This document shows, piece by piece, positions 1 through 64,000 of a stretch of DNA of 64,000 nt. Source of the stretch: Nitratireductor sp. B36 (GTDB lineage Bacteria > Pseudomonadota > Alphaproteobacteria > Rhizobiales > Rhizobiaceae); assembly GCF_020833685.1 (NCBI RefSeq), contig NZ_JACKZY010000004.1, positions 372,001-436,000 of the forward strand, read 5' to 3'. The position numbers and the translations under genes were made by a program. The notes beneath the pieces are model-generated. The model worked only from the letters and a program-made list of their open reading frames with translations, did no database searches and was not told the DNA's origin. Each line of letters begins with the position of its first letter. The stretch's first letter is position 1.

Positions 1-569
1 CCCTCCATCGCGCCTCGTTGAAGAAATCTGGGTATCCCTCCCGAGAGGCACACACCCGGTTTGATTTGACCTGTCATTCCGGCGAGGGGCTCCGGAGGAC
101 GCCTTCGCACCCCCGTCCTTCCCCTGTGCACAAAGGCTATAGTGCGGCGCTGGCTGTGAAGCGCCGCAGCTTCACCCTTTCGGACATTCGCGAATTTCGC
201 AAAGACGTCTGGCCGCTGGCCTGCGCCTGTCCCTTGCAGGGATACTATGCAGTCGGGTGTATCAATAATTAGAATTTCCGGGTGCTGTCATTCAGGGGCT
301 TCTTCTTCTTATAAGCTCTTGTGGCGCTCGAGAGCTGGAAGGCAGAAAACCAACGCTTCCCGTGGGAATTTCTCAGCAAGATTGATGGTAAATAAGTATA
401 TGAAGTAATTAGGGAATTATCACGTGAGGAGATTTGGATTTATGACCGTGAACTCTCGACAAAGACGCAGCAGCGCGTTCTGAGAAAAGTTCGCTGACTC
501 ATTAATGGCGCTGGACATGTCGTCTAAATTTTGAGAACTTATCCCGCAAGGGCGCATTTTTCAGACGCC
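1..569. other. Upstream region without a convincing gene
   Basis: This stretch holds no reading frame with family resemblance, signal peptide or good ribosome binding site. An 84-codon frame near the left edge is open but has low-complexity, shadow-like composition. A small perfect inverted repeat (TGAAGC, GCTTCA) lies near 155-175. The last 200 bases become more AT-rich and presumably contain the promoter of the downstream ABC/nucleoside operon, although no clear -35/-10 pair can be fixed by eye. Confidence 0.5.
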
Positions 570-581
570 TTAATCGATTAA
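570..581. promoter_or_regulatory. LacI-type palindromic operator candidate
   Basis: The 12-bp sequence TTAATCGATTAA is a perfect palindrome with a central CG. That is the layout typical of LacI/GalR-family operators. It sits 22 bp before the proposed TTG start of the first operon gene, so a bound repressor would block transcription or initiation. No LacI-family gene is present in the window, so the regulator would be encoded elsewhere. The binding factor is inferred. Confidence 0.45.
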
Positions 582-603
582 ATCGCCTTTGGAAGGTCTC
601 AGA

Positions 604-1347
604 TTGATAACCACTTCTGGTCTGACGAAGAGCTTCGATCTTGAAGGTGGAAGCATCCTCGCCCTGGCCCCGCTTGATCATCGGATTGAAAAGGGTTCGT
701 TCGTTTCGATTGTCGGGCCCTCTGGCTGTGGCAAGTCGACGTTTCTTCGATTGATCGCGGGCCTCGAAGACGCTTCCGGCGGCACGGTCAAGCTCGACAC
801 CGGCTCTGCAAAGCGCCCCGTTGGGTTCGTGTTTCAGGATGCGGTGCTCCTTCCCTGGAAGACCGTCCGCGACAATATCCGCTTTCCGCTCGACACCGCC
901 GGTGTGCGCCGCGACGAGGGCAACCGGATCGTTGGTGAGCTGATTGATCTCGTTGGGCTCACGGGTTTCGAAGATGCGTTGCCCAAGCAGCTTTCCGGCG
1001 GCATGCGCCAGCGTGCTGCCATTGCTCGGGCCCTGTCCGACGATCCGCCCATCCTTCTGATGGATGAGCCGTTCTCGGCGGTGGACCTTCTCACCCGTGA
1101 AACGCTGAACGATGAATTGCTGCGAATCTGGCAGCGCACGGGCAAAACCATCCTTCTGGTCACCCACAGTGTGGAAGAGGCAGCGTATCTCGGCAGCGAG
1201 GTCATGGTCATGTCGCCACGTCCGGGCCGCTTGAAGAAAACCTATACGGTGGACCTGCCGCATCCGCGCGGCGAGGCCACCAAGCTTGATCCCGCTTATC
1301 ACCAACTGGTCGCCGAACTGCGCCAGGACATGCGGGAAACGGAATGA
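604..1347 (+). CDS. ABC transporter ATPase (TauB/SsuB/ThiZ-like)
   Basis: Cytoplasmic ATPase of a TauABC/SsuABC-type importer, about 247 residues. Visible motifs are Walker [10 protein letters not shown] near residue 38, signature LSGGMRQRAAIARA near 135, Walker B LLMDEPFSAVD near 155 and the switch His in LLVTHS near 190. I place the start at the TTG at 604 because GGAAGG lies seven bases upstream; an earlier in-frame TTG at 589 has no such site. The stop overlaps the next start (ATGA), so it is translationally coupled to the permease. The neighbouring nucleoside phosphorylase and phosphopentomutase suggest a nucleoside or pentose-containing substrate, which is inference. Confidence 0.9.
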   Translation: MITTSGLTKSFDLEGGSILALAPLDHRIEKGSFVSIVGPSGCGKSTFLRLIAGLEDASGGTVKLDTGSAKRPVGFVFQDAVLLPWKTVRDNIRFPLDTAGVRRDEGNRIVGELIDLVGLTGFEDALPKQLSGGMRQRAAIARALSDDPPILLMDEPFSAVDLLTRETLNDELLRIWQRTGKTILLVTHSVEEAAYLGSEVMVMSPRPGRLKKTYTVDLPHPRGEATKLDPAYHQLVAELRQDMRETE

Positions 1348-2114
1348 TGCTCGCCCGCTTTCGACCCGTTTTCGAATATGGTTTGGCGCTGTTGTTGCTG
1401 ACCATCGCCTGGTGGTATGCCAGCGGGCCGATGGGCATCCCCAAATATCTTCTTCCGTCGCCGCAAAGCACAGTCTCCACCCTGTGGGATTCGCTGGTGA
1501 GCGGCCAGTTGTGGCCCCACCTCTGGTTCACCCTCCGCAACATTTTCCTGGGTTTGGCTATCGGTGGCGTGGCCGGCGTTGCCGGCGCCTATCTGCTCTA
1601 CAAGATGCCCCGGCTTTCCACCTATCTGGATGGCCCGCTGGTTGTCTTCCAGACCGCGCCGAAGATCGCGCTCGCGCCTCTCTTCGTCGTCTGGTTCGGT
1701 CTCGGTCTCACGGCAAAGATCGTGCTCATCGTCTCGCTCGTCTTCTTCCCGGTCCTCATGGGCGCGCTTGCGGGCTTCCGCAGCATCGACAGCCGTATGC
1801 ATGACCTCGCCAAGCTCCTGAAGCTCAGCCCGCTTTCGCTGTTCTGGCGTATCGATCTGATGGCAGCGCTTCCGGGGATTTTCGTCGGTCTCAAGATCGG
1901 GGCGGTGCAGGCGCTTGTCGGCGCGATCCTTGCCGAGTGGATCTCCGGCAGTGACGGGCTCGGTTATCTGATGACCTTCGCCTCCGCCACCTACAAGACC
2001 TCGCTGCTTTTCGGCGCCGTGCTTCTGACCTCGCTTCTGGGCATCGCTCTGCATGGGCTTCTCGGCGCGATCGAAAGCCGTCTCCTTTCATGGAAGGTGC
2101 AGGATGGCCGATAG
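1344..2114 (+). CDS. ABC transporter permease (BPD_transp_1)
   Basis: Inner-membrane permease of about 256 residues with roughly six hydrophobic segments and a permease-type loop (LAKLLKLSPLSLFWRIDL, around 155-172) that contacts the ATPase. It belongs to the TauC/SsuC/ThiX group. A second, divergent permease of the same group is encoded at 3895-4638, so the channel is probably a heterodimer. The gene overlaps the ATPase upstream by four bases and the nucleoside phosphorylase downstream by eleven, which indicates tight co-translation. Confidence 0.9.
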   Translation: MMLARFRPVFEYGLALLLLTIAWWYASGPMGIPKYLLPSPQSTVSTLWDSLVSGQLWPHLWFTLRNIFLGLAIGGVAGVAGAYLLYKMPRLSTYLDGPLVVFQTAPKIALAPLFVVWFGLGLTAKIVLIVSLVFFPVLMGALAGFRSIDSRMHDLAKLLKLSPLSLFWRIDLMAALPGIFVGLKIGAVQALVGAILAEWISGSDGLGYLMTFASATYKTSLLFGAVLLTSLLGIALHGLLGAIESRLLSWKVQDGR

Positions 2115-2892
2115 CGCAAAACCCACCGCGCGCCTGCCGTTTTCCGGCGGACGTCCACCCCATCTCCCTTGCGGGCCGGGTGATGTGGCCGAGGATGTTC
2201 TGGTGCCGGGCGATCCCGACCGTGTCGCGCTGCTGCGCAACATGCTCACCGATGTGCAGGATTTCGGCCGCAAGCGCGAGTTTGCGCTCGTGACGGGCAC
2301 ATTTGAAGGCCGGCGGCTCACCATCTGTTCCAGTGGCATTGGCGGTCCGTCGACCGAGATCGCCCTGGTCGAGCTGGCCATGCTGGGCGCAAAGCGTGTG
2401 ATCCGCATCGGCGGGTGCTCCGCACTGGTGCCGGAAATCCCTACCGGCGACTACATCGTGCCGCACATGGCGACCGGCATGACCGGCGTTGCAGCCCTAT
2501 ATGCCGAGCATGGTCACACGCCTGTGGCCGATCCCGCACTTGCATCCGCGCTTGAAGCAAGCGCCGCAGCGCTGGGGCTTGGTGCACACCGGGGCATGAT
2601 CGCCTCGACAGACAGTTACTATCTCGGGCAGGACCGACCGCTCACGCTGGATGCGGTCGAAAGCCCGGACGCTGGATATCTGGACCGTTTCCTTGCCGAG
2701 GGGGCCATCGGGGTGGAAATGGAATCGCAGGTGATCCTGGCCGTTGGCCGGGCTCTTGGCCTCAGGGCGGCCTGCCTCTTGGGTGTGCACGGCAATCGCG
2801 CCACCGACAATTGGCTCGTCGATTATGAAAACACGCAGCGAAACCTGCTCCGCATTGCGGGCCGGGCTCTGGCACTTGATGCGTCCCAATAG
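2104..2892 (+). CDS. Nucleoside phosphorylase (uridine phosphorylase-like)
   Basis: Member of the PNP/UDP phosphorylase family, about 262 residues, cleaving a nucleoside with phosphate into base and (deoxy)ribose-1-phosphate in the cytoplasm. The N-terminal VLVPGDPDRV motif (phosphate site), the IGGCSAL segment and the ribose-binding GVEMES motif near 205 are all visible. I choose the ATG at 2104 (MADSAKP) rather than an upstream in-frame codon inside the permease gene, because a GGAAGGTGCAGG stretch precedes it. It is embedded between subunits of one ABC importer and upstream of phosphopentomutase, which would take the sugar phosphate. Base specificity cannot be decided by eye. Confidence 0.88.
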   Translation: MADSAKPTARLPFSGGRPPHLPCGPGDVAEDVLVPGDPDRVALLRNMLTDVQDFGRKREFALVTGTFEGRRLTICSSGIGGPSTEIALVELAMLGAKRVIRIGGCSALVPEIPTGDYIVPHMATGMTGVAALYAEHGHTPVADPALASALEASAAALGLGAHRGMIASTDSYYLGQDRPLTLDAVESPDAGYLDRFLAEGAIGVEMESQVILAVGRALGLRAACLLGVHGNRATDNWLVDYENTQRNLLRIAGRALALDASQ

Positions 2893-2901
2893 GAGATAAA
2901 A

Positions 2902-3891
2902 ATGAAATTCATGCTGAAAACCGGCGTTGCCGCGCTCGCGCTCATCGCTTCGGGCGTCGCGGCACTTGCTGCCGATAAGGTCGTCATGCAGATCGACGGC
3001 GCCGCCGTTCCATTCTACTCGCCGCTTTATGCTGGCGTCGAAAACGGCTTCTTCGCTGATCAGGACATTGAAGTCGAGTTCATCTATGCCGGCGCGTCCG
3101 ACATCTTGACCAACATTGCCGCCGGCAATGTGGATTTTGGCTTCCCGAATGGTGATGCCGTCGTGGCGGCAGCCGCCAATGGCCTGCCGGTGAAGGTGGT
3201 CCACACCACCTATCAGCGTGGCATTGGCGCGTTGCTGGCCAAGAAAGAGACCGGCATCGAGACCTATGCGGACCTGAAGGGCAAGACGGTTGCCGTCACC
3301 TCGCTTGGTTCGCCCAATTATCTCCAGCTTCAGGTGGGTTTGCAGAATGCCGGCCTCACGCTCGACGACATCAAGCTTGAAGTCGTCTCCACCGGTGCAA
3401 TCGTTCAGGCGCTGCAGAGCGACCAGGTCGATGCCATCGTGTTCTCCGAGCTGCGCAAATACAATCTGGAAGGTGCGGGCGTCGATGTCACGATGTTCCT
3501 GTCCAACGACTTCCTGCCCTCCTTCGGCAATGTCGTTGTCACCTCCAGCCGCCTGCTTGAGGAAAACCCGGATCTCGTGAAGCGCTTCACCAATGCAGTC
3601 ACCGCCTCCTATGAATGGGTGATCGACGGTCATGTCGACGATGCTCTCGAGATCTCCTTCGAGAAGTACACACCGACCTGGGCCGATCAGAAGGAGCTTC
3701 TTTCGACGGCGTTCAAGAACAGCTTCGTCGCTTCCGTCTGGCAGAGCGATCTGACCAAGGAAAAGGGTCTTGGTGCTGCCGATCTCGACGCCTGGCAGGC
3801 CAATGCCGACATTCTGGCGAAATACGAGGTCATCGAGGAAGCGCCCAAGGCTGCCGACTTCGTGGTCGACCCGTCCTCGATCGGCGAATAA
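2902..3891 (+). CDS. ABC substrate-binding protein (NMT1/THI5-like)
   Basis: Periplasmic binding protein of 329 residues with a Sec signal peptide (first about 23 residues, ending VAALAAD). The fold is that of the NMT1/THI5 and SsuA group: an N-terminal lobe with GAASD-like and NGDAVVAAAANG segments, then a hinge near TGAIVQALQSDQVDA. These proteins bind thiamine precursors, sulfonates, riboflavin or nitrile-like solutes. The interleaved nucleoside phosphorylase and phosphopentomutase suggest a nucleoside here. An AGGAG site precedes the ATG. Confidence 0.88.
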   Translation: MKFMLKTGVAALALIASGVAALAADKVVMQIDGAAVPFYSPLYAGVENGFFADQDIEVEFIYAGASDILTNIAAGNVDFGFPNGDAVVAAAANGLPVKVVHTTYQRGIGALLAKKETGIETYADLKGKTVAVTSLGSPNYLQLQVGLQNAGLTLDDIKLEVVSTGAIVQALQSDQVDAIVFSELRKYNLEGAGVDVTMFLSNDFLPSFGNVVVTSSRLLEENPDLVKRFTNAVTASYEWVIDGHVDDALEISFEKYTPTWADQKELLSTAFKNSFVASVWQSDLTKEKGLGAADLDAWQANADILAKYEVIEEAPKAADFVVDPSSIGE

Positions 3892-3894
3892 GCC

Positions 3895-4638
3895 ATGCTG
3901 AAGCGCGGGATCGCGGGTCTGGTTCTCATCGTCGCCCTTTGGGGCGGCGGTGTGTTCCTGTTCAATGTGCCAGATTATCTGTTGCCAAGCCCGGCCGCCG
4001 TCATGGCGCGGATGGCGTTTCTCTATGAAAACGCCAATCTTCTGGGCCATGTCTACGTGACGGTGATGGAGATTTTCTGGGGCTTTCTGCTTGGTTTCCT
4101 TGCAGGCATTCTGGCCGCATTGCTGTTTGCCCGCTTTCCCGTTTCCGAGCGGATGTCCACGCCGCTCATCCTGCTTCTTCAGACCGCGCCCAAGATCGCC
4201 ATCGCGCCACTGCTTCTGTTGTGGCTCGGTCTTGGGCCGGCACCAAAAATCGTGCTGGTTGCCATTGTCACCTTCTTCCCGGTTATGACGGGCATGCTGT
4301 CGGGCCTGCGTTTCGTCAATAAGTCCTATCTGGATCTGGCACGCGTGCTGAAGCTGTCGCCGCTGCAGCGCTTCCTGCATATCGAGCTGCCCTCCGCACT
4401 TCCGACCCTCTTTGCCGGCGCGACAGTGGCGACCACGCTTGCCATGACGGCAGCCGTGATTGGCGAACTGATGGGCGCAAATGAGGGCGTGGGCTATCTC
4501 CTTTCCTCTGGACAGGAGAATGCCGACACGGCCACAGTGATCGGAATGGTGCTCCTCCTCTCGCTCATGGGCTGGAGCTTTTATGAACTGTTCGAAGCGC
4601 TGCGCCGTCGCATGGAGGCGCGCTTCGCGGAAGGGTGA
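3895..4638 (+). CDS. ABC transporter permease, second subunit
   Basis: Inner-membrane permease of 247 residues, similar in design to the 1344-2114 product (both contain a QTAPKIA segment followed by a GLG-K-VL loop). It starts three bases after the binding-protein stop. Having two non-identical permeases with a single ATPase and a single binding protein suggests a heterodimeric channel. The N terminus has a plausible first transmembrane helix. Confidence 0.9.
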   Translation: MLKRGIAGLVLIVALWGGGVFLFNVPDYLLPSPAAVMARMAFLYENANLLGHVYVTVMEIFWGFLLGFLAGILAALLFARFPVSERMSTPLILLLQTAPKIAIAPLLLLWLGLGPAPKIVLVAIVTFFPVMTGMLSGLRFVNKSYLDLARVLKLSPLQRFLHIELPSALPTLFAGATVATTLAMTAAVIGELMGANEGVGYLLSSGQENADTATVIGMVLLLSLMGWSFYELFEALRRRMEARFAEG

Positions 4639-4641
4639 GGG

Positions 4642-5832
4642 ATGTCTGTGAACGGTCGTGTCTTCCTGTGCGTTCTGGATTCGGTGGGCATAGGCGGCGC
4701 ACCGGATGCCGAGCGGTTCGGTGATGCCGGTGCCAACACGGTTCTTCACATCGCCGAAGCCTGTGCTGCGGGCAGGGCGGAGGAGGGGCGTTCCGGCCCG
4801 CTTCATCTTCCCAATCTTTCCGCCCTTGGTCTTGGTGCGGCACTCGAGCTTGCCTGCGGCCAGTCCGCGCCGGGGCTAACCGAGCCTGAGACCGGAGTAT
4901 CCTGGGCGGCCCTTCAGGAAGAAAGTGCCGGCAAGGACACCCAGACCGGCCATTGGGAGCTGGCAGGCCTGCCGCTTTCCAAAGACTGGCATTATTTTCC
5001 CCATGAGGTTCCGGCCTTTCCGGAAGAGGCGATGGCGCGCCTGCGTGAGGCGGGCGGGCTGGAGCGCACGCTCTTCAATGCGCACGGCTCGGGTTCGGAC
5101 GTGCTGGAGCGTTTTGGCGCGGAGCACATGGAGACCGGCGCGCCGATCGTCTATACGTCGGCAGACAGCGTGGTGCAGATTGCCGCGCATGAGGAGACAT
5201 TTGGTCTCGAACAGCTCTTGCAACTCTGTGAGGCAGCCGCCGAAATCTTCCATCCCATGAATGTCGGGCGCATCATTGCCCGGCCTTTCGTCGGGGACGC
5301 GGAAAGCGGCTTTACCCGCACCGCCAACCGGCGCGATCTTGCCATCGCACCGCCCGGAGAAACAGTCTGCGACCGCCTTGTGGCCGCTGGTCGAACCGTG
5401 CACGGCGTGGGAAAGATTGGAGACATCTTCGCCGGCAAAGGCATTTCGCGTGTCCTGAAAGGCCCCAACGACGATACCCTTTTCGACCGTCTGCTTGAGA
5501 CTGTCGAAACTGTTGCCGAAGGCGATCTCGTCTTTGCCAACTTCGTCGAATTCGACAGTCTTTACGGCCATCGCCGCGACGTGGCCGGTTACGCACGGGC
5601 GCTGGAGTGGTTTGATCGCCGCCTCGCCGAGCTTCTGCCGAAGCTGCGCCCCGGCGATCTTCTGATGCTGACGGCCGATCACGGCAACGATCCGACCTGG
5701 ACTGGCACGGATCACACGCGCGAGCGCGTTCCCTTGCTGCTCGCTGGCAACGCGTTGCCCTGGGCTGGAAGCGGTGGCGTCTTGCCGTTCAAGAGGGTGG
5801 CGTCAATGGTGGAAGACCATCTGCTGGGCTGA
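4642..5832 (+). CDS. deoB: Phosphopentomutase
   Basis: Alkaline-phosphatase-superfamily mutase interconverting (deoxy)ribose-1-phosphate and -5-phosphate, 396 residues, the normal family length. The N-terminal metal motif [10 protein letters not shown], the [10 protein letters not shown] motif that carries the phosphorylated Thr, and the C-terminal [18 protein letters not shown] metal site are all visible. It starts three bases after the second permease and closes the operon. With the phosphorylase it gives a full route from an imported nucleoside to pentose-5-phosphate. A decayed 3' fragment of a related gene lies at about 16.2 kb. Confidence 0.95.
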
Positions 5833-5958
5833 TAAACCTGCCTGGCGCCAGACGCGGTTTTCATCCTTCATCTCTCACAAGAGCTAGGCGCGCCTGCCGT
5901 CAGTCGTCACGCCGCGCAAGCGAGGCAGCGGCTGGCCAAAACCCGCTTGAATGGCGCG

Positions 5959-7128
5959 CTACTGCCGCCTCATGTTCCCGGAAGAGCATCTCACGGGCAG
6001 GTCCCGCTTGTTTTTCACGCTCATGACCGACCATCCCTTCCAGTCGCCGGAGCGCACCAGCCTTTCGGCAACGCGCCTTGCCTTTTTCTTGGCTGCAAGC
6101 TCGCCCAGAAAGAGCGTGTCGCCTCCTATGCTTGAATTCCTGTCCTCGACGCTTTTCAGCCGAGCATAAAACCGGTCGAAAGATCCTGTCTTGATCCTGT
6201 ACTCATCCACTGTCACGCCCGAACCGATGAGGTGGCAGCGCCGGCCGCCCCTGCCTCTCAGTCTGAACAGCAGATACTGGTCGACGCGGCGGCGTGTTGC
6301 GACGTTCGACTGGGCGCGATCGGGATAAAGTTCACCAGGGTCGATACTGTCTTCCGACCCCCAGGTGACAAGATAGAGGCTTTTTCGGCTTCCATCCTCT
6401 TTCCCGTATTTCTCGCGCGTTCTGTATTTCCGTTCCTCGACCTTTGCTTCAGCGCGGGCGCGCGCCTCCGGCGTCAGTCGACCGAAATTTCTGTCCTCAG
6501 CCTGCTTGGAGGAAAGAACCACACGTCCGTCCGACCAGTTTGCTTTCTCGGGCCGGCCTCCTTTCGCAGTGAAAGTGCCTTCCCCCTCCCCAAGCGATCC
6601 ATGAAACCTCCCTGAATAGACGTCGCCCTCCTTCGTCTCATAGGTTCCAACGCCCTGGATCTTGCCATCGCGGAATTCGCCGACATAAACCCCGCCGGAT
6701 TTGGTTACCAGCCGGCCTTTGCCTTCCCGCTGGCCGTGGACCCACGAGCCTGTGTAGTGACCACCATCTTTCCAGTAATAGGTGCCTTGCCCGTGTCGGC
6801 GGCCATCCAGCACTTCACCGGTGTAGCGGTCGCCATTCTTGTAGGCATAGTCCTTCACCTTGGCGTAGCCTTTGGTCACTGGTCTCTTTCCGGAGAGCAG
6901 TTCTGCCTTGGACGGGAGCTTCAGTTCCCCGCGCAACACCTTTTGAACATTGCTGAAGCTTGGCTTGTGACCAGCCAGACGGAGGCGCTCCTCAATTTCC
7001 AGCATCTGCTGGAAGGAGTCTTTCTTGGCGCCGTCATCGGCGCTCTCGGCCAAAGCCGGCGGCTGAGTGCAAACGAGAAGAGCACCGAGAAAGAGCCAGG
7101 GGAGTGCAGCAGACTTCGAAATTCTCAA
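5959..7128 (-). CDS. Exported MORN-repeat protein
   Basis: Predicted periplasmic or surface protein of about 389 residues. A signal-peptide-like N terminus ends near PPALA-ES. Residues about 90-200 contain at least four MORN repeats with the pattern Y-G-xxY-G-xxxxGxG (for example GDRYTGEVLDGRRHGQGTYY). The C-terminal 200 residues are basic and not recognised; they contain a segment rich in R/K (EERKYRTREKYGKEDG). MORN repeats usually mediate protein or lipid contacts. The start is uncertain: a TTG at 7128 gives the best signal peptide, but an in-frame TTG at 7188 is possible. Confidence 0.7.
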   Translation of the reverse strand: MRISKSAALPWLFLGALLVCTQPPALAESADDGAKKDSFQQMLEIEERLRLAGHKPSFSNVQKVLRGELKLPSKAELLSGKRPVTKGYAKVKDYAYKNGDRYTGEVLDGRRHGQGTYYWKDGGHYTGSWVHGQREGKGRLVTKSGGVYVGEFRDGKIQGVGTYETKEGDVYSGRFHGSLGEGEGTFTAKGGRPEKANWSDGRVVLSSKQAEDRNFGRLTPEARARAEAKVEERKYRTREKYGKEDGSRKSLYLVTWGSEDSIDPGELYPDRAQSNVATRRRVDQYLLFRLRGRGGRRCHLIGSGVTVDEYRIKTGSFDRFYARLKSVEDRNSSIGGDTLFLGELAAKKKARRVAERLVRSGDWKGWSVMSVKNKRDLPVRCSSGNMRRQ

Positions 7129-7377
7129 CAATGACAGGTGTAACGCCAAAATATCATCCAATAAATTTAACCAGCTCACTAGATTCAAGATGACTTATGT
7201 CTGTCAAGCAATTGGTCGTCGGGAAAGAGATTTTCTTGGCAGTGTTGACCGAACTCTGTTTCAATTCTCCCTTCCCCGTTATCGAAATCGCTAGCGGTCT
7301 TCCGGCCCGAATTTCGGCGCGGTTGCGCTTTCAGTGACCGCGTCTGTGTCCCGCTGAGGCCGCTTGGATAAGGACTT

Positions 7378-8409
7378 TCAGTGCGCGCGCGCAGCTTTCG
7401 TGATGTCCGCGGATGGGGCTGTGTGATTTCCGCTCTCGGGTTGCATGGCCGTTCGATAGCCCTGGGGCGTTGTGCTGTAGAGCGCCCGAAAGGCACGGCT
7501 GAAATGCGCCGCGTCGGCAAACCCTGTGTCGACGGCTATTTGCGCAATCTTGTCCGTAGTATGAGTCAGCAGCCAGGCTCCATAGCGCAGGCGCATGTCA
7601 CGGAAGTAGCGTGAAGGGGTCTGGTTGAGCTCTGCGATGAACCGCCGATCCAGCTGCCGTGGACTGATACCGGCCTGCCTGGCGAGTTCGGGAACCTGCG
7701 GTGGCTCGTTCAATGACTGTTCCATCAAATGCACCACGCGGCGCACCGCGCTGTCTCGCACATTCTGCATTTCTCCGTAGAAATGTGCCTGGGGATGCGT
7801 GGATGGCCGTACGCCCTGAAGCATCATGTGGCGGATGCTCTGCTGTGCCTTTTCGTGGCCGCAGTGTTGCGTGATGAGATGCAATGCAAGGTCGCACGCA
7901 CCAGCCGAGCCCGCGCAGCTGATCCGGTCGCCGGCATGAACAAAAATGCGGTCGGGGACAGCGCGGATATGCGGAAACTGCTCCTTGAATGCCTCGAATA
8001 CATTCCAGTGGACGCACGCGACATAGCCCTCCATGAGACCGGCCCGCGCGATGTTGAACGTGCCCGTACAAAGGCCGATGAGTGGTGTCCCGGCGTCTGC
8101 CGCGCGATGAAGGTAGTCATCGAGCCACCGGGGCTGCTGCCTTTCCAGATAGCCATTCCCTCCGCACACGGCGATGTAATCAAACAGTCCGGGGTCGGCC
8201 AACTCACTGGTGGGGGTAATCTTCAGGCCGCAGCTTGCGGTGACGTCCTTGCCGCCCATGATTTCCCAGCCGCAGGCGATCTGCCGACTGCGCCCGCCTT
8301 TGTCCGCAGAAAGACGCATCGCTTCGATGAAACCCGAGAATGCGTTGAGCGTGAAGGATTCAAGCAACACGAAGCCGACACGCAATTGCTGTCCCATGTC
8401 CGCAGGCAT
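7378..8409 (-). CDS. GlxA-family AraC-type transcriptional regulator
   Basis: Regulator of about 343 residues with an N-terminal DJ-1/PfpI-like domain (residues 5-170, including GLCTGTFNIARAGL with the nucleophile-elbow Cys) and a C-terminal AraC double HTH (about 225-320, with ARQAGISPRQLDRRF and IAQIAVDTGFADAAHFSRAF). Such proteins often govern uptake and breakdown of quaternary amines or amino-acid derivatives. I choose the ATG at 8409 because AAGGA lies a few bases upstream; longer starts would run into the promoter of the divergent TRAP operon, which it may control. Confidence 0.85.
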   Translation of the reverse strand: MPADMGQQLRVGFVLLESFTLNAFSGFIEAMRLSADKGGRSRQIACGWEIMGGKDVTASCGLKITPTSELADPGLFDYIAVCGGNGYLERQQPRWLDDYLHRAADAGTPLIGLCTGTFNIARAGLMEGYVACVHWNVFEAFKEQFPHIRAVPDRIFVHAGDRISCAGSAGACDLALHLITQHCGHEKAQQSIRHMMLQGVRPSTHPQAHFYGEMQNVRDSAVRRVVHLMEQSLNEPPQVPELARQAGISPRQLDRRFIAELNQTPSRYFRDMRLRYGAWLLTHTTDKIAQIAVDTGFADAAHFSRAFRALYSTTPQGYRTAMQPESGNHTAPSADITKAARAH

Positions 8410-8596
8410 TCCCGTCCTTGGCCTCGTATGCCGCTGCGTTTCGCCGGCGCGGCGTGAAATGCCGGGAAGCATATCGCTTTGACCAAAAAATTCAATAATC
8501 CGTCTAGAATCTTCTCGCCGAGGCCGTCTTCTACGCCGTAATCTCGAAAAGGTAGATCGCTCCGATAGAGTGCGAGACAACAAGAGGGAACAGGAT

Positions 8597-9580
8597 ATGT
8601 TCAAAAAAGCTGCGATGCTTGCGATGGCCGCCGGTCTGGCGCTGTCTGGTTTTTCTGCAATGGCTCAGCAGATTGAGCTGAAGGCAAACGTCCCTGGCAA
8701 TGAAGAAGGCATCGCCTTCCGCTCGGTCCAGCATTTCGCTGATCTGGTCAAGGAAAAGACCGGCGGTGAAGTGGCCGTCAAGGTCTTTCACTCCAGCGCG
8801 CTGGGTGATCAGCCGAGCTCCCTGGAAGCGCTTCAGGTCGGCATTCTCGACATGGCGACCATCGAAACGCCAATCACCGGGGTTGACCCCGTGCTGGGCG
8901 CAACAGCATTGCCTTACATCTTCACGGATCGGGATCACATCGCCCGTGCGCTCGGCGGCGAAGCCGGCGACTGGATCCGCGAGCGACTCGCGGCAAAGGG
9001 GTTGCGCGTCATCGGTTATCTTGAAGGCGGTTTCCGCCAGATCACCAACAATGTTCGGCCGATCGTCACGCCCGCAGACCTGAAGGGTGTGAAGATGCGC
9101 ACGCCAGACAGCAAACTGCGCATCGACATTTTCAACCACTACGGCGCCAACGCCTCTCCGCTTCCGTTCCAGGAACTGTACTCTGCCTTGCAGACCGGTG
9201 TGTTTGATGGTCAGGAGAACCCGGTCATCTGGGCCAAAAGCACCAAGTTCTATGAGGTGCAGAAATACCTCTCTCTGACCAATCACCTCTACACAGTGAC
9301 CTATCTCCTGATGAGTGAGAAAGCCTTCCAGAAATTGCCGGAGAACGTTCAGGCGATTTTTGCAGAAGCGGGCGAGGAGGCTGTGAGAAAGTCCGTTGAA
9401 TTGGGCATCGAGGCCGATCGCGATATTGTCGCCTTCCTCGAGGAAAAGGGCATGGAGGTGAATGCAGCCGATATCGCGGCCTTCACAGCCGCCTCGGAGG
9501 AAATCTGGTCGAACTGGGTCGCGGAAAGGGGTGACGACGCCCAGAAACTGGTCGACCTGATCCGCGCTTCGGCACAGTAA
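8597..9580 (+). CDS. dctP: TRAP transporter substrate-binding protein (DctP)
   Basis: Periplasmic binding protein of about 327 residues with a signal peptide (first 24 residues, ending SAMAQQ) and the DctP-family pattern, including the arginine-bearing KGVKMRTPDSKLR segment near 150 and the FDGQENP motif near 210 that follows it. I use the ATG at 8597, which begins the signal peptide. It heads a dctPQM operon followed by a proline-racemase-family enzyme, so a hydroxyproline-like or other amino-acid-derived carboxylate is the likely ligand (inference). Confidence 0.92.
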   Translation: MFKKAAMLAMAAGLALSGFSAMAQQIELKANVPGNEEGIAFRSVQHFADLVKEKTGGEVAVKVFHSSALGDQPSSLEALQVGILDMATIETPITGVDPVLGATALPYIFTDRDHIARALGGEAGDWIRERLAAKGLRVIGYLEGGFRQITNNVRPIVTPADLKGVKMRTPDSKLRIDIFNHYGANASPLPFQELYSALQTGVFDGQENPVIWAKSTKFYEVQKYLSLTNHLYTVTYLLMSEKAFQKLPENVQAIFAEAGEEAVRKSVELGIEADRDIVAFLEEKGMEVNAADIAAFTAASEEIWSNWVAERGDDAQKLVDLIRASAQ

Positions 9581-9597
9581 AAGACAGGAGCGCGGAC

Positions 9598-10098
9598 GTG
9601 ATCAATCGAATTCTGGAAGCGATCTGCGCCGCGCTACTCCTGGCCACGGTCGTCATCGGTTTTATGGCGGTGATCTACCGCTACGTCTTCGACAACGCCT
9701 TGTCCTGGAGTTTCGAGGCGCTGCTTGGTCTTCTGACCTACATCACCTTCATCGGCGCCTATCTTGCGCTGCGGAAGAATGCGCATCTGCGCGTGGACCT
9801 GCTCGCAAGCGCACTTCCGCGGCCAGGACGGCTCATCCTGTTCCTTTGCAATCAGGCGCTCATAGGTTTGATCGGGCTGCTGATGCTGCGTCAGGGCTGG
9901 CGGCAGACTGTGCTGTTCCAGGATCAGACCACCCAGGTGCTCGAGATATCCAATGCATATCTCTATGCCGCCATCCCCGTATGCGGCCTCTTGATCTGCA
10001 TTGATGCCATCACCCGCATTTTCATCGGTCTACGCCGGTTTTCTACAGGCCAGGAGCCGTTTGACGACGCTCCGATGTCCGGCAAAAGCGAAATCTGA
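9598..10098 (+). CDS. dctQ: TRAP transporter small permease (DctQ)
   Basis: Four-helix membrane protein of 166 residues, the normal DctQ size, with the conserved WSFEALLGLLTYITFIGAY region in helix 2. It starts with GTG, preceded by an AGGAG site, 17 bases after dctP. It partners the DctM channel encoded directly downstream. Confidence 0.9.
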   Translation: MINRILEAICAALLLATVVIGFMAVIYRYVFDNALSWSFEALLGLLTYITFIGAYLALRKNAHLRVDLLASALPRPGRLILFLCNQALIGLIGLLMLRQGWRQTVLFQDQTTQVLEISNAYLYAAIPVCGLLICIDAITRIFIGLRRFSTGQEPFDDAPMSGKSEI

Positions 10099-10106
10099 GA
10101 CCCTCC

Positions 10107-11387
10107 ATGGAACTGCTCTTCGTCCTTTGCATCCTGCTGGGCCTGATCGGAATCGGCCTGCCCATTGCCTTCGCACTTCTGGCGATCGCGATAGGCGTTC
10201 TGTTCGTTGGCGACGTTGATCTGGTCATCGTTGCGCAGCGTCTCTATCGGGGTGTCCAGAGTTTCCCGCTTCTGGCGGTGCCGCTCTTCATTCTGGCCGG
10301 TCAGATCATGAGCCGCAGTGGCATCTCTGCCCATCTGGTGGAGTTTGCCAAGACGCTGGTGGGCCAGATGCGTGGCGGCCTCGCGGCGGTGAACATCGTC
10401 ACCAGCATGTTCTTCGCCGGAATGAGCGGAACTTCCATGTCCGACACGGCGGCCGTCGGGGGCATGCTGATCGATCCCATGATCAAGCGTGGTTACAGCC
10501 GTGCGTTCACTGCCGCTGTTACGGCATCCTCTTCCACCATCGGTATCATCATTCCACCCAGCGTTCCCATGGTCATCCTTGGAGCGTATCTGGGTATTTC
10601 CACTGGCGCATTGTTTGCCGCAGGCATTGTCTCAGGTCTTCTGCTTGGGCTCGCGCTCATTGCCGTCGCCTGGGGGATTTCGGTTCATCGAGGCTATCCG
10701 GTCGAAGAAAAATTCAATGTCCGCGTGATGCTGAAGGCGCTGCTGCGGGCGACCCCCGCATTGACAATGCCTGTCATCATTCTGGGGGGCATTCTGGGCG
10801 GTGTTTTCACGCCGACGGAAGCCTCAGCGGTGGCTGTGGTCTACGGAATACTGGTCGGCGTCGTCTATTATCGCACACTCACCATCCGTGTTCTCTACGA
10901 AACGTTCTGCGAGGCTGCTGTCCTCAGCGGAGCTGTCATGTTCGTCACTGCAACGGCTCATGTGATGGGGTATGCCTTCACCTTCGAGCAGCTCGCAGAT
11001 GGCCTGCTTGGTCCCATCGCACGCATGGACATGTCCCCGGTGACCTTCCTGGTCGTGCTGAGTGTCGTGTTGATCATTGCCGGCACATTCCTGGACGGCA
11101 TCGCCATGATCTTCATCGTGGTGCCGCTCTTCTTCCCGGCGGTTCAGCTTCTTGGCATCGACCCGGTGCATTTCGGCATGGTTGTCGTTTTGTGCTGGGG
11201 CATCGGCCAGCAGACACCGCCTGTCGGCGCGGCGCTTTTCATCACCAGCGTGATCGCCCGCGTCAACATTTTCAGCCTGACGCTCGCCAATCTTCCCTTC
11301 GTCGCCGTGATGCTGGTGGTGCTTGGATTGGTGATCCTCTTTCCCGAGCTGATCGTTCTCTGGGTCCCGCGCGCCCTCGGTCTCTGA
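10107..11387 (+). CDS. dctM: TRAP transporter large permease (DctM)
   Basis: Sodium-coupled membrane subunit of 426 residues with about twelve hydrophobic segments. Family landmarks are PLLAVPLFILAGQIM, the GMSGTSMSDTAAVG hairpin and PPVGAALFI near the C terminus. It lies eight bases after dctQ. The C-terminal half also contains the ITPP-like IIPPSVPMVI motif near 150. Confidence 0.93.
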   Translation: MELLFVLCILLGLIGIGLPIAFALLAIAIGVLFVGDVDLVIVAQRLYRGVQSFPLLAVPLFILAGQIMSRSGISAHLVEFAKTLVGQMRGGLAAVNIVTSMFFAGMSGTSMSDTAAVGGMLIDPMIKRGYSRAFTAAVTASSSTIGIIIPPSVPMVILGAYLGISTGALFAAGIVSGLLLGLALIAVAWGISVHRGYPVEEKFNVRVMLKALLRATPALTMPVIILGGILGGVFTPTEASAVAVVYGILVGVVYYRTLTIRVLYETFCEAAVLSGAVMFVTATAHVMGYAFTFEQLADGLLGPIARMDMSPVTFLVVLSVVLIIAGTFLDGIAMIFIVVPLFFPAVQLLGIDPVHFGMVVVLCWGIGQQTPPVGAALFITSVIARVNIFSLTLANLPFVAVMLVVLGLVILFPELIVLWVPRALGL

Positions 11388-11426
11388 CCCCTTCTCAGTC
11401 TTAAGCATAGAAAAGGACTCATCGAA

Positions 11427-12443
11427 ATGATGAACAAGAACAGATACATCGATGTGATCTACACGCACACCGATGGTGAGCCCACCTGCATCATCCATGG
11501 TGGCATCCCCTATCCACACGGTCTCGATATTGTGGGAAAGCGCCAGTTCATTCGCGACAATTACGATTACATCCGCACCGCGCTCCTGCGTGAGCCTCGT
11601 GGTCACAACGACATGGTTGGTGTGTTTGTAACGCCGCCTTCCAGCCCTGACGCGGATGCCGGCATGCTATGGGCCGATGGCGATGATTTCATGGAGATGT
11701 GCGGTCACGGAACCATCGCGCTTTCCATGGCGATGGTCTCGCACGGTTTGGTCCACAATGTTGCCGAGCCTGTCACCAGGATCCGTTTCGAGACACCGGC
11801 TGGCATGGTCGTTTCCGAGGTCGCGTCCGAAGACGGGCAGGTTCAATGGACGCGCTTTCAAAATGTTCCGGCCTTCGTCCTGGAGCAGGATGTGCCGATT
11901 GAGCTGCCGGGCTATGGCGCCCTGACCGCCGACATCGCGTTTGGCGGGAACTTCTTCGCCGTGGTGAAATGGCCTGATCAGGACCGCCCGATCGGGCCTG
12001 AAAATGGTCGGCTTCTCTCCGATATGGGCGTTCTGGTGAAAGAACAGATCAATGCAAAGATGGATGTGCGGCATCCGACCGAGAAGCATATTCAGGGGCT
12101 GAACTTCACCACGTTCTGGCAGGAACCGGATCACGCCGACAGCCTCTACCGCAATGTTCACGTGTTCAGCGATGGCAAACTCGACCGTTCTCCCGGCGGC
12201 ACGGGTACCAGCATGATGATGGCGGTGTTCGAGGCACGCGGGAAAATCAAGATCGGCCAGACCATCAAGTCGGAGGGTCTGCTGGGCTGCGGTCGTTTTG
12301 AAGGGTGCCTCCTTGGCGAGACGATGCTTGGCACACAGCGTGCGGTCATTCCCACGGTGAAGGGCACCGCAAAGGTGATCGGCTATGCGAAGTGGTTGAT
12401 TGATCAGACAGACCCGGTGGGCCTCGGTTTCGTGGTGCGCTAA
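11427..12443 (+). CDS. Proline racemase-family protein with an altered second catalytic site
   Basis: Protein of 338 residues, normal length for the proline racemase / 4-hydroxyproline epimerase / trans-3-hydroxyproline dehydratase family. The first catalytic loop is intact (MEMCGHGTIAL, Cys near residue 91). The second loop reads DRSPGGTGTS: the position that is Cys in racemases and epimerases, and Thr in the dehydratases, is Gly here (codons CCC GGC GGC near 12192). This argues against a classic two-base racemase and for a lyase or another one-base reaction. An AAAGGA site precedes the ATG. It is probably co-transcribed with dctPQM. Confidence 0.85.
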   Translation: MMNKNRYIDVIYTHTDGEPTCIIHGGIPYPHGLDIVGKRQFIRDNYDYIRTALLREPRGHNDMVGVFVTPPSSPDADAGMLWADGDDFMEMCGHGTIALSMAMVSHGLVHNVAEPVTRIRFETPAGMVVSEVASEDGQVQWTRFQNVPAFVLEQDVPIELPGYGALTADIAFGGNFFAVVKWPDQDRPIGPENGRLLSDMGVLVKEQINAKMDVRHPTEKHIQGLNFTTFWQEPDHADSLYRNVHVFSDGKLDRSPGGTGTSMMMAVFEARGKIKIGQTIKSEGLLGCGRFEGCLLGETMLGTQRAVIPTVKGTAKVIGYAKWLIDQTDPVGLGFVVR

Positions 12444-12591
12444 GAGCGGGTCTCTCCGGTGGAGGTCCTTTGCTGCTCTGCTTCTTTCGCGGTAGCCATT
12501 CAGCACAGGCCTCACCATCGGGCATAAAACAGGGACGTTTCAATTCCTGCTTCACAGTGCCGCGAAGACCAGAGCACGACCTCAAAACTTT

Positions 12592-12666
12592 GATCGGATC
12601 GACAGGCAATCCCGGTTCGGAATGCGCATTGGAGCATTCGCAATCGGGATCGCCCTTGATCCGATC
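12592..12666. repeat. Long nested hairpin, possibly a terminator or palindromic repeat
   Basis: Arms pair in three nested blocks: GATCGGATC (12592-12600) with GATCCGATC (12658-12666); GGC-ATCCCG (12605-12614) with CGGGAT-GCC (12645-12654); GAATGC (12620-12625) with GCATTC (12634-12639). The structure is followed by CCTTTTCTC. It sits between the TRAP/racemase operon and the convergent HTH-YARHG gene, so it could end either transcript. Its length and nesting exceed a usual intrinsic terminator. Confidence 0.6.
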
Positions 12667-12724
12667 CCTTTTCTCAACCACACCCGCATCGCCTTCTCAG
12701 GCTTTCCATGTTTGTTGGGTCAGC

Positions 12725-13555
12725 TCACCTGCATGGGTTGAGCTTGCCGTTGCAGGTATATTGTCCACCTCTCACCTGGCATTCGTAGCCACGAATGATC
12801 GCTGCGTTGGTATACGCCAGATCGTTGGCAAGAGGGCTTCCTGACCGTTTTACATACCAGCCCGCTTGGTTCGCCTCTGATCTGGCCCAGCGATCAAAGT
12901 GCCGTTGCAGGCAAACGGATGATGGCTGCACGAATGGACGTCCGTACCGTGCAAAGATCTCATTTCTTGCAACGTAGAGCTCCCATCCGGACAACGCGTC
13001 AAGTTGAGCATGGCGAATGATTTGGCTGTCGGATTGAGGGAGAACGAAGCCGCTTTTGGAAAGGCGGAGCTGATCTGGCGGTATCTCCGACACATATTCC
13101 TGTCCGTGAGGGCCAAGACCGTACACAGAAATCACGCCTGCTACAAAGAGAGCAGCGACGATGGCCGCCGCAGCCGGTTTCTTCTGCAGGCTGAAATTCT
13201 TGAGATTGAGTGTGAAAGATCCGCGCTGGCTCGCACTCTCCTTGGCCCTGGGATGAGACAGGCTGTCATATAGAGGGCCCGCTTCCGCTTCTGAGAGTGC
13301 CAGGGCCTTCATGACGAGCAGAAGCCTTGGGTCTTCAGAGCTGCGTGGCCTGCTTCGCCCATTGCGCCAGTTGTTGATGGTTCGGGCATGGACGTTGACG
13401 CGACGCGCGCCGGGAGACTGGCAACCCATAGCGCGGCGAGCAAGTTGCTCATCGGACCTGATGCCCCTGTCCTGCATCAGGTCGGTCAGCTGCTTCGCAA
13501 ATCCGGTCAAATAGTGAAACCCGCCCCATCCGAGATGCTTTTGTTTTTCTAGCAT
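12725..13555 (-). CDS. HTH-transmembrane-YARHG domain protein
   Basis: Protein of 276 residues with three parts. Residues 15-100 look like a cytoplasmic XRE-type helix-turn-helix (LARRAMG...ARTINNWRNGRSRPR). Residues about 127-147 are a single membrane helix (AAAAIVAALFVAGVISVYGL). Residues about 190-265 form a periplasmic YARHG domain (ELYVARNEIFARYGRPF, then DRWARS and W at ordered spacing). Cys residues near the C terminus may form disulfides. The layout suggests a membrane-anchored regulator that senses something in the envelope; the ligand is unknown. Confidence 0.75.
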   Translation of the reverse strand: MLEKQKHLGWGGFHYLTGFAKQLTDLMQDRGIRSDEQLARRAMGCQSPGARRVNVHARTINNWRNGRSRPRSSEDPRLLLVMKALALSEAEAGPLYDSLSHPRAKESASQRGSFTLNLKNFSLQKKPAAAAIVAALFVAGVISVYGLGPHGQEYVSEIPPDQLRLSKSGFVLPQSDSQIIRHAQLDALSGWELYVARNEIFARYGRPFVQPSSVCLQRHFDRWARSEANQAGWYVKRSGSPLANDLAYTNAAIIRGYECQVRGGQYTCNGKLNPCR

Positions 13556-13782
13556 AAAACTGGGAAATTTCCAGAAATGGCCCTGAATTTCTCAGGAAGT
13601 TCGGCCTGGTTGTGGATTCGCATCTGCAAACATGCTTGGCTCATCCCGCAATTCGGGGCTTTTGAGAACAATTGTGGCGGGTGCGGCAGTGGCCAGCGTG
13701 GAAACGGAGCGCTGGGTGGAGAATGCCGCGGGGCCGCGCGAGCAGAACGAGAACTGGTTCGTTCAAGAAAGTGGGGCGGGAT

Positions 13783-14139
13783 ATGAAATGTTTGTGGCTA
13801 CTGGTTTGCTCGGTGCTTTCTTCGGCTGCGCTCGCGGGGCCCGCGCCCTACACGTCTGCGAATGGCCACCAATACACCTATGCGAGCAACGACAACGGTG
13901 CGGTGCTGGAGTCAATCAATCCGGTATCCCGTTTCAAGGGCCAGGGCGCCGGTACGCGCGTCATCACGGGCACTGAAAAACTCTATCTCGGAAAGTCATG
14001 CGACGCATATTCCGAGGTTCTTGGCTCGGGAAGCTGGGGTTGGGCGAATGGCGGCTTCATCGTCGACTTTCCGGAAGCGGTGGTAAAATTTCCGCGCCAG
14101 GAGATAACAGTGCCTGGCGGTATGCACTGCCGGTTGTAG
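13783..14139 (+). CDS. Small exported protein of unknown function
   Basis: Product of about 118 residues. The start at 13783 gives a short signal peptide (MKCLWLLVCSVLSSAALAG) and is preceded by GGGGCGGG. The mature part contains two Cys (near 72 and 116), likely disulfide-bonded, and a GTRVITGTEKLYLGKSC segment. I do not recognise the family. It is followed 15 bases later by another small exported protein, with which it probably forms an operon. Confidence 0.65.
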   Translation: MKCLWLLVCSVLSSAALAGPAPYTSANGHQYTYASNDNGAVLESINPVSRFKGQGAGTRVITGTEKLYLGKSCDAYSEVLGSGSWGWANGGFIVDFPEAVVKFPRQEITVPGGMHCRL

Positions 14140-14154
14140 AGAGGGGATGAGGCG

Positions 14155-14637
14155 ATGAAATCGAAATTGAAGCTCGGGCCTGAAAAGCTTTTGGGAATGC
14201 TTTGCGTGGTGCTCGGCCTTGAGCTGGTGACGGGTCCCGCACGCGCCGATGTCTGGACGTTCGAAACCCCATCGGAAAACATTCAGTGCACGGTCGGACA
14301 GGAAGTTGGGATCCAGTCCGACATCACCTGCACCATCATTGAGCGATCTGGGGCGCCTGCGCAGCCCCGCCCGGCTGATTGCGCCTCTGATTGGGGGCAC
14401 ACATTCTCCATGCGTGAGACAGGCCCTGCTCAGGTGATCTGCACAGAGACGAGCAGAAGCAAGGACGGATTTTCCAAAGCCGACTATGGAATAACAGGCG
14501 AGTTCGGAGGCTTCACCTGCCATTCATCGCGGCAGGGTCTCAAATGCACAAACCGCGATGGCGCGGGTTTCTTTCTCTCGAGGAAAGCGCAGAAGATCTT
14601 TTCTTCATCCGGCTCCTCAGAAAATTCCGGCAAGTGA
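14155..14637 (+). CDS. Small exported protein, DUF6636-like
   Basis: Product of 160 residues with a signal peptide ending near GPARAD. The mature protein begins with FETPSENIQCTVG and has six Cys residues. This FxTPSxNIxC pattern is known from small secreted proteins of unknown function grouped as DUF6636. A GGGGATGAGGCG stretch precedes the ATG. The ligand or role is unknown; the high Cys content and export signal indicate a periplasmic or extracellular place. Confidence 0.65.
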   Translation: MKSKLKLGPEKLLGMLCVVLGLELVTGPARADVWTFETPSENIQCTVGQEVGIQSDITCTIIERSGAPAQPRPADCASDWGHTFSMRETGPAQVICTETSRSKDGFSKADYGITGEFGGFTCHSSRQGLKCTNRDGAGFFLSRKAQKIFSSSGSSENSGK

Positions 14638-14763
14638 AAACGCGGCATTTTCCGGTTCAAATTTGAGAACAACGACGGGATTTGCCTGGATAAGAATCGG
14701 TGCGGCGAAGCAAGTTTGAATATCAAGATCGTCGAAAAATGAGCGGATATCAGGGGTAAAAAC

Positions 14764-16053
14764 ATGCTGAGATTTATAATCGCTTTTTTGTTGTTCAATT
14801 TTCTTGTTGTCGGTCACTCATTCTCTGAAGAATCTTATGAAGAAGTAATATGGAATAAATTCGGATTTCGATTTTCGGAGGCGAAATGCATTGAAGGATA
14901 TCCGCATCCTTGCAAGATGTTTTACATTTCGGAGGTCAAGGAGGATGGCAACGCGGCTCTTGCCGGTGTGACGCCAGGCGACGCACTTACTTTCATAACC
15001 AGTTCCCTATTCGATATGATGAGGCCGGAACATGTAGGCCTTGAAGAGTATCAGCGTGAATTTCTTCGCAAGGTTCGCCGGCATCTGGTGTTCAAGGCGC
15101 GGATTTATCAGCTGGAGGCATTGAACGCGGCGGCGAAAGCGCGGGGAAATTACGGCGTCCTGAACGAGGAAGAGAACTACAGGATCGGCTATTTCAACTA
15201 TATCGAAGCGGAGCGGCACCTGGGGTTCAGTCTGGATGATCAGGGTGTCGTAACCTCGGTCGTTCCCGGAACACCCGCCGCGGCCGCTGGAATACAGGTC
15301 GGCGACCACATGATCTTCAAGGACACCTCGCCGGTCGAAAACCGTGAAGAAGCGCGCACGATGATGATCGAGCATCTGAACAGCGTGCTGCACAACAAAA
15401 GCAACAGCCAATATTTCCTTCGCGACGGCGAGACCATCAAACTGGAGATGCCTCATCTTGCACTCGGGGAGACGCTTTCGCCCGGCCTGGCTCCGCCCGA
15501 GCTTTCCGAAAGCGAGATGGCGGCGTTCAACGAGCTGCCGGATATCATTCAGCCGGTTCTGAAAGCGCTTTACGCGGACAAGTTCGAGTTGGCCGATTTT
15601 GAAAGACAGAGGTTCTACCGCATTTCCTATCGCGCTTCGATCATCTCCTTCATGGGAGAAAACGAAATCGCCTTCAAGCTAAAGGAAGCCCTGGACAAAA
15701 AGGCGGAAGAGGGCCGTTTTGCCCCTCTGCTCGCGCACTATGCACTTGTCAAAGCAAGATATTTCGATAACTGCGGCGCACCGGTCACAGGCATCGACTA
15801 CACCGTGACGAGGAGCAGGACCTATACCAGCACGTTCGGCGTGGACTGGAGTCAGGTGCTCTCACAAGAGGCGGCGAGTATCGATGTGGATGCCCGGTTT
15901 GCACCTTACGTTCGTGAGGCAGAGTGGGCCTATCCGCGCGCTGGCTGGACCGGAAGCTTCCGCAATTTCATGGAAAAGGCCGGTGGCTGCGGTAGCCCCA
16001 TCCTTCAGACGCTCGAAGATAACATGCTTCGATATCAGTCCCACGGTTCTTGA
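14764..16053 (+). CDS. Exported protein with two PDZ-like segments
   Basis: Protein of 429 residues with a signal peptide (first about 20 residues). Two PDZ-like stretches are visible, near residues 45-80 (EDGNAALAGVTPGDALTFI) and 150-200 (LGFSLDDQGVVTSVVPGTPA, then AAAGIQVGDHMIF). No protease catalytic triad is seen, so it is not a DegP-type enzyme. The C-terminal half (about 240-429) is unrecognised and carries three Cys. The first 150 bp are richer in A/T than the rest. It follows the two small exported proteins in the same direction. Confidence 0.65.
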   Translation: MLRFIIAFLLFNFLVVGHSFSEESYEEVIWNKFGFRFSEAKCIEGYPHPCKMFYISEVKEDGNAALAGVTPGDALTFITSSLFDMMRPEHVGLEEYQREFLRKVRRHLVFKARIYQLEALNAAAKARGNYGVLNEEENYRIGYFNYIEAERHLGFSLDDQGVVTSVVPGTPAAAAGIQVGDHMIFKDTSPVENREEARTMMIEHLNSVLHNKSNSQYFLRDGETIKLEMPHLALGETLSPGLAPPELSESEMAAFNELPDIIQPVLKALYADKFELADFERQRFYRISYRASIISFMGENEIAFKLKEALDKKAEEGRFAPLLAHYALVKARYFDNCGAPVTGIDYTVTRSRTYTSTFGVDWSQVLSQEAASIDVDARFAPYVREAEWAYPRAGWTGSFRNFMEKAGGCGSPILQTLEDNMLRYQSHGS

Positions 16054-16189
16054 TGTCAGCGATTTGGGGCGCAGTTGATTTCGGTCGAAACGGCTGCGCC
16101 CTGTCATACACGGGTCAAGATGCATGGTTCCATCCATGCATCCAGAGACCGCAGTGCTCCGGTCGCCGCTGATTTTCTCACTTCCGTTT

Positions 16190-16314
16190 ACCCGCCGCGC
16201 GCGAGCGCATCTTGCTGCTGTCGACGGGGGATGCGTTGCTCTGGCCGGGGGAGTGGTGAAATTCTGAAGTTCAAGAAGTCAGCGTCGCTGGTGGTAGACC
16301 GCCTTCTGGGCTGA
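16190..16314 (+). pseudogene. 3' remnant of a phosphopentomutase (deoB-like) gene
   Basis: Aligns by eye with the last 40 codons of the intact deoB at 4642-5832. The codons CGC GAG CGC (near 16201), GCGTTGCTCTGG (near 16233) and the ending FKKSASLVVDRLLG-stop match [14 protein letters not shown] and [14 protein letters not shown] of the intact copy. Reading the whole stretch requires a one-base frame change near 16245-16255. Everything upstream is gone or unrecognisable, so this is a degraded, divergent paralogue rather than a recent duplicate. Confidence 0.7.
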
Positions 16315-16591
16315 GGAGCGCCCGACCGGTCTATCGTCTAGGGGTTGAGTCTTGAGCGGTTCACCATTTCACGGAATCGCTGCTCCGGTCTATCTGTCGG
16401 CTTTTCGCGTTTTTGCGGACGTCAGGCAAGTTTGCCTCGCGGCGTAGCAAGAACGGCGTATCCCGATCTTCCTTCCAACACTGCTTTTCTAAAGCTGCGG
16501 TCCCGCCGGGGTGCGGCCAGTGGATAGTCGTGCGGGCCAATGCAGCACGGCGGAGGGCATCGGCCAGCCCACACTTAAATCATGCTAAATA

Positions 16592-16619
16592 TTGACATGG
16601 ACGACATTTGGTATACCAA
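16592..16619 (+). promoter_or_regulatory. Promoter and GntR-type operator TTGGTATACCAA
   Basis: TTGACA at 16592-16597 is a perfect -35 hexamer. The 12-bp perfect palindrome TTGGTATACCAA at 16608-16619 lies where the -10 region would fall. It fits the T-GTATAC-A core of FadR-subfamily (FCD) GntR operators. It stands directly before the FCD-GntR gene, so autoregulation plus control of the downstream operon is likely. Confidence 0.65.
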
Positions 16620-16654
16620 TGGCGTATCAAATATATTCTCAACAGGTCGCTTTG

Positions 16655-17293
16655 ATGATGGACGCAGAAGTCAAGGGGCTTTCCCACGAAGCCTACGAGA
16701 AAATCGCAGCGATGATTCTTTCAGGAGAGCTAAAGGGAGGAGTGGTCCTGAATGACCGCCGCCTCTCGGAGTCCCTTGGAATTTCAAGAACCCCTGTGCG
16801 TGAGGCACTGGGGCGTCTGGAAGGTGAGGGCTATCTGGTGCGGTCGGGGCGGACGACGATCGTCAGCAAGATCGACCTGCAGGATATCCTTCAGATCATC
16901 TCCGCGAGAATTCTCATCGAAGGTGAAACGGCGCGACTTGCCGCCGAGAAAATCGACGAAGCGCACCTTGAGGCTATGCGTGCTGCGGTCGAGGCGCTTC
17001 TTACGAATGAACATGCGAGTTCGGATGAGCATTGGGGGGCGGACGATCTTGTCCATCTCGGGATCGCAGAGGCGGCGGGCAACATTTATCTGGCCCAGAT
17101 CGTCGCCAATCTTCGCAAGCGGACCAGAATTTTCGGAATGAAGCGCATCCCTTCGCGGTTTGAGCCGGGGATCCGCGAGCATCTCGCGATCATCGACGCA
17201 CTTCATCGGCGTGATGCTCACGCTGCCAGTCGTCTCATGGCAGAGCACATCGCCAGCGCGAGAGACGGCATCATCAATAGCTTTGTAGGGTAG
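16655..17293 (+). CDS. GntR-family regulator with FCD ligand domain
   Basis: About 212 residues with an N-terminal winged HTH (LNDRRLSESLGISRTPVREA) and a helical FCD domain. FCD metal/ligand residues are suggested by D near VHLGIAEAAGN, and His in REHLAIIDAL and AEHIASA. Upstream in-frame starts (16592, 16619) fall inside the promoter and operator, so translation most likely begins at 16655 or 16658. It probably controls the downstream DapA/amidotransferase/ABC operon, which begins four bases after its stop. Confidence 0.88.
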   Translation: MMDAEVKGLSHEAYEKIAAMILSGELKGGVVLNDRRLSESLGISRTPVREALGRLEGEGYLVRSGRTTIVSKIDLQDILQIISARILIEGETARLAAEKIDEAHLEAMRAAVEALLTNEHASSDEHWGADDLVHLGIAEAAGNIYLAQIVANLRKRTRIFGMKRIPSRFEPGIREHLAIIDALHRRDAHAASRLMAEHIASARDGIINSFVG

Positions 17294-17296
17294 GAA

Positions 17297-18238
17297 ATGC
17301 AGAAGATTAATGGGCGCTCCGAAGGCGTTTTCGTCATCTCGGTCACGCCGTTTCAAGAGAGTGGCGCGCTGGATCTGGATGGCGTCGAGAGGCTGGTGGA
17401 TTTCTATCGGTCGGCCGGTGCGTCGGGGCTCACCATCCTCGGTATGATGGGCGAGGCGCCCAAACTGTCTCAGGAAGAAAGCACTGCTTTCGCCAAACGG
17501 GTCATGAAGGCCTGCCCGGATATGCCTGTCGTGGTCGGTGTCTCCGCTCCTGGCTTCGCTGCAATGCGGGATCTCAGTGCAACTGTCATGGATGCAGGTG
17601 CTGCCGGTGTCATGATCGCGCCGCCATCGAGCCTTCGAACAGATGACCAGATCCTGAACTACTACCGACAGGCGGCGGAAGTGATCGGTGCCGAGACACC
17701 GTTTGTCGTTCAGGATTTCCCGCTCGTCACCAATGTCGTGATCTCGCCTTCGGTTCTCCTGCGTGTTTTTGCGGACAACGCAAACGCCGTGATGCTCAAG
17801 CACGAGGACTGGCCGGGTCTGTCGAAAATTTCAGCGCTGCGCGCTGCCGAAGCGGAAGGGGCGAAGCGCATCTCGATCCTGACCGGCAATGGCGGCCTCT
17901 TCCTGACTGAGGAAATGGAACGCGGCGCCGACGGCGCCATGACCGGTTTCGCCTATCCCGAAATGATGATTGGCGTCACCCGTCTGGCAAAGGCTGGCGA
18001 GCATGAGCGTGCCCGCGATCTCTTCGACGCTTACCTGCCGCTTGCACGCTATGAGCAGCAACCCGGTCTCGGTCTGGCGATCCGCAAGCATATCCTTTGC
18101 CAGCGTGGCGCAATCCGCAGCGCCCGACTCCGTCCGCCAGGACCGAAGCTTTCGCAGCAGGATCTGAGTGAAATCGAAACGCTGATTGCGCGCCAGACAA
18201 AGCGTCTGTCGATGCTCGAACTGACCGAAGGAAAGTAA
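17297..18238 (+). CDS. Dihydrodipicolinate synthase (DapA)-family aldolase/lyase
   Basis: TIM-barrel Schiff-base enzyme of 313 residues acting on a 2-oxo acid. The Schiff-base Lys is in AVMLKHEDWP near 168, and the GMMGEAPKLSQEE substrate loop is near 49. The segment equivalent to the usual YNxP motif reads VVQDFP, so the catalytic Tyr is absent. It is therefore unlikely to be true DapA and belongs to a catabolic subgroup. The C-terminal extension (about 280-313) is basic. An AGGA site precedes the ATG. Confidence 0.82.
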   Translation: MQKINGRSEGVFVISVTPFQESGALDLDGVERLVDFYRSAGASGLTILGMMGEAPKLSQEESTAFAKRVMKACPDMPVVVGVSAPGFAAMRDLSATVMDAGAAGVMIAPPSSLRTDDQILNYYRQAAEVIGAETPFVVQDFPLVTNVVISPSVLLRVFADNANAVMLKHEDWPGLSKISALRAAEAEGAKRISILTGNGGLFLTEEMERGADGAMTGFAYPEMMIGVTRLAKAGEHERARDLFDAYLPLARYEQQPGLGLAIRKHILCQRGAIRSARLRPPGPKLSQQDLSEIETLIARQTKRLSMLELTEGK

Positions 18239-18243
18239 AGCGA

Positions 18244-18987
18244 ATGGCCCGGCTTCTCTATTTGCAAAACGGCACCAGCCAGCAGTCCGTCGCCAAGCTG
18301 GACGAACGCTTCGAAGGATACGGCCTGCAGGTCGATCGCTTCTGGGCCTACCAGGGCGAGTTTCCCGAAAATCTCGACGAGTACGATGGCATATTCCTGT
18401 CCGGCAGCCCGCACGGCGCTTATGAGGATATCCCGTTCATCGCGCGTGAACACGATCTGATCCGGTCTGCGGCGGAAAAGAAAATCCCCATGCTGGGCAT
18501 CTGTTTCGGCAGCCAGATCCTGGCTTCTGCGCTGTGCGGCAAGGACCAGGTGTTCCGTCGGTCCTTCTGTGAAGTTGGCTACAAATGGCTGCCGACCTCC
18601 AAGGCCATCAAGACGGATGCGATCACCAATGAATGGGGTGACAGCGTCTACATGTATGTCTGGCACAATGACGAAGTTCGTCATGAGCATCCGGACATGA
18701 CCATCCTTGCCAGTTCGGATCTGTGCCCAAATCAGGTCTGGCGCTTTCGCGACGAAGCGATCTGGGGAATCCAGGGCCATCCGGAAATCTCGCTTGAACA
18801 ATCCCGCATCTGGTTTGAGGAAAATCGCGATCGCCTCATCAAGGATGGAGCCGATATCGGCGAGCTCAACCGCACGGCGGATGAAGCTGAAATCGCAAAA
18901 ACATCTCTGAAAAAATTCGCCGATTTCGTTCTCGATGCCGCGAACGCGCAGAGGAGACCCGGGAGTGGCCTCCTGACAACTGCTTAA
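18244..18987 (+). CDS. Class I glutamine amidotransferase-like protein
   Basis: Protein of 247 residues with the full class I triad: nucleophile Cys in GICFGSQ (near 90) and His/Glu in GIQGHPEIS (near 182). WHNDEV near 140 fits the family. It is a stand-alone domain with no synthetase partner in the operon, as in gamma-glutamyl hydrolases such as PuuD. It could hydrolyse a gamma-glutamyl or other amide intermediate. The gene lies six bases after the aldolase and before the ABC binding protein. Confidence 0.82.
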   Translation: MARLLYLQNGTSQQSVAKLDERFEGYGLQVDRFWAYQGEFPENLDEYDGIFLSGSPHGAYEDIPFIAREHDLIRSAAEKKIPMLGICFGSQILASALCGKDQVFRRSFCEVGYKWLPTSKAIKTDAITNEWGDSVYMYVWHNDEVRHEHPDMTILASSDLCPNQVWRFRDEAIWGIQGHPEISLEQSRIWFEENRDRLIKDGADIGELNRTADEAEIAKTSLKKFADFVLDAANAQRRPGSGLLTTA

Positions 18988-19006
18988 AACAAAAAGAGAG
19001 GAACAC

Positions 19007-20041
19007 ATGAAAACGATCAAGACAATGTTGCTGGCCGGCGCCTTTGCAGCCGGAGCGCTTGCCGCGCAGGCAGAGGAAATGGTTTTCGCAAGCTGGGGCG
19101 GAAGCTATCAGGAAGCCATCTCCAAGGCATGGCTACAACCGTTCTCCGAAGAGACCGGCATCGACATAATTGAAGATACGGAGCCGGAAGTCGCCCGCAT
19201 CAAGGCCATGGTTGAAACAAATTCACTGGAGTGGGACGTGGTCACCGGAGGCGGTTCCACGCTCATGCGTGGGGTGGCGTATGACCTGTTCGAGCCCATC
19301 ACGGAAGAGATGGTGGATCAGAGCCATGTCATCGAGGGCGCAAAAAATGAATATGGTGTCCCCTCCGAGATCTTCTCCACGGTAATCGGCTATTCGAAAG
19401 AAGCCTTCCCGGACGGTGGGCCACAGACTTTCGCCGATTTCTGGGATGTGGAGAAGTTCCCCGGAAAACGCGCCCTGCCTGACCGTGCTGCAACGGTTCT
19501 CGAAGCCGCGCTTCTGGCAGATGGCGTGGCCCCGACCGACATCTACAAGGTGCTGGACACGGAAGAAGGCTTCCAGCGGGCGCTCGACAAGGTTAGCTCG
19601 CTGCGTGAACACGTGGCTGTCTGGTGGTCAAGTGGTGCTCAGCCGGTTCAGGCTCTGGGGAGTGGCGAAGTGGTGATGGCGCTTGGCTGGAACGGGCGGT
19701 TCCAGGCCGGCATGGATGAAGGCCTCGACATCGAGATGTCCTGGGCAGAGTCGATCGCGCAGGTGGGATATTTCATGATCCCGCGCGGGGCGCCTAACCG
19801 CGAGCAGGCAATCAAGTTCCTCAACTACATGGTGCAGCCCGAAGCTCAGTCCCGCTTCAGCGAATATGTCGCTTACGGGCCGGTGACGGACAAGGCCTGG
19901 GAGTTCATCGATGATGAGCGCAAAGCGCGTCTTCCCTCCACGCCTGAGCGCTTGGAAAACGCCATCTTCATGGACATTGCGTGGTGGGCCGACAATGCGA
20001 CGTCGGCGTCAGAAAAATACACGCAAATGCTGCAGAAGTAG
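19007..20041 (+). CDS. ABC substrate-binding protein (PotD/extracellular type)
   Basis: Periplasmic binding protein of 344 residues with a signal peptide (first about 22 residues, ending LAAQAEE). It has the FASWGGSYQEAISKAW opening of the spermidine/putrescine-type group and a typical late AIKFLNYMVQPEAQ region. An AGAGAGGAA site precedes the ATG. A terminator-like hairpin directly follows its stop and may raise its expression over the downstream permease genes. Confidence 0.9.
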   Translation: MKTIKTMLLAGAFAAGALAAQAEEMVFASWGGSYQEAISKAWLQPFSEETGIDIIEDTEPEVARIKAMVETNSLEWDVVTGGGSTLMRGVAYDLFEPITEEMVDQSHVIEGAKNEYGVPSEIFSTVIGYSKEAFPDGGPQTFADFWDVEKFPGKRALPDRAATVLEAALLADGVAPTDIYKVLDTEEGFQRALDKVSSLREHVAVWWSSGAQPVQALGSGEVVMALGWNGRFQAGMDEGLDIEMSWAESIAQVGYFMIPRGAPNREQAIKFLNYMVQPEAQSRFSEYVAYGPVTDKAWEFIDDERKARLPSTPERLENAIFMDIAWWADNATSASEKYTQMLQK

Positions 20042-20051
20042 CAGCTGCCTT

Positions 20052-20078
20052 CGGGGGGCTTATGCCCCCCGGTCTTTT
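20052..20078 (+). terminator. Intrinsic terminator/attenuator after the binding-protein gene
   Basis: CGGGGGGC (20052-20059) and GCCCCCCG (20064-20071) form a perfect 8-bp stem with the loop TTAT, followed by GTCTTTTC. This looks like a partial rho-independent terminator inside the operon. Such sites commonly leave binding-protein mRNA in excess over permease mRNA. Confidence 0.7.
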
Positions 20079-20109
20079 CAATCTAAACGTATCCGAAGAA
20101 GGGCATCGC

Positions 20110-21240
20110 ATGGCGATCGATTCCTATTGGTTCGCACGTGAGGAATACACGCAGCGTCTGGAACGGGTTCAGGCCGAACTTAAAAAGAGAAACCTCGATG
20201 GAATGCTGGCTTTCCTGCCGGAGACCGTCACATATCTGACCGGGTTCTTCACGCGCGGCTATGGTTCCTTTCAGTTCGCGATCATTCCGGCATCCGGCAA
20301 TCCCACACTGATCTGCCGGGATGTCGAGGAATACTATCTCGACGCGACATGCATCTTTCCCGACCGCGTCATGTGGACCGATAGCGACGACAAGAACGCT
20401 CTATCTGTAGAAGCTGTTTCATCGCGTATCGGCACAGCCCCCCGATTGGGCATCGAAATGGCTGCCTGGCCGCTTTCGGTGAAGCGTTTCGAAGGCATCA
20501 AGGCGGGTCTGCCCGGTGCAGAATGGATCGATTGTTCCGACATCGTCAGCCGGATGAGACTGATCAAGTCGCCGGCGGAAGTCGCCTATCAGCGCAAGGC
20601 TGCCGAAGCGGCCGAGGCTGGCATGGCTGCCGCCATCGAAACCGCGAAGGAAGGCAATAGCGAACGCGAGATGGCTGCCGCTATCTGTGCGGCGATGGTG
20701 CGCGGCGGCAGCGATTTGCCGGGCCCGGGCGTGCTGTCCTCGGGCGAGCGCGCATTCCACCTTCATGGAGGTTACACTGACAGGGTGTTGTCGCGGGGCG
20801 ATATCGTTCAGGTCGAAACCACACCCAACAGCCATCACTATCACGCGCGCTTCATGCGCCCCATTCGGGTCAGCGAAGCGAGCGACGAGGATCATCGCGT
20901 TGTTGAAACCCTGATTGAAATTCAGGACCGCGCATTGTCGGAAGTTCGTCCGGGCGTGGCCGCCACTGTGCCGGATGCGATTTATCGCGAAGGGGTCCTT
21001 GGTGCCGGCTTGCGTGAAACCTACACCAACAAGACCTTCTACTCGGTCGGGCTTCTCTTGCAGCCCAATGGCGGCGAGCCGCTTGAGGCAGAGCCAAAGG
21101 CCACATGGACCTTCCAGCCGGGGATGACCTTCCACACTTATGTGCTGGCAAGGGGCTTCGGAATGTCCGAGACGATCCACATCACCGAGGACGGATATGA
21201 GCGCCTCACCAACTTCCCCCGTCAGCTTTTTGTCAGCTGA
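20110..21240 (+). CDS. M24-family (creatinase/aminopeptidase P fold) protein lacking metal ligands
   Basis: About 376 residues with a creatinase N-terminal domain (about 15-140) and a pita-bread M24 domain (about 150-376). At the usual first Asp-Asp metal ligands it reads VETTPNSHHYHARFMRPIR, with no Asp at either place. The GHG-type His site reads FYSVGLLLQPNGGE. The first of the two C-terminal Glu ligands is replaced in TFHTYVLARGFG, while Glu in SETIHITEDG is kept. Creatinase is a metal-free relative with similar losses, so this is probably a creatinase-like C-N hydrolase. The start at 20110 (MAIDSYW) follows the hairpin. Confidence 0.8.
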   Translation: MAIDSYWFAREEYTQRLERVQAELKKRNLDGMLAFLPETVTYLTGFFTRGYGSFQFAIIPASGNPTLICRDVEEYYLDATCIFPDRVMWTDSDDKNALSVEAVSSRIGTAPRLGIEMAAWPLSVKRFEGIKAGLPGAEWIDCSDIVSRMRLIKSPAEVAYQRKAAEAAEAGMAAAIETAKEGNSEREMAAAICAAMVRGGSDLPGPGVLSSGERAFHLHGGYTDRVLSRGDIVQVETTPNSHHYHARFMRPIRVSEASDEDHRVVETLIEIQDRALSEVRPGVAATVPDAIYREGVLGAGLRETYTNKTFYSVGLLLQPNGGEPLEAEPKATWTFQPGMTFHTYVLARGFGMSETIHITEDGYERLTNFPRQLFVS

Positions 21241-21254
21241 CGGGAGGCGATAGC

Positions 21255-22940
21255 GTGTCGGAGAAAGCGCCGATGAAAATCACGTCAAACAAGCGCCCGG
21301 TCTTCTGGGCCTGGATTGCGGTCGCACCCCTGTTGGTCTTCCTGGGGGTCCTGTTCTTCTTTCCGGTGCTTTCTCTGCTCGGTATCAGTTTTGGTGAGGA
21401 CCAGCTGACTTTCGAGCACTATCTGCGGATCGGCGAGGTGCCCATTTATCGCAGGGTGCTGCTCAATACATTCGTGATCTCCGCGCTCGTCACGCTGCTT
21501 TGTGTGATCGTGAGCTATCCTGTGGCTTACCTTCTTGCAACGGTCAGCCCGAAGGTTCGCAAGATCCTGTTCATCGTGGTGCTGTTGCCGTTCTGGACGA
21601 GTGCACTGGTGCGCACGACGGCGTGGATCATCCTCCTGCAGCGCAAGGGGGTTCTGAACGACCTCCTGACGGGTGCCGGTCTGATCGATGAGCCCATCGC
21701 ATTCGTCTACAATCTCTCAGGCGTGCTGATCGGCATGACACATGTGTTGATGCCCTTTGTTGTGCTGCCGCTTTTTGCCGCCTTCATCAACATCGACCGC
21801 ACCCTGATCGAGGCCGCCGAGGGGCTCGGTGCGGGGCCTTACAGCATCGGGCGCCGGGTGATCATGCCGCTCACCGCACCGGGCGTCATCGCCGGTGCAA
21901 CCATCGTGTTCCTGAATTCCATTGGGTACTACATCACCCCGGCTCTGATGGGTGGGCCTGGCCAAACCATGATCGCGATGCTCATCGCCGACAACATCAA
22001 CCGCGATCTCAACTGGAGTCTGGCGGCTGCGCTCTCCGTAGTGCTCCTCTTGTGCACCGTTGCGATCTTTGTTGTGTTCCAGCGCGTGTTCGGGCTGGAA
22101 CGTCTGCTAACGGGCAGTGCGTCTCGCGGTTCGACCGCAAAATTCTCCATTGGCAACAATGGGCGCACGGGCGGAGGGTGGCTCACCTTTGCGTGTGGTG
22201 TGGCCGTTCTCATCTTCCTGATTGCGCCCATCCTGATCGTGTTTCCAATGAGCCTTGGTTCCTCGCCCTTCCTAAGCTTCCCGCCAGAAAGCTACAGTTT
22301 GCGGTGGTTTCACAACCTCTTTGAAGAAGCCAAGTGGATGAGGGGTGTCTTCAATTCACTGCAGGCCGCCGCCGTGGCCGTCAGCTTCTCGGTCGTGCTG
22401 GGAACGCTCGCCGCGATCGGCACCATGCGTCTGGGCAGGCGCATGCGCCCCTGGCTGGAAACGGTCTTCATCCTGCCCATGGTCATTCCGGTGATCATCC
22501 TGTCGGTCGGCCTTTTCTACATGCTGGCGCCACTCGGTGTGATCGGAAATCCGGCAACGCTGGGGTTGGCACACAGTGTTCTGGCGGTGCCCTATGTATT
22601 CATCACCGTCCGCGCTTCGCTTGTTGGCTTCGATCGCAATCTGGAACTTGCGGCTCTCAATCTCGGCGCAAGCTGGCCGGTCATGTTTCGCCGCATCATG
22701 CTCCCGGCGATCATGCCGGGTGTGGCAGCCGGGGCGGTGTTCGCTTTCATTCAGTCGTTCGATGATGTCGTTCTTGCGCTGTTTCTCACCAACATTCGCT
22801 CTCGCACACTGCCGCGTGTGATGTTTGAGGGCATGGTCCATGAGATCGATCCGACCATCATCGCTGCCTCGGCCATGATCATCATGCTCACGCTGACATT
22901 GCTGGCCATCAACCTCATTCTTTCGCGGAGACAGTCCTAA
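21255..22940 (+). CDS. Fused ABC transporter permease (two BPD_transp_1 domains)
   Basis: Inner-membrane protein of 561 residues in which PotB-like (about 15-290) and PotC-like (about 310-560) permease domains are joined in one chain. Each half carries its own coupling motif (EAAEGLGAGPYSIGRRVIMP; LAALNLGASWPVMFRRIMLP). The GTG start at 21255 has GGGAGG seven bases upstream. It completes the importer with the binding protein at 19007 and the ATPase at 22940. Confidence 0.9.
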   Translation: MSEKAPMKITSNKRPVFWAWIAVAPLLVFLGVLFFFPVLSLLGISFGEDQLTFEHYLRIGEVPIYRRVLLNTFVISALVTLLCVIVSYPVAYLLATVSPKVRKILFIVVLLPFWTSALVRTTAWIILLQRKGVLNDLLTGAGLIDEPIAFVYNLSGVLIGMTHVLMPFVVLPLFAAFINIDRTLIEAAEGLGAGPYSIGRRVIMPLTAPGVIAGATIVFLNSIGYYITPALMGGPGQTMIAMLIADNINRDLNWSLAAALSVVLLLCTVAIFVVFQRVFGLERLLTGSASRGSTAKFSIGNNGRTGGGWLTFACGVAVLIFLIAPILIVFPMSLGSSPFLSFPPESYSLRWFHNLFEEAKWMRGVFNSLQAAAVAVSFSVVLGTLAAIGTMRLGRRMRPWLETVFILPMVIPVIILSVGLFYMLAPLGVIGNPATLGLAHSVLAVPYVFITVRASLVGFDRNLELAALNLGASWPVMFRRIMLPAIMPGVAAGAVFAFIQSFDDVVLALFLTNIRSRTLPRVMFEGMVHEIDPTIIAASAMIIMLTLTLLAINLILSRRQS

Positions 22941-23962
22941 TGGAGAATTCGTCATCGGCGCGCTACGGCCTGCAGGGAAGACCTGTCACAATCACAGGCC
23001 TCAACAAAAGCTATGGAAATTTGAGGGTTCTGCACGATATTCATCTCGACATTGCAGCGGGCGAATTCTGCACACTTCTTGGTGCATCGGGTTCGGGCAA
23101 GACGACGATGCTCAAGGTGCTTGCCGGCTTCGAACCCTTCGATGAAGGGCGGCTTGAGGTCGGTGGCCGCGACATCAGCAACGTCCCGGTTTCCAAGCGC
23201 AATATCGGCATGGTGTTCCAGAACTATGCCCTCTTTCCACATATGAGCGTCCGCGAGAACGTTTCTTTCGGCCTCGACATGCGCAAGGTTCCCGGCGAAG
23301 AACGACGCAAGCGTGTCGACGAAGTACTTGAGCTCGTCAGTTTGCAGGATTTCGCCGACCGGCTTCCCGGTTCGCTGTCAGGCGGTCAACAGCAGCGTGT
23401 TGCTCTGGCGCGGGCTCTGGTCATTCGTCCCGACATTCTTCTCATGGATGAGCCGCTGGGCGCGCTCGACAAAAATCTCAGGCAGTCGATTCAGTTGCAG
23501 TTGAAGCAGTTGCATCGTGAACTCGGCGTTACGATCGTCTACGTTACTCATGATCAGGAAGAGGCACTGCACCTGTCCGACAACATCGTCATCATGGACG
23601 AGGGGCGGATCAAACAATCAGGCCCGGTGCGTGAGCTCTACTTCAAACCGAACAGCAGTTTTGTCGCGTGCTTTCTGGGCGAGTGCAATTTGCTGAAGGA
23701 CACAAACGGCAGAGAGTTCGGCATTCGTCCTGAGGATATCCGGCTCCGAGCGCAGGGCGAAAAGGCAGCGCATCTGGTCAACGCGAATGTGGAGACCGTT
23801 GTTTTCACGGGCGCTGCCAGCAAGATCATCGCGCGGGCCAACGACACGGTGATTTCCGCCAATGTCGCAAACTCAGCCGCAGTCGAAGGGCTGGAGCGCG
23901 GCGCGCCGGTGGAGTTTGCGTTCGACGAGGAGCGCGTCCTCCGTTTCGGCACCGCGACTTAG
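22940..23962 (+). CDS. ABC transporter ATPase (PotA-like)
   Basis: ATPase of 340 residues with Walker A GASGSGKTT, signature LSGGQQQRVALARA, Walker B LLMDEPLGALD and switch His in VYVTHDQEEA. The C-terminal TOBE region (about 255-335) is shorter than in classical PotA. Its start codon shares a base with the permease stop region (TAATGG), so the genes are coupled. Confidence 0.92.
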   Translation: MENSSSARYGLQGRPVTITGLNKSYGNLRVLHDIHLDIAAGEFCTLLGASGSGKTTMLKVLAGFEPFDEGRLEVGGRDISNVPVSKRNIGMVFQNYALFPHMSVRENVSFGLDMRKVPGEERRKRVDEVLELVSLQDFADRLPGSLSGGQQQRVALARALVIRPDILLMDEPLGALDKNLRQSIQLQLKQLHRELGVTIVYVTHDQEEALHLSDNIVIMDEGRIKQSGPVRELYFKPNSSFVACFLGECNLLKDTNGREFGIRPEDIRLRAQGEKAAHLVNANVETVVFTGAASKIIARANDTVISANVANSAAVEGLERGAPVEFAFDEERVLRFGTAT

Positions 23963-23991
23963 TTTCAACCGTCAGAAATAGGTTTGACAGA

Positions 23992-24780
23992 ATGGATTTG
24001 AAGATCAAGGGCAGGAAGGCACTGGTTCTCGGTGCTTCCCGCGGGTTGGGGCTTGGCATTGCCAATGGGTTGGCAGCCGAAGGCGTGGACGTCATGCTGT
24101 GTGGGCGCAGCGCAGACCTCCTGCAAAGCAATGCTGCCGAGATAGAAGCCAACCACGGCGTCGCAGCGCATCACCTTTCTGCCGATCTGGCAGATGGCCA
24201 GTTTGCCAAGCGGGTGGCGGAGCACGCGGGTGCGCAGATGGGTCGCGTCGACATTCTGGTAAACAATACGGGCGGTCCGGCACCGGGCAAGGTGACGGAC
24301 ATGACCGTAGATGATCTTGCCCGACAGGCGCGGATGATGATCTTCGGCATTATCGAACTGACTAACCTGCTTCTTCCCTCGATGCGGGAGAATGGTTGGG
24401 GACGCATCCTCACCGTCGCTTCGTCTGGCGTCGTGCAGCCTATTCCTAATCTCGCCATGTCGAACACGCTTCGCTCGGCGCTCGTCGGCTGGAACAAATC
24501 CCTCTCAAACGAGATCGCGCCCGATGGCGTGACGTGCAATCTGATTGTGCCCGGCCGCATTCACACGTCGCGCGTCGACCAGCTCGATGAAGCCGCCGCC
24601 AAACGCACCGGAAAGGCACTGGATGAGGTGCGCGCGGGCTCAAGGGCAGCGATCCCTACTGGCCGCTATGGCCACGTCGAGGAATTCGCTGACATGGCCA
24701 CCTTCCTTTGCAGCGACAGGGCGGGCTATACGACCGGCTCCATCGTCAGATGTGATGGTGGGGCAATCAAGGGCGTGTGA
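23992..24780 (+). CDS. Atypical short-chain dehydrogenase/reductase (SDR)
   Basis: Rossmann-fold protein of 262 residues with the NAD(P) motif GASRGLGLGIA and the NNTGGP structural motif. The catalytic Ser is kept (VASSGV), but the YxxxK motif is replaced by SNTLR, with Ser and Arg at the Tyr and Lys positions. This substitution marks a recognised divergent SDR subgroup of uncertain chemistry. It is the last gene of the operon; the next gene is convergent. Confidence 0.82.
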   Translation: MDLKIKGRKALVLGASRGLGLGIANGLAAEGVDVMLCGRSADLLQSNAAEIEANHGVAAHHLSADLADGQFAKRVAEHAGAQMGRVDILVNNTGGPAPGKVTDMTVDDLARQARMMIFGIIELTNLLLPSMRENGWGRILTVASSGVVQPIPNLAMSNTLRSALVGWNKSLSNEIAPDGVTCNLIVPGRIHTSRVDQLDEAAAKRTGKALDEVRAGSRAAIPTGRYGHVEEFADMATFLCSDRAGYTTGSIVRCDGGAIKGV

Positions 24781-24849
24781 ACGGAAGGGTCCGGGGATCG
24801 GCCTGAAGGACCAGCCGATCTCCGAAAGAGCATGTGGTGGGTAAGGCGG

Positions 24850-26775
24850 TCAGGTCGCTCTGCCTTGAGCCAGGCCCGTTTTTTTCCTCGAAGCGAAGAA
24901 CCACGCGATTGCCAGTGCGGCGAGTGATCCGCCAGCAAGATCGACTGCGAGATTTGCCGGAAACATCAGAAGCAGGCCCGCTATCGCGAACACAATGCGC
25001 TGGCTTCCTGATAATGGCCCGCTGATGATCATCGCTCCCTGCAGCGATATTGCAAGCAGAACGGCGCCGATCGTGTAGAGGCCGACCGTGTAGATGATTT
25101 CGTACCATTCTCCCTGCAACAGAAGTTCGGGCACATAGGCAAAGCTGAAGGGCATGAGCACCAGCGTTGCCCCGAATTTGAGCGCTGCCATGCCGGTTTT
25201 CATGGGCGGCGCGCCGGCAATTGCGGCACCCGCAAAGGCGGCGACACAGACAGGCGGTGTGATGTTGGACAGGCACGCCGCATAAAAGACGGCCAGATGC
25301 GCAGCGATCATAGGCACACCCAGCTGGATCAGAGCCGGTGCGGCGACAACGGAAAGGATGATGTAGGACCCGGTGGTGGAAGAGCCCATTCCGATGATGA
25401 TCGACACGAGGGTGACCAGGCACAGGGCCCAGAACAGGTGGCCTCCGGACAGTTCGATGAGGACCGCGGAAAATTTCAATCCGAGGCCCGCCAGCACGAT
25501 GCCGCCAATGATGATGCCGAGCGTGCCGATGGCAGCGCCGGCGGCAGCGTTGCTTTGTGCGCCGCCAATCAGGCCCTTCAGCACGGCAGAGGGCCCCATG
25601 CGCGTGTCCCGGTGCCGCCAGGAAAGCACGGCTGCGCTGACCGTACCCCAGAAGGCGCAGAACTCCGGCGAATAGCCGTTGAACAACAGGCCAAGCACCA
25701 CGCCAAGCGGCAGGAAGAAATGCCATCCCTTCTTGACCACATCACGAACGCGCGGTGTCTCGGATGCCGGGAGACCCTTGAGGCCCAGTCGCACGGCTTC
25801 CAGATCCACCATCATCAGAAGGAAGGTGAAGAACACGAGCGCTGGGATCACGTTCAACAGAGCAATGGTCAGATAGCTGGTTTCTGTCAGGGTGGCCAGA
25901 ATGAAGACGCCCGCACCCATGACCGGCGGCATGAACTGGCCGCCTGTCGAGGCGATCGCCTCGATGGCGCCGGCATCATGCGGCCGGTAACCGGTCCGTT
26001 TCATCAACGGGATCGTGAACGAGCCGGTCGTCACCACATTGGCAACGGAGGAGCCGGAAATCGAACCGAAGAACGCGGATGTGATGACGGCGACTTTCGC
26101 CGGCCCGCCGCGCCACCGACCTGCGACAGCCGTGCCCAGGTCCATGAAGAATGCACCCGCGCCGGAGCGTTCCAGGAATGCGCCGAAAATCATGAAGGGA
26201 AAGACAAAGGTGGCGAAGGTCGCGGTCACAACGCCAAACAGCGCTTCCTGCGTGGAGAACGTGAATTCGATGATGCGTTCGACAGACATGCCGGGGTGGG
26301 CCATCTGGCCGGGGAGGTAACGACCCAGATAAAGCTGCAACAGAAAGGCGATGGCGATCAGCGAGATGACCGGCCCCAGGGCGCGGCGGCTCGTTTCCAG
26401 CATGACCGCAATGGCGATGCCGCCCATTACAAGGTCCATCTGGCTGGGATTGGATACGCGAAACATCGCATAGCTGACGTATTGGTCGATCCAGTAGCCC
26501 ACCGAGACTACGGCAAGACCGATCAGAACCATGTCTAGCAAGCTCGGACGGGATGCGGGCGAGCGTTTGCTGGCCGGGTAGATCAGAAACACCAGCACCG
26601 ATGTCAGCATGAGATACACGCCGCGATTGCTTTGGGTGGAGATGAGCCCAAAGCCGGATGTGTAGAGATAGAACAGCGAAAAACCGGCGGCGATGAGATT
26701 GAATGCCAGCGCAAATGGACCATTCAGGGTTCGTTTCGAACCTTCGACGCGGAAAAGCCAAGAGAAACCAGACAT
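24850..26775 (-). CDS. TRAP transporter fused permease (TAXI type, 4TM/12TM)
   Basis: Membrane protein of 641 residues. The N-terminal part (about 1-150) holds four helices equivalent to DctQ. The rest is a DctM-like domain with GSISGSSVANVVTTGSFTIP, MPPVMGAGVFI and NITPPVCVAAFAGAAIAG motifs. Fused permeases of this kind pair with TAXI binding proteins, and one is encoded directly upstream at 26843-27793. The C-terminal 150 residues add further helices. GAGGCGG precedes the ATG. Confidence 0.92.
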   Translation of the reverse strand: MSGFSWLFRVEGSKRTLNGPFALAFNLIAAGFSLFYLYTSGFGLISTQSNRGVYLMLTSVLVFLIYPASKRSPASRPSLLDMVLIGLAVVSVGYWIDQYVSYAMFRVSNPSQMDLVMGGIAIAVMLETSRRALGPVISLIAIAFLLQLYLGRYLPGQMAHPGMSVERIIEFTFSTQEALFGVVTATFATFVFPFMIFGAFLERSGAGAFFMDLGTAVAGRWRGGPAKVAVITSAFFGSISGSSVANVVTTGSFTIPLMKRTGYRPHDAGAIEAIASTGGQFMPPVMGAGVFILATLTETSYLTIALLNVIPALVFFTFLLMMVDLEAVRLGLKGLPASETPRVRDVVKKGWHFFLPLGVVLGLLFNGYSPEFCAFWGTVSAAVLSWRHRDTRMGPSAVLKGLIGGAQSNAAAGAAIGTLGIIIGGIVLAGLGLKFSAVLIELSGGHLFWALCLVTLVSIIIGMGSSTTGSYIILSVVAAPALIQLGVPMIAAHLAVFYAACLSNITPPVCVAAFAGAAIAGAPPMKTGMAALKFGATLVLMPFSFAYVPELLLQGEWYEIIYTVGLYTIGAVLLAISLQGAMIISGPLSGSQRIVFAIAGLLLMFPANLAVDLAGGSLAALAIAWFFASRKKTGLAQGRAT

Positions 26776-26842
26776 AGAATGCCGCCTCTAATAAAGATGG
26801 CCCCGACCTTTGTGCCGGGGCCCATGGAAGAATTCTGCAGGC

Positions 26843-27793
26843 TTATTCGGGCCACTGGCCCTGTTCGCGATAATAGGCCTCCGCGCCGGGGTGCATGGGA
26901 GCACCGAGCGACTGGAAGTTTTTCACGTCTGGTTTCATCTGCGCCCAGGCCTTGTGTCCCTGCGCGAGAACGTCCTGCTTCTCATAGGCTGCAGAAACCA
27001 GGCTCTTGACTACATCGCTTGGTACGCGTTCGTGTGCGACCCAGTAGACGGTGGTATAGGGCATCGCGGTTTCAGGAACACCGCGATAGGTGCCCTCCGG
27101 CATGGCGCCGCCATGGTAGAAGGGAAACTTCTCGGTGATGGTGGCCAGTTGCTCGTCGCTATAGGCGAGCACGGTCACGTCGCGTGTCTCGGCCAGTTCG
27201 GTCACCGCTGCCGCGGGCGAGGATGACTGGCAGAATGCGTCGATCTGGCCGTTTCCAAGTGCGCGGCCAGCATCGGCAAAGGTCATCATCTGCGGCTTGA
27301 TGCTGTCAAGCATGCCAAGTGCTGTCAGAATGTTCGAGCAGTTGAAGACGGTGCCGGAGCCGGGCGGTCCGAGCGCCACTGTCTTGCCAGCAAGGTCCTC
27401 GAGTTTCTCGATGCCACTGTCTCCCAGGGTCACGAAATAGGTCGGCCCCTGATAGGCCATGGCAACACCGCGCAGCATGTCACCCTTGGCTGCATTGGCG
27501 AAGGGCCCTTGCTGATCCTGCGCCATGTAGACATGGCTGCCATAGACGATACCCATGTCCAGTTCGCCCTTGATCAAACGAAGAGCGTTTTCGGTCGAGC
27601 CGCCGGTGGTCACCTGCGTGATGTTGATGTCCGGCAATCCCTTGCCAAGCTCCGTTCCCGCAACGCCGACCATGTAATACATCACGCCGCCCGGGTTGGA
27701 TCCTCCCCATGCTACTTCGGTCTTGTCCTGTGCGTGGGCACCAACGATGCTGGCGAGACCAGCGGCGATGATGCCTGTCAAAAGCCGTTTCAT
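26843..27793 (-). CDS. TAXI-family TRAP substrate-binding protein
   Basis: Periplasmic binding protein of about 316 residues with a signal peptide (MKRLLTGIIAAGLASIVGAHA). The GGSNPGGVMYYMVG opening, the TTGGSTENALRLIKGELDMGI segment and the ALGPPGSGT phosphate-loop-like motif are typical of the TAXI/NMT1_3 group. I choose the ATG at 27793 because of the GGAGGAGGA just upstream. It partners the fused permease. The ligand is unknown; the FAH-family enzyme next door suggests a dicarbonyl acid or aromatic-ring cleavage product. Confidence 0.9.
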   Translation of the reverse strand: MKRLLTGIIAAGLASIVGAHAQDKTEVAWGGSNPGGVMYYMVGVAGTELGKGLPDINITQVTTGGSTENALRLIKGELDMGIVYGSHVYMAQDQQGPFANAAKGDMLRGVAMAYQGPTYFVTLGDSGIEKLEDLAGKTVALGPPGSGTVFNCSNILTALGMLDSIKPQMMTFADAGRALGNGQIDAFCQSSSPAAAVTELAETRDVTVLAYSDEQLATITEKFPFYHGGAMPEGTYRGVPETAMPYTTVYWVAHERVPSDVVKSLVSAAYEKQDVLAQGHKAWAQMKPDVKNFQSLGAPMHPGAEAYYREQGQWPE

Positions 27794-27854
27794 GTTTTCC
27801 TCCTCCATATTGTAAGCATGTCCGCTGCGAACTCGCAGGGCGTTGACCCAGAAC

Positions 27855-28730
27855 CTAGGTGCTGGATAGGCGGCATTCGTTTTTCAACGTGCCGATTCCT
27901 TCGACAGTGACCTCAACAATGTCGCCGGCTTGCAGGTATTTGGGTGGCTTGAACCCGATACCCACGCCTGCTGGTGTGCCGGTGGCGATGATGTCGCCGG
28001 GCTTGAGGGTCACACCCGCCGAAATCGTCTCGATGATGGTCCCGATGTTGAAGATCAGAAGGCCGGTGTTGGAATCCTGGCGAAGCTCGCCATTGACGCT
28101 GCACTGGATCTTCGTGTTCGCGACATCCAGGTCCTGCTTTAAAACCGCCCAGGGCCCCATGGGCCCGAACGTGTCCTGAGACTTGCCAACCAGCCATTGG
28201 CTGTAGCGGGATTGAAGGTCGCGAGCGGTCACATCATTGATGATCGTGTAGCCCCAGACATGATCGAGCGCGTCCTCGGCGCGAATGCCCTTGCCACCCT
28301 TGCCGATGATCACCGCCAGTTCGGCCTCATAGTCCACGGCATCCGACACTTTCGGGTCGAGCACGATCTGTTCTCCATGGGCAATCACAGACTCCGGAAC
28401 CTTGGAGAACACGATCGGGAACTCCGGGACCGCCCCTTTGGCTGCGCTGGAATCGAACCCGCTCGCGGAGAATTCATGAGCGTGTTCGAAGTAGTTCTTG
28501 CCGACACAGAATATGTTGCGCTCCGGACGCGGGATGGGTGCGCACAATTCAAGCTCGCTTAAGGGAACAGGTGTGCCCGCCTGGGGCAGAACGTCCCGGC
28601 CGATCAATGAAAGAACACCGCGGGATGCCTGGTCCTGATCCAGCTCAAAGGGTGTGACAGTTCCGGATTCCTCATCCACCTGACCCACCAGCCATTTTTG
28701 CCCCGTTCTGAATGTCCCGATCTTCACCAC
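27855..28730 (-). CDS. Fumarylacetoacetate hydrolase (FAH)-family protein
   Basis: Enzyme of 291 residues. It has a short N-terminal domain and a C-terminal FAH barrel. Metal-binding Glu/Asp residues are visible in DYEAELAVIIG and GYTIINDVTARDLQ, and PGDIIATGTPAGVG is near the end. Members hydrolyse C-C bonds of acylpyruvates or decarboxylate and isomerise ring-cleavage products. The GTG start has an AAGGAAG site upstream. It is the first gene of the minus-strand TRAP operon and faces the GntR gene across a 126-bp divergent promoter region. Confidence 0.9.
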   Translation of the reverse strand: MVKIGTFRTGQKWLVGQVDEESGTVTPFELDQDQASRGVLSLIGRDVLPQAGTPVPLSELELCAPIPRPERNIFCVGKNYFEHAHEFSASGFDSSAAKGAVPEFPIVFSKVPESVIAHGEQIVLDPKVSDAVDYEAELAVIIGKGGKGIRAEDALDHVWGYTIINDVTARDLQSRYSQWLVGKSQDTFGPMGPWAVLKQDLDVANTKIQCSVNGELRQDSNTGLLIFNIGTIIETISAGVTLKPGDIIATGTPAGVGIGFKPPKYLQAGDIVEVTVEGIGTLKNECRLSST

Positions 28731-28856
28731 GCTTCCTTTCTGATGCTATATTGGAGATATGGTTTAATCCAAAAGAAGCCAATCATCAAGATCATTGCTT
28801 GAAATGTCTGAAAATGATGAATATTGGTATATTTTGGTTCATTTCCAGAGGTGAAC

Positions 28857-29531
28857 ATGGCACGTGGAAATTCGGACGACCTCGCGTCCCTGCTGCATTT
28901 GAGGATCAAGGAGGGAGAATGGGGGCCGGATGAGCGCATGCCCACCGAACGAAGTCTGGCCGATGAGCTCGGCGTTGCCCGCAACACGATCCGCAAGGCG
29001 CTGGATCAACTTGAAGAGGCAGGTGTCGTCGTCCGGCATGTGGGCCGGGGGACCTATGTCAAGACCGATCAATCGAGGACGGATCTTCATCGGATCGTCG
29101 AGAAGATGAAGCAATCGTCTCCGGCGGACATGATGGAACTGCGCATGCTGATCGAGCCGGAGGCAGCCAGCCTGGCGGCGATGAATGCCGGTGCAGGCGA
29201 ACTTGCCAAAATCAGGAAGGTGCACGAACTCGCGATAGCCGCGGCCGACATGCCTTCCTTCGAGCATTGGGATGCGGAGTTGCACCGGTTGATATTTGAG
29301 TGCACGCGCAATGACCTGCTTTACCAGGTCCATGAAATTCTAGGTGTCCTGCGCCTGCAGCCACTGTGGTTCGAGATGAAGCAGAGATCATTTTCGGAAG
29401 CCCGGAAGGCGACCTATTGTGCCCAGCACGAAGAGCTGGTTGTCAGCATCGAAAAGAGGCTCGGTGAAGAAGCGCGAGAAGCTATGCGGGCACACCTCGT
29501 TTCCGTACGGAAAAACATGCTGGGCCGTTAA
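28857..29531 (+). CDS. GntR-family regulator with FCD domain
   Basis: About 224 residues: N-terminal winged HTH (MPTERSLADELGVARNTIRKAL) and C-terminal FCD domain (about 95-215). The HTH variant VARNTIRKA differs from the SRTPVREA form of the other GntR proteins here. It is divergent from the FAH/TAXI-TRAP operon and most likely regulates it. The intergenic region contains the inverted repeat AATAT-TGGT-ATATT at 28820-28833, a candidate operator. An AGAGGTG site precedes the ATG. Confidence 0.88.
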   Translation: MARGNSDDLASLLHLRIKEGEWGPDERMPTERSLADELGVARNTIRKALDQLEEAGVVVRHVGRGTYVKTDQSRTDLHRIVEKMKQSSPADMMELRMLIEPEAASLAAMNAGAGELAKIRKVHELAIAAADMPSFEHWDAELHRLIFECTRNDLLYQVHEILGVLRLQPLWFEMKQRSFSEARKATYCAQHEELVVSIEKRLGEEAREAMRAHLVSVRKNMLGR

Positions 29532-29567
29532 AGCCGGGACGTAGGGCAAGCCGAGGCCAGGTGGCTT

Positions 29568-29850
29568 TTAGCCGATCGTGCGCCTTTCGTTGACGGTCTG
29601 CTCGAAGATGCGCACCCAGCTGCGTGTCCCCCGACGGGGCCGCTCCATGTCATAATGCTCGTTCGGCGCGTGGATTGCGTCGCTGGGGAGAATGAATCCT
29701 ATCACAACACAATCCAGTCCAAGCCCCTGGCTTGGCTGACCGGCGAGTAGAATGGCCCACCAACACCTTTCAGCACGGTCGGCACCGGTCACCCAGCCTC
29801 AAGGCCCGCGCGACAGCTTTCAGACATAGATTGGTCTGGGAAAGGCGCAG
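29568..29850 (-). pseudogene. C-terminal remnant of an M20-family peptidase
   Basis: The minus strand encodes LPSDAIHAPNEHYDMER followed by GTRSWVRIFEQTV and a stop. This matches the conserved C-terminal tail of M20 dipeptidases (GL-x-D-x-I-H-x-P-N-E). Further upstream a GGPFYSPV-LGLDWIVL-like stretch and ARALRLG appear in other frames and are broken by stops. The start and catalytic domain are missing, so the gene is decayed. It lies between a GntR gene and the TctA gene. Confidence 0.6.
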
Positions 29851-29910
29851 TGCGGTGGATGATGATGTTTCCGTCACGGACCGATCCCATCCAACCGCGA
29901 TGTCATCACC

Positions 29911-31425
29911 CTAGTCCTGTGGAAGTTCTTTCGCCAGGCGCCTTCTCCAGCCTTTTGTTGCCAGGGGAAGAAGCAGAAGGATCAGCGCCAGTAGCATGAT
30001 GGTCAGAGTGAGTGGCTGTTCCCAGAATATTGAGACATCGCCTCCAGAGATCAGAAGGCTGCGACGGAGATTGGCTTCCATCAAGGGTCCCAGAATGTAT
30101 CCGAGGAGCAGCGGCGCGATTGGGAATTTGAGCAGCGAAAGCGCATAACCGAGCACGCCGAGCACACCCACCATGATCACGTCCACATGTGATGAGTTCA
30201 CCGAGTAGATGCCAATCGCGATGAAGACAAGAATGCCGGGATAGAGAATGTGGTAGGGAATCTTCAGCATCGATACCCACAGCCCGACCAGCGGAAGGTT
30301 CAAGATCAACAGTATGAGATTGCCGATCCAGAAGCTGGCGAGCAGTCCCCAGAAAATTTCGGGGTGCTGCGGGATCAGTGTCGGTCCAGGCGCGATGCCG
30401 TGAATGAGCAGTGCGCCAAGCATCAAGGCTGACGTTGCGTCGCCGGGAACGCCGAGGGTGAGGGCAGGGATAAGCGCAGTCTGTGAAGCGGCATTGTTGG
30501 CGCTTTCGGGCGCAGCCACGCCCTCGACGATACCGCTGCCGAGCGCGTCCCGGTTTGGCCCGACCCGTTTTTCCACCGCGTAGGCCATGAAGGCGGCAAT
30601 GGTGGAGCCGGCTCCTGGCAAGACACCGACTAGGGAACCCAGAATGGATCCTCGCCAGATCGGCGCATGCGAGCGGCGCATATCTTCCCGGGTGGGCATG
30701 AGAGATCGGAGCGTGATCTTCTGTTTGGCCAGCCACTCGGCCGAATCCGAACCGATCGAGGCGATCACCTCGCTGGCGCCGAACATGCCCATGGCGACGA
30801 GGACCAGCGGAAGGCCGTCGTAGAGGTAGGGCATGTCGAATGCAAAGCGGATCTGACCCGAAATCGTGTCGGTCCCCATCAGCCCCACCAGCAAGCCAAA
30901 AACCACCATGGCCAGCCCCTTGAGCGGTGCATCGCCAATGAGCGTGACAGCCGCGATCATGCCAAGAAGCATTAGCGCAAAGTAATCGGCAGAGGTCATC
31001 ATCAGTGCGAACTTGCTGAGTGCCGGAGACAGCACGGCCATCACGACAATCGCAAAACAACCGCCAGCGAAGGAGGCGATGGTGGTAATGCAGAGCGCAA
31101 CGCCAGCGCGGCCGGCCCGGGCCATGGGATAGCCGTCGAGACAGGTTACCGATGCTCCGGCCGTGCCGGGCAGATTGAGGAGGATCGAGGCGGTGGAGCC
31201 ACCATATTGCGAACCGTAGTAGATCCCGGCCAGCATGATAATGGCAGTGGTCGGATCGAGATAGAAGGTCAATGGCAGCAGCATGGCGATCGTGGCCAGA
31301 GGACCGATACCCGGCAAGACGCCAATAAATGTGCCCGCGGTTACACCCAGGAAACAGAAAAGCAGCGTCTGTGGACTGAGCGCTGTCGCAAACCCCTGGC
31401 CGGCGTGTCCGATGAACTCCATCAT
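29911..31425 (-). CDS. tctA: Tripartite tricarboxylate transporter large permease (TctA)
   Basis: Membrane protein of about 504 residues with family motifs GVLPGIGPLATIAMLLPLT, YYGSQYGGSTASILLNLPG and a second GVLPGAGSTIAAFMAYAVEK repeat near 255. I use the ATG at 31425, which overlaps the tctB stop region. It forms the channel with TctB; the binding protein is at 35956-36912. The transported ligand is some carboxylate. The adjacent hydrolase, isomerase and aldolase genes suggest an N-substituted or dicarboxylic acid. Confidence 0.93.
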   Translation of the reverse strand: MMEFIGHAGQGFATALSPQTLLFCFLGVTAGTFIGVLPGIGPLATIAMLLPLTFYLDPTTAIIMLAGIYYGSQYGGSTASILLNLPGTAGASVTCLDGYPMARAGRAGVALCITTIASFAGGCFAIVVMAVLSPALSKFALMMTSADYFALMLLGMIAAVTLIGDAPLKGLAMVVFGLLVGLMGTDTISGQIRFAFDMPYLYDGLPLVLVAMGMFGASEVIASIGSDSAEWLAKQKITLRSLMPTREDMRRSHAPIWRGSILGSLVGVLPGAGSTIAAFMAYAVEKRVGPNRDALGSGIVEGVAAPESANNAASQTALIPALTLGVPGDATSALMLGALLIHGIAPGPTLIPQHPEIFWGLLASFWIGNLILLILNLPLVGLWVSMLKIPYHILYPGILVFIAIGIYSVNSSHVDVIMVGVLGVLGYALSLLKFPIAPLLLGYILGPLMEANLRRSLLISGGDVSIFWEQPLTLTIMLLALILLLLPLATKGWRRRLAKELPQD

Positions 31426-31874
31426 AGCGGAAGCTCCAGCACCGCAATGGGCAGACCGAGCAGGGCGATGAAGATCACCCAACACAACAGCGCCAGTGAA
31501 CATGCCAGAACGAAAACACGCCGGAAGTGAAAGCGGTTGTCCGCGAAGCGGGCGATAAAGGCAGACACAAGGATCGCCGGCACAAGGCCGAAAGAACCGA
31601 TGAGCAAGGCGAAACAGGTAAGCGACAGCATGACAACGCCTGCCGCTCTCCAGTTGGGCTGCGGAATGCTGCCGGTCCTGCCAACCGAGCCGGCGATGAT
31701 GCCGAGGCCGAGCAACACCATGATGATCCCTAGTGCCAGCGGAAAGGCGCCTGGGCCGATGTTGGAAATCCTGCCTATCGGGTATTGAGAGCTGATGCCG
31801 GCGGTCACCAGCCCGATCAACGTGACCAGCACACCGCCGATGGCGTCTGTTGGTTCCAAGCGTATTGATCTCAT
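31422..31874 (-). CDS. tctB: Tripartite tricarboxylate transporter small permease (TctB)
   Basis: Four-helix membrane protein of about 150 residues, a normal TctB size, with GPGAFPLALGIIMVLLGLGI in the second helix region. I choose the ATG at 31874; longer versions add an unrelated non-hydrophobic leader. Its stop overlaps the TctA start. Confidence 0.88.
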   Translation of the reverse strand: MRSIRLEPTDAIGGVLVTLIGLVTAGISSQYPIGRISNIGPGAFPLALGIIMVLLGLGIIAGSVGRTGSIPQPNWRAAGVVMLSLTCFALLIGSFGLVPAILVSAFIARFADNRFHFRRVFVLACSLALLCWVIFIALLGLPIAVLELPL

Positions 31875-31899
31875 GGTGTTCCCCTCGCTTTGCGCGATT

Positions 31900-32877
31900 T
31901 TATGTTTTTCTGCGTTTTTCCCAGACAGCGGCGTCGACGAGGCTCTCCGGGCATTTGTCTGCCAGCGCATCGACAATGTGCTGCGCGCAGGCAAGAGCCG
32001 TGGCTTTCAACGCATCTTCGGTAGAGCCTGCGACATGCGGCGCGAGCACAATGTTTCGAAGCCCTGTAAGCGGCGAGCTTTCATCCAGTGGTTCCGGGTC
32101 GAAGACATCAAGGCCCGCTGCGCGGATCACCCCGCTCTCGAGCGCTTCAGCCAGAGCAGCTTCATCGATGAGCGCACCGCGCGCCGTGTTCACCAAAATG
32201 GCGTGAGGCCGCATTTTACGCAGGGTTCCAGCGTTGATCATGTGGTGCGTATCGGGGCGGGCTGGTCGGTGCAGCGAAATGACGTCGGAGCCTTCCAGCA
32301 GGGCATCCAGCGTTGCAACCGGCTCGAAGCCATTGTCGCGAATGGCATCATCGTCAACGGAAGGCGACCAGACACGGACCTTCATCGCGAAACCATTCTT
32401 CGCGATCTCGCCGAGCAACCGGCCGATGGTGCCGAAGCCCGCAATACCGAGTGTCTTGCCAGTCAACTCGCTCATGCCGCCTTCGAACTTGAAGCGGAAA
32501 TTGCCGTTTCGCGCTGCATGATCGGCCTCGACCGTGCGCTTCGCGCAGGCGAGGATCAGCATCATCGCGTGTTCGGCGACGGAACGAGCATTCGCCGTTG
32601 GCGTGAAAGAGATCGGGATCCCGAGTTCCGCGGCGTGCGCGACGTCTATCTTGTTGGTGCCTATGCCGTGATTGGCTATGATTTTCAGGTTCTTCGCGCT
32701 GTTCATCGCTTCGGCGTTCAGCCCGGCATCGCGCGTGATCAGGGCATCGGCCGTTTCGATTTCGGCTGCGACCGTTTTCATGTCCTGTGCGCTTGCGCGC
32801 CGAACCCTTATTCCTGCGGCCTCAAGCGCTTCTTCGCCGGCGGGGTGGATCGGCTGGACAATCAGGCATTCAGGCAT
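31900..32877 (-). CDS. D-2-hydroxyacid dehydrogenase (SerA/GyaR-like)
   Basis: NAD-dependent enzyme of about 325 residues. The Rossmann motif GIAGFGTIGR lies near 150. The catalytic set is complete: Arg in NTARGALID, Glu in DVFDPEPL and His in APHVAGS. It interconverts a 2-hydroxy acid and a 2-oxo acid, plausibly a product of the HpcH aldolase in the same operon. The ATG at 32877 lies inside the end of the upstream hydrolase gene (8-base overlap), showing coupling. Confidence 0.9.
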   Translation of the reverse strand: MPECLIVQPIHPAGEEALEAAGIRVRRASAQDMKTVAAEIETADALITRDAGLNAEAMNSAKNLKIIANHGIGTNKIDVAHAAELGIPISFTPTANARSVAEHAMMLILACAKRTVEADHAARNGNFRFKFEGGMSELTGKTLGIAGFGTIGRLLGEIAKNGFAMKVRVWSPSVDDDAIRDNGFEPVATLDALLEGSDVISLHRPARPDTHHMINAGTLRKMRPHAILVNTARGALIDEAALAEALESGVIRAAGLDVFDPEPLDESSPLTGLRNIVLAPHVAGSTEDALKATALACAQHIVDALADKCPESLVDAAVWEKRRKT

Positions 32878-34171
32878 GTGAGGTGTTCTCCATCGGTTGG
32901 CAGTCCCTGAGCATTGGCGGTTCTGCATCCATTGCAGCTCCCAGAAGACGGGTGGCGACCGCGAAATCGGCCATCTCCATCGCTTCTTCAGGGTTGTGGC
33001 TACCGTTGTGATTCCGTACGAAAATCATCGCAGAGGGGATGCCTTGAAGAGCAAACGTCGCCGTATCATGCCCGGCGCCGGAAGGCATAACGCGCGCGTC
33101 AATTCCGAGCGCTTCAGCCTTGTCCATCATTTCGGAAATCAGTTCGGCATCCATGGGTGCTGGCGTGCTGGCGGTGCGCGGTCCCAGGTCGAAACGTGTG
33201 GATGTCTGCTGCTCGACATTTGCGACCTCGCGCAAAACGACGCTCTCAAATGCGTCAAGTGTCTGCGCACTGGCGGAACGCACATCGATGCTGAAATCGA
33301 CGCGACCGGGAACCTTGCTGAAATCCGCCTGTTCGCCATCTGTCGAAAGCTGCCCGAATGTCAGCGCCAGATCAGCACCGTTCTCTTCAAACGCCGACCA
33401 GTGCGCATTCAAGCGTTCGATGAAGGCTGCGGCGGCCGCAACTGCGTCGTGGCGATGAGCCCGCGGCGTTGCGCCTGAATGGCTGTACACACCATTGATC
33501 CGGGCATGCCGGTAGCGGAAACTGCCGCGAATGCCATTGACAATACCGACTGGCTGATTGGATCCCACGAGCACCGGCCCCTGCTCGATATGCACCTCGA
33601 TGAAACGGCTGACGGTTCGTGGATCAAGAAGACATGTACCCGATGCGAGTGCCCGAGGATCGCCCCCTGCCGCCTCGATTGCTTCGCCCAGTGTCACGTC
33701 CCGGTCGAAGCGCTTCAGCTCCAGCGCTTCGGCTGGAAGCTTTCCGAAAATGGCCTTGGAGCCCGGATAGGAAACCGGAAACCAGGCTGATTCCTCGGCG
33801 CGAATGGCGATGACGACGGTGTCGCGCAGGGGCTTTTTTCCTGCTTGAAGCCAAGCTGAGAGCACGCTTATCCCGGCAATGACCCCGGCTGCGCCGTCGA
33901 AATTGCCGCCACGGGGAACGCTGTCGAGATGCGAACCGGTCATCACGGCCGGCAGGGAACGATCCTCACCGGCAAGCGTGACATAAAGGTTCATGGCCGC
34001 GTCCGTGCGTGTTTCCAGCCCCAGGTCCCGGGCCGTCGACGCGATCAGATCATGCGCAAACGCCTCGCCCGCACCATAGCTGTCACGGGTAATGCCGACG
34101 CCGTCCGACGTGGCTTCGGCAAGTCTGTCGAACAGCTTCCGGGCAAGCGAAATGTCAGGCTCGACGGTCAT
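32870..34171 (-). CDS. M20 amidohydrolase (N-carbamoyl-L-amino acid hydrolase / allantoate amidohydrolase type)
   Basis: Zn-dependent hydrolase of about 433 residues with MTGSHLDSVPRGGNFDG (first His/Asp ligands), EESAWF, the HIEQGPVL dimer/catalytic segment and the terminal NHNGSHNPEEAM His ligand. Members cleave N-carbamoyl amino acids, ureidoglycolate precursors or allantoate. The usual EEGSRF motif reads EESAWF, so the substrate may differ. It starts in an ATGA overlap with the maleate-isomerase-like gene. Confidence 0.88.
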   Translation of the reverse strand: MTVEPDISLARKLFDRLAEATSDGVGITRDSYGAGEAFAHDLIASTARDLGLETRTDAAMNLYVTLAGEDRSLPAVMTGSHLDSVPRGGNFDGAAGVIAGISVLSAWLQAGKKPLRDTVVIAIRAEESAWFPVSYPGSKAIFGKLPAEALELKRFDRDVTLGEAIEAAGGDPRALASGTCLLDPRTVSRFIEVHIEQGPVLVGSNQPVGIVNGIRGSFRYRHARINGVYSHSGATPRAHRHDAVAAAAAFIERLNAHWSAFEENGADLALTFGQLSTDGEQADFSKVPGRVDFSIDVRSASAQTLDAFESVVLREVANVEQQTSTRFDLGPRTASTPAPMDAELISEMMDKAEALGIDARVMPSGAGHDTATFALQGIPSAMIFVRNHNGSHNPEEAMEMADFAVATRLLGAAMDAEPPMLRDCQPMENTSHA

Positions 34172-34965
34172 TTCGAAGCCGCGGTGCCTGGCAGGTAGAA
34201 ATCGGACTGGGTGATCGGGTCGAGACACTCGCGCAGCAGCCGACCGTGTCCTTCGATCCCGTCCGGCAGTCCCATCAGGCGCAAACTTGCCCAGAAGCAG
34301 GCCTGGTTGGAGGTGATCACGGGTTTGCCAAGATCCTGCTCGATCCGCTCGATGACATCGAGTGTGGCGAGGTTGGTGCAGGAGATGAAGATCGCCTCGG
34401 CATCGGGCCGGTCAATCATGCGGGCAAGACGATAGACCTGCTGCGGCGGAACCCGGCCGATGCCGCGCCGCTCTTCCTGTGTTTCGCCCAGCCGAAGGCC
34501 GTGCAGGCTGGTGCATTCGAAGCCGTAGTCTTCGAGAAACTGCTTTTCGCTCTCATTGACGAAATCCACATAGGGTGTTCCGACCGCGACCTTCTTGACA
34601 CCGAGGGCATTGAGCGCGGCGATCACCGCGCCCGCCGTGGCGCAGGCCGGGGTGTTGGTTTGCGCCGACATGCTGTCGAGCAATTCCGGCATCGGGCACA
34701 CGATCGATCCCGACGTGCAGCCATAGACGACGATGTCGACCTCGGCCGTGGCAAGGCGCTCGGCTGCTTGGGCCAGTGCATCGGCCATCTTGTCGTAGCT
34801 TTCCTGCGTGGCATTGCCAAGCAGCAAGACCCGGTCGGTGTGGATCGTCACCCCTTCCGGTGCCAGCCGCCAGAATTCCGGTTCGTTGACCGTGTTGGTG
34901 GACGGCAGGATGAGGCCAATTTTTCCGCGCCATCCATAGGCGCTGTACATGGAGACAGCTTTCAT
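34168..34965 (-). CDS. Asp/Glu racemase-superfamily protein (maleate isomerase/arylmalonate decarboxylase-like)
   Basis: Protein of 265 residues. It opens with GKIGLILPSTNTVNEPEF, typical of maleate cis-trans isomerases and arylmalonate decarboxylases. Both active-site Cys are present (YGCTSGS near 83; ISCTNLAT near 196). The reaction may be cis-trans isomerisation of a dicarboxylic acid or decarboxylation. Its neighbours (an N-carbamoyl-type hydrolase, an HpcH aldolase and Tct transport) fit breakdown of an N-heterocycle-derived dicarboxylate, but this is inference. Confidence 0.85.
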   Translation of the reverse strand: MKAVSMYSAYGWRGKIGLILPSTNTVNEPEFWRLAPEGVTIHTDRVLLLGNATQESYDKMADALAQAAERLATAEVDIVVYGCTSGSIVCPMPELLDSMSAQTNTPACATAGAVIAALNALGVKKVAVGTPYVDFVNESEKQFLEDYGFECTSLHGLRLGETQEERRGIGRVPPQQVYRLARMIDRPDAEAIFISCTNLATLDVIERIEQDLGKPVITSNQACFWASLRLMGLPDGIEGHGRLLRECLDPITQSDFYLPGTAASK

Positions 34966-34988
34966 GCGTCTGGTTCCTTTGTCTGGCG

Positions 34989-35783
34989 TCAGCGTGAGGC
35001 CGCGGCCTTAAGCCCGGCGGCGAGCGGCGAAAACGTGTTGAAAATGGCGTTGGCATCGTTGGAGAGCGGCATCCACTGGATCCCGCGATCGATCCATTTC
35101 TTGCCGGCTTCGATGGATTGGCACGAAAAGCCCCAGGGGATGTTTTTCTGCGTACACACCTCGATCACGCGCTCGGTCGCTTCGTTCATCAACGGATGAG
35201 ACACCTGGCCGGGAACGCCAAGATTCTGCGAGAGGTCGTCGGGACCGATCATGATGGCGTCGAGCCCATCGACGTCACAGATTTCTGGCAGTGCATCGAG
35301 GCTGTCGCGTGTCTCGACCATTGCCACCATCAGTGTCTCGGCGTTGATGTGCGCGATCTGCTTGTCGATGTCTTCGTAGCGCAGATAATCGGTGTGCGAC
35401 CCGCGCAGGTTCAGGATGCGCTCGCCGCGCGGGTAGTATTTGGTCACTTTCATGATGGCCTCGAGCTGCTCGGGGCTGTCGATACAGGGCAGGAGCAGGC
35501 CTTGTGCGCCGGCATCCAGAAGCCGCGTCATGTCATGCGGCTTGTGGCCGTCGGGCCGAGCGATCGGCACGATGCCGGATGCCCGTGCAACCAGGGCCAT
35601 CGCAGATACGTCCGAGATCGAAAAATCGCTGTGTTCCATCTCCAGGAGAACGAAGTCGAGGCCGGTCGCAGCCAGAAGCCTCATCATTTTTGGATTGCTG
35701 ACCAGGGTGGCCCAGGTGCCAAAAACCGGTTTGCCGTCGCGCAGCAATTTCTTGACGGGGTTGGAGGCAATTTCTTCGATCAC
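34989..35783 (-). CDS. HpcH/HpaI-family aldolase
   Basis: Class II (metal-dependent) 2-oxo-3-deoxy acid aldolase of 264 residues. Motifs are VLLEMEHSDFS (catalytic base region), ARPDGHKPHDMTRLLDAGAQGLLLP and metal ligands in MVETRDSLDAL and MIGPDDLSQNLG. It would split a 4-hydroxy-2-oxo acid into pyruvate or another 2-oxo acid and an aldehyde. It lies 23 bases upstream of the maleate-isomerase-like gene in the same transcript. Confidence 0.9.
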   Translation of the reverse strand: MIEEIASNPVKKLLRDGKPVFGTWATLVSNPKMMRLLAATGLDFVLLEMEHSDFSISDVSAMALVARASGIVPIARPDGHKPHDMTRLLDAGAQGLLLPCIDSPEQLEAIMKVTKYYPRGERILNLRGSHTDYLRYEDIDKQIAHINAETLMVAMVETRDSLDALPEICDVDGLDAIMIGPDDLSQNLGVPGQVSHPLMNEATERVIEVCTQKNIPWGFSCQSIEAGKKWIDRGIQWMPLSNDANAIFNTFSPLAAGLKAAASR

Positions 35784-35955
35784 TGTGTTCTCTCCGGATA
35801 GGCATGGGAGCCGGGAGCCTGGCGCTCCGGGCTTTGTGAGGTTCGGCTGGTCTGGTGGTGAACGACCGGTATCCCGCTATCGCGATGCGCTTGGGGTGGT
35901 TCGACGCGACCGGGAGCCGGAAGCGAGACGCCGTATGGCGTCCCGCCTGATGCTT

Positions 35956-36912
35956 TTACTGGTTCCAGGGCGTGGTTTCCCAGAGTTCGTGGAAGCTTTT
36001 GTCCAGGCCCTCAAGGATCGAGACGTAGCGGTCTGATGGAATGAAGCGGGCCGGAAGATTGGCCTGTTTTGCGATCTTCAGATACTCCGGATCGTCGCTG
36101 ACCTTCTTGAGTGCGTCTTCCAGCTTCTCTCTGACCTCATCGGGAAGGCCGGCCGGTGCGCCAATGCCGCGCAGCGAACCACCGATCACCGGATAGCCCG
36201 CGGAAGCGAAGGTCGGAACGTCCGAAGCCATCGGCGAAGCTTCGTCGGCCATCACGCCGAGGATGCGCCAATCCGTCCCTTCGGAGAATGTCAGAGCCTC
36301 ACCAAGATTGGCCGTCGTTGCCATGATCTCGCCGGAAAGCAAAGCGTTGCGACCGGCCGAGGAGCCATCAAAGGGGATTGGCAGCAGGTCGATGCCGGCA
36401 GCCTGCTCCAGCAGCAGAGTGTTGATGTGGCCGGCCGAGCCCGCCCCCTGTGTTGCAACCGTGACGCGGCCGGGCTTCTCCTTCGCGGCCGCCACCAGGT
36501 CTTCGATTGACTTGATATCGCTGGATCCAAGGACGTTGATTGTGCCGGGGTCTTCGGCCATCGCAGCGAGGAAATCGAAACTGTCGAGCGAGAACTGAGC
36601 CTCACGCTCGATCGGTATCGTGATGATGCCAGGCGTGTTGATGATGCCAATCGTGTAGCCGTCGGGGTCGGAACTTGCGAGTTCGGAAAGTCCGATCTCA
36701 CCGCCAGCACCGGGGCGGTTCACGACAACGACAGGTTCTCCCAGTTCCTTTTCCAGAAATTGAGCGACCGTGCGTGCATTGAGATCCGTCCCTCCTCCGG
36801 CGGAGAAGGGAACGATCAGCTTGATCTGCCGGTCCGGATACTCGGCAACGGCAGGCGTCGCGGCGATACCGATCGCCATGGCGGCGATCAGGGCGAGAGG
36901 TTTGAAGGTCAT
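35956..36912 (-). CDS. tctC: Tripartite tricarboxylate transporter binding protein (TctC/Bug)
   Basis: Periplasmic binding protein of 318 residues with a signal peptide ending ATPAVAEYP. It has the Bug-family opening YPDRQIKLIVPFSAGGGTD and VVNRPGAGGEIG. It is the first gene of the minus-strand operon that ends with TctA. A 172-bp gap separates it from the aldolase gene; that gap shows no clear gene. Confidence 0.93.
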   Translation of the reverse strand: MTFKPLALIAAMAIGIAATPAVAEYPDRQIKLIVPFSAGGGTDLNARTVAQFLEKELGEPVVVVNRPGAGGEIGLSELASSDPDGYTIGIINTPGIITIPIEREAQFSLDSFDFLAAMAEDPGTINVLGSSDIKSIEDLVAAAKEKPGRVTVATQGAGSAGHINTLLLEQAAGIDLLPIPFDGSSAGRNALLSGEIMATTANLGEALTFSEGTDWRILGVMADEASPMASDVPTFASAGYPVIGGSLRGIGAPAGLPDEVREKLEDALKKVSDDPEYLKIAKQANLPARFIPSDRYVSILEGLDKSFHELWETTPWNQ

Positions 36913-37005
36913 GTGGTTCCCCTGTGTGTTCGGTCTGTTGGCACTCGGCTTCTTCGGCAGATGTGCGGTTTGATTTTCGGGCGCGGCTCAGCCCGATGAA
37001 ACAAG

Positions 37006-37037
37006 AATATATATTGCCGATACGCTGTCAATATATT
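37006..37037. promoter_or_regulatory. Inverted-repeat operator candidate between tctC and gntR
   Basis: ATATATTG (37009-37016) and CAATATAT (37029-37036) form an inverted repeat with a 12-bp spacer. They lie in an AT-rich island in an otherwise GC-rich divergent promoter region. Position and symmetry suggest binding by the adjacent GntR-family protein. Confidence 0.4.
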
Positions 37038-37146
37038 AAGTGAATATTGGAGGATTGAGGATTGAGTGCAATTTGGAGGTTGTGCTCTTGCACTGCTGCA
37101 CGAGCCGATAGATACCAGGGCAGGCGGGGCGGAGTGTTGTCAGCCG

Positions 37147-37818
37147 ATGGGGGATGAGATGGCCAATCAGGCAGAAACGAGACTGGCCGAGGATGCCTAT
37201 AACCGCATTCTCGCGCACATCATGTCCGGCAAGCTGGCAGCCGGCACTGTCATCCAGGAAAAGGTTCTGGTTGAGGAGCTCGGCCTTTCGCGCACGCCCA
37301 TGCGGGACGCACTCTTGATCCTCGAAGGCGAGGGGCTTCTGGTACGCGAGAGCCGGCGTGTGGTGCGGGTCTTGTCGATGGATCTCTCGCACTATGTCGA
37401 GAATCTCGCGATCCGCCGCCTGCTTGAATGCGAGGCGGCGGCACTTGCGGTGGGCCGAATACCCGAAGACTCTCTCGACCGTATGAAAGCGGAGATCGAG
37501 ACGCTTATGAGCAATCATGAAGCCCGCATGCCGGCTGGACGTGAGGCGGTGCGTCGGATCGACGAGGAGCTTCACCGGACCATCGCGGAAGCGGCGGGAA
37601 ATCGGCAACTTGCCGAGATTGTTGCGGGGCTGCGGCGCAAGACACACATCTTCGATCTCAAGAACATGCCGGAGCGGTTTCTCGAGACTTGCCGGGAACA
37701 TCTGGCGATCATTGAAGCGTTGCGCCCGGATTCCGAGCCTGACGCCGCGCGCCAGGCAATGTACCGCCACATCAACGCGATCCGTGAAAGCATTGTGCGC
37801 CGCCTGCTTCAGAATTGA
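37147..37818 (+). CDS. GntR-family regulator with FCD domain
   Basis: About 223 residues: winged HTH (LVEELGLSRTPMRDALLIL) and FCD domain with Asp in RRIDEELHRTIAEAAGN and His in CREHLAIIEAL and MYRHINAI. Either ATG 37147 or ATG 37159 may be the start; the second is preceded by a GGGGG run. It is divergent from the Tct operon and probably controls it. It resembles the 16655-17293 regulator in its FCD part (HxxIAEAAGN, followed by FxxxREHLAII). Confidence 0.88.
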   Translation: MGDEMANQAETRLAEDAYNRILAHIMSGKLAAGTVIQEKVLVEELGLSRTPMRDALLILEGEGLLVRESRRVVRVLSMDLSHYVENLAIRRLLECEAAALAVGRIPEDSLDRMKAEIETLMSNHEARMPAGREAVRRIDEELHRTIAEAAGNRQLAEIVAGLRRKTHIFDLKNMPERFLETCREHLAIIEALRPDSEPDAARQAMYRHINAIRESIVRRLLQN

Positions 37819-37856
37819 ACGATGCAAACGGTGCACAGCGATCTTCTCCGATGCCG

Positions 37857-39077
37857 TCAGGCGCGATAGCGCTGCACCAGTGTCGCCAGTCGCTCGATGG
37901 CTGCCACTGAAGCGGCATGATCCTGCGAAAAGTTCAGACGGATGCTGTCGGCACAATGGGGGCTGAACTCGGTGCCGGGGGTAACGATCACACCGGCCTG
38001 AAGGCGCAATGCCTTGATGAAATCGCCAGGCGCGACCGTCAGTTCGGGCAGGCGGGCAAACAGATAGCTGCCGGCCTGTGGCACGCGGAGCGTGCATCCG
38101 GGGATACCGCGAAAAAGCGCCACAAGATCATCGCGAATCGCCTGATGGCGGGCGATGCGCTCTTCCATCCATCCCTCGGGCTCGTTGAACCATGTCTTGA
38201 GCACCGCCTGCGAATAACCGGCCGCCCGGAGCGAAACGATGGCCTGCAGTTTCTCCATGCGGTTGATGATGGTTTTTGAGCCGAAAGCGACCCCCAGACG
38301 ATAGCCGCTCAACGATTCTGTCTTCGAGGGCCCCATGATCGTGATGACATTTTCAGACGCCGTGCTCACAGCGCGCAAGTGCGTGTAGGTCACGCCCTCA
38401 TATCTGAGACGGGAATAAAGCTGATCGACGATGACTGTGGCGCCGTATTGCTCCGCGAGAGCTGCAATCCGGGACACTTCCTCCGGCGAGTAGACGACAC
38501 CTGCCGGGTTGTTAGGATTGGAAAACAGGAAGAGTTTCACGCCGGATTGGAACGCCGCTTCAAGCTCCTCCAGGTCGAGACCTGCCTCGTCGGGCCCAGC
38601 CTCGCCATAGCGAAGCTGGACCGGAACGATTTCACCGTCAAAGAAGGTGACAAGTTTCCTGTTCGCGAAATAATCCGGCTGGACGATCGCAACCTTGTCT
38701 CCCCGCGAGATGGTCGAGGCAATGGCCAGAAAAAGCGCCCCTTGCGTGCCTGGCGTTATGATCAATCCGTCGCGGGCATCCACGTCGGCGCCGGTAAAAT
38801 CCGCAAGCCGGGGAGCCAGCTCGTCGCGGATATCGAGCGCCCCGCGATATTCCGTATAGGCCTGTGAGCCGCCGCGCATGACACCGGCGGAGAATTCATC
38901 GAACGCGCCCGGAGTTGGCTCATGGGCATCGACGTCCCCATGGGAGAAGTCGACGCGCTGTCCCTCAAGCATATCGCCCTTCAGGTAGCCCTCGTCGAGC
39001 TTCGCGGACTGCCGCGCCTCCTGACCCGGCGCATTGTCCGTTTCCAGCTTCCTGAACTTCTTCTCAATTTCCGACAT
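37857..39077 (-). CDS. PLP-dependent class I/II aminotransferase
   Basis: Fold-type I aminotransferase of about 406 residues. Motifs are FSNPNNPAGVVYS (near 195), VDQLYSRLRY (PLP-binding Asp and Tyr) and MGPSKTESLSGYRLG with the PLP Lys. The terminal region RLNFSQD carries the carboxylate-binding Arg. I choose the ATG at 39077, because the longer frame runs through the divergent LysR promoter. The substrate is unknown; LysR at 39183 may regulate it. Its stop lies 38 bases from the convergent GntR stop. Confidence 0.87.
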   Translation of the reverse strand: MSEIEKKFRKLETDNAPGQEARQSAKLDEGYLKGDMLEGQRVDFSHGDVDAHEPTPGAFDEFSAGVMRGGSQAYTEYRGALDIRDELAPRLADFTGADVDARDGLIITPGTQGALFLAIASTISRGDKVAIVQPDYFANRKLVTFFDGEIVPVQLRYGEAGPDEAGLDLEELEAAFQSGVKLFLFSNPNNPAGVVYSPEEVSRIAALAEQYGATVIVDQLYSRLRYEGVTYTHLRAVSTASENVITIMGPSKTESLSGYRLGVAFGSKTIINRMEKLQAIVSLRAAGYSQAVLKTWFNEPEGWMEERIARHQAIRDDLVALFRGIPGCTLRVPQAGSYLFARLPELTVAPGDFIKALRLQAGVIVTPGTEFSPHCADSIRLNFSQDHAASVAAIERLATLVQRYRA

Positions 39078-39165
39078 GGGGGTTCCCTGCGATGAACTGG
39101 CGATATTCGGCAGGGAGTTTAAAGTGGCAAAACGATAGAAAAACCTATTTTTTCTTGCTTCAAAA

Positions 39166-39180
39166 GATGCAAAAAGCATC
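39166..39180 (+). promoter_or_regulatory. Inverted repeat at the LysR start
   Basis: GATGC-AAAAA-GCATC is a perfect 5-bp inverted repeat ending two bases before the LysR ATG, where a ribosome binding site would be expected. No purine-rich site is visible, so translation of the regulator may be weak or controlled by this element. Confidence 0.35.
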
Positions 39181-39182
39181 GA

Positions 39183-40097
39183 ATGGATATTCGCTTTCTC
39201 GAAACCTTTCTGGCGATCGTGGACTGTGGCTCGATTGCCGAGACCGCCCGCAGAACAAACAAGACGCCGGCGGCGCTTTCCCAGCGCATTCAGGTTCTTG
39301 AGCAGGAGCTTGGCCACAAGCTGATAATCCGTTCGGGACGGACCGTGCAGCCGACGGCGGCGGGTCTTGCCGTGCTTGAAAGGGCGAGGGAGCTCGTGGA
39401 AAAGGCGCGTGACCTCAGCGCACTTGCTGCAAATGGAGCACCAGCCGGCCAATTGCGTATCGGTGCCACCTCAACCGCCCTGATCGGTCTCATGCCGGAC
39501 ATCATCACAATGCTGAGCGATCGGTACCCGGCCATCGATTATTTCGTTCAGCCTGGTTCATCGTCCGAACTCTACCATCGCGTGATTGCCGGGGAGCTTG
39601 ATGCCGCTCTGATCGTCCGGCCTGACTTTGCACTGCCCAAGGCCATGGGCTGGAGCACGATCCGCGAAGAGCCGCTCGTGTTCATCGCCCCGCATTCCCT
39701 TCCCGAATTGCCCCCGCACGCCCTTATCGCCTCTCAGCGGTTCATTCTCTATGACCGCAACCAGTGGGGTGGGCAGATCGTGGCGCGGTATCTGGCCGAA
39801 AACGGGTTGGCGGTTCGTGAGTGGCTGGAGCTCGACGCGCTCGATGCAATTGCCGCGCTGGTCAGCCGCGGCCTGGGTGTCGCCATCGTTCCCGATTGGG
39901 CACCGCCTTGGCCAGAGGGTCTGACGCTGCGAAAGGTCGTTCTGCCTTCCGGAGGGGTCCGGAAAATAGGCATATTGTGGCGGCGGTCCGGCGCGCGCGC
40001 GGCTGCTGTTGATGCCTTTGTCTCTGCGTGCCGCGATGTCTCCCTGCGCCACTCAGACGGCAACGATCCCGCCGCCGCCGAGAATCCGGCGAACTGA
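39183..40097 (+). CDS. LysR-family transcriptional regulator
   Basis: 304 residues with an N-terminal winged HTH (LETFLAIVDCGSIAETARRT, KTPAALSQRIQVLEQELG) and a C-terminal periplasmic-binding-like effector domain starting near 90 (GQLRIGATSTALIGLMPDI). It is divergent from the aminotransferase gene and convergent with the aspartate dehydrogenase gene, whose 3' end it overlaps by about 45 bases. The target is inferred to be the aminotransferase. Confidence 0.9.
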   Translation: MDIRFLETFLAIVDCGSIAETARRTNKTPAALSQRIQVLEQELGHKLIIRSGRTVQPTAAGLAVLERARELVEKARDLSALAANGAPAGQLRIGATSTALIGLMPDIITMLSDRYPAIDYFVQPGSSSELYHRVIAGELDAALIVRPDFALPKAMGWSTIREEPLVFIAPHSLPELPPHALIASQRFILYDRNQWGGQIVARYLAENGLAVREWLELDALDAIAALVSRGLGVAIVPDWAPPWPEGLTLRKVVLPSGGVRKIGILWRRSGARAAAVDAFVSACRDVSLRHSDGNDPAAAENPAN

Positions 40098-40823
40098 GCC
40101 GATCGCTGAATGTGGCGTATAGGAGCCCGTCACGCCGCCGAGGGAACGGGAGGAGACACGAATGTCCCACGACAATCCCGGTCCACTTACCTCAATCTGA
40201 TGTTCCATTGTGGGAAGGTCAGGAACAGCAACAATCCGGCTGACCGTCCGGTCAAATCCCAGACCCGCAAGGGCAATGGCCGCGTGAACATTCACGTTGC
40301 GGGGAAAGCGGGCGCAGGCCTCGCGTGTCGCGCCTTCAAACATCAATCCATCGGCCTTGGGGTCGATGCCAAGGCTCTTCCCGCTCTTCGTGGTTGTTAC
40401 GGTCACTTGCTCGATGGCCGCCCGGCCATCGGCAATGCCATCCAGGGAAAGGATGGCGCCGTGCGGCACGTAAAACGTGCTGCCGTGCCGGGCCGTGATG
40501 GAGCGAACTTCCTCTTCGGTCTCGCGTCTGGCCATGGCCGTGTTGGAAAAGGCGCAGAAGTCGGCAGATCGAAGAAATCGCGGAGCAAGCTCCTGAACGA
40601 CCGAAGGCATGGCCGCCTCGACAACGAGATCGACCGGCCGCGAAAGAGCTTCGCTCGCGTCATCGATGACGATACCGTCGGCCAGGTTGAAACCTGTCAT
40701 CCGATGGACGTTGGAAACAAGAACGAAAGCGATTTCTGTGTCCGCGGAATTGTCGATCTCGCGGATGACAGCGCCCCCGATCGCGCCAGCGCCAATGATG
40801 CCAATTCGTTTCTTGTCACGCAT
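40053..40823 (-). CDS. nadX: L-aspartate dehydrogenase-family protein
   Basis: 256 residues with the N-terminal Rossmann motif GIIGAGAIGGAVI and the aspartate dehydrogenase domain (FPRNVNVHAAIALAGLGFDRT, with a His at the catalytic position). The family oxidises L-aspartate to iminoaspartate/oxaloacetate with NAD(P), for NAD synthesis or catabolism. No other NAD synthesis gene is near, so a catabolic role is as likely. Its 3' end overlaps the LysR gene on the opposite strand. Confidence 0.8.
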   Translation of the reverse strand: MRDKKRIGIIGAGAIGGAVIREIDNSADTEIAFVLVSNVHRMTGFNLADGIVIDDASEALSRPVDLVVEAAMPSVVQELAPRFLRSADFCAFSNTAMARRETEEEVRSITARHGSTFYVPHGAILSLDGIADGRAAIEQVTVTTTKSGKSLGIDPKADGLMFEGATREACARFPRNVNVHAAIALAGLGFDRTVSRIVAVPDLPTMEHQIEVSGPGLSWDIRVSSRSLGGVTGSYTPHSAIGSVRRILGGGGIVAV

Positions 40824-40861
40824 ATCTCAATTCCTTGGGGGCTGTCTTGCCGCGAATGAAG

Positions 40862-41062
40862 GGGCAACGCACCTCTGTGAGGCCCGCGCCGGAAGGCTGG
40901 ATAGGCATTGGTAGGCGAGGCGGCCTTGAAAGCCAAGCTTGTGGCTTACTGGAATTTCAGCCCCGACAAGAACACGCATCTTCGGTTCGCAGCGCAGCCA
41001 AGGAGCGTATCGTGAAAGATGTCATCGTGAACGCCTCCGCGCGGGGTTGAAGGTTTATGACG
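40862..41062 (+). repeat. Dispersed repeat 1, copy A
   Basis: About 200 bp that matches 56899-57097 in the same orientation. The first 44 bases are identical, from GGGCAACGCACCTCTGTGAG to GGATAGG. Further blocks match at GGTAGGCGAGGCGG, CTTGAAAGCCAAGC, GGAATTTCAG and GCGCATCTTCGGTT-like stretches. It lies in the 730-bp gene-free region after the aspartate dehydrogenase gene. No transposase is associated, so it is probably a miniature or intergenic repeat. Confidence 0.8.
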
Positions 41063-41135
41063 CATTCGGGTTCAAAAATGCCAATCAATCAGTCCTTGCG
41101 ATTGGCGTATGATTCCGGTTCAGACGTGTTCGAAG

Positions 41136-41384
41136 AATGTCCTACCATCCGCCAGGGAACCAGCGCGCACACGACCCACTCACAAACCCGCTTGACGCCG
41201 GGCTTAAGGTCGCGGATTAATGCGCGCTGCGCGGGTATGATGTAATGGTAGCCTGTCAGCTTCCCAACTGTCGCCGCGAATTATTATCCCATATTTATCA
41301 GTATGTTATAAATTCCTTCATGCCTTGGAATTCGCTTGGAACTCTGGCCAGCAGGGAAGGAAACTGCCCCAGTTTTCCTTTCGG
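41136..41384 (+). repeat. Dispersed repeat 2, copy A
   Basis: About 250 bp that matches 61423-61664 in the same orientation. The strongest block runs from CCCACTCACAAACCCG through GACGCCGGGCTTAAGGTCGC to GGATTAATGCGCGCTGCGCG. It ends near TTTTCCTTTCGG. It lies 74 bases after repeat 1 copy A and contains no credible gene. Confidence 0.8.
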
Positions 41385-41556
41385 AAAAATCCGGAAAAGC
41401 TTGTGGTCCCGGCGCGTTCATTGAGCCGGAGTTCTCTACCCGCCGGGCAAGCCTGCCGATAGTAATCGAACCACCTCGGAATCCTGCCAAGCCTTTTCCG
41501 TTGTCTGTTGTGATTAATCAGAAGGATGGTCGCTGCAGTCAAAAGGAGATTGTCAA

Positions 41557-41808
41557 ATGGCAGCGAAGAAGCAGGAAGCAGAGAAGCAGTCGGTTGTTAT
41601 CAGTGAAGACGATGCGAAGGCCATCGAGCAGGCAATCGCACAGGGTCAGGCATTGATTGCGCAGGGCAAGACCAAGGTCGATGCGTCGATGGCGATTTAT
41701 CGCGCTCTGAACACTCAGCCGCAGGAAGCGGTTGTTTCAGCGATGATAGAGGGGGCGGGCCTGACACCCAAGAATATACGGCCTGTTACCCTTTTAAAAA
41801 ATAAATAA
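41557..41808 (+). CDS. Small protein of unknown function
   Basis: 83 residues, rich in Lys, Gln and Ala, with a helical N-terminal half (DDAKAIEQAIAQGQALIAQGK) and a GAGLTPKNIRPVTLLK tail. AAAGGAG stands eight bases before the ATG, a better ribosome site than most genes here have. There is no signal peptide or membrane helix. I do not recognise a family. Directly after the stop the DNA becomes strongly AT-rich. Confidence 0.6.
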   Translation: MAAKKQEAEKQSVVISEDDAKAIEQAIAQGQALIAQGKTKVDASMAIYRALNTQPQEAVVSAMIEGAGLTPKNIRPVTLLKNK

Positions 41809-41907
41809 TAAAAATATAATATGAACAAATCTCCTTCACTGAGTGAAGGTATTCATAATTGAAAACTATTTTATTCTTATCGGGCGCTGCGAATTTAATC
41901 GCGTAAT

Positions 41908-42240
41908 TTAATTGGTTTGTTTGCCTCTCCGTTGAGAAATCAATTTCATCTTCTCGTAGCTCCCGTCATCTATTCGATAGGCATAAACGGTTTTCCCATC
42001 CGCAGTCGTCTTTCTTGACCGCTGCTTCAAACCAATCTCTTTGAGGAAAAAACCAAGCTGACTGAATAGCTTCGACCGATAATCGCTGCGCAAATCATGT
42101 GCGAAATTGATCCTATAGCGATGCTTATTCTCGTCAAGGAACGCGACAAGCCCTCCATGTTGGATGAGCGCAGTTCTTTCGTGGTGTCAAATTCCCCCTC
42201 TCGGTATGGGCCGAACAATTCCATCACTTCTTGATTGGCC
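41908..42240 (-). pseudogene. Frameshifted, truncated gene of unknown function
   Basis: Two minus-strand frames join into one protein if a single-base shift near 42145 is corrected. The upstream part reads EVMELFGPYREGEF and KELRSSNMEG. The downstream part reads LVAFLDENKHRYRINFAHD, then RSDYRSKLFSQLGFFLKEIG and a basic C terminus. The upstream end is cut where the IS3-like element begins (42241). The sequence is richer in A/T than its surroundings. The downstream half recalls proteins of plasmids or phages, but I cannot name a family. Confidence 0.5.
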
Positions 42241-42466
42241 TGCTGCCGGTTTCGTGGACACCGAGATAACGTGTTTTTGACGAAGCCGGAGTTTGTGAAT
42301 GCAGAGAAGGAAATTCAGCCGCGAGTTCAAGCTTGAGGCGGTGAGACTGGTCAAGGAACGAGGCGTGTCGGTCTCCCAGGCTGCCCGCAACCTTGATCTC
42401 CATGAGAATGTGCTGCGCAAATGGGTCAGGGAATTGGGCGCTGACCCGCGGCATGCGTTCCCACTC
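42241..42466 (+). mobile_element. IS3-family element fragment (left end and 5' part of orfA)
   Basis: The left end CTGCCGGTTTCGTGGACACC resembles IS3-group termini. An ATG at 42299 opens an orfA with SREFKLEAVRLVKERGVSVS followed by QAARNLDLHENVLRKWVREL and GADPRHAFP, the HTH half of the transposase. The match stops abruptly at about 42466; the leucine zipper and all of orfB are missing. The fragment is not mobile by itself. Confidence 0.8.
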
Positions 42467-42598
42467 TTCAAGGGTCTGAAAAAGCTGGTTCGAGCTTTCT
42501 CCTGTGAGGCCCACCAATCACTCGCGGTCCATTCCAAGGACATGGTTTGCATTTGATCCCGGAGAGATGGTTTACACACTTTCCGGAGCGTATGAGAT
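42467..42598. other. Unassigned segment, possibly the end of a second mobile element
   Basis: Between the IS3 fragment and the dehydrogenase gene lie 130 bases with no intact gene. The stretch GATCCCGGAGAGATGGTTTA followed by CACACTTTCCGG looks like a terminal repeat of another insertion sequence. Its minus strand has short open frames without recognisable domains. A secondary insertion that removed the rest of the IS3 element would explain it. Confidence 0.35.
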
Positions 42599-43477
42599 TT
42601 ACTTGTAGAGTTTGCTGATCGAGGCAGTTTCATCGTCGCCGTGTCCGGCCTCCACATAATCTGCATATCGCTTCCTGGCGAGCTGGACGATTGGCAGCGC
42701 GAGGCCGAGACGTTTGATTTCCGCTTCCACATTCTTGAGGTCTTTGGCCATTTGCGAGGCTTTGCTCGCGACAGGCACAAAGTCCTGCGCGTCAATCTTC
42801 GGATAGGCATATTGCAGCAGAGCGCTGTCTGCATGTCCGCCTGCTAGGCACTGCGGAAGCCTTTCCGCGGCGAGTCCGCTCTGAGTGGCCAGTCTGTGCA
42901 CTTCCGCCATGAGAACATATCCGACGCCACAGATCGCCTGATTGATAACCTTGGCGGTCTGGCCCGCGCCCACCGGTCCCATCAATGTGGTGCGACCTGC
43001 ATAGGCATCCATGAAGGGCGCCGCGCGCGCCAGCGCGTCCGGGTCGCCCCCCGCCATGATGGTCAGCTTGCCTTCGCGGGCATAACCGGGTCCTCCGGAC
43101 ACCGGAGCGTCGACCCAATCTGCGCCACAGCTGCTTTTCAGTTTCTCGGCTCGCGCCTGTGTCGGCACAGGCAGACCGGTGGAATGATCCACGATGAGAT
43201 GTGATGGGTTCGCCGCTTCGGCAATGCCACGCTGTCCAAAGACCACATCATCCACCGCACGGTCATCGAGCACGCACAGAAATATGATGCCGGCCTGTTC
43301 CGCAACGGCGCGAGGATTTTCGGCGATCAAGACATCGCTCAACTGATCATACGCTTCGGGTTCACGGTTCCACACCACCAGGCGATGTCCGGCCTGCTGG
43401 AGCTTGTGCACCATGGGCAGGCCCATCATCCCCAGACCCACAAATCCGATCAGCGCTTTTTCCTGCCGCCCAGCCAT
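42599..43477 (-). CDS. ltnD: 3-hydroxyisobutyrate dehydrogenase-family protein (L-threonate dehydrogenase-like)
   Basis: NAD(P)-dependent beta-hydroxyacid dehydrogenase of 292 residues. GFVGLGMMGLPM is the Rossmann motif, DAPVSGGPGYAREGKLTIMAGG the substrate motif, and the catalytic Lys lies in GAGQTAKVINQ. In four-carbon sugar-acid pathways LtnD oxidises L-threonate or D-erythronate at C2. Genes for the later steps (OtnI, OtnK, OtnC) lie at 52.6-55.3 kb. GGGAGGA precedes the ATG. It is divergent from the pdxA2-like gene. Confidence 0.82.
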   Translation of the reverse strand: MAGRQEKALIGFVGLGMMGLPMVHKLQQAGHRLVVWNREPEAYDQLSDVLIAENPRAVAEQAGIIFLCVLDDRAVDDVVFGQRGIAEAANPSHLIVDHSTGLPVPTQARAEKLKSSCGADWVDAPVSGGPGYAREGKLTIMAGGDPDALARAAPFMDAYAGRTTLMGPVGAGQTAKVINQAICGVGYVLMAEVHRLATQSGLAAERLPQCLAGGHADSALLQYAYPKIDAQDFVPVASKASQMAKDLKNVEAEIKRLGLALPIVQLARKRYADYVEAGHGDDETASISKLYK

Positions 43478-43504
43478 CTCGCATCCTCCCTCAGAATTTT
43501 CTGG

Positions 43505-43522
43505 ATAATTTATAATTACAGA
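43505..43522. promoter_or_regulatory. Shared operator candidate, site 1
   Basis: On the minus strand this reads TCTGTAATTATAAATTAT. It is identical at 16 of 18 positions to the site at 52479-52496 in the other divergent promoter of the same locus. It lies 28 bp before the LtnD-like start and 45 bp before the PdxA2-like start. The GntR protein encoded at 49018 is the obvious candidate to bind it. Confidence 0.6.
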
Positions 43523-43566
43523 TTATAGTGATCACATCAATCACCTCGAAGTGTAAGTTTTGCCCC

Positions 43567-44562
43567 ATGAATCAATCCATTCGCCCCATGATTGTGACCC
43601 TCGGTGACCGATACGGCATCGGACCTGAGATCGTGGCACGTACATTTATAGACAAGGGCGCTCCGGTGGAGGGAGGAATTGTCATCCTGGGGGATTGGGA
43701 CGTGTTTCGTGATGCCGCGGCCCGGTTTGGCGGAAGCCGCGAAATCCCGCGCATCTCTCGCTTGTCGGAGTTTTGCGCAGATGGCGTGCGGTTTCTGGAT
43801 CTACCGTTCGATGCACCGGTCGGACCGTTGGGGAAAGTGTCACGGGAAGCCGGAGCGGAATCACTGGCTGTTCTGGACTGGCTGACCGAAGCTGCGCGCA
43901 AGCGAGAGATTGCTGGCGCGGTTTACGGCCCGCTGAACAAGCAGGCGATGCGCGATGCGGGCCATCCAAGTGGTGATGAGCTCGAATACATCATGAAGAA
44001 CATGCCCCAATGCGCGGATGCCGGGGAGATCAACGCACTGGAAGGTATGTGGACGGCACGCGTGACCAGTCACATTCCGCTGCGCGACGTGGCCGACGCA
44101 ATCTCAGCCGATGGTATCCGCCGTGCTGCGAAGTTACTGGCCAACACGATGAGCGCGGCTGGCATTCAGGCACCGAAAATCTGTGCCGCCGGACTCAATC
44201 CACATGCCGGGGAGCAGGGCGTGTTCGGACGCGAGGAGATTGACGTGATCGCACCAGCGATCGCTGCCATGCGGGAGGATGGCTTCGATATCATCGGGCC
44301 AATTCCGGCGGACACCGTATTCGCCCAGGCCAGGGCGCAGGGCGCCAATGGCATTTTGACCATGTATCACGACCAGGGGCAGATCGCCCTGAAATTGATT
44401 GGGCTTGGCCGATCCGTGACCCTCATAGGCGGGCTGACCGTACCGTTCGCCACACCGGGCCACGGAACGGCTTTCGATATTGTGGGACAGGGGGTGGCGC
44501 GGCTGGACGGCCTGCGCGAGGCGCTTGCCCTGTGTCGCAAGATCTCCCGCAATGTGACCTGA
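43567..44562 (+). CDS. pdxA2: PdxA-family 4-phospho-tetronate dehydrogenase (PdxA2-like)
   Basis: 331 residues of the 4-hydroxythreonine-4-phosphate dehydrogenase family. Visible motifs are the VTLGDRYGIGPEI phosphate loop, metal-binding His in VTSHIPLRDV and AAGLNPHAGEQG, and MYHDQGQIALK. The genomic setting with a DUF1537 kinase points to PdxA2, which oxidises 4-phospho-D-threonate or 4-phospho-D-erythronate, rather than vitamin B6 synthesis. I choose the ATG at 43567. It leads into the ABC importer genes. Confidence 0.82.
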   Translation: MNQSIRPMIVTLGDRYGIGPEIVARTFIDKGAPVEGGIVILGDWDVFRDAAARFGGSREIPRISRLSEFCADGVRFLDLPFDAPVGPLGKVSREAGAESLAVLDWLTEAARKREIAGAVYGPLNKQAMRDAGHPSGDELEYIMKNMPQCADAGEINALEGMWTARVTSHIPLRDVADAISADGIRRAAKLLANTMSAAGIQAPKICAAGLNPHAGEQGVFGREEIDVIAPAIAAMREDGFDIIGPIPADTVFAQARAQGANGILTMYHDQGQIALKLIGLGRSVTLIGGLTVPFATPGHGTAFDIVGQGVARLDGLREALALCRKISRNVT

Positions 44563-44605
44563 TAGTCAGGCGCGTTCCGGGGAACACATAAGGGAGGAAG
44601 CAAGA

Positions 44606-45925
44606 ATGAACGCAAAACTGAATGGTTTGAAGACGCTGACATCTGTTTTGGCTTTGAGCTTGACGGGAATGGTCGCCACGCCTGTGGCGACCGCCGAGGC
44701 ACAGAGCGGCCTTTCCGGGGAAGCGCGGTACAGTTGGTGGGGCGGTCCGTCTCGAAATGAGAAAACCTACGATGTGATTGAGCTGTTCGAGAGCGAGAAT
44801 CCGGGCGTCAGCATCGTGCGGGAGCCTTCGGACTGGAGCGGATATTGGCAGAAAGTGAATGTTCAGGCCGCAGGCAGCAACCTACCCTGTATCGTTCAGA
44901 TGCAGAACCGCTGGCTCGCAAATTACGACGATCCCTCGATCCTGCTTCCGCTGGACGACCTCGTCGCTTCCGGCAACCTGGATCTCACCGGTATTCCCAA
45001 ACCACTGATCGATTCCGGCCGTGGTGAGGACGGGAAGCTTTATATGGTGCCGACGGGCGTGTTCTTCTACGTGATGTTGATGAACCAATCTCTTGCAGAA
45101 TCAACCGGCATTGCGCCCTTTGACCCTGACAGCGTGACGTGGGAGGAGTTCAAGACATGGCTCTTGGCGGTGAACGAGAAGCTGCCTGACGGGGTGGATG
45201 CTGCCGGTGGAATGCCCGTCTCGCCGGAAGCATTTATTGCCTATGTCCAGTCCCATGGGCAGAAGGTCTTTAGCGAGGGCGGTGTCGGATTTGACGAAGC
45301 CATCGTGACCGATTGGTTCAACTATTGGGAAGAACTGCGCAAGGCAGGCGCTGCTCAGGACGCGGATAGCCTTGTTGAAGAGCGCAGCGATCTGATCGAA
45401 GAGTCCGGCATCGCCAATGGCCGCCTCGTGGTGCAGCCGCGTCCGGCGAATCGCCTCGACGCACACCAGGCTGTGCTCGACACCGCCGCGCCTGGCAGCA
45501 ATCTTGATATCGCCCTTTATCCTCTTGGCCCGGATGGCGCCGGCGAGGATGTCGGTATCAACGGCATCTCGATTGCGGCTGGCTGCGAAGCGGGCGCACG
45601 CGACATCGCGGTCGCCTATACGAACTTCTTCCTGCAGGACGAACGCGCCGCCAATATCTATTCTTCGGACAATGGCGTCGTGGCCGTCGATCGTTTCCAG
45701 GAAGCCCAATACAAGATGCCCGATGCGACCGATGGTCAGAAAGAGCAGATCGAGGCACTTCGTGTTGTGTCGAAGCGGGCCAAGGGTGTTTTCTACCCCA
45801 CCGGCGCCTATCAGGCTTTGAAGGATTCTCTGCAGTCCGCCTATGAGCGTGTCGCTTTCGGGCGTTCGACCCCCGAGGAAGCAGCTGCGAACATGATCAA
45901 CGAAATCAATCGCAACATGAAGTGA
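44606..45925 (+). CDS. ABC sugar-type substrate-binding protein
   Basis: Periplasmic binding protein of 439 residues (family 1, MalE-like) with a signal peptide of about 32 residues ending ATAEAQS. The mature protein begins with a SWWGGPSRNEKTYDVIELFE segment. The WSGYWQKVNVQAAG segment and the closing helix are typical of carbohydrate binding proteins. AGGGAGGAA precedes the ATG. Ligand unknown; the neighbouring apiosidase-like hydrolase suggests a small glycoside or sugar acid. Confidence 0.92.
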   Translation: MNAKLNGLKTLTSVLALSLTGMVATPVATAEAQSGLSGEARYSWWGGPSRNEKTYDVIELFESENPGVSIVREPSDWSGYWQKVNVQAAGSNLPCIVQMQNRWLANYDDPSILLPLDDLVASGNLDLTGIPKPLIDSGRGEDGKLYMVPTGVFFYVMLMNQSLAESTGIAPFDPDSVTWEEFKTWLLAVNEKLPDGVDAAGGMPVSPEAFIAYVQSHGQKVFSEGGVGFDEAIVTDWFNYWEELRKAGAAQDADSLVEERSDLIEESGIANGRLVVQPRPANRLDAHQAVLDTAAPGSNLDIALYPLGPDGAGEDVGINGISIAAGCEAGARDIAVAYTNFFLQDERAANIYSSDNGVVAVDRFQEAQYKMPDATDGQKEQIEALRVVSKRAKGVFYPTGAYQALKDSLQSAYERVAFGRSTPEEAAANMINEINRNMK

Positions 45926-45983
45926 GACCGGTTCGGGCGCGCCACGGCGCGCCCGATACCCCTTCCCGACGCTCGAGGTAAGC

Positions 45984-46919
45984 ATGAAGGATCAGCACGC
46001 CAGATCCCGGCGCAAGCGCCACAGGCTGACGCCACAACAAAGCGAAAGCCGCGCGGCTTACATGTTTCTGATGCCCTGGTTCATCGGTCTGGTCCTTATA
46101 ACGATCGGACCGGTCATCGCATCGCTTTATCTGTCGTTTACCCGGTACAATCTGTTTTCGGCCCCGCAATGGGTGGGGTTTGAGAATTACATCGATCTCC
46201 TGTTCTGGGATCAGGTGTTCCACGATTCCGTGATCGCCACCGCGATATATGTTCTTTGCTCAGTGCCCCTGATCCTGATCGCGTCGCTCCTGGTGGCGGC
46301 CGTACTCAATCAGGGGTTGTCGGGCTTGGCGATCTATCGCTCGCTCTTCTACATCCCTTCCCTGATCGGCAGCAGCGTGGCCATTGGTTTTCTGTGGCTT
46401 CAGGTTTTCGGTGACGAAGGTATCTTCAACGATTTTTTGGGGTGGTTCGGCATTGCCGGCAAGAGTTGGGTCTCCGATCCATCCACGGCGCCAGCGACAC
46501 TGGTTGCGCTGAATGTCTGGACCTTCGGAGCCTCGATGGTGATCTTCCTCGCGGGGCTGCGGCAAATTCCTGCATCTTACTACGAAGCAGCGAAGATGGA
46601 CGGGGCCAGCAGCATCGCGATCTTCCGCCGCATCACCTTGCCCTTGTTATCGCCGATCATCTTTTTCAATCTGATCCTGCTCACCATCCAGTCCTTCCAG
46701 GGTTTCACGCAGGCATGGATCCTTTCGCGTGGCACAGGAGGCCCTGCGAACTCCCTGATGCTTTACACCGTCTACCTCTACAAGCAGGCGTTCGAACAGC
46801 TCAACATGGGTGCTGCAACCGCCATGGCCTGGTTGCTCTTGCTGGTCATCGCACTGATCACCGGGGTTTTGTTCTGGTCGGCCAGGTATTGGGTCTTCTA
46901 TGGAGATGACAAACAATGA
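45984..46919 (+). CDS. ABC sugar transporter permease (MalF type)
   Basis: 311 residues, six predicted membrane helices, with the EAA loop YYEAAKMDGASSIAIFRRI followed by TLPLLSP. The N-terminal 25 residues are basic and cytoplasmic. It overlaps the next permease by four bases (ATGA). Confidence 0.92.
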   Translation: MKDQHARSRRKRHRLTPQQSESRAAYMFLMPWFIGLVLITIGPVIASLYLSFTRYNLFSAPQWVGFENYIDLLFWDQVFHDSVIATAIYVLCSVPLILIASLLVAAVLNQGLSGLAIYRSLFYIPSLIGSSVAIGFLWLQVFGDEGIFNDFLGWFGIAGKSWVSDPSTAPATLVALNVWTFGASMVIFLAGLRQIPASYYEAAKMDGASSIAIFRRITLPLLSPIIFFNLILLTIQSFQGFTQAWILSRGTGGPANSLMLYTVYLYKQAFEQLNMGAATAMAWLLLLVIALITGVLFWSARYWVFYGDDKQ

Positions 46920-47749
46920 GCCAAGTCAGACGCCTTGCCATGCATATGGGCCTTGTCGTGGCTCTGTGCGCGATGCTTTACCCCGTGGCCTGGATGATTT
47001 CCTCCTCGTTCAAACCGGAGGCAATGATATTCTCCTCGCCGGGTTTGATCCCCGAAGTCGTCACCCTCGAGAACTACAGGAATGGCTGGTTCTCGCAGCG
47101 TGATGCGACCTTCGGTCTGTTTCTGGCAAACTCGTTCATCGTGTGCGGATTTGCCATCATCGGGAACCTGTTTGGCGCATCTTTGGCCGGCTATGCATTT
47201 GCCCGGCTGAAGTTTCCGCTGAAACGGCTCTGGTTCGCGATCATGCTCGGATCGATCATGCTGCCGATCCACGCGCAACTCGTGCCGCAATATCTGCTGT
47301 TTCTGAAACTGGGCTGGGTGAACACCTACCTGCCGCTGATCGTTCCCAAATTTTTGGCGACCGACGCGTTTTTCGTGTTCCTCATGGTGCAGTTCATGCG
47401 CACACTTCCGGCCGAACTGGAGCAGGCAGCAGAGATTGACGGGGCGACATTCTGGCAACGCTACTGGCGCATTGTTCTGCCCCTGTCGCTGCCCGCGCTC
47501 GTGACGACGGCCGTGTTCACGTTCATCTTCACCTACAACGATTTTCTCTCGCAGCTGATCTATCTGCAAGAGTTGAAGCACAAGACCGTGCCTCTTGGTC
47601 TCGCATTGTTTCTGGATGCGGGCGGCGGGTCGTCTTCATTCGGCGGGCTGATGTCGATGTCGGTGCTCTCGATAGGGCCGGTTCTGGGATTCTTCCTTGC
47701 ATCACAACGGTTTCTCACGCGGGGCATCGCCACGCAGGGTTTGAAATAA
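46916..47749 (+). CDS. ABC sugar transporter permease (MalG type)
   Basis: 277 residues with the EAA loop [20 protein letters not shown] followed by VLPLSLPA. It partners the MalF-type permease. Stop and ATPase start are separated by 19 bases. Confidence 0.92.
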
Positions 47750-47768
47750 CATTCGGAAAGCAGGGCCA

Positions 47769-48944
47769 ATGGGCGATCTGAAACTTGAAAGACTGGGTAA
47801 GGCCTACGGCACGTTTCATGCGGTGAAGGACCTGAGCATTGACGTAGCCGACGGTGAGTTTCTCGTACTTGTCGGACCTTCAGGCTGTGGCAAGTCAACA
47901 GCGCTACGCATGATCGCGGGGCTGGAAGACATCACCAGTGGCACGCTTCGCATCGGCGGTGAGGTGATGAACGAGGTGCGTTCGAAGGACCGCGACATAG
48001 CGATGGTATTCCAGAACTACGCGCTCTATCCCCATATGACCGTGTACGACAACATCGCATTTTCGTTGCAGATTCAGAAATACGACAAGGCCGAGACCGA
48101 TCGGCGCGTGAAGGATGCCGCGCGCGTTCTGCAGCTGGAGGATCACCTGAAAAGGCGGCCCGGTCAGCTCTCGGGCGGCCAGCGCCAGCGCGTGGCGATG
48201 GGGCGGGCGATTGTACGCCGTCCCGCCGTCTTCCTCATGGATGAGCCGCTTTCCAATCTCGATGCTAAACTGCGGGTGCAGATGCGCGCCGAGATTGCCG
48301 CTCTCCAGGACCGGCTGGGCGTTACCACGATATATGTCACGCATGATCAGATCGAAGCCATGACCATGGGGGATCGAGTCGCGGTCATGAAGGATGGTGA
48401 GCTGCAGCAGATCGGATCACCGGATGAAATCTACAACCGTCCGGCCAACACTTTTGTCGCGACTTTCATGGGGTCGCCCGCGATGGCGCTGCTCTTCGCA
48501 GACTTTGCTCTGGAAGGTGCGGGCGCAATGCTCAGGATCGGCAATCAGGAGCTGCGCATCGATGGGCAGATGTTGGAAAAGCGTCCGGATCTGCAAGGTT
48601 ATAACGGCCGTCGATTGATCATTGGCATTCGTCCCGAACACATGGGAGATCCGGCAATGTCGACTGTTGCGCAAACCATCGAGGGAGATGTGTTTTTGCG
48701 TGAATCCCTTGGGTCGGACATCATGGTGCATTTTCAGATCGATGGAGAGGCGGCTCCGGTCGTATCGCCCGATACTTTGGAATCGCTGCCTGATGACAAT
48801 TCGCAAATGCGCGCCACCTGCATTGCACGCTTCGACCCGCGCAGTGATGTGACTGTACCCGGCAGACGGACGATTGCGGTGGACGTTTCCGCACTGCATT
48901 TCTTCGACGCGGCGACCGGCGAAGCAATCTGGGGCGATGCGTGA
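47769..48944 (+). CDS. ABC sugar transporter ATPase (MalK/UgpC type)
   Basis: 391 residues with Walker [10 protein letters not shown], signature [14 protein letters not shown], Walker [12 protein letters not shown] and switch His in [11 protein letters not shown] long C-terminal TOBE domain (about 240-390) includes IGIRPEHMG. All key residues are intact, in contrast to the decayed relative at 55520-56608. Confidence 0.93.
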
Positions 48945-49017
48945 TTTGCGGCGTAAAAGCTTGTAAATCAGTGCTACTCTGGATATCTGGGCCAAAATCA
49001 GCATCGGGGTTTCCAAT

Positions 49018-49722
49018 TTGAAAGCGCGCAAAATCGTTCGCCGTTCCCTGCATGAAGAAATTCTCGAGCAGATACGAGAGATGATTGTCGAGGGGCGATG
49101 GAGGCCTCGCGAGATCCTGCCTGAGATGCAGCTGACCGAAGAGCTGGGTGTGTCCAGAACGCCGTTGCGTGAGGCGCTCAAGGTCTTGTCTGCCGAAGGT
49201 CTATTGGAGGTGCGGCCAAGGTCCGGGGCGCAAATCCGTGTGCTTTCGCCCGAGGAGACGCGCGCCCTGTTTGAGGCCGCTGGCATGATTGAATCCTCAT
49301 CGGCCCGGCTCGCCGTCGATCGGGCCACTCAGGCGCAGATTGCCAGGATTGAGGAATTGCATCGAAAGATGCTCGTGGCGTACGAGAAAGGTAGGCGCGC
49401 TGATTACTTCGATCTCAACCAGCGCATTCATATGGCCATTGTCGGGGCCGCCGGAAACGACGTTCTGTCGGAGCTTCATGCGGGTCTGTTGATGCGCATG
49501 CGGCGAGTGCGATTTGCCTGTACGAATCGTGCAGAAGACTGGGACCTCGCCATCGAGGAGCATGCCGACATGCTGAAGGCGTTGAAGGAGAAAGACGCTG
49601 ACCAGCTGGCGTCCCAGTTGGATCACCATATGGAAAAAGGCTGGCAGCGGGTTCGCGAGTTCGTCCAGGACGAATACGAGCAATCCCAGAATGCGGCGGT
49701 CGCATCGTCAGCGCTCGACTGA
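49018..49722 (+). CDS. GntR-family regulator with FCD domain
   Basis: 234 residues: winged HTH (MQLTEELGVSRTPLREALKV) and FCD domain (about 80-215). FCD His residues are seen in LNQRIHMAIVGAAGN, EEHADMLKAL and LDHHMEKG. The start is TTG; the region before it contains CGGGG. It stands in the middle of the sugar-acid locus and probably controls both divergent promoters through the 18-bp sites at 43505 and 52479. Its 3' end overlaps the convergent amidohydrolase by 15 bases. Confidence 0.87.
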   Translation: MKARKIVRRSLHEEILEQIREMIVEGRWRPREILPEMQLTEELGVSRTPLREALKVLSAEGLLEVRPRSGAQIRVLSPEETRALFEAAGMIESSSARLAVDRATQAQIARIEELHRKMLVAYEKGRRADYFDLNQRIHMAIVGAAGNDVLSELHAGLLMRMRRVRFACTNRAEDWDLAIEEHADMLKALKEKDADQLASQLDHHMEKGWQRVREFVQDEYEQSQNAAVASSALD

Positions 49723-50664
49723 AATCTCGGCGATATCCAGACCATAGGTGGCTGCAGCGCAGCCAGAGAATAGGCTGACAATGTCCGGGCGCGGCAGGTC
49801 ATGCACGGCGCGCTTGTAGGCCGAAAACATCGCCGCAAATGATATGCACAGCCGATCAACCGGGAAGTTGCTCGCAAACATGGCGCGACCGGGGCCGAAG
49901 ATCGTGATCAGTTCGCGCAGGATGTGGATGTTCTGCTCTTCTGGCCAGATGCCGGGAGCCAGCCCTATGCCTGAGAGCTTCACGACCGTGTTCTCAAGGT
50001 CCGCAAAACGGACGATTGCCGCGCGCCAGGCCGCCAGATCTTCGTCGCTGCGCTGAGCGGGCAATCCGCAATGGTTCAGGATGATTCTGGTTTCAGGAAA
50101 GTCGCGCGCCAGATCGGCAGCGGCGTCGAGATGCCACCATGGGGTCTGCAACTCGAAATGCAGCGATGTGGCTGCCAGTCTGGCATACCCGTCGCGCCAC
50201 TTCGGGTCGTCCATGGAGCCGGCCGCTCCTCGCCGAGCTTCTTCTCTTGGAAGGGCCATTGGCTTGTGGCGAACAGAGCGCACCAGGGCTCGCCGGGCGA
50301 GCGCTTCGAGTTGCCCGTCCAGATCGTCGCTATCCAGCCAGATTTGCGCTGCCGCTGCCCAGGGCGCTGCTTCCCCAAGAGAGGCAAGCCAGTCAATTTC
50401 CGCGCAGGCCATGCCATATTGTGGTTCGGCTTCCATGTGGACATCCGCCACAATGCGATGGGCGCCATGATCGTGCCGGTAATCCTCCGGCAGGTAGTTC
50501 TTTCGGATCGCACCATAATTGCCATACCGGAATGCCAGAAAGGGCGGCGTTTGCAGCCACGGATAGGCCACGGGGCCGCTCAGGTCCCAGTAATGGTGAT
50601 GGGCATCGACAATCGCCAGATCACGCAGAAAGCGTTCCGTTTCGGGATCGATCGTCCGGGTCAA
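49708..50664 (-). CDS. Amidohydrolase_2-family protein (sugar lactonase-like)
   Basis: TIM-barrel hydrolase of about 318 residues. IVDAHHHYWDLSGP and YPWL at the N terminus are characteristic of the L-fucono/L-rhamnono-lactonase branch. A later metal-site His lies in ILNHCGLP, and FASNFPVDRL near 265 supplies the Asp region. It may open an aldonolactone to the free acid that feeds the tetronate enzymes. The TTG at 50664 overlaps the stop of the upstream glycoside hydrolase, so the two are coupled. A longer frame would overlap that gene extensively and is rejected. Confidence 0.8.
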   Translation of the reverse strand: MTRTIDPETERFLRDLAIVDAHHHYWDLSGPVAYPWLQTPPFLAFRYGNYGAIRKNYLPEDYRHDHGAHRIVADVHMEAEPQYGMACAEIDWLASLGEAAPWAAAAQIWLDSDDLDGQLEALARRALVRSVRHKPMALPREEARRGAAGSMDDPKWRDGYARLAATSLHFELQTPWWHLDAAADLARDFPETRIILNHCGLPAQRSDEDLAAWRAAIVRFADLENTVVKLSGIGLAPGIWPEEQNIHILRELITIFGPGRAMFASNFPVDRLCISFAAMFSAYKRAVHDLPRPDIVSLFSGCAAATYGLDIAEISVER

Positions 50665-52454
50665 GACGGGATCAGTTCCAGCATCATGCCCCAGTCGAGC
50701 GCAGGATCGGGGCTTTCGGGCAGTCGGATGAGTGCGCTTTTCTCCACCATCAGCTCTACGGGATCGGGCAACCACGCGCCGGACCTCGGGTCAAACCACG
50801 TGGCACGGTAGCGGTCGAACTGTTTGGTCAGCCCGCGCATATAGGTCTCGGTTGCGCAGTTTGCTTCAAAATACAGAAGGAACCATGATCTATCTTTTGC
50901 CCCGGCGCAATAACTCCACCCCTCATAGCCCATGGGGTTGGCTGTCCTGTTGGGAATGATGTGTTCTGCCTCCGGCACGAGCTCGCGATAGGCCGTTCCC
51001 TTGACCATGGCGAAGGTCTTGAGGTGCTTGACCGTCTCGGCGGATGAGAATTTAAACCCTTCCCACATCATGACCTTGGTTCCCGGTTCGACGGAGGCCT
51101 GCCAGATCCCCTCGCACCCATAGAAATATCCGGCATAGCCACCCGATAGAAGGCTGCCATACATGCCCGAGCGGACATACATGTCGTCCTCGGGGGTGTT
51201 GCCCGGCTTGCCATAGGGATAGGGCAGGCTCAAACCCTCAAGGCCCGAATAATATGGCTCGCCGTTCAGGGCGGGAAGCGTGGGCTCGTGGTGAAAGATC
51301 TCGGTCAGATACCAATAGGTATAGTGCTCTCGCGAGTTTCCACTTTGATGCATGTCGATCCAGCGGCACTCGTCCGCTCCGCCAAAATTCACCAATGAGG
51401 ACGGGCGCGAATTTGCTGAAAGGATCGTGCCGAAGGGAGGCTTGCCCCACCGGTCAATCACCAGATTGCAAGGCGCGTTGTATTCGCGGCTGGGAATGGT
51501 GTTCTCGTAGAGGTCATAGTGGATCGGGCTGAAGATCGCATTGTGCGCCTGATAGCGGCAGAACACATAGTGGATGAAGCGGGCATAGCTTTCTGGAAAG
51601 TCGTAATGCTTCTTCCACATCGGGCCCGTGTCGCGGCGCGCCACCTCGATAAAGGGCACGATGCCCATCTCGAACAGGATATCCATCTTCTTGTCGAGCG
51701 TCTTGAAATAGTCCGGGTTCACCCGATCATAGTCGGGCACCACATCCTCGAACCCAGGCACTTTGCCGGGAAACAGAAAGGGGCGCTCGCCATTGTCGTC
51801 GTGCATGGACTTGGCGAACCCTTCCGGGGTGGGCCAGGTGTGCCGCACGCAATCGCCATCCGCATCAAAGAGGTTGTGGGACTTTCCGTCCTCGTTCCAG
51901 CATGGCTGGGCGGCGATCAGTCCGACGGAGTTGAACCCCTGCTTCTTGCGAAAACGGATGTAATCCGCGATCGAAGCGTCGGGTCCGAGGTCTCGCTGCG
52001 TATCGTCCTTTGGCAGCGGGAAGCGAAAGCTTGGGACAGCCCACCAGGTGTCGGCGATCATGAAAAAGGGCGTGCCATCGGCATATTCCAGGCCCCTACT
52101 GTCTGCCGTCACCCGGATCATGCCACGCCGGTTCGGGTTTTCAGTCAGGGCCGCAGCGCTTTGGCCATTGGCGGTGAAAGTGCCCTTTAGCCCCTCGATA
52201 GCCCTGTCTCCGGTCGAGGAACCCGCTCGCCATGACCAGGTGCCTGGCCGCGGCGCGCACAGGCGCACGACGAATTCGGCGCCACCGTTCCAGAACCCAT
52301 AGACCCTTCGCGAGAACCCCGGCCCCGACAGGTCAACCCATACCTCGGCATCGCAATAAGGATCAGCGGGTGGAGACGCCATGTGGAACACCAACTGATG
52401 AGGTTCCCAGACGGGGATTGTCGGGCTCGAAGAAAGGTCGATGGATGCAGTCAC
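50661..52454 (-). CDS. Apiosidase-like (DUF4038) glycoside hydrolase
   Basis: About 597 residues. The N terminus (about 10-95) resembles DUF5060 (PVWEPHQLVFHMASPP, FWNGGAEFVVRLCAPRPGTW). Residues about 115-470 form a DUF4038/apiosidase-like TIM barrel (FFMIADTWW, RKKQGFNSVGLIAAQPCW, NLVIDRWGKPPFG). A C-terminal beta domain follows. No signal peptide is seen, so it acts in the cytoplasm on an imported glycoside. The GTG at 52454 has GGGAGG seven bases upstream, which rules out a longer frame overlapping the kinase gene. It shares a divergent promoter with OtnK. Confidence 0.82.
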   Translation of the reverse strand: MTASIDLSSSPTIPVWEPHQLVFHMASPPADPYCDAEVWVDLSGPGFSRRVYGFWNGGAEFVVRLCAPRPGTWSWRAGSSTGDRAIEGLKGTFTANGQSAAALTENPNRRGMIRVTADSRGLEYADGTPFFMIADTWWAVPSFRFPLPKDDTQRDLGPDASIADYIRFRKKQGFNSVGLIAAQPCWNEDGKSHNLFDADGDCVRHTWPTPEGFAKSMHDDNGERPFLFPGKVPGFEDVVPDYDRVNPDYFKTLDKKMDILFEMGIVPFIEVARRDTGPMWKKHYDFPESYARFIHYVFCRYQAHNAIFSPIHYDLYENTIPSREYNAPCNLVIDRWGKPPFGTILSANSRPSSLVNFGGADECRWIDMHQSGNSREHYTYWYLTEIFHHEPTLPALNGEPYYSGLEGLSLPYPYGKPGNTPEDDMYVRSGMYGSLLSGGYAGYFYGCEGIWQASVEPGTKVMMWEGFKFSSAETVKHLKTFAMVKGTAYRELVPEAEHIIPNRTANPMGYEGWSYCAGAKDRSWFLLYFEANCATETYMRGLTKQFDRYRATWFDPRSGAWLPDPVELMVEKSALIRLPESPDPALDWGMMLELIPS

Positions 52455-52478
52455 AAAAAGGCCTCCCGCAACATGATT

Positions 52479-52496
52479 TCTGTAATTACTAATTAT
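52479..52496. promoter_or_regulatory. Shared operator candidate, site 2
   Basis: Plus-strand TCTGTAATTACTAATTAT. It matches the site at 43505-43522 at 16 of 18 positions. It lies 25 bp before the glycoside hydrolase start and 118 bp before the kinase start. TATAC and TTGAC-like elements nearby may belong to the two promoters. Confidence 0.6.
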
Positions 52497-52613
52497 ACAC
52501 TTGACCTCTGTCAACGCACGGGCTTTCTTGAAGCGATCAATGGCGGCTTGCTTGCGGGTGCATACTCTCGCTCCAGAGTGGCAGGCGCATGAAAGCGCGA
52601 GGGGGGGGTAGGT

Positions 52614-53885
52614 ATGGCAGCCATTTTGGGATGCATTGCCGATGATTTTACCGGTGCAACAGACCTGGCGGGCTTGCTGGGCCGCAGCGGCATGCGTGTA
52701 TCGCTCAGGATTGGCGTGCCTGCCGAACCGCCCTGCGATACGGCACCGTTTGAAGTGATTGCGCTGAAATCGCGAACCGCGCCGCGCGCGCAGGCCATCG
52801 CAGAGACGCGGGCAGCGTTCAGATGGTTGAAAGAGGCAGGTGCGCGACGCTTCTTCCTGAAATACTGCTCCACTTTCGACAGCACTGCTGAGGGCAATAT
52901 CGGACCGACAGCAGAAGCATTGATGACGGATCTCGGCATCAGGCAGACGGTGTACTGCCCGGCCTTTCCGGAAAACGGGCGGACCGTTTTTATGGGAAAC
53001 CTCTTCGTGGGTCAGCAGCCGTTGGCGGAGAGTCCCATGCGGGACCATCCCTTGACGCCGATGCGAGACAGCAATCTCATGCGTCTCCTGAATCCCCAGG
53101 TTCAGGGCTCGGTGGGACTTGTCGACCGCACTACGGTTGCCCAGGGGGAGCAAGCAATCCAAAAGGCGCTGGAAGCACTGGCGACACAAAACATCGCACA
53201 TGCGGTGATCGATGCGGTCGACGACACGGATCTTGAACGGATTGCGAGCGCCTGCCGCACCATGCCGTTGCTGACTGGCGGATCGGCCCTGGCGATGTCC
53301 TTGCCCGCGCTTTATCGATCGGAGGGTCTGATCTCCGGGGATACCGCACTGCCCAGCGCGCCACGCCTGGCCCGCACGACAGTGGTGCTCTCGGGAAGCT
53401 GTTCGGCCATGTCGAATCGGCAGGTGGAGCATTATATCCGCCAGGGTGCGCCTTCCTTATGCATCGACCCTCTTGAAGTTGCGCAGAATGGGCAGGCAGC
53501 AGCGTTGGATTGGCTTGAAAAACAGGACCTGACCGAGGCACCCATCATCTACGCCACGGCCGAACCGGCCAAAGTCAAACATGCTCAATCAAAACTGGGC
53601 GCGGCCCGGGCGGGCGCGTTGATCGAGGAAACATTGGCGTTTTGCGCCGTTGCAGCGCGTGACGCCGGTGCAAGGCGCTTTATCGTCGCGGGCGGAGAAA
53701 CATCGGGGGCTGTGACCCAGGCACTGGGCGTGTCGCAACTGGATGTCGGAGCGGAAATCGCACCGGGCGTCCCTTGGACCTATTGCCATTCGGCAGGCCA
53801 TCCCATCGCAATGGCCCTGAAGTCGGGCAATTTCGGCGCCGAAGGTTTCTTTGACGATGCCCAATCAGTTTTGGAGAGAACATGA
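52614..53885 (+). CDS. otnK: Four-carbon acid sugar kinase (DUF1537, OtnK-like)
   Basis: 423 residues of the DUF1537 kinase family. The N-terminal domain has CIADDFTGATDLAGLL (substrate Asp residues). The C-terminal nucleotide domain has SGSCSAMSNRQ and VAGGETSGAVTQALG. It phosphorylates 3-oxo-tetronates or tetronates at C4. It forms an operon with OtnC (four-base ATGA overlap) and OtnI, the set known for L-threonate and D-erythronate breakdown. Confidence 0.9.
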   Translation: MAAILGCIADDFTGATDLAGLLGRSGMRVSLRIGVPAEPPCDTAPFEVIALKSRTAPRAQAIAETRAAFRWLKEAGARRFFLKYCSTFDSTAEGNIGPTAEALMTDLGIRQTVYCPAFPENGRTVFMGNLFVGQQPLAESPMRDHPLTPMRDSNLMRLLNPQVQGSVGLVDRTTVAQGEQAIQKALEALATQNIAHAVIDAVDDTDLERIASACRTMPLLTGGSALAMSLPALYRSEGLISGDTALPSAPRLARTTVVLSGSCSAMSNRQVEHYIRQGAPSLCIDPLEVAQNGQAAALDWLEKQDLTEAPIIYATAEPAKVKHAQSKLGAARAGALIEETLAFCAVAARDAGARRFIVAGGETSGAVTQALGVSQLDVGAEIAPGVPWTYCHSAGHPIAMALKSGNFGAEGFFDDAQSVLERT

Positions 53886-54532
53886 ACACGGAAATCCAGC
53901 TGCGGGAACAGATCTGCTTGCTCGCAAAGTCGATGTTCGATCGCGGGCTGACCGGTGGCAGCACCGGCAACATCTCCGCCCGCACGGAGGACGGTGGTCT
54001 TTTGGTCAGCCCCACGGGCACCAGTTTCGGCCGACTGGACCCTGACACCCTCAGCCGATTTGACGCTGATGGCGTGCAGATTTCGGGCAAGGCGCCAACC
54101 AAGGAGATGCCCCTTCACGAGGCATTCTATCAAACACGCTCCACCGCGGGCGCCGTCGTGCATCTGCATTCGTGTCATTCCGTGGCGCTTTCAATGATGC
54201 CTGATATCGATGCGGACAATTTTCTCCCACCGCTGACACCCTACGGGATCATGAAGCTCGGCAAGGTGAAACTGCTACCCTTCTTCCTGCCCGGCGACCC
54301 GGCTATGGGTGAAGCAGTGCGTGGATTGGCGGGAAAGCGCTCGGCGGTGATGCTGGCCAATCATGGGCCGGTCGTGGCTGGCAAGGACGTGGAGGCAGCC
54401 TGCAACGCCATTGAAGAGCTTGAGGATACTGCCCGTCTCGCCATGGTGACACGCGGCCTGGGTCCCCGTTTCTTGACCGACGATCAGGTGAGCGCTCTGG
54501 TGACCAAATTCAACATCGAGTGGGATCAATGA
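53882..54532 (+). CDS. otnC: Class II aldolase (3-oxo-tetronate 4-phosphate decarboxylase, OtnC-like)
   Basis: 216 residues of the class II aldolase/adducin family. GLTGGSTGNISAR is the phosphate-binding loop. Metal His residues are in VVHLHSCHSVAL, and ANHGPVVAG carries the third. Glu in KEMPLHEAFY is the catalytic acid/base. In the tetronate pathway it decarboxylates 3-oxo-tetronate 4-phosphate to dihydroxyacetone phosphate. It overlaps its neighbours on both sides by four bases. Confidence 0.9.
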   Translation: MNTEIQLREQICLLAKSMFDRGLTGGSTGNISARTEDGGLLVSPTGTSFGRLDPDTLSRFDADGVQISGKAPTKEMPLHEAFYQTRSTAGAVVHLHSCHSVALSMMPDIDADNFLPPLTPYGIMKLGKVKLLPFFLPGDPAMGEAVRGLAGKRSAVMLANHGPVVAGKDVEAACNAIEELEDTARLAMVTRGLGPRFLTDDQVSALVTKFNIEWDQ

Positions 54533-55299
54533 AGTTTTCCGCAAACCTTGGCTTTCTCTGGACGGATCGATCTTTGCCATCCGCCATCCATGCGGCAAAG
54601 AAAGCTGGCTTCGATGCCGTGGAATGTCACTGGCCCTACGATGTACCTGCCGTTGAAGTGCAAGCTGCGCTTCAGGAAACCGGCCTTGCGATGCTCGGCC
54701 TCAACACTCGACGCGGGAACGTGAAAGACGGAGACAACGGTTTGGCCGCGCTCCCCGGGCGTTCCCCTGAGGCGCGCGCCGCCATCGATGAGGCAATCGC
54801 CTATGCCGTGGCCGTCAAGGCAGCCAGTGTGCATGTGATGGCGGGTTTCGCATCCGGCGCTGCGGCAGAAGAGGTGTTTGTTGAGACCCTGCGATATGCC
54901 TGCGCGAAGGCGCAGTCTCACGGGATCACCATCCTGATCGAGCCGCTCAACAGCTATGATGCGCCCGGATATTTTCTGAGCACGACCGATCAGGCACTGA
55001 GGATCATGGACGCGGTTGGCATCGCGAACCTGAAGCTGATGTTCGACTGTTATCACATCCAGTTGATGGAGGGGGATCTGTCCAACCGCATCAGGCACCT
55101 GCTCCCGCGCATCGGTCACATCCAGTTTGCCTCCGTTCCCGATCGCGGGCCACCGGATCACGGGGAGGTGAGTTATCCTCACATCTTCGATCTGATAGCT
55201 GATCTTGGCTATACGGCCCCTCTTGGCGCGGAATACAAGTCCGTCGGAGATACCCGAAGCTCGCTTGGATGGCTTTTTGATATGAAACGACGCGGATAG
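54529..55299 (+). CDS. otnI: Hydroxypyruvate isomerase-like protein (2-oxo-tetronate isomerase, OtnI-like)
   Basis: 256 residues, TIM-barrel isomerase (AP endonuclease 2 superfamily). Metal/catalytic Glu are in LIEPLNSYDAPGYFL and GAEYK, and DCYHIQLMEG and HIQFA supply the other ligands. OtnI converts 2-oxo-tetronate to 3-oxo-tetronate, the OtnK substrate. I use the ATG at 54529, overlapping the OtnC stop, rather than one nine bases upstream. It ends the operon. Confidence 0.9.
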   Translation: MKFSANLGFLWTDRSLPSAIHAAKKAGFDAVECHWPYDVPAVEVQAALQETGLAMLGLNTRRGNVKDGDNGLAALPGRSPEARAAIDEAIAYAVAVKAASVHVMAGFASGAAAEEVFVETLRYACAKAQSHGITILIEPLNSYDAPGYFLSTTDQALRIMDAVGIANLKLMFDCYHIQLMEGDLSNRIRHLLPRIGHIQFASVPDRGPPDHGEVSYPHIFDLIADLGYTAPLGAEYKSVGDTRSSLGWLFDMKRRG

Positions 55300-55519
55300 A
55301 GTTTTCCCTTCTAAGCTTTCACCCTTCCCGCGATCTGCCTGCCGATGAGCGCCACAGTGTTCCGATCGATACGAACAAGATCGGTCGATGAGTTTTGCTC
55401 AGCGGGGCTCTGGGATCCAGGAAGAGCAATGGAATTCATGGTTGGGCTGCGTGCAGCAGCACCTGACTGAACCGATGACTGTTCGCGGTGGCGTCTCTGG
55501 GTGATGGCGCAGGAGGTGA

Positions 55520-56608
55520 TCAACCCATCCGCCTGCCTTCATGATCGAAAAGGCACAACCATTCGCTGGGGAAGGTAACACTCACGGGGTCGCCCGGCGC
55601 ATGTTTCTTGCCTTCCCAGCTGAGCGTGTTCACGGTCAGCTTGCCGTTAGATCCCAGAGCGAGCGTCAATTGTGTCTCAGGGCCGCTCTGCTCGATGAAC
55701 TTGACGCGGCCTTCCAATAGGTTCGGACTATTTCGTCTTTGCAGAACGCAGTCCTCCAGTCGAATGCCGAGAAAGGCTGCATTCGGTTTCGACCGCGCGT
55801 CTGCGGGCAGCTCGATTGCGAGTTTCGGCTCGGTATGCGGCATGAAGACCGGACCTTGCTGCAGCAAAGCGACTGAACCTTCGAGCAGGTTCATGGGTGG
55901 TGCGCCGATGAAACCGGCCACGAATGTGTTTTCCGGTTCTCGGTAGATCTCATCCGGTGCTCCGATCTGCTCGACGCGCCCGCCGCGCAAGACCACGATT
56001 TTGTCGGCCATGGTCATGGCGTCCACCCGATCATGGGTAACAAAGATCATCGTGGAACGGAGCCGCTGATGCAGAAGCTTTATCTCGCGGCGCATCTGAA
56101 CGCGCAGCGCTGCGTTCAGATCGGAAAGCGGCTCGTCAAACAGGAATACCGAAGGCCGGCGTATGATGGCGCGGCCCATGGCGACACGCTGGCACTGCCT
56201 GCCCGAGAGCTGGCGCGGGAAGCGGTCCAGCAGGCCGTCAAGGCCGAGAAGTTTAGCCGCCTCACTTGCGCTTTTTTGCACGTTCGTTCTTCTGGACGCC
56301 GGTCATTTTGAGGGGAAAGGCGATATTGTCGGCCACGGTCATATGTGGATAGAGCGCATAGTTCTGAAACACCATGGCCACGTCCCTGTCCTTTGGCGCA
56401 AGCTCGGTGAACAGAGTCCGACCGATGCGGATCTCGCCACCGCTGACACTTTCCAGCCCCGCCAACATGCGCAACAGTGTCGAATTCCCGCAGCCTGAAG
56501 GCCCGACGAAGACCACGAACTCTCTGTCTTCTATGCGATGTCGGCGCCATGGATGACCTCGGTCTGCCCAAAGGATTTGACGATCTTCGAGAACGACACG
56601 GTAGCCAT
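55520..56608 (-). pseudogene. Decayed sugar ABC transporter ATPase (UgpC/MalK type)
   Basis: A UgpC-like gene read from ATG 56608 runs into a stop after [15 protein letters not shown]... because one base is missing in the codons for the IAIED-like segment (about 56530). A second frame change follows near 56270. In addition, Walker A reads GPSGCGNST (Lys to Asn) and the signature reads [14 protein letters not shown] (Gly to Arg and Arg to Cys). Both changes would abolish ATPase function. The C-terminal TOBE part is still readable. Active ATPase for the locus is at 47769. Confidence 0.85.
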
Positions 56609-56632
56609 GGCTGTTCCAGCTCTTGTTTGCGA

Positions 56633-56898
56633 TCAGCACACGCTGCCGGCGAGCGTGCCCAAGACGATACGCCGTTGCATGATGAGGAAGACGATGATGA
56701 CGGGCAGCGCAAACACCAGGGCCGCAGCCATCTGCAGTTCAAGAAGGGTGAAATATTCACCGCGAAAGGATGAAATGCCGGTAGCCTCTGCCCAGAGCGA
56801 TTGAGAGTTGATGAGTGTCTTGGCGAACAGGAAATCGTGCCAGTTGGTGACGAACCCGTAGATGAAAATCGCCGCAAGTCCCGGCAGCGCAAGGGGCA
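56633..56898 (-). pseudogene. C-terminal fragment of a sugar ABC permease (MalG type)
   Basis: The minus strand encodes LPLALPGLAAIFIYGFVTNW, then HDFLFAKTLINSQ and closing hydrophobic helices, the last third of a MalG-type permease. Upstream of 56899 the sequence is replaced by dispersed repeat 1 copy B, so the rest of the permease, its partner and the binding protein are gone. It lies just ahead of the decayed ATPase in the same direction. Confidence 0.8.
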
Positions 56899-57097
56899 GG
56901 GCAACGCACCTCTGTGAGGCCCGCGCCGGAAGGCTGGATAGGTCGTGGTAGGCGAGGCGGTCTTGAAAGCCAAGCGTGAGGCATGTCGGAATTTCAGACC
57001 GGTCAAGAGTGCGCATCTTCGGTTTGCTGCGAAGCCGCGCAGTCGATCGTGGACGATATTGTGGTGAGCGCGGCCGCGCAGCGTTGAAAGGCATGAC
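56899..57097 (+). repeat. Dispersed repeat 1, copy B
   Basis: Matches 40862-41062 in the same orientation, with an identical first block of about 44 bases and patchier similarity to the end at ATGACG. Its left edge coincides with the break in the MalG-type permease remnant. The following 209 bases to the LuxR gene contain nothing I can assign. Confidence 0.8.
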
Positions 57098-57306
57098 GAC
57101 CGGAACCATCGGGTTCGCCAGTCATGCCCATTCGCCATTGGCGAGGTGGTTTGGAAAACGGCAACACGACGAACCCGCAGGATCTGACTATCTGACGGGC
57201 GGTGGGTCACCATTGTGCCGTTGGCGTCGAGCAGGTTGTTCAATGGGCCTCTACGTACGGCAGCAAGACAAACCGCTGAAGCTCATTCCAAACGCAGGCC
57301 GAAGCC

Positions 57307-58455
57307 TTAGTGCCTCATCGCTGTTACCATGCCCACAATATCGGACTGCCGGCGTGCCTCCATTTTTCCCATGGCAGCGTGAAGCTGGTTCCTCACCGTG
57401 CTTATGCTGGTGCCGCGCAGCTCTGCAATTTCCTTTGGGCTCAATCCTCCTGCCAGATGCACCACGACGCGTGCTTCATTGGGTGTCAGTCCGAATGTTT
57501 CACACAGCAGCACGGCGACGTCGGGGCTGTCGGAACGACCCGCGAGCGTGAAGAGGAAACAAGGCTCTTCATTGCCAAACAAAATGCCGGATGGTCGATA
57601 TTCGAGCTCCTCCGTTGCAAGAGGAGCAATGCGACAGGTTAGGGAAGGTTTGCCGTCGGAATTCGAGATGCTGAAGGTTTGTGGTTGGCGAAAAGAGCCA
57701 TCGCTCTTGGCAATGATTGCAGAGAAGTGACGCTGCCAAGTTTCGGAAGCAAAGGCAAAACGATGCCTCAGATCGCATCGGATCACATCGCCGGTTTCGA
57801 GCAATGTTTCGGCTTGCTGATTGGCGAAAACGATTCTGCGGCTGCGTGTCACGACAAGACAGCCGGCAGATGCCGGGTCGACCACATTGACGAGTGCCTT
57901 CTTCTCGATCTCGGCTCCAGCCACTGTTCGGGCGATCTCGAACGCCTGCTGCAGATGGGGCAACATATGCCTGACGATTTCCTGCCAAGGCGCTTCCAGC
58001 CGCTCGGTGTCTTTGGCGCGAATGCTTCCGCTAAATGCGAACAGGCGGCGCTCCTGTTTGAACAGCAATGCCGAACACCCACCAGTAATGTCTTCCTGCG
58101 GGCGCACCCAGTCGTCATAAAATTCCGTGCGGCGCAAGGCGGGATCCCTCCATACATCGCCATAGCTGACGAGCTGCCCGGCCCCTGCTGACAACATCCT
58201 CCCGGCCAGAAAATCCCGTTCGAAAAAATAGTCGGCATAGGTCTGTTCAAAGGCCGGATCATAGCCGAACTGCCGTGCCCCCAGATCGATATGGGCGTCC
58301 AGATCGTAGCCTGTCAGGCAAGTGCGCACACCGCCCCCCGCCAGATCCGAGCAGGCCTGCAGAAAGCTGCTCCATTTCCCAGCGTCAAGAGCAGCCGCGT
58401 AGGCCAGCTTGGTCAGCGTGTCCAGCTTGTGTTGCACGTCTTGTCCCCAGCGCAA
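57307..58455 (-). CDS. LuxR-family transcriptional regulator
   Basis: 382 residues with a C-terminal LuxR HTH (FGLTPNEARVVVHLAGGLSP, KEIAELRGTSISTVRNQLHA). The N-terminal 300 residues contain a PAS-like region around 190-290 (GCLVVTRSRRIVFANQQAET) and no receiver domain, so it is not a response regulator. It is divergent from the autotransporter gene, 166 bp away, and may control it. Confidence 0.85.
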   Translation of the reverse strand: MRWGQDVQHKLDTLTKLAYAAALDAGKWSSFLQACSDLAGGGVRTCLTGYDLDAHIDLGARQFGYDPAFEQTYADYFFERDFLAGRMLSAGAGQLVSYGDVWRDPALRRTEFYDDWVRPQEDITGGCSALLFKQERRLFAFSGSIRAKDTERLEAPWQEIVRHMLPHLQQAFEIARTVAGAEIEKKALVNVVDPASAGCLVVTRSRRIVFANQQAETLLETGDVIRCDLRHRFAFASETWQRHFSAIIAKSDGSFRQPQTFSISNSDGKPSLTCRIAPLATEELEYRPSGILFGNEEPCFLFTLAGRSDSPDVAVLLCETFGLTPNEARVVVHLAGGLSPKEIAELRGTSISTVRNQLHAAMGKMEARRQSDIVGMVTAMRH

Positions 58456-58621
58456 ATTAGCAGTTCAGAATAGGCAATTTGTATCATGAGCTCAGATTGC
58501 CCCTCCCGTAAACAGAGTTTCGGCAAAGTCGGGCAGGCTGTTGCCATCAGCAGGATTATGCCGACGCTCCGAGACGATTTCTACTGTGAGTTTCGGTCCG
58601 AGGATGGGGAAATACAGATTC

Positions 58622-61348
58622 ATGATGAAGATTATCATGCCGAAGGTTGCTGTGCGCCACGCATCCGCGCATCGCTACTTTCACCGTGCTTGTAGCGCAG
58701 CCATGTTGTCGACAAGCGCATTCGTTGTGTGTGCGTCGCCGTTGGTGGCTACACATGTACATGCGCAAACGGTCTGGTATGGAACCAATTCCAGCAGATG
58801 GTCCAGCCCATCAAACTGGGTCCCTGCCACTGTGCCGGACTCCAATGAGAATACATACATCGCGGCGGCCGATCCCAACAACCAGCCGATACTGGACGGC
58901 TTCGTCGGCACGGGCGTCGGTCTGACACGTGATGTTTTCATCGGATTCGATGGCACAGATCCCAATCTCGGCGTGCTGACCATTCAGAATGGAGGTGTCC
59001 TGAACAGCAGCGGAGATGGACTTATCGGCTTCAGCGTAGGCGCGGTCACGGGTGAGGGCCGGGTCATCGTGCAAGACACTGGATCGCAATGGAGACTGCC
59101 CAGCAATATCCTGACGGTCGGGTACACTCATGAGGGCACTTTGACGATCCGCGATGGCGGCAAGGTTGAGAGTTATCAGGGCAGGATCGGTTCCGCTACC
59201 AATGGCGTGGGCATCGTGAACATATGGCGCACGGGGTCTGCGTGGAATCTCACCAGCGACATTGTCATCGGCGAAAGTGGTCGGGGAGAACTCACGATCT
59301 CGGACAATGGCCAGGTGACAAGCTCCAATGGCGTTCTCGGGCTCAACAGCACTGGCAGGGGCGCAGTGACCGTGGCAGGGACGGGAACCCAATTCACCGC
59401 TGCCAACAACATGTTCGTTGGCCTTAAGGGCGAAGGCGAACTGACAATTTCCTATGACGGAGAGGTTGAGATCGCTTCCGCGGTGGGAGAGGTCAAACTT
59501 GCCGACGATGCAAATTCCAAAGGCACGCTCAATATCGGTGCAGCCTCTGGCGATCCGGCGGCGGAAGCGGGGACGCTGAATGCGCCGAGCGTGGCTTTCG
59601 GCAACGGAGAGGGTACGCTTGTCTTCAATCACATCAACACCGGCTACATTTTTAGTGCTGATCTCTCTGGCTATGGCACGATCCTCCATGAAGCTGGAGA
59701 AACGACTTATACGGGGACCGGCAGTCTACTCTCCGGTGAAACGAAAGTGTCGGGTGGCCGCCTGCTGGTGAACGGCTTTCTGGGTGCGATGACAACCGTC
59801 AATGGTGGCGTTCTCGGAGGCAGCGGCAATGTCCTGGACGTTGCCGTCAACTCCGGCGGCACGCTGGCGCCGGGCAATTCCATCGGTACCTTGACGGCCG
59901 ACAATGCGACCTTCAACGCCGGATCGGTTTTCGAGGTGGAGTTGAACGACGGGGGCAACACCAAGGGGGTGAACAACGATCTTCTGGATGTGACCTTTGG
60001 CGCCGGCAACCTTGTGATCAATGGCGGCACCATACACGTGAAGCCGGAAAACGGCACCGACGACGGGTCGAGCTACACGCCGGGATTGACCTATACGATC
60101 ATCGAGGCAAACGATCGGACCGGCGAGTTCGATCAGGTGATCGATGATTTTCCATTGCTCACATTTACCGACATCTATTCCGGCGCGAATGTCTACCTCC
60201 AGTCGTCGGCGGCCTCGACCTGCCCGGGTGGCATGACCTTTAATCAGACCAACACCTGTGGCGGTGTTTTGTCCGTAGGGTCGGGCGGCATGTACAATGC
60301 TGTTGTCAATCTCACCGGATCCGAATTGTCGGATGCCCTCGACCAGCTTTCGGGCGAAATCCATGCTTCGGTCAAAGGGGCTCTGATGGAGGAAAGCCGG
60401 TTTGCGCGCGAAGCGGCGAACGCCCGTGTCCGCTCGGCCTTCGGTGCGGTAGCCTCAAATTCGGCACCGATCCTGGCCTATGGAGATGACAAGAAGCCGG
60501 CGCGCATGGCCGGTAGTGATCAGGGCATGGGTATGTGGGCTCGCGGGCTCGGTTCAGTTGCCAATTGGGATGGCGACGGAAATGCCGCCGACGCGCGCCG
60601 TTCTACCGGTGGTGTGCTACTCGGGGCCGATGGGTTTGTCACCGACAGGTTCAATCTCGGTTTGCTGGGCGGTTACTCCCGGTCGTCCATCAGTGTCGAC
60701 ACCCGCAATTCGTCTGCCACAGCCGACAGCTGGCATCTCGGTGTCTATGGCGGTGTCGAATGGGGTGGGTTCGGTCTGCGTGGCGGCGGCATCTACAGCT
60801 GGCACGATATTGACACCAGTCGCTCCGCCGCCTTTCGTGGCTTTTCCGACACTCTGTCTTCGTCATACGACGCAAGGACAGCCCAGATCTTTGCCGAGAC
60901 GAGCTATCGCTTCGATACCGCCACCGCTAGCTTCGAGCCTTATGCCGGAATTGCCCATGTGCGGCTTGCGACCAACGGCTATAGCGAAGCCGGAGGCGAA
61001 GCGTCTCTTTCGAGCGCCGACGCGGTTCTCAAAAACACGTTCACCACACTTGGTCTACGTGCCGAAACAGAGGTCCAGATTGGTGACGACGCGATGGCCC
61101 GGCTGAGCGGCGGCATCGGTTGGCGGCACGCCATCGGTGGTGTGACACCAACAACCATCCACGCATTTGCCGGTGGAGACAATTTCACAGCAGCCGGTGT
61201 ACCGATTGCCCGGGATGCACTGGTTCTGGACATCGGTGCCGACTTCGCGTTGAGTGAGATGGCAAATCTGAGCGTTTCCTATTCCGGGCAGCTCGCCGGT
61301 AACGCTGCCGACCACGGTGTGGAGCTGGATCTTTCAATTGCATTCTGA
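58622..61348 (+). CDS. Autotransporter (type V secretion) outer-membrane protein
   Basis: About 908 residues. The N terminus is an extended signal peptide ending near THVHAQT. Residues about 55-310 contain at least four repeats of the T5SS/PEP-CTERM-associated type (G-x-G-x-V-x-V-x-GTGSxW...LTVGxxGxGxLTIxDGGxV). A region with a Cys pair (CPGGMTFNQTNTC) precedes the linker. The last about 260 residues form a beta-barrel domain, ending DLSIAF with a terminal Phe. The passenger likely forms a beta-helix displayed at the surface. The start at 58622 or 58625 is chosen for the signal peptide. Confidence 0.88.
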   Translation: MMKIIMPKVAVRHASAHRYFHRACSAAMLSTSAFVVCASPLVATHVHAQTVWYGTNSSRWSSPSNWVPATVPDSNENTYIAAADPNNQPILDGFVGTGVGLTRDVFIGFDGTDPNLGVLTIQNGGVLNSSGDGLIGFSVGAVTGEGRVIVQDTGSQWRLPSNILTVGYTHEGTLTIRDGGKVESYQGRIGSATNGVGIVNIWRTGSAWNLTSDIVIGESGRGELTISDNGQVTSSNGVLGLNSTGRGAVTVAGTGTQFTAANNMFVGLKGEGELTISYDGEVEIASAVGEVKLADDANSKGTLNIGAASGDPAAEAGTLNAPSVAFGNGEGTLVFNHINTGYIFSADLSGYGTILHEAGETTYTGTGSLLSGETKVSGGRLLVNGFLGAMTTVNGGVLGGSGNVLDVAVNSGGTLAPGNSIGTLTADNATFNAGSVFEVELNDGGNTKGVNNDLLDVTFGAGNLVINGGTIHVKPENGTDDGSSYTPGLTYTIIEANDRTGEFDQVIDDFPLLTFTDIYSGANVYLQSSAASTCPGGMTFNQTNTCGGVLSVGSGGMYNAVVNLTGSELSDALDQLSGEIHASVKGALMEESRFAREAANARVRSAFGAVASNSAPILAYGDDKKPARMAGSDQGMGMWARGLGSVANWDGDGNAADARRSTGGVLLGADGFVTDRFNLGLLGGYSRSSISVDTRNSSATADSWHLGVYGGVEWGGFGLRGGGIYSWHDIDTSRSAAFRGFSDTLSSSYDARTAQIFAETSYRFDTATASFEPYAGIAHVRLATNGYSEAGGEASLSSADAVLKNTFTTLGLRAETEVQIGDDAMARLSGGIGWRHAIGGVTPTTIHAFAGGDNFTAAGVPIARDALVLDIGADFALSEMANLSVSYSGQLAGNAADHGVELDLSIAF

Positions 61349-61422
61349 TCGGTAGGCCATTTGCGACAGGGGCGCTGCTGACGATCCCTGTGGTGGCTCT
61401 GTGATATGTGGGTGTGAGAATG

Positions 61423-61664
61423 AGTGCTCCGCCATCCGCCAGGAAACCAGCACCAACCGCACCACCCACTCACAAACCCGATTGACGCCGGGCTTGAGGT
61501 CGCGGATTAATCCGCGCTGCGCGGTATGAAGCAGTGGTATCCCGTCAATTTTCAGACTAACGTCGCGTTTAGTTAGCCCATGTTTGTCAATTGGTTATGA
61601 AGTCTCGGACTCCGCCTGAAATTCTGGCTTGCTTGGACGGAAGCGGCCCTTGTTTTCCGTTCGG
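61423..61664 (+). repeat. Dispersed repeat 2, copy B
   Basis: Matches 41136-41384 in the same orientation, best across CCCACTCACAAACCCG, GACGCCGGGCTTGAGGTCGC and GGATTAATCCGCGCTGCGCG. It fills most of the 350-bp gap between the autotransporter and the PucR gene. No other feature is seen there. Confidence 0.8.
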
Positions 61665-61697
61665 CTAGAGCCCGAAAAACCTCGGATCTAGTCAATG

Positions 61698-63302
61698 TTA
61701 GGACACAAGTGGAAGCAACTTTAAAGCGAGGTGGTAATGCAGGCGCAGTTTCGGTTGTAGCGCCTTTTTGCCTGTCAGTTCCGTGATTTGGGAGATGCGA
61801 TAGCGCACCGTGTTGTGGTGTAGATTCAACACCCTTGCAGTCTCCCGGTAGTTGCCATTGGCATCCAGGAACACCCGAAACGTTTCAATCAGGTCGACAC
61901 GGTGTTCCTTGTCATGGTCAATGAGTGTTCCAAGCCATTCATTGACGAAGCGGTTCACGTCCGGCTGCATGGAACTTTTCGAGAAAAGCCGATAAAATCC
62001 GGTATCATCATAAAGGAAGACTCCGCTGGTCTTGCTCGTGCTTCGGCCGTGTTCGAGCGCTTGCACCGCCTGCTCATAGGCTCGGTAGAAATGCTCCACC
62101 GCTGTTACCTGGCTGATGCCTGCCGACCACGGGACGTCATCCGCCCCGACCCTGTTCAACCCTTCGTCGACCTGTTCTTTAAGCATGTCGGGCTGACAAA
62201 GAGCTTCGTCGTCCTCTGGAACCATGAGTACAACGCGGTTGTTGGCGATGACACCGGTGATGGTTTCGCCATGTTGGGCAAAATGCACCCTCAAGGCATT
62301 CGATAATCCAAGTAGGCGGTCGGCGGCCGTGTCATGAAATGCAACGACAATTCCCACATAGCGTGCGTGAAGATGTTTCCCGATCGCACTGTAGCGTGTG
62401 GTGAGAGCAGCATAGGTCTGAGCCCCCAGCGTACGGTCAATGAGCGAAAGAACCAACTCGTTCTGTCGTTCGAAAATCGTGCTCTGATCCGCCCTGATCT
62501 GACGGACCTTCAGGGAGACGAAGACTTTCGCATAGCCCAGATGATCGAGGTCCTCACCGGTCAGTTTGCGGTTTCGCTCGACCACGGCAAGCGTTCCGGC
62601 CATCCCACTTGATTGCTCATAGGATGTGAAGACAACGCTCGTGTGATGCCCGGTCCTGCGGGTGAAGGTGTCGTGGGATTGTATGGTCTCGCTCGGCCAT
62701 CCCTCTTCCTCCAATAGGGCCCGCGCGTCGCCAATATTCTTGTTCGGCTCGCTAGGAGCATGCAACACGAGGCCGTCCATCGGGCTGGTGACAATCACTG
62801 GATTGGCAAGCAGGGCGTAGAGGTCGTCTAGCAAATCCTGAAGGGTCGAATCGACCAGCGACAGCTTGCCCAAACTCTCGCCGAAGCGTTCGGAGTGGGA
62901 AACGTTTTCCGCTTTCGCCTCGAAATAGTTCGACATGACCGGCGTGATGATTTCGACCCAGGCCACGTCTTCGGGAACGACGATTATTGGGAAGTTGAGT
63001 GCGTTCGCACAATCGATCATCTTTTGCGGCACACGCTTCATGTAGCGGTTGAGTTTCAAGCCGAGGCCAGATGCTCCATGCTCCACGAGTTCTTCGACGA
63101 AGTGATCGAGGTTGTGGCGCAGCTGCAGCAGCGGGTAGGTAGAGGTTAACGCGAGTTCCTCACCCCGCAGCCAGCGAACGGCGTCCGGTGCATCAAGCAC
63201 CGTGGCGGTTTTGACAACCCGGTCCAGCCCGTCATGACCGGCGAGGAGAGAGCCCTCCTGCATCGCAGGCAGAGCCATAACCTTCCCAATTGTCAGCACC
63301 AT
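61698..63302 (-). CDS. PucR-family transcriptional regulator
   Basis: About 534 residues. The N-terminal PucR domain (about 5-125) includes TATVLDAPDAVRWLRGEELALTS. A middle sensor/GGDEF-like region follows. The C-terminal HTH (about 465-525) reads DANGNYRETARVLNLHHNTV and RYRISQITELTG. PucR-type regulators usually control purine or amino-acid catabolism genes nearby. It is divergent from the M20 peptidase at the right edge. I use the ATG at 63302, which begins directly before the PucR domain. Confidence 0.88.
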   Translation of the reverse strand: MVLTIGKVMALPAMQEGSLLAGHDGLDRVVKTATVLDAPDAVRWLRGEELALTSTYPLLQLRHNLDHFVEELVEHGASGLGLKLNRYMKRVPQKMIDCANALNFPIIVVPEDVAWVEIITPVMSNYFEAKAENVSHSERFGESLGKLSLVDSTLQDLLDDLYALLANPVIVTSPMDGLVLHAPSEPNKNIGDARALLEEEGWPSETIQSHDTFTRRTGHHTSVVFTSYEQSSGMAGTLAVVERNRKLTGEDLDHLGYAKVFVSLKVRQIRADQSTIFERQNELVLSLIDRTLGAQTYAALTTRYSAIGKHLHARYVGIVVAFHDTAADRLLGLSNALRVHFAQHGETITGVIANNRVVLMVPEDDEALCQPDMLKEQVDEGLNRVGADDVPWSAGISQVTAVEHFYRAYEQAVQALEHGRSTSKTSGVFLYDDTGFYRLFSKSSMQPDVNRFVNEWLGTLIDHDKEHRVDLIETFRVFLDANGNYRETARVLNLHHNTVRYRISQITELTGKKALQPKLRLHYHLALKLLPLVS

Positions 63303-63457
63303 GCTCTTGAAACCCCGCCCCATGTGCGACCCGCACAGGCAACCTTACAGACTTGTATCCAAAGTACAAAGAACTTTGCCGGCGTTTCATGATGCTGGTC
63401 AATAGTTTTTCGGCTTCCGAATCGTTAGGCTCCGTGTCGGCTTAAGGGGGAAAGCAG

Positions 63458-64000
63458 TTGAATTCTAACAATCCGGTGGCGCCGCCGGCGCGGCTTGATG
63501 CGCTCGAGTTTCTTCAAGAGGCCGTGCGCTGCAACACCATTTCATCGACCGGCAATGAGATCGTTCTGGCCCGCATGATCAAGGCGCGACTGGGCGCTCT
63601 TGGGATCGACTGCGAGATCTTTCAGGAAAATGAGCAGCAGGCAAATCTGGTCGCCACTTTGCGCGGGCAAGGCCCGGCGAAAAAGCCTGGACCCCGCCTC
63701 GTCCTGAGCGGCCATCTGGATACGGTGCCGATTGGTGATGCCACCTGGACGCATGATCCCTTTTCGGCCGCAATCGACGATGGACGCATCTATGGGCGCG
63801 GTACCGCGGATATGAAAGGCGGCCTCTTAGCGCTGCTGTTCGCCTTTATGAAGCACAAAAACCTCTCGTCTGATTTGTGGAACGGCGAACTGATATTCGC
63901 AGCCACGTTCGGCGAAGAGATCGGTGCGCTTGGCGCATCAACGATGGTCGCCAAGAAGCAGATTCCGCAATTCGACGCGATGATCGTGGCGGAGCCGACC
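63458..64000 (+). CDS. M20-family peptidase (ArgE/DapE type), cut by the window edge
   Basis: The first 181 codons of a zinc-dependent amidohydrolase. LVLSGHLDTVPIGDATW gives the first His/Asp metal ligands, YGRGTADMKGG the bridging Asp, and GEEIGALGAS the catalytic Glu pair. The TTG at 63458 is preceded by GGGGGAAAG. It continues beyond the window. It is likely regulated by the divergent PucR protein and would deacylate an N-acyl amino acid or similar. Confidence 0.85.
   Translation, partial: MNSNNPVAPPARLDALEFLQEAVRCNTISSTGNEIVLARMIKARLGALGIDCEIFQENEQQANLVATLRGQGPAKKPGPRLVLSGHLDTVPIGDATWTHDPFSAAIDDGRIYGRGTADMKGGLLALLFAFMKHKNLSSDLWNGELIFAATFGEEIGALGASTMVAKKQIPQFDAMIVAEPT

Follow-up and report, generated by a model that had tools for sequence, protein, structure and literature searches.

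The tetronate route, in which LtnD or DenD is followed by OtnI, OtnK and OtnC, ends in dihydroxyacetone phosphate (DHAP). OiaK is a DUF1537 kinase that acts on a 3-oxo acid, and YesR of B. subtilis is a GH105 enzyme. Pathways for D-apionate that employ OiaK and RuBisCO-like proteins were reportedly worked out by Carter et al. in 2018. BT_1012, a GH140 apiosidase, has an Asp187/Glu284 pair (PMC4032388), and the L-threonate/D-erythronate catabolic route is outlined in PMC12540250.

Here we analyse a locus of Nitratireductor sp. B36, within a 64,000-nt stretch of DNA (the window), in which tetronate enzymes stand beside an ABC importer, a glycoside hydrolase and an amidohydrolase. We consider it an even call whether this locus is a transferable cassette, under one GntR/FCD regulator, by which an acidic glycoside would be cut inside the cell and passed to interchangeable downstream modules. 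No description of its gene combination was noticed in a literature search confined to open-licence papers.

A 12.7-kb unit with common operator-like sites

The original prediction had grouped tetronate enzymes with a complete importer, a hydrolase and a lactonase-like enzyme. All the genes it named are present within 42599–55299, and a second species of the genus, G680, has equal genes in equal order, which bears out the grouping. The 12.7-kb cassette (window 42603–55290) is collinear and 94% identical between the two genomes; in G680 it is jointly present with sharp ends, and the flanks, where compared, are unrelated. The cassette appears to be transferable. A PdxA-family gene, a GntR/FCD regulator gene and operator-like sites had gone unmentioned in the prediction.

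The operator-like sites lie between divergent genes, one between those for a β-hydroxyacid dehydrogenase (bHAD) and the PdxA-family enzyme (43505–43522, + strand; identical in G680) and the other between those for the hydrolase and OtnK (52479–52496, − strand). Their 18-bp pattern, ATAATTWRTAATTACAGA, has two exact matches in the window, compared with 0.00 matches expected at up to three mismatches, and a third match, at three mismatches, is the first site read from the other strand. Because the pattern was derived from the two cassette sites themselves, these exact matches arise by construction, and the evidence is the absence of a third site: across the whole 4.19-Mb genome, at up to two mismatches, the pattern occurs twice, both times at the cassette's divergent promoters, and the reversed pattern occurs nowhere. 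Operator-like sites also accompany relatives of the GntR/FCD regulator encoded at 49018–49722 (+; PF00392 and PF07729), which is the probable controller of the cassette. The presence of the motif at both divergent promoters supports, at the level of sequence, the co-regulation that the original prediction supposed.

Proposed import, intracellular cleavage and downstream enzymes

The importer comprises a periplasmic YesO-like solute-binding protein (44606–45925, +), permeases of the UgpA/MalF type (45984–46919, +) and UgpE/MalG type (46916–47749, +), which fall below the UgpA and UgpE cut-offs (81 against 335 and 115 against 297), and an ATPase of the UgpC/MalK type (47769–48944, +; UgpC 454 against a cut-off of 432). 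YesO is the closest solved structure to the binding protein, which keeps the YesO carboxylate contacts Trp20, Arg25 and Asn254 and has Q, F, V and I in place of the sugar contacts Asp75, Asn127, Lys284 and Ser286. In a comparison of 11 hydrolase-linked binding proteins with only two controls, Asp75, Asn127 and Lys284 are kept in none of the 11 and Ser286 in three. The loss of these sugar-hydroxyl contacts indicates that the cassette importer has a different ligand from that of YesO. The ligand may be acidic (carboxylate-bearing), as the kept Trp/Arg/Asn triad suggests; the triad could be structural instead.

The DUF5060–PF13204 glycoside hydrolase (50661–52454, −), with its N-terminal DUF5060, is the genome's only PF13204 match (108.3 bits against a gathering cut-off of 26.5). 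Its likely start, GTG at 52454, differs from that of the longest open reading frame; a signal peptide is absent as judged by eye, and the enzyme is predicted to be cytoplasmic. The fold is that of BT_1012 and 8t9w. D314 and E399, the proposed catalytic pair, are invariant in all 45 hydrolase sequences, and we equate them with the pair given for BT_1012 by motif position rather than by residue-level superposition. GH140 and a GH5 mannanase match almost equally, so the sugar cannot be read from the fold, and a substrate assignment on that basis was rejected. The originally proposed intact import followed by intracellular hydrolysis is supported by a hydrolase that appears leaderless by eye and is accompanied by importer genes in all 13 alphaproteobacterial-type loci fetched.

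The Amidohydro_2 enzyme (AHY; 49708–50664, −; PF04909), whose likely TTG start at 50664 overlaps the hydrolase stop, has the COG3618 lactonase fold. It had been described as having a fucono/rhamnono-lactonase-like start; the lactonase-type fold stands, but the match to the L-fucono-1,5-lactonase equivalog NF052480 is weak (79.1 against a cut-off of 400). The end-of-barrel Asp of 4dlf is replaced by Asn in AHY (10 of 10 aligned sequences), so lactonase chemistry, which we infer for this enzyme, is not assured; 6uvz likewise carries Asn at this position.

Two dehydrogenases belong to the cassette. The bHAD (42599–43477, −; Pfam NAD_binding_2/NAD_binding_11) had been called LtnD, an assignment that we rejected: it scores 143.4 against 350 for LtnD (NF043037), as well as 177 against 341 for GarR, and its three best plasmid-borne relatives (44–50%) adjoin AHY relatives. 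The PdxA-family dehydrogenase (43567–44562, +; PF04166, 256 bits; longest open reading frame from 43528) has D-threonate 4-phosphate dehydrogenase (PDB 6e85, 171 bits) as its nearest solved relative and falls under all listed PdxA/D-threonate equivalog cut-offs. None of the cassette proteins scanned could be recognised as a sugar 1-dehydrogenase.

Of the tetronate enzymes originally named, the kinase and decarboxylase are assigned by curated models: 3-oxo-tetronate kinase OtnK (52614–53885, +; DUF1537) scores 542.2 against 350 for NF043035, and 3-oxo-tetronate 4-phosphate decarboxylase OtnC (53882–54532, +) scores 287.6 against 250 for NF043034. The 2-oxo-tetronate isomerase-like OtnI (54520–55299, +) has NF043033 as its best family, yet lies below the cut-off (277.6 against 325). 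A second OtnK/OtnC locus lies elsewhere in the genome.

In the pathway that we propose, the YesO-type importer would take in a small acidic (carboxylate-bearing) glycoside and the leaderless hydrolase would cleave it in the cytoplasm. AHY would open one product, a lactone or hydroxyacid; bHAD, the PdxA-type dehydrogenase or both would oxidise the AHY product to a keto-tetronate, which OtnI, OtnK and OtnC would convert to DHAP. The step order and the entry point into the tetronate route are those we infer. From the original linear scheme of glycoside to lactone to acid to tetronate, we retain import and hydrolysis, the lactonase fold, and the kinase and decarboxylase, but neither the order nor the necessity of the otn genes. 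A simple glycoside-to-lactone order is unsupported because a sugar 1-dehydrogenase was not recognised and AHY relatives occur without the hydrolase.

Distribution of the hydrolase and its partner genes

In a single scan that covered 84,980 species, 128 relatives in the hydrolase subfamily were confirmed, and 79 loci were kept. Neighbour families were counted in 80 loci, namely these 79 and L008 (L001–L007 and L009–L012 were left out as short or as repeats of L017–L019 and L021), and the counts are lower bounds because contig ends cut many loci.

Importer, hydrolase and AHY occur together in 13 of the 13 alphaproteobacterial-type loci fetched, otnK in three of the 13, and a DUF1537 kinase is absent from 3 of 10 alphaproteobacterial-type genomes searched. 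These counts do not support the otn genes as a necessary continuation. One genome, G056, has an equal divergent hydrolase/otnK arrangement (hydrolase 63%, OtnK 49%, OtnC 57%); in other loci the last module is CoA-transferase/CitE-like or consists of CoA-transferase, enoyl-CoA hydratase, RraA and RpiB-like genes. For the 69 non-alphaproteobacterial loci, a count out to 5 kb from the hydrolase gives zero each for AHY, OtnK and OtnC (lower bounds), and at least four RraA, eight RpiB-like, five DUF296-like, four MalF and two bHAD genes.

Of the 80 loci, 16 have RpiB-like genes no further than 5 kb from the hydrolase. Phosphate-binding residues are missing from 17 of 17 RpiB-like sequences, with the C. 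thermocellum enzyme as the sole canonical comparator because the RpiB of L095, chosen as a canonical control, belonged to the altered subtype too. We flag this subtype since records name such proteins ribose 5-phosphate isomerase B. The window genome gave no match to PF02502, and an RpiB-like isomerase was rejected for its own pathway.

On plasmids, the hydrolase itself is represented by only four weak records (22–26% identity), and AHY relatives occur without it in five of nine stretches holding a bHAD relative. Some of these AHY and bHAD relatives adjoin carboxylate carriers, in strains searched for the hydrolase on the plasmid stretches, suggesting that AHY and bHAD may act on the acid part of the imported compound. 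The neighbourhoods behind this view are mixed, because L092 imports through a sugar-type ABC system and L094 adjoins sugar-type ABC genes.

We favour a constant front end (importer, hydrolase, AHY and regulator) and a back end that appears to swap between lineages; a single system for uptake and cleavage would then feed different exits into central metabolism. More tentatively, the DUF5060–PF13204 subfamily may be a new hydrolase that acts inside the cell on acidic (uronide- or lactone-type) glycosides, and the entry to an undescribed modular plant-compound pathway with three back ends. If so, a fixed front end of YesO-type importer, hydrolase and COG3618 enzyme would deliver a branched or lactonised acid to the tetronate enzymes and DHAP, to a CoA-transferase with a CitE-type lyase, or to a CoA-transferase, enoyl-CoA hydratase and RraA joined by an RpiB-like isomerase for unphosphorylated sugars. 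A sizeable, uncharacterised subfamily linked to a self-contained set of candidate partners makes the substrate directly testable.

Candidate substrates and relation to described systems

The operator-like sites common to both units, their shared, sharply bounded presence in G680 and the repeated divergent layout in G056 make it highly unlikely that an independent tetronate locus merely adjoins an unrelated glycoside locus, even with otn genes and front end separable across genomes and a second OtnK/OtnC locus elsewhere; chance adjacency was judged unlikely on the ATAATTWRTAATTACAGA sites and the G680 collinearity. As to the compound itself, an apioside could be imported and its apiose freed, oxidised to apionolactone, opened by AHY and fed to the tetronate enzymes. 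We judge this full route unlikely, with the PF13204 family and GH140 structures as the hydrolase's nearest characterised relatives and the lactonase-type fold of AHY in its favour; apiose is a possible released sugar. An OiaK/RuBisCO-like apionate route was rejected: against the OiaK cut-off of 700 (NF042436) the window kinase scores 122.3 and the second DUF1537 protein of this genome 115.2, and a genome search for PF00016 gave no match. We also considered tuliposides, ascorbate glucosides and methylerythritol glucosides as substrates, then set them aside.

A pectin fragment is doubtful in our estimation. Here the ligand would be a saturated or unsaturated galacturonide from which the hydrolase frees a uronate, AHY and the otn enzymes handling the other sugar; in other lineages an RpiB-like enzyme would isomerise the uronate unphosphorylated, as DhuI does. 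The YesO-like binding protein agrees with this, as do the RpiB-like genes near the hydrolase with their missing phosphate-binding residues and the membership of DhuI in the RpiB family (PMC12838403). Against it, the window genome lacks a PF02502 protein and no KduD- or KDG-type enzyme is among the cassette's annotated proteins. To our knowledge, moreover, known unsaturated uronyl hydrolases have other folds.

Our preferred reading, intracellular cleavage of an acidic glycoside, relates to each described system in part. As in B. subtilis, where the YesOPQ rhamnogalacturonan importer is paired with cytosolic YesR, import would precede cytosolic hydrolysis, but the cassette hydrolase belongs to another family and the YesO sugar-hydroxyl contacts are lost. 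With the GH140/PF13204 apiosidases BT_1012 and 8t9w the hydrolase has its fold and, by motif position, the Asp/Glu pair in common, at 17–20% identity, with an added N-terminal DUF5060 and a cytoplasmic location judged by eye. The COG3618 lactonases (4dlf, 6uvz, 2-pyrone-4,6-dicarboxylate hydrolases and Atu3138) are at most 25% identical to AHY, which differs from 4dlf by the Asn and scores below the fuconolactonase cut-off. The D-apionate pathways likewise use a DUF1537 kinase on a 3-oxo acid, but the cassette has OtnK instead of OiaK in a genome without a RuBisCO-like protein. Finally, the cassette contains the OtnK and OtnC of the L-threonate/D-erythronate locus above their cut-offs and OtnI as a best match; its bHAD is not LtnD, DenD and a TRAP or MFS acid importer were not seen in it, and it adds to that set a PdxA-family dehydrogenase, an ABC importer, the hydrolase, AHY and a GntR regulator.

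Borders and gene content of the cassette

The interval at window 42599–55299 is almost certainly one unit. G680, another genome of the genus, carries an identical gene set in identical order and aligns at 94% over window 42603–55290, and its DNA fetched past the cassette ends (4.2 kb and 3.1 kb) has no match to the window; other window–G680 matches are short and fall in the ABC-ATPase gene. The borders of the original prediction are thus those of the cassette, which has differing surroundings in the two species; the original observation is correct, and the unit is better delimited than first proposed. Its DUF5060–PF13204 glycoside hydrolase is rare (6 of 397 genomes of the order, 2 of 394 of the family and 2 of 10 of the genus, its own genome included each time).

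The first gene (− strand) encodes a β-hydroxyacid dehydrogenase (bHAD), for which a curated model does not support the proposed LtnD. There follow a PdxA-family gene, a binding protein, two permeases and an ATPase, and a GntR/FCD regulator (all +); the amidohydrolase and then the hydrolase (both −), whose stop and start overlap; and otnK, otnC and otnI (+). Curated models confirm OtnK and OtnC; OtnI stands as the best match, with a score under the curated cut-off. The PdxA gene, the regulator and the operator-like sites described below were absent from the original prediction.

These 18-bp sites share the pattern ATAATTWRTAATTACAGA and lie in the bHAD/pdxA gap (43505..43522) and the hydrolase/otnK gap (52479..52496), with no third in the whole genome at up to two mismatches. 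Sites with 0–3 mismatches also precede the hydrolase in G680, G056 (a further hydrolase-bearing genome), L013 and L081, and such sites also occupy the bHAD/pdxA gap of G680 and the region upstream of the binding-protein gene of G056 and L013. Such shared sites tie the otn genes and the hydrolase pair to one regulator; judging from sequence, we infer that the GntR protein may bind them, with the importer probably under the same control through the pdxA promoter. Co-regulation of the cassette is likely.

Just outside the cassette, an ABC-ATPase piece (55520–56281, −; MalK type by eye and DNA similarity) lacks its N-terminal part and is probably a remnant gene. By eye, 58541–61348 (+) encodes a large outer-membrane protein that resembles autotransporters and contains repeated motifs, and 39183–40823 holds a LysR-type regulator convergent with an aspartate-dehydrogenase-like gene (best score 116, cut-off 184). 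A second OtnK/OtnC pair lies elsewhere in the same genome (C2; L105 7392–9289; 546 and 297 bits), near LysR, bHAD, aldehyde dehydrogenase and SDR genes (by eye). DUF1537 genes number two in this genome and three in G680.

Constant front end and variable exits

We compared 13 alphaproteobacterial-type hydrolase loci: the window, G680 (L100), G056 (L008), nine Devosia/Pelagibacterium-type loci (L013–L021) and Rhizobium sp. BK251 (L081). One of the nine, the Devosia-like L015, is from a MAG with a cyanobacterial label (Kaiparowitsia); binning contamination is the probable cause. The binding protein, permeases and amidohydrolase are present in 13/13, CoA-transferase in 11, bHAD in 10, OtnK and OtnC in three (window, G680, G056), and OtnI and PdxA in two, counts that are lower bounds wherever a gene is missing, given contig ends and fetched lengths of 13–22 kb. 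CoA-transferase is partnered by a CitE-like lyase in 3/11 loci and by enoyl-CoA hydratase, RraA and an RpiB-like isomerase in 8/11; the names CoA-transferase, CitE-like and RraA are best NCBIfam matches scoring under cut-off, and the hydratase passes its subfamily cut-off. PF07005 was not found in 3 of 10 genomes searched whole, completeness unstated (Devosia marina, D. subaequoris and Pelagibacterium lentulum). Because OtnK is so restricted and PF07005 is missing from these genomes, the tetronate enzymes do not define the system and are one of several exits. The predicted route from imported glycoside through lactone and acid to tetronate enzymes is one possibility among several: its front-end linkage holds in all 13 loci, and otn as a fixed continuation is not supported.

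The Devosia algicola amidohydrolase is split over two frames (L013 11773–12700), by a real break or a sequencing error. Parablautia muri has three tandem hydrolase copies (L073 8032–13926), preceded by ABC-importer genes and an RpiB-like gene. DUF296-like genes (PPC domain; named by eye) lie within 5 kb of the hydrolase in L026, L063, L065, L066 and L071, with leader-like N-termini on the proteins of L063, L065 and L066.

The amidohydrolase apart from the hydrolase

Nine relatives align with the amidohydrolase at 41–58% identity. A relative (42–49%) is present in all nine plasmid stretches (L092–L098, L106, L107), with the hydrolase in none of them and no close hydrolase relative in the whole plasmid collection; a bHAD relative (36–49%) is in five. 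The Microvirga ossetica stretch (L092) encodes, in order, bHAD, amidohydrolase, RraA, sugar-type ABC importer, CoA-transferase and hydratase. Its identity to the fetched locus L009 is 69% for RraA, 64% for CoA-transferase, 55% for hydratase and only 23% for the binding protein. TRAP genes occur in Roseinatronobacter (L095), PdxA with tripartite tricarboxylate carriers in Chelatococcus (L093) and Ponticoccus (L096), PdxA with bHAD in Mesorhizobium (L094) and Methylobacterium (L107), and CoA-transferase, hydratase and tricarboxylate-type binding proteins in Variovorax (L106); L097 and L098 are without annotation. These hydrolase-free neighbourhoods, often with carboxylate carriers, suggest that some bacteria take up directly the compound on which the amidohydrolase and dehydrogenases act; the hydrolase seems to be an accessory that releases this compound from a glycoside.

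RpiB-like partners and the predicted ligand

Of 80 hydrolase loci, 16 have an RpiB-like gene no more than 5 kb from the hydrolase (8/11 alphaproteobacterial-type, 8/69 others); in L061 it is farther away. In all 17 sequences, compared with C. thermocellum RpiB alone, Trp, Glu, Gln or Leu replaces Arg at the Arg113-equivalent position (our own assignment, eleven residues past the active-site His), RHxxR has other residues for its Arg-His pair but keeps the last Arg, and REHN has become VEHD. Four of the proteins (L027, L040, L046, L061) have an apparent leader peptide. Given the altered residues and leaders, these enzymes probably act on free sugars; DhuI, of the same superfamily, is described as isomerizing DHU, an unphosphorylated pectin product (PMC12838403). 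The window genome has no RpiB-like gene, and its cassette must therefore work without one. The altered subtype is also encoded beside the L095 cluster and, in Sinorhizobium, Skermanella and Rhizobium, within TRAP operons. In these FadR–TRAP–'rpiB' runs (7001–7447 in each of L110, L111 and L112) the isomerase, annotated as ribose 5-phosphate isomerase B, is 76–78% identical to the L095 type.

The DUF5060–PF13204 protein is likely to be a genuine hydrolase. An acidic glycoside is mildly favoured as its substrate, and apiose, one hypothesis of the original prediction, is a rather unlikely sugar. The closest solved structure to the cassette binding protein is YesO, from the B. subtilis rhamnogalacturonan importer (117 bits), in which Trp20, Arg25 and Asn254 are described as binding the carboxylate group of unsaturated galacturonate (PMC7596534). 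This triad is complete in 9 of 11 aligned hydrolase-linked binding proteins (the window's, seven more of alphaproteobacterial type and L024); the Chloroflexi proteins L051 and L072 keep Arg25 alone of the three. Both Arg25 and Asn254 are missing from the two control proteins, which come from loci without the hydrolase (L092, L093). YesO Asp75, Asn127 and Lys284 are conserved in none of the 11, and Ser286 in three. Retention of the triad with loss of Asp75, Asn127 and Lys284 suggests a ligand that is acidic, as in YesO, and different from YesO's own.
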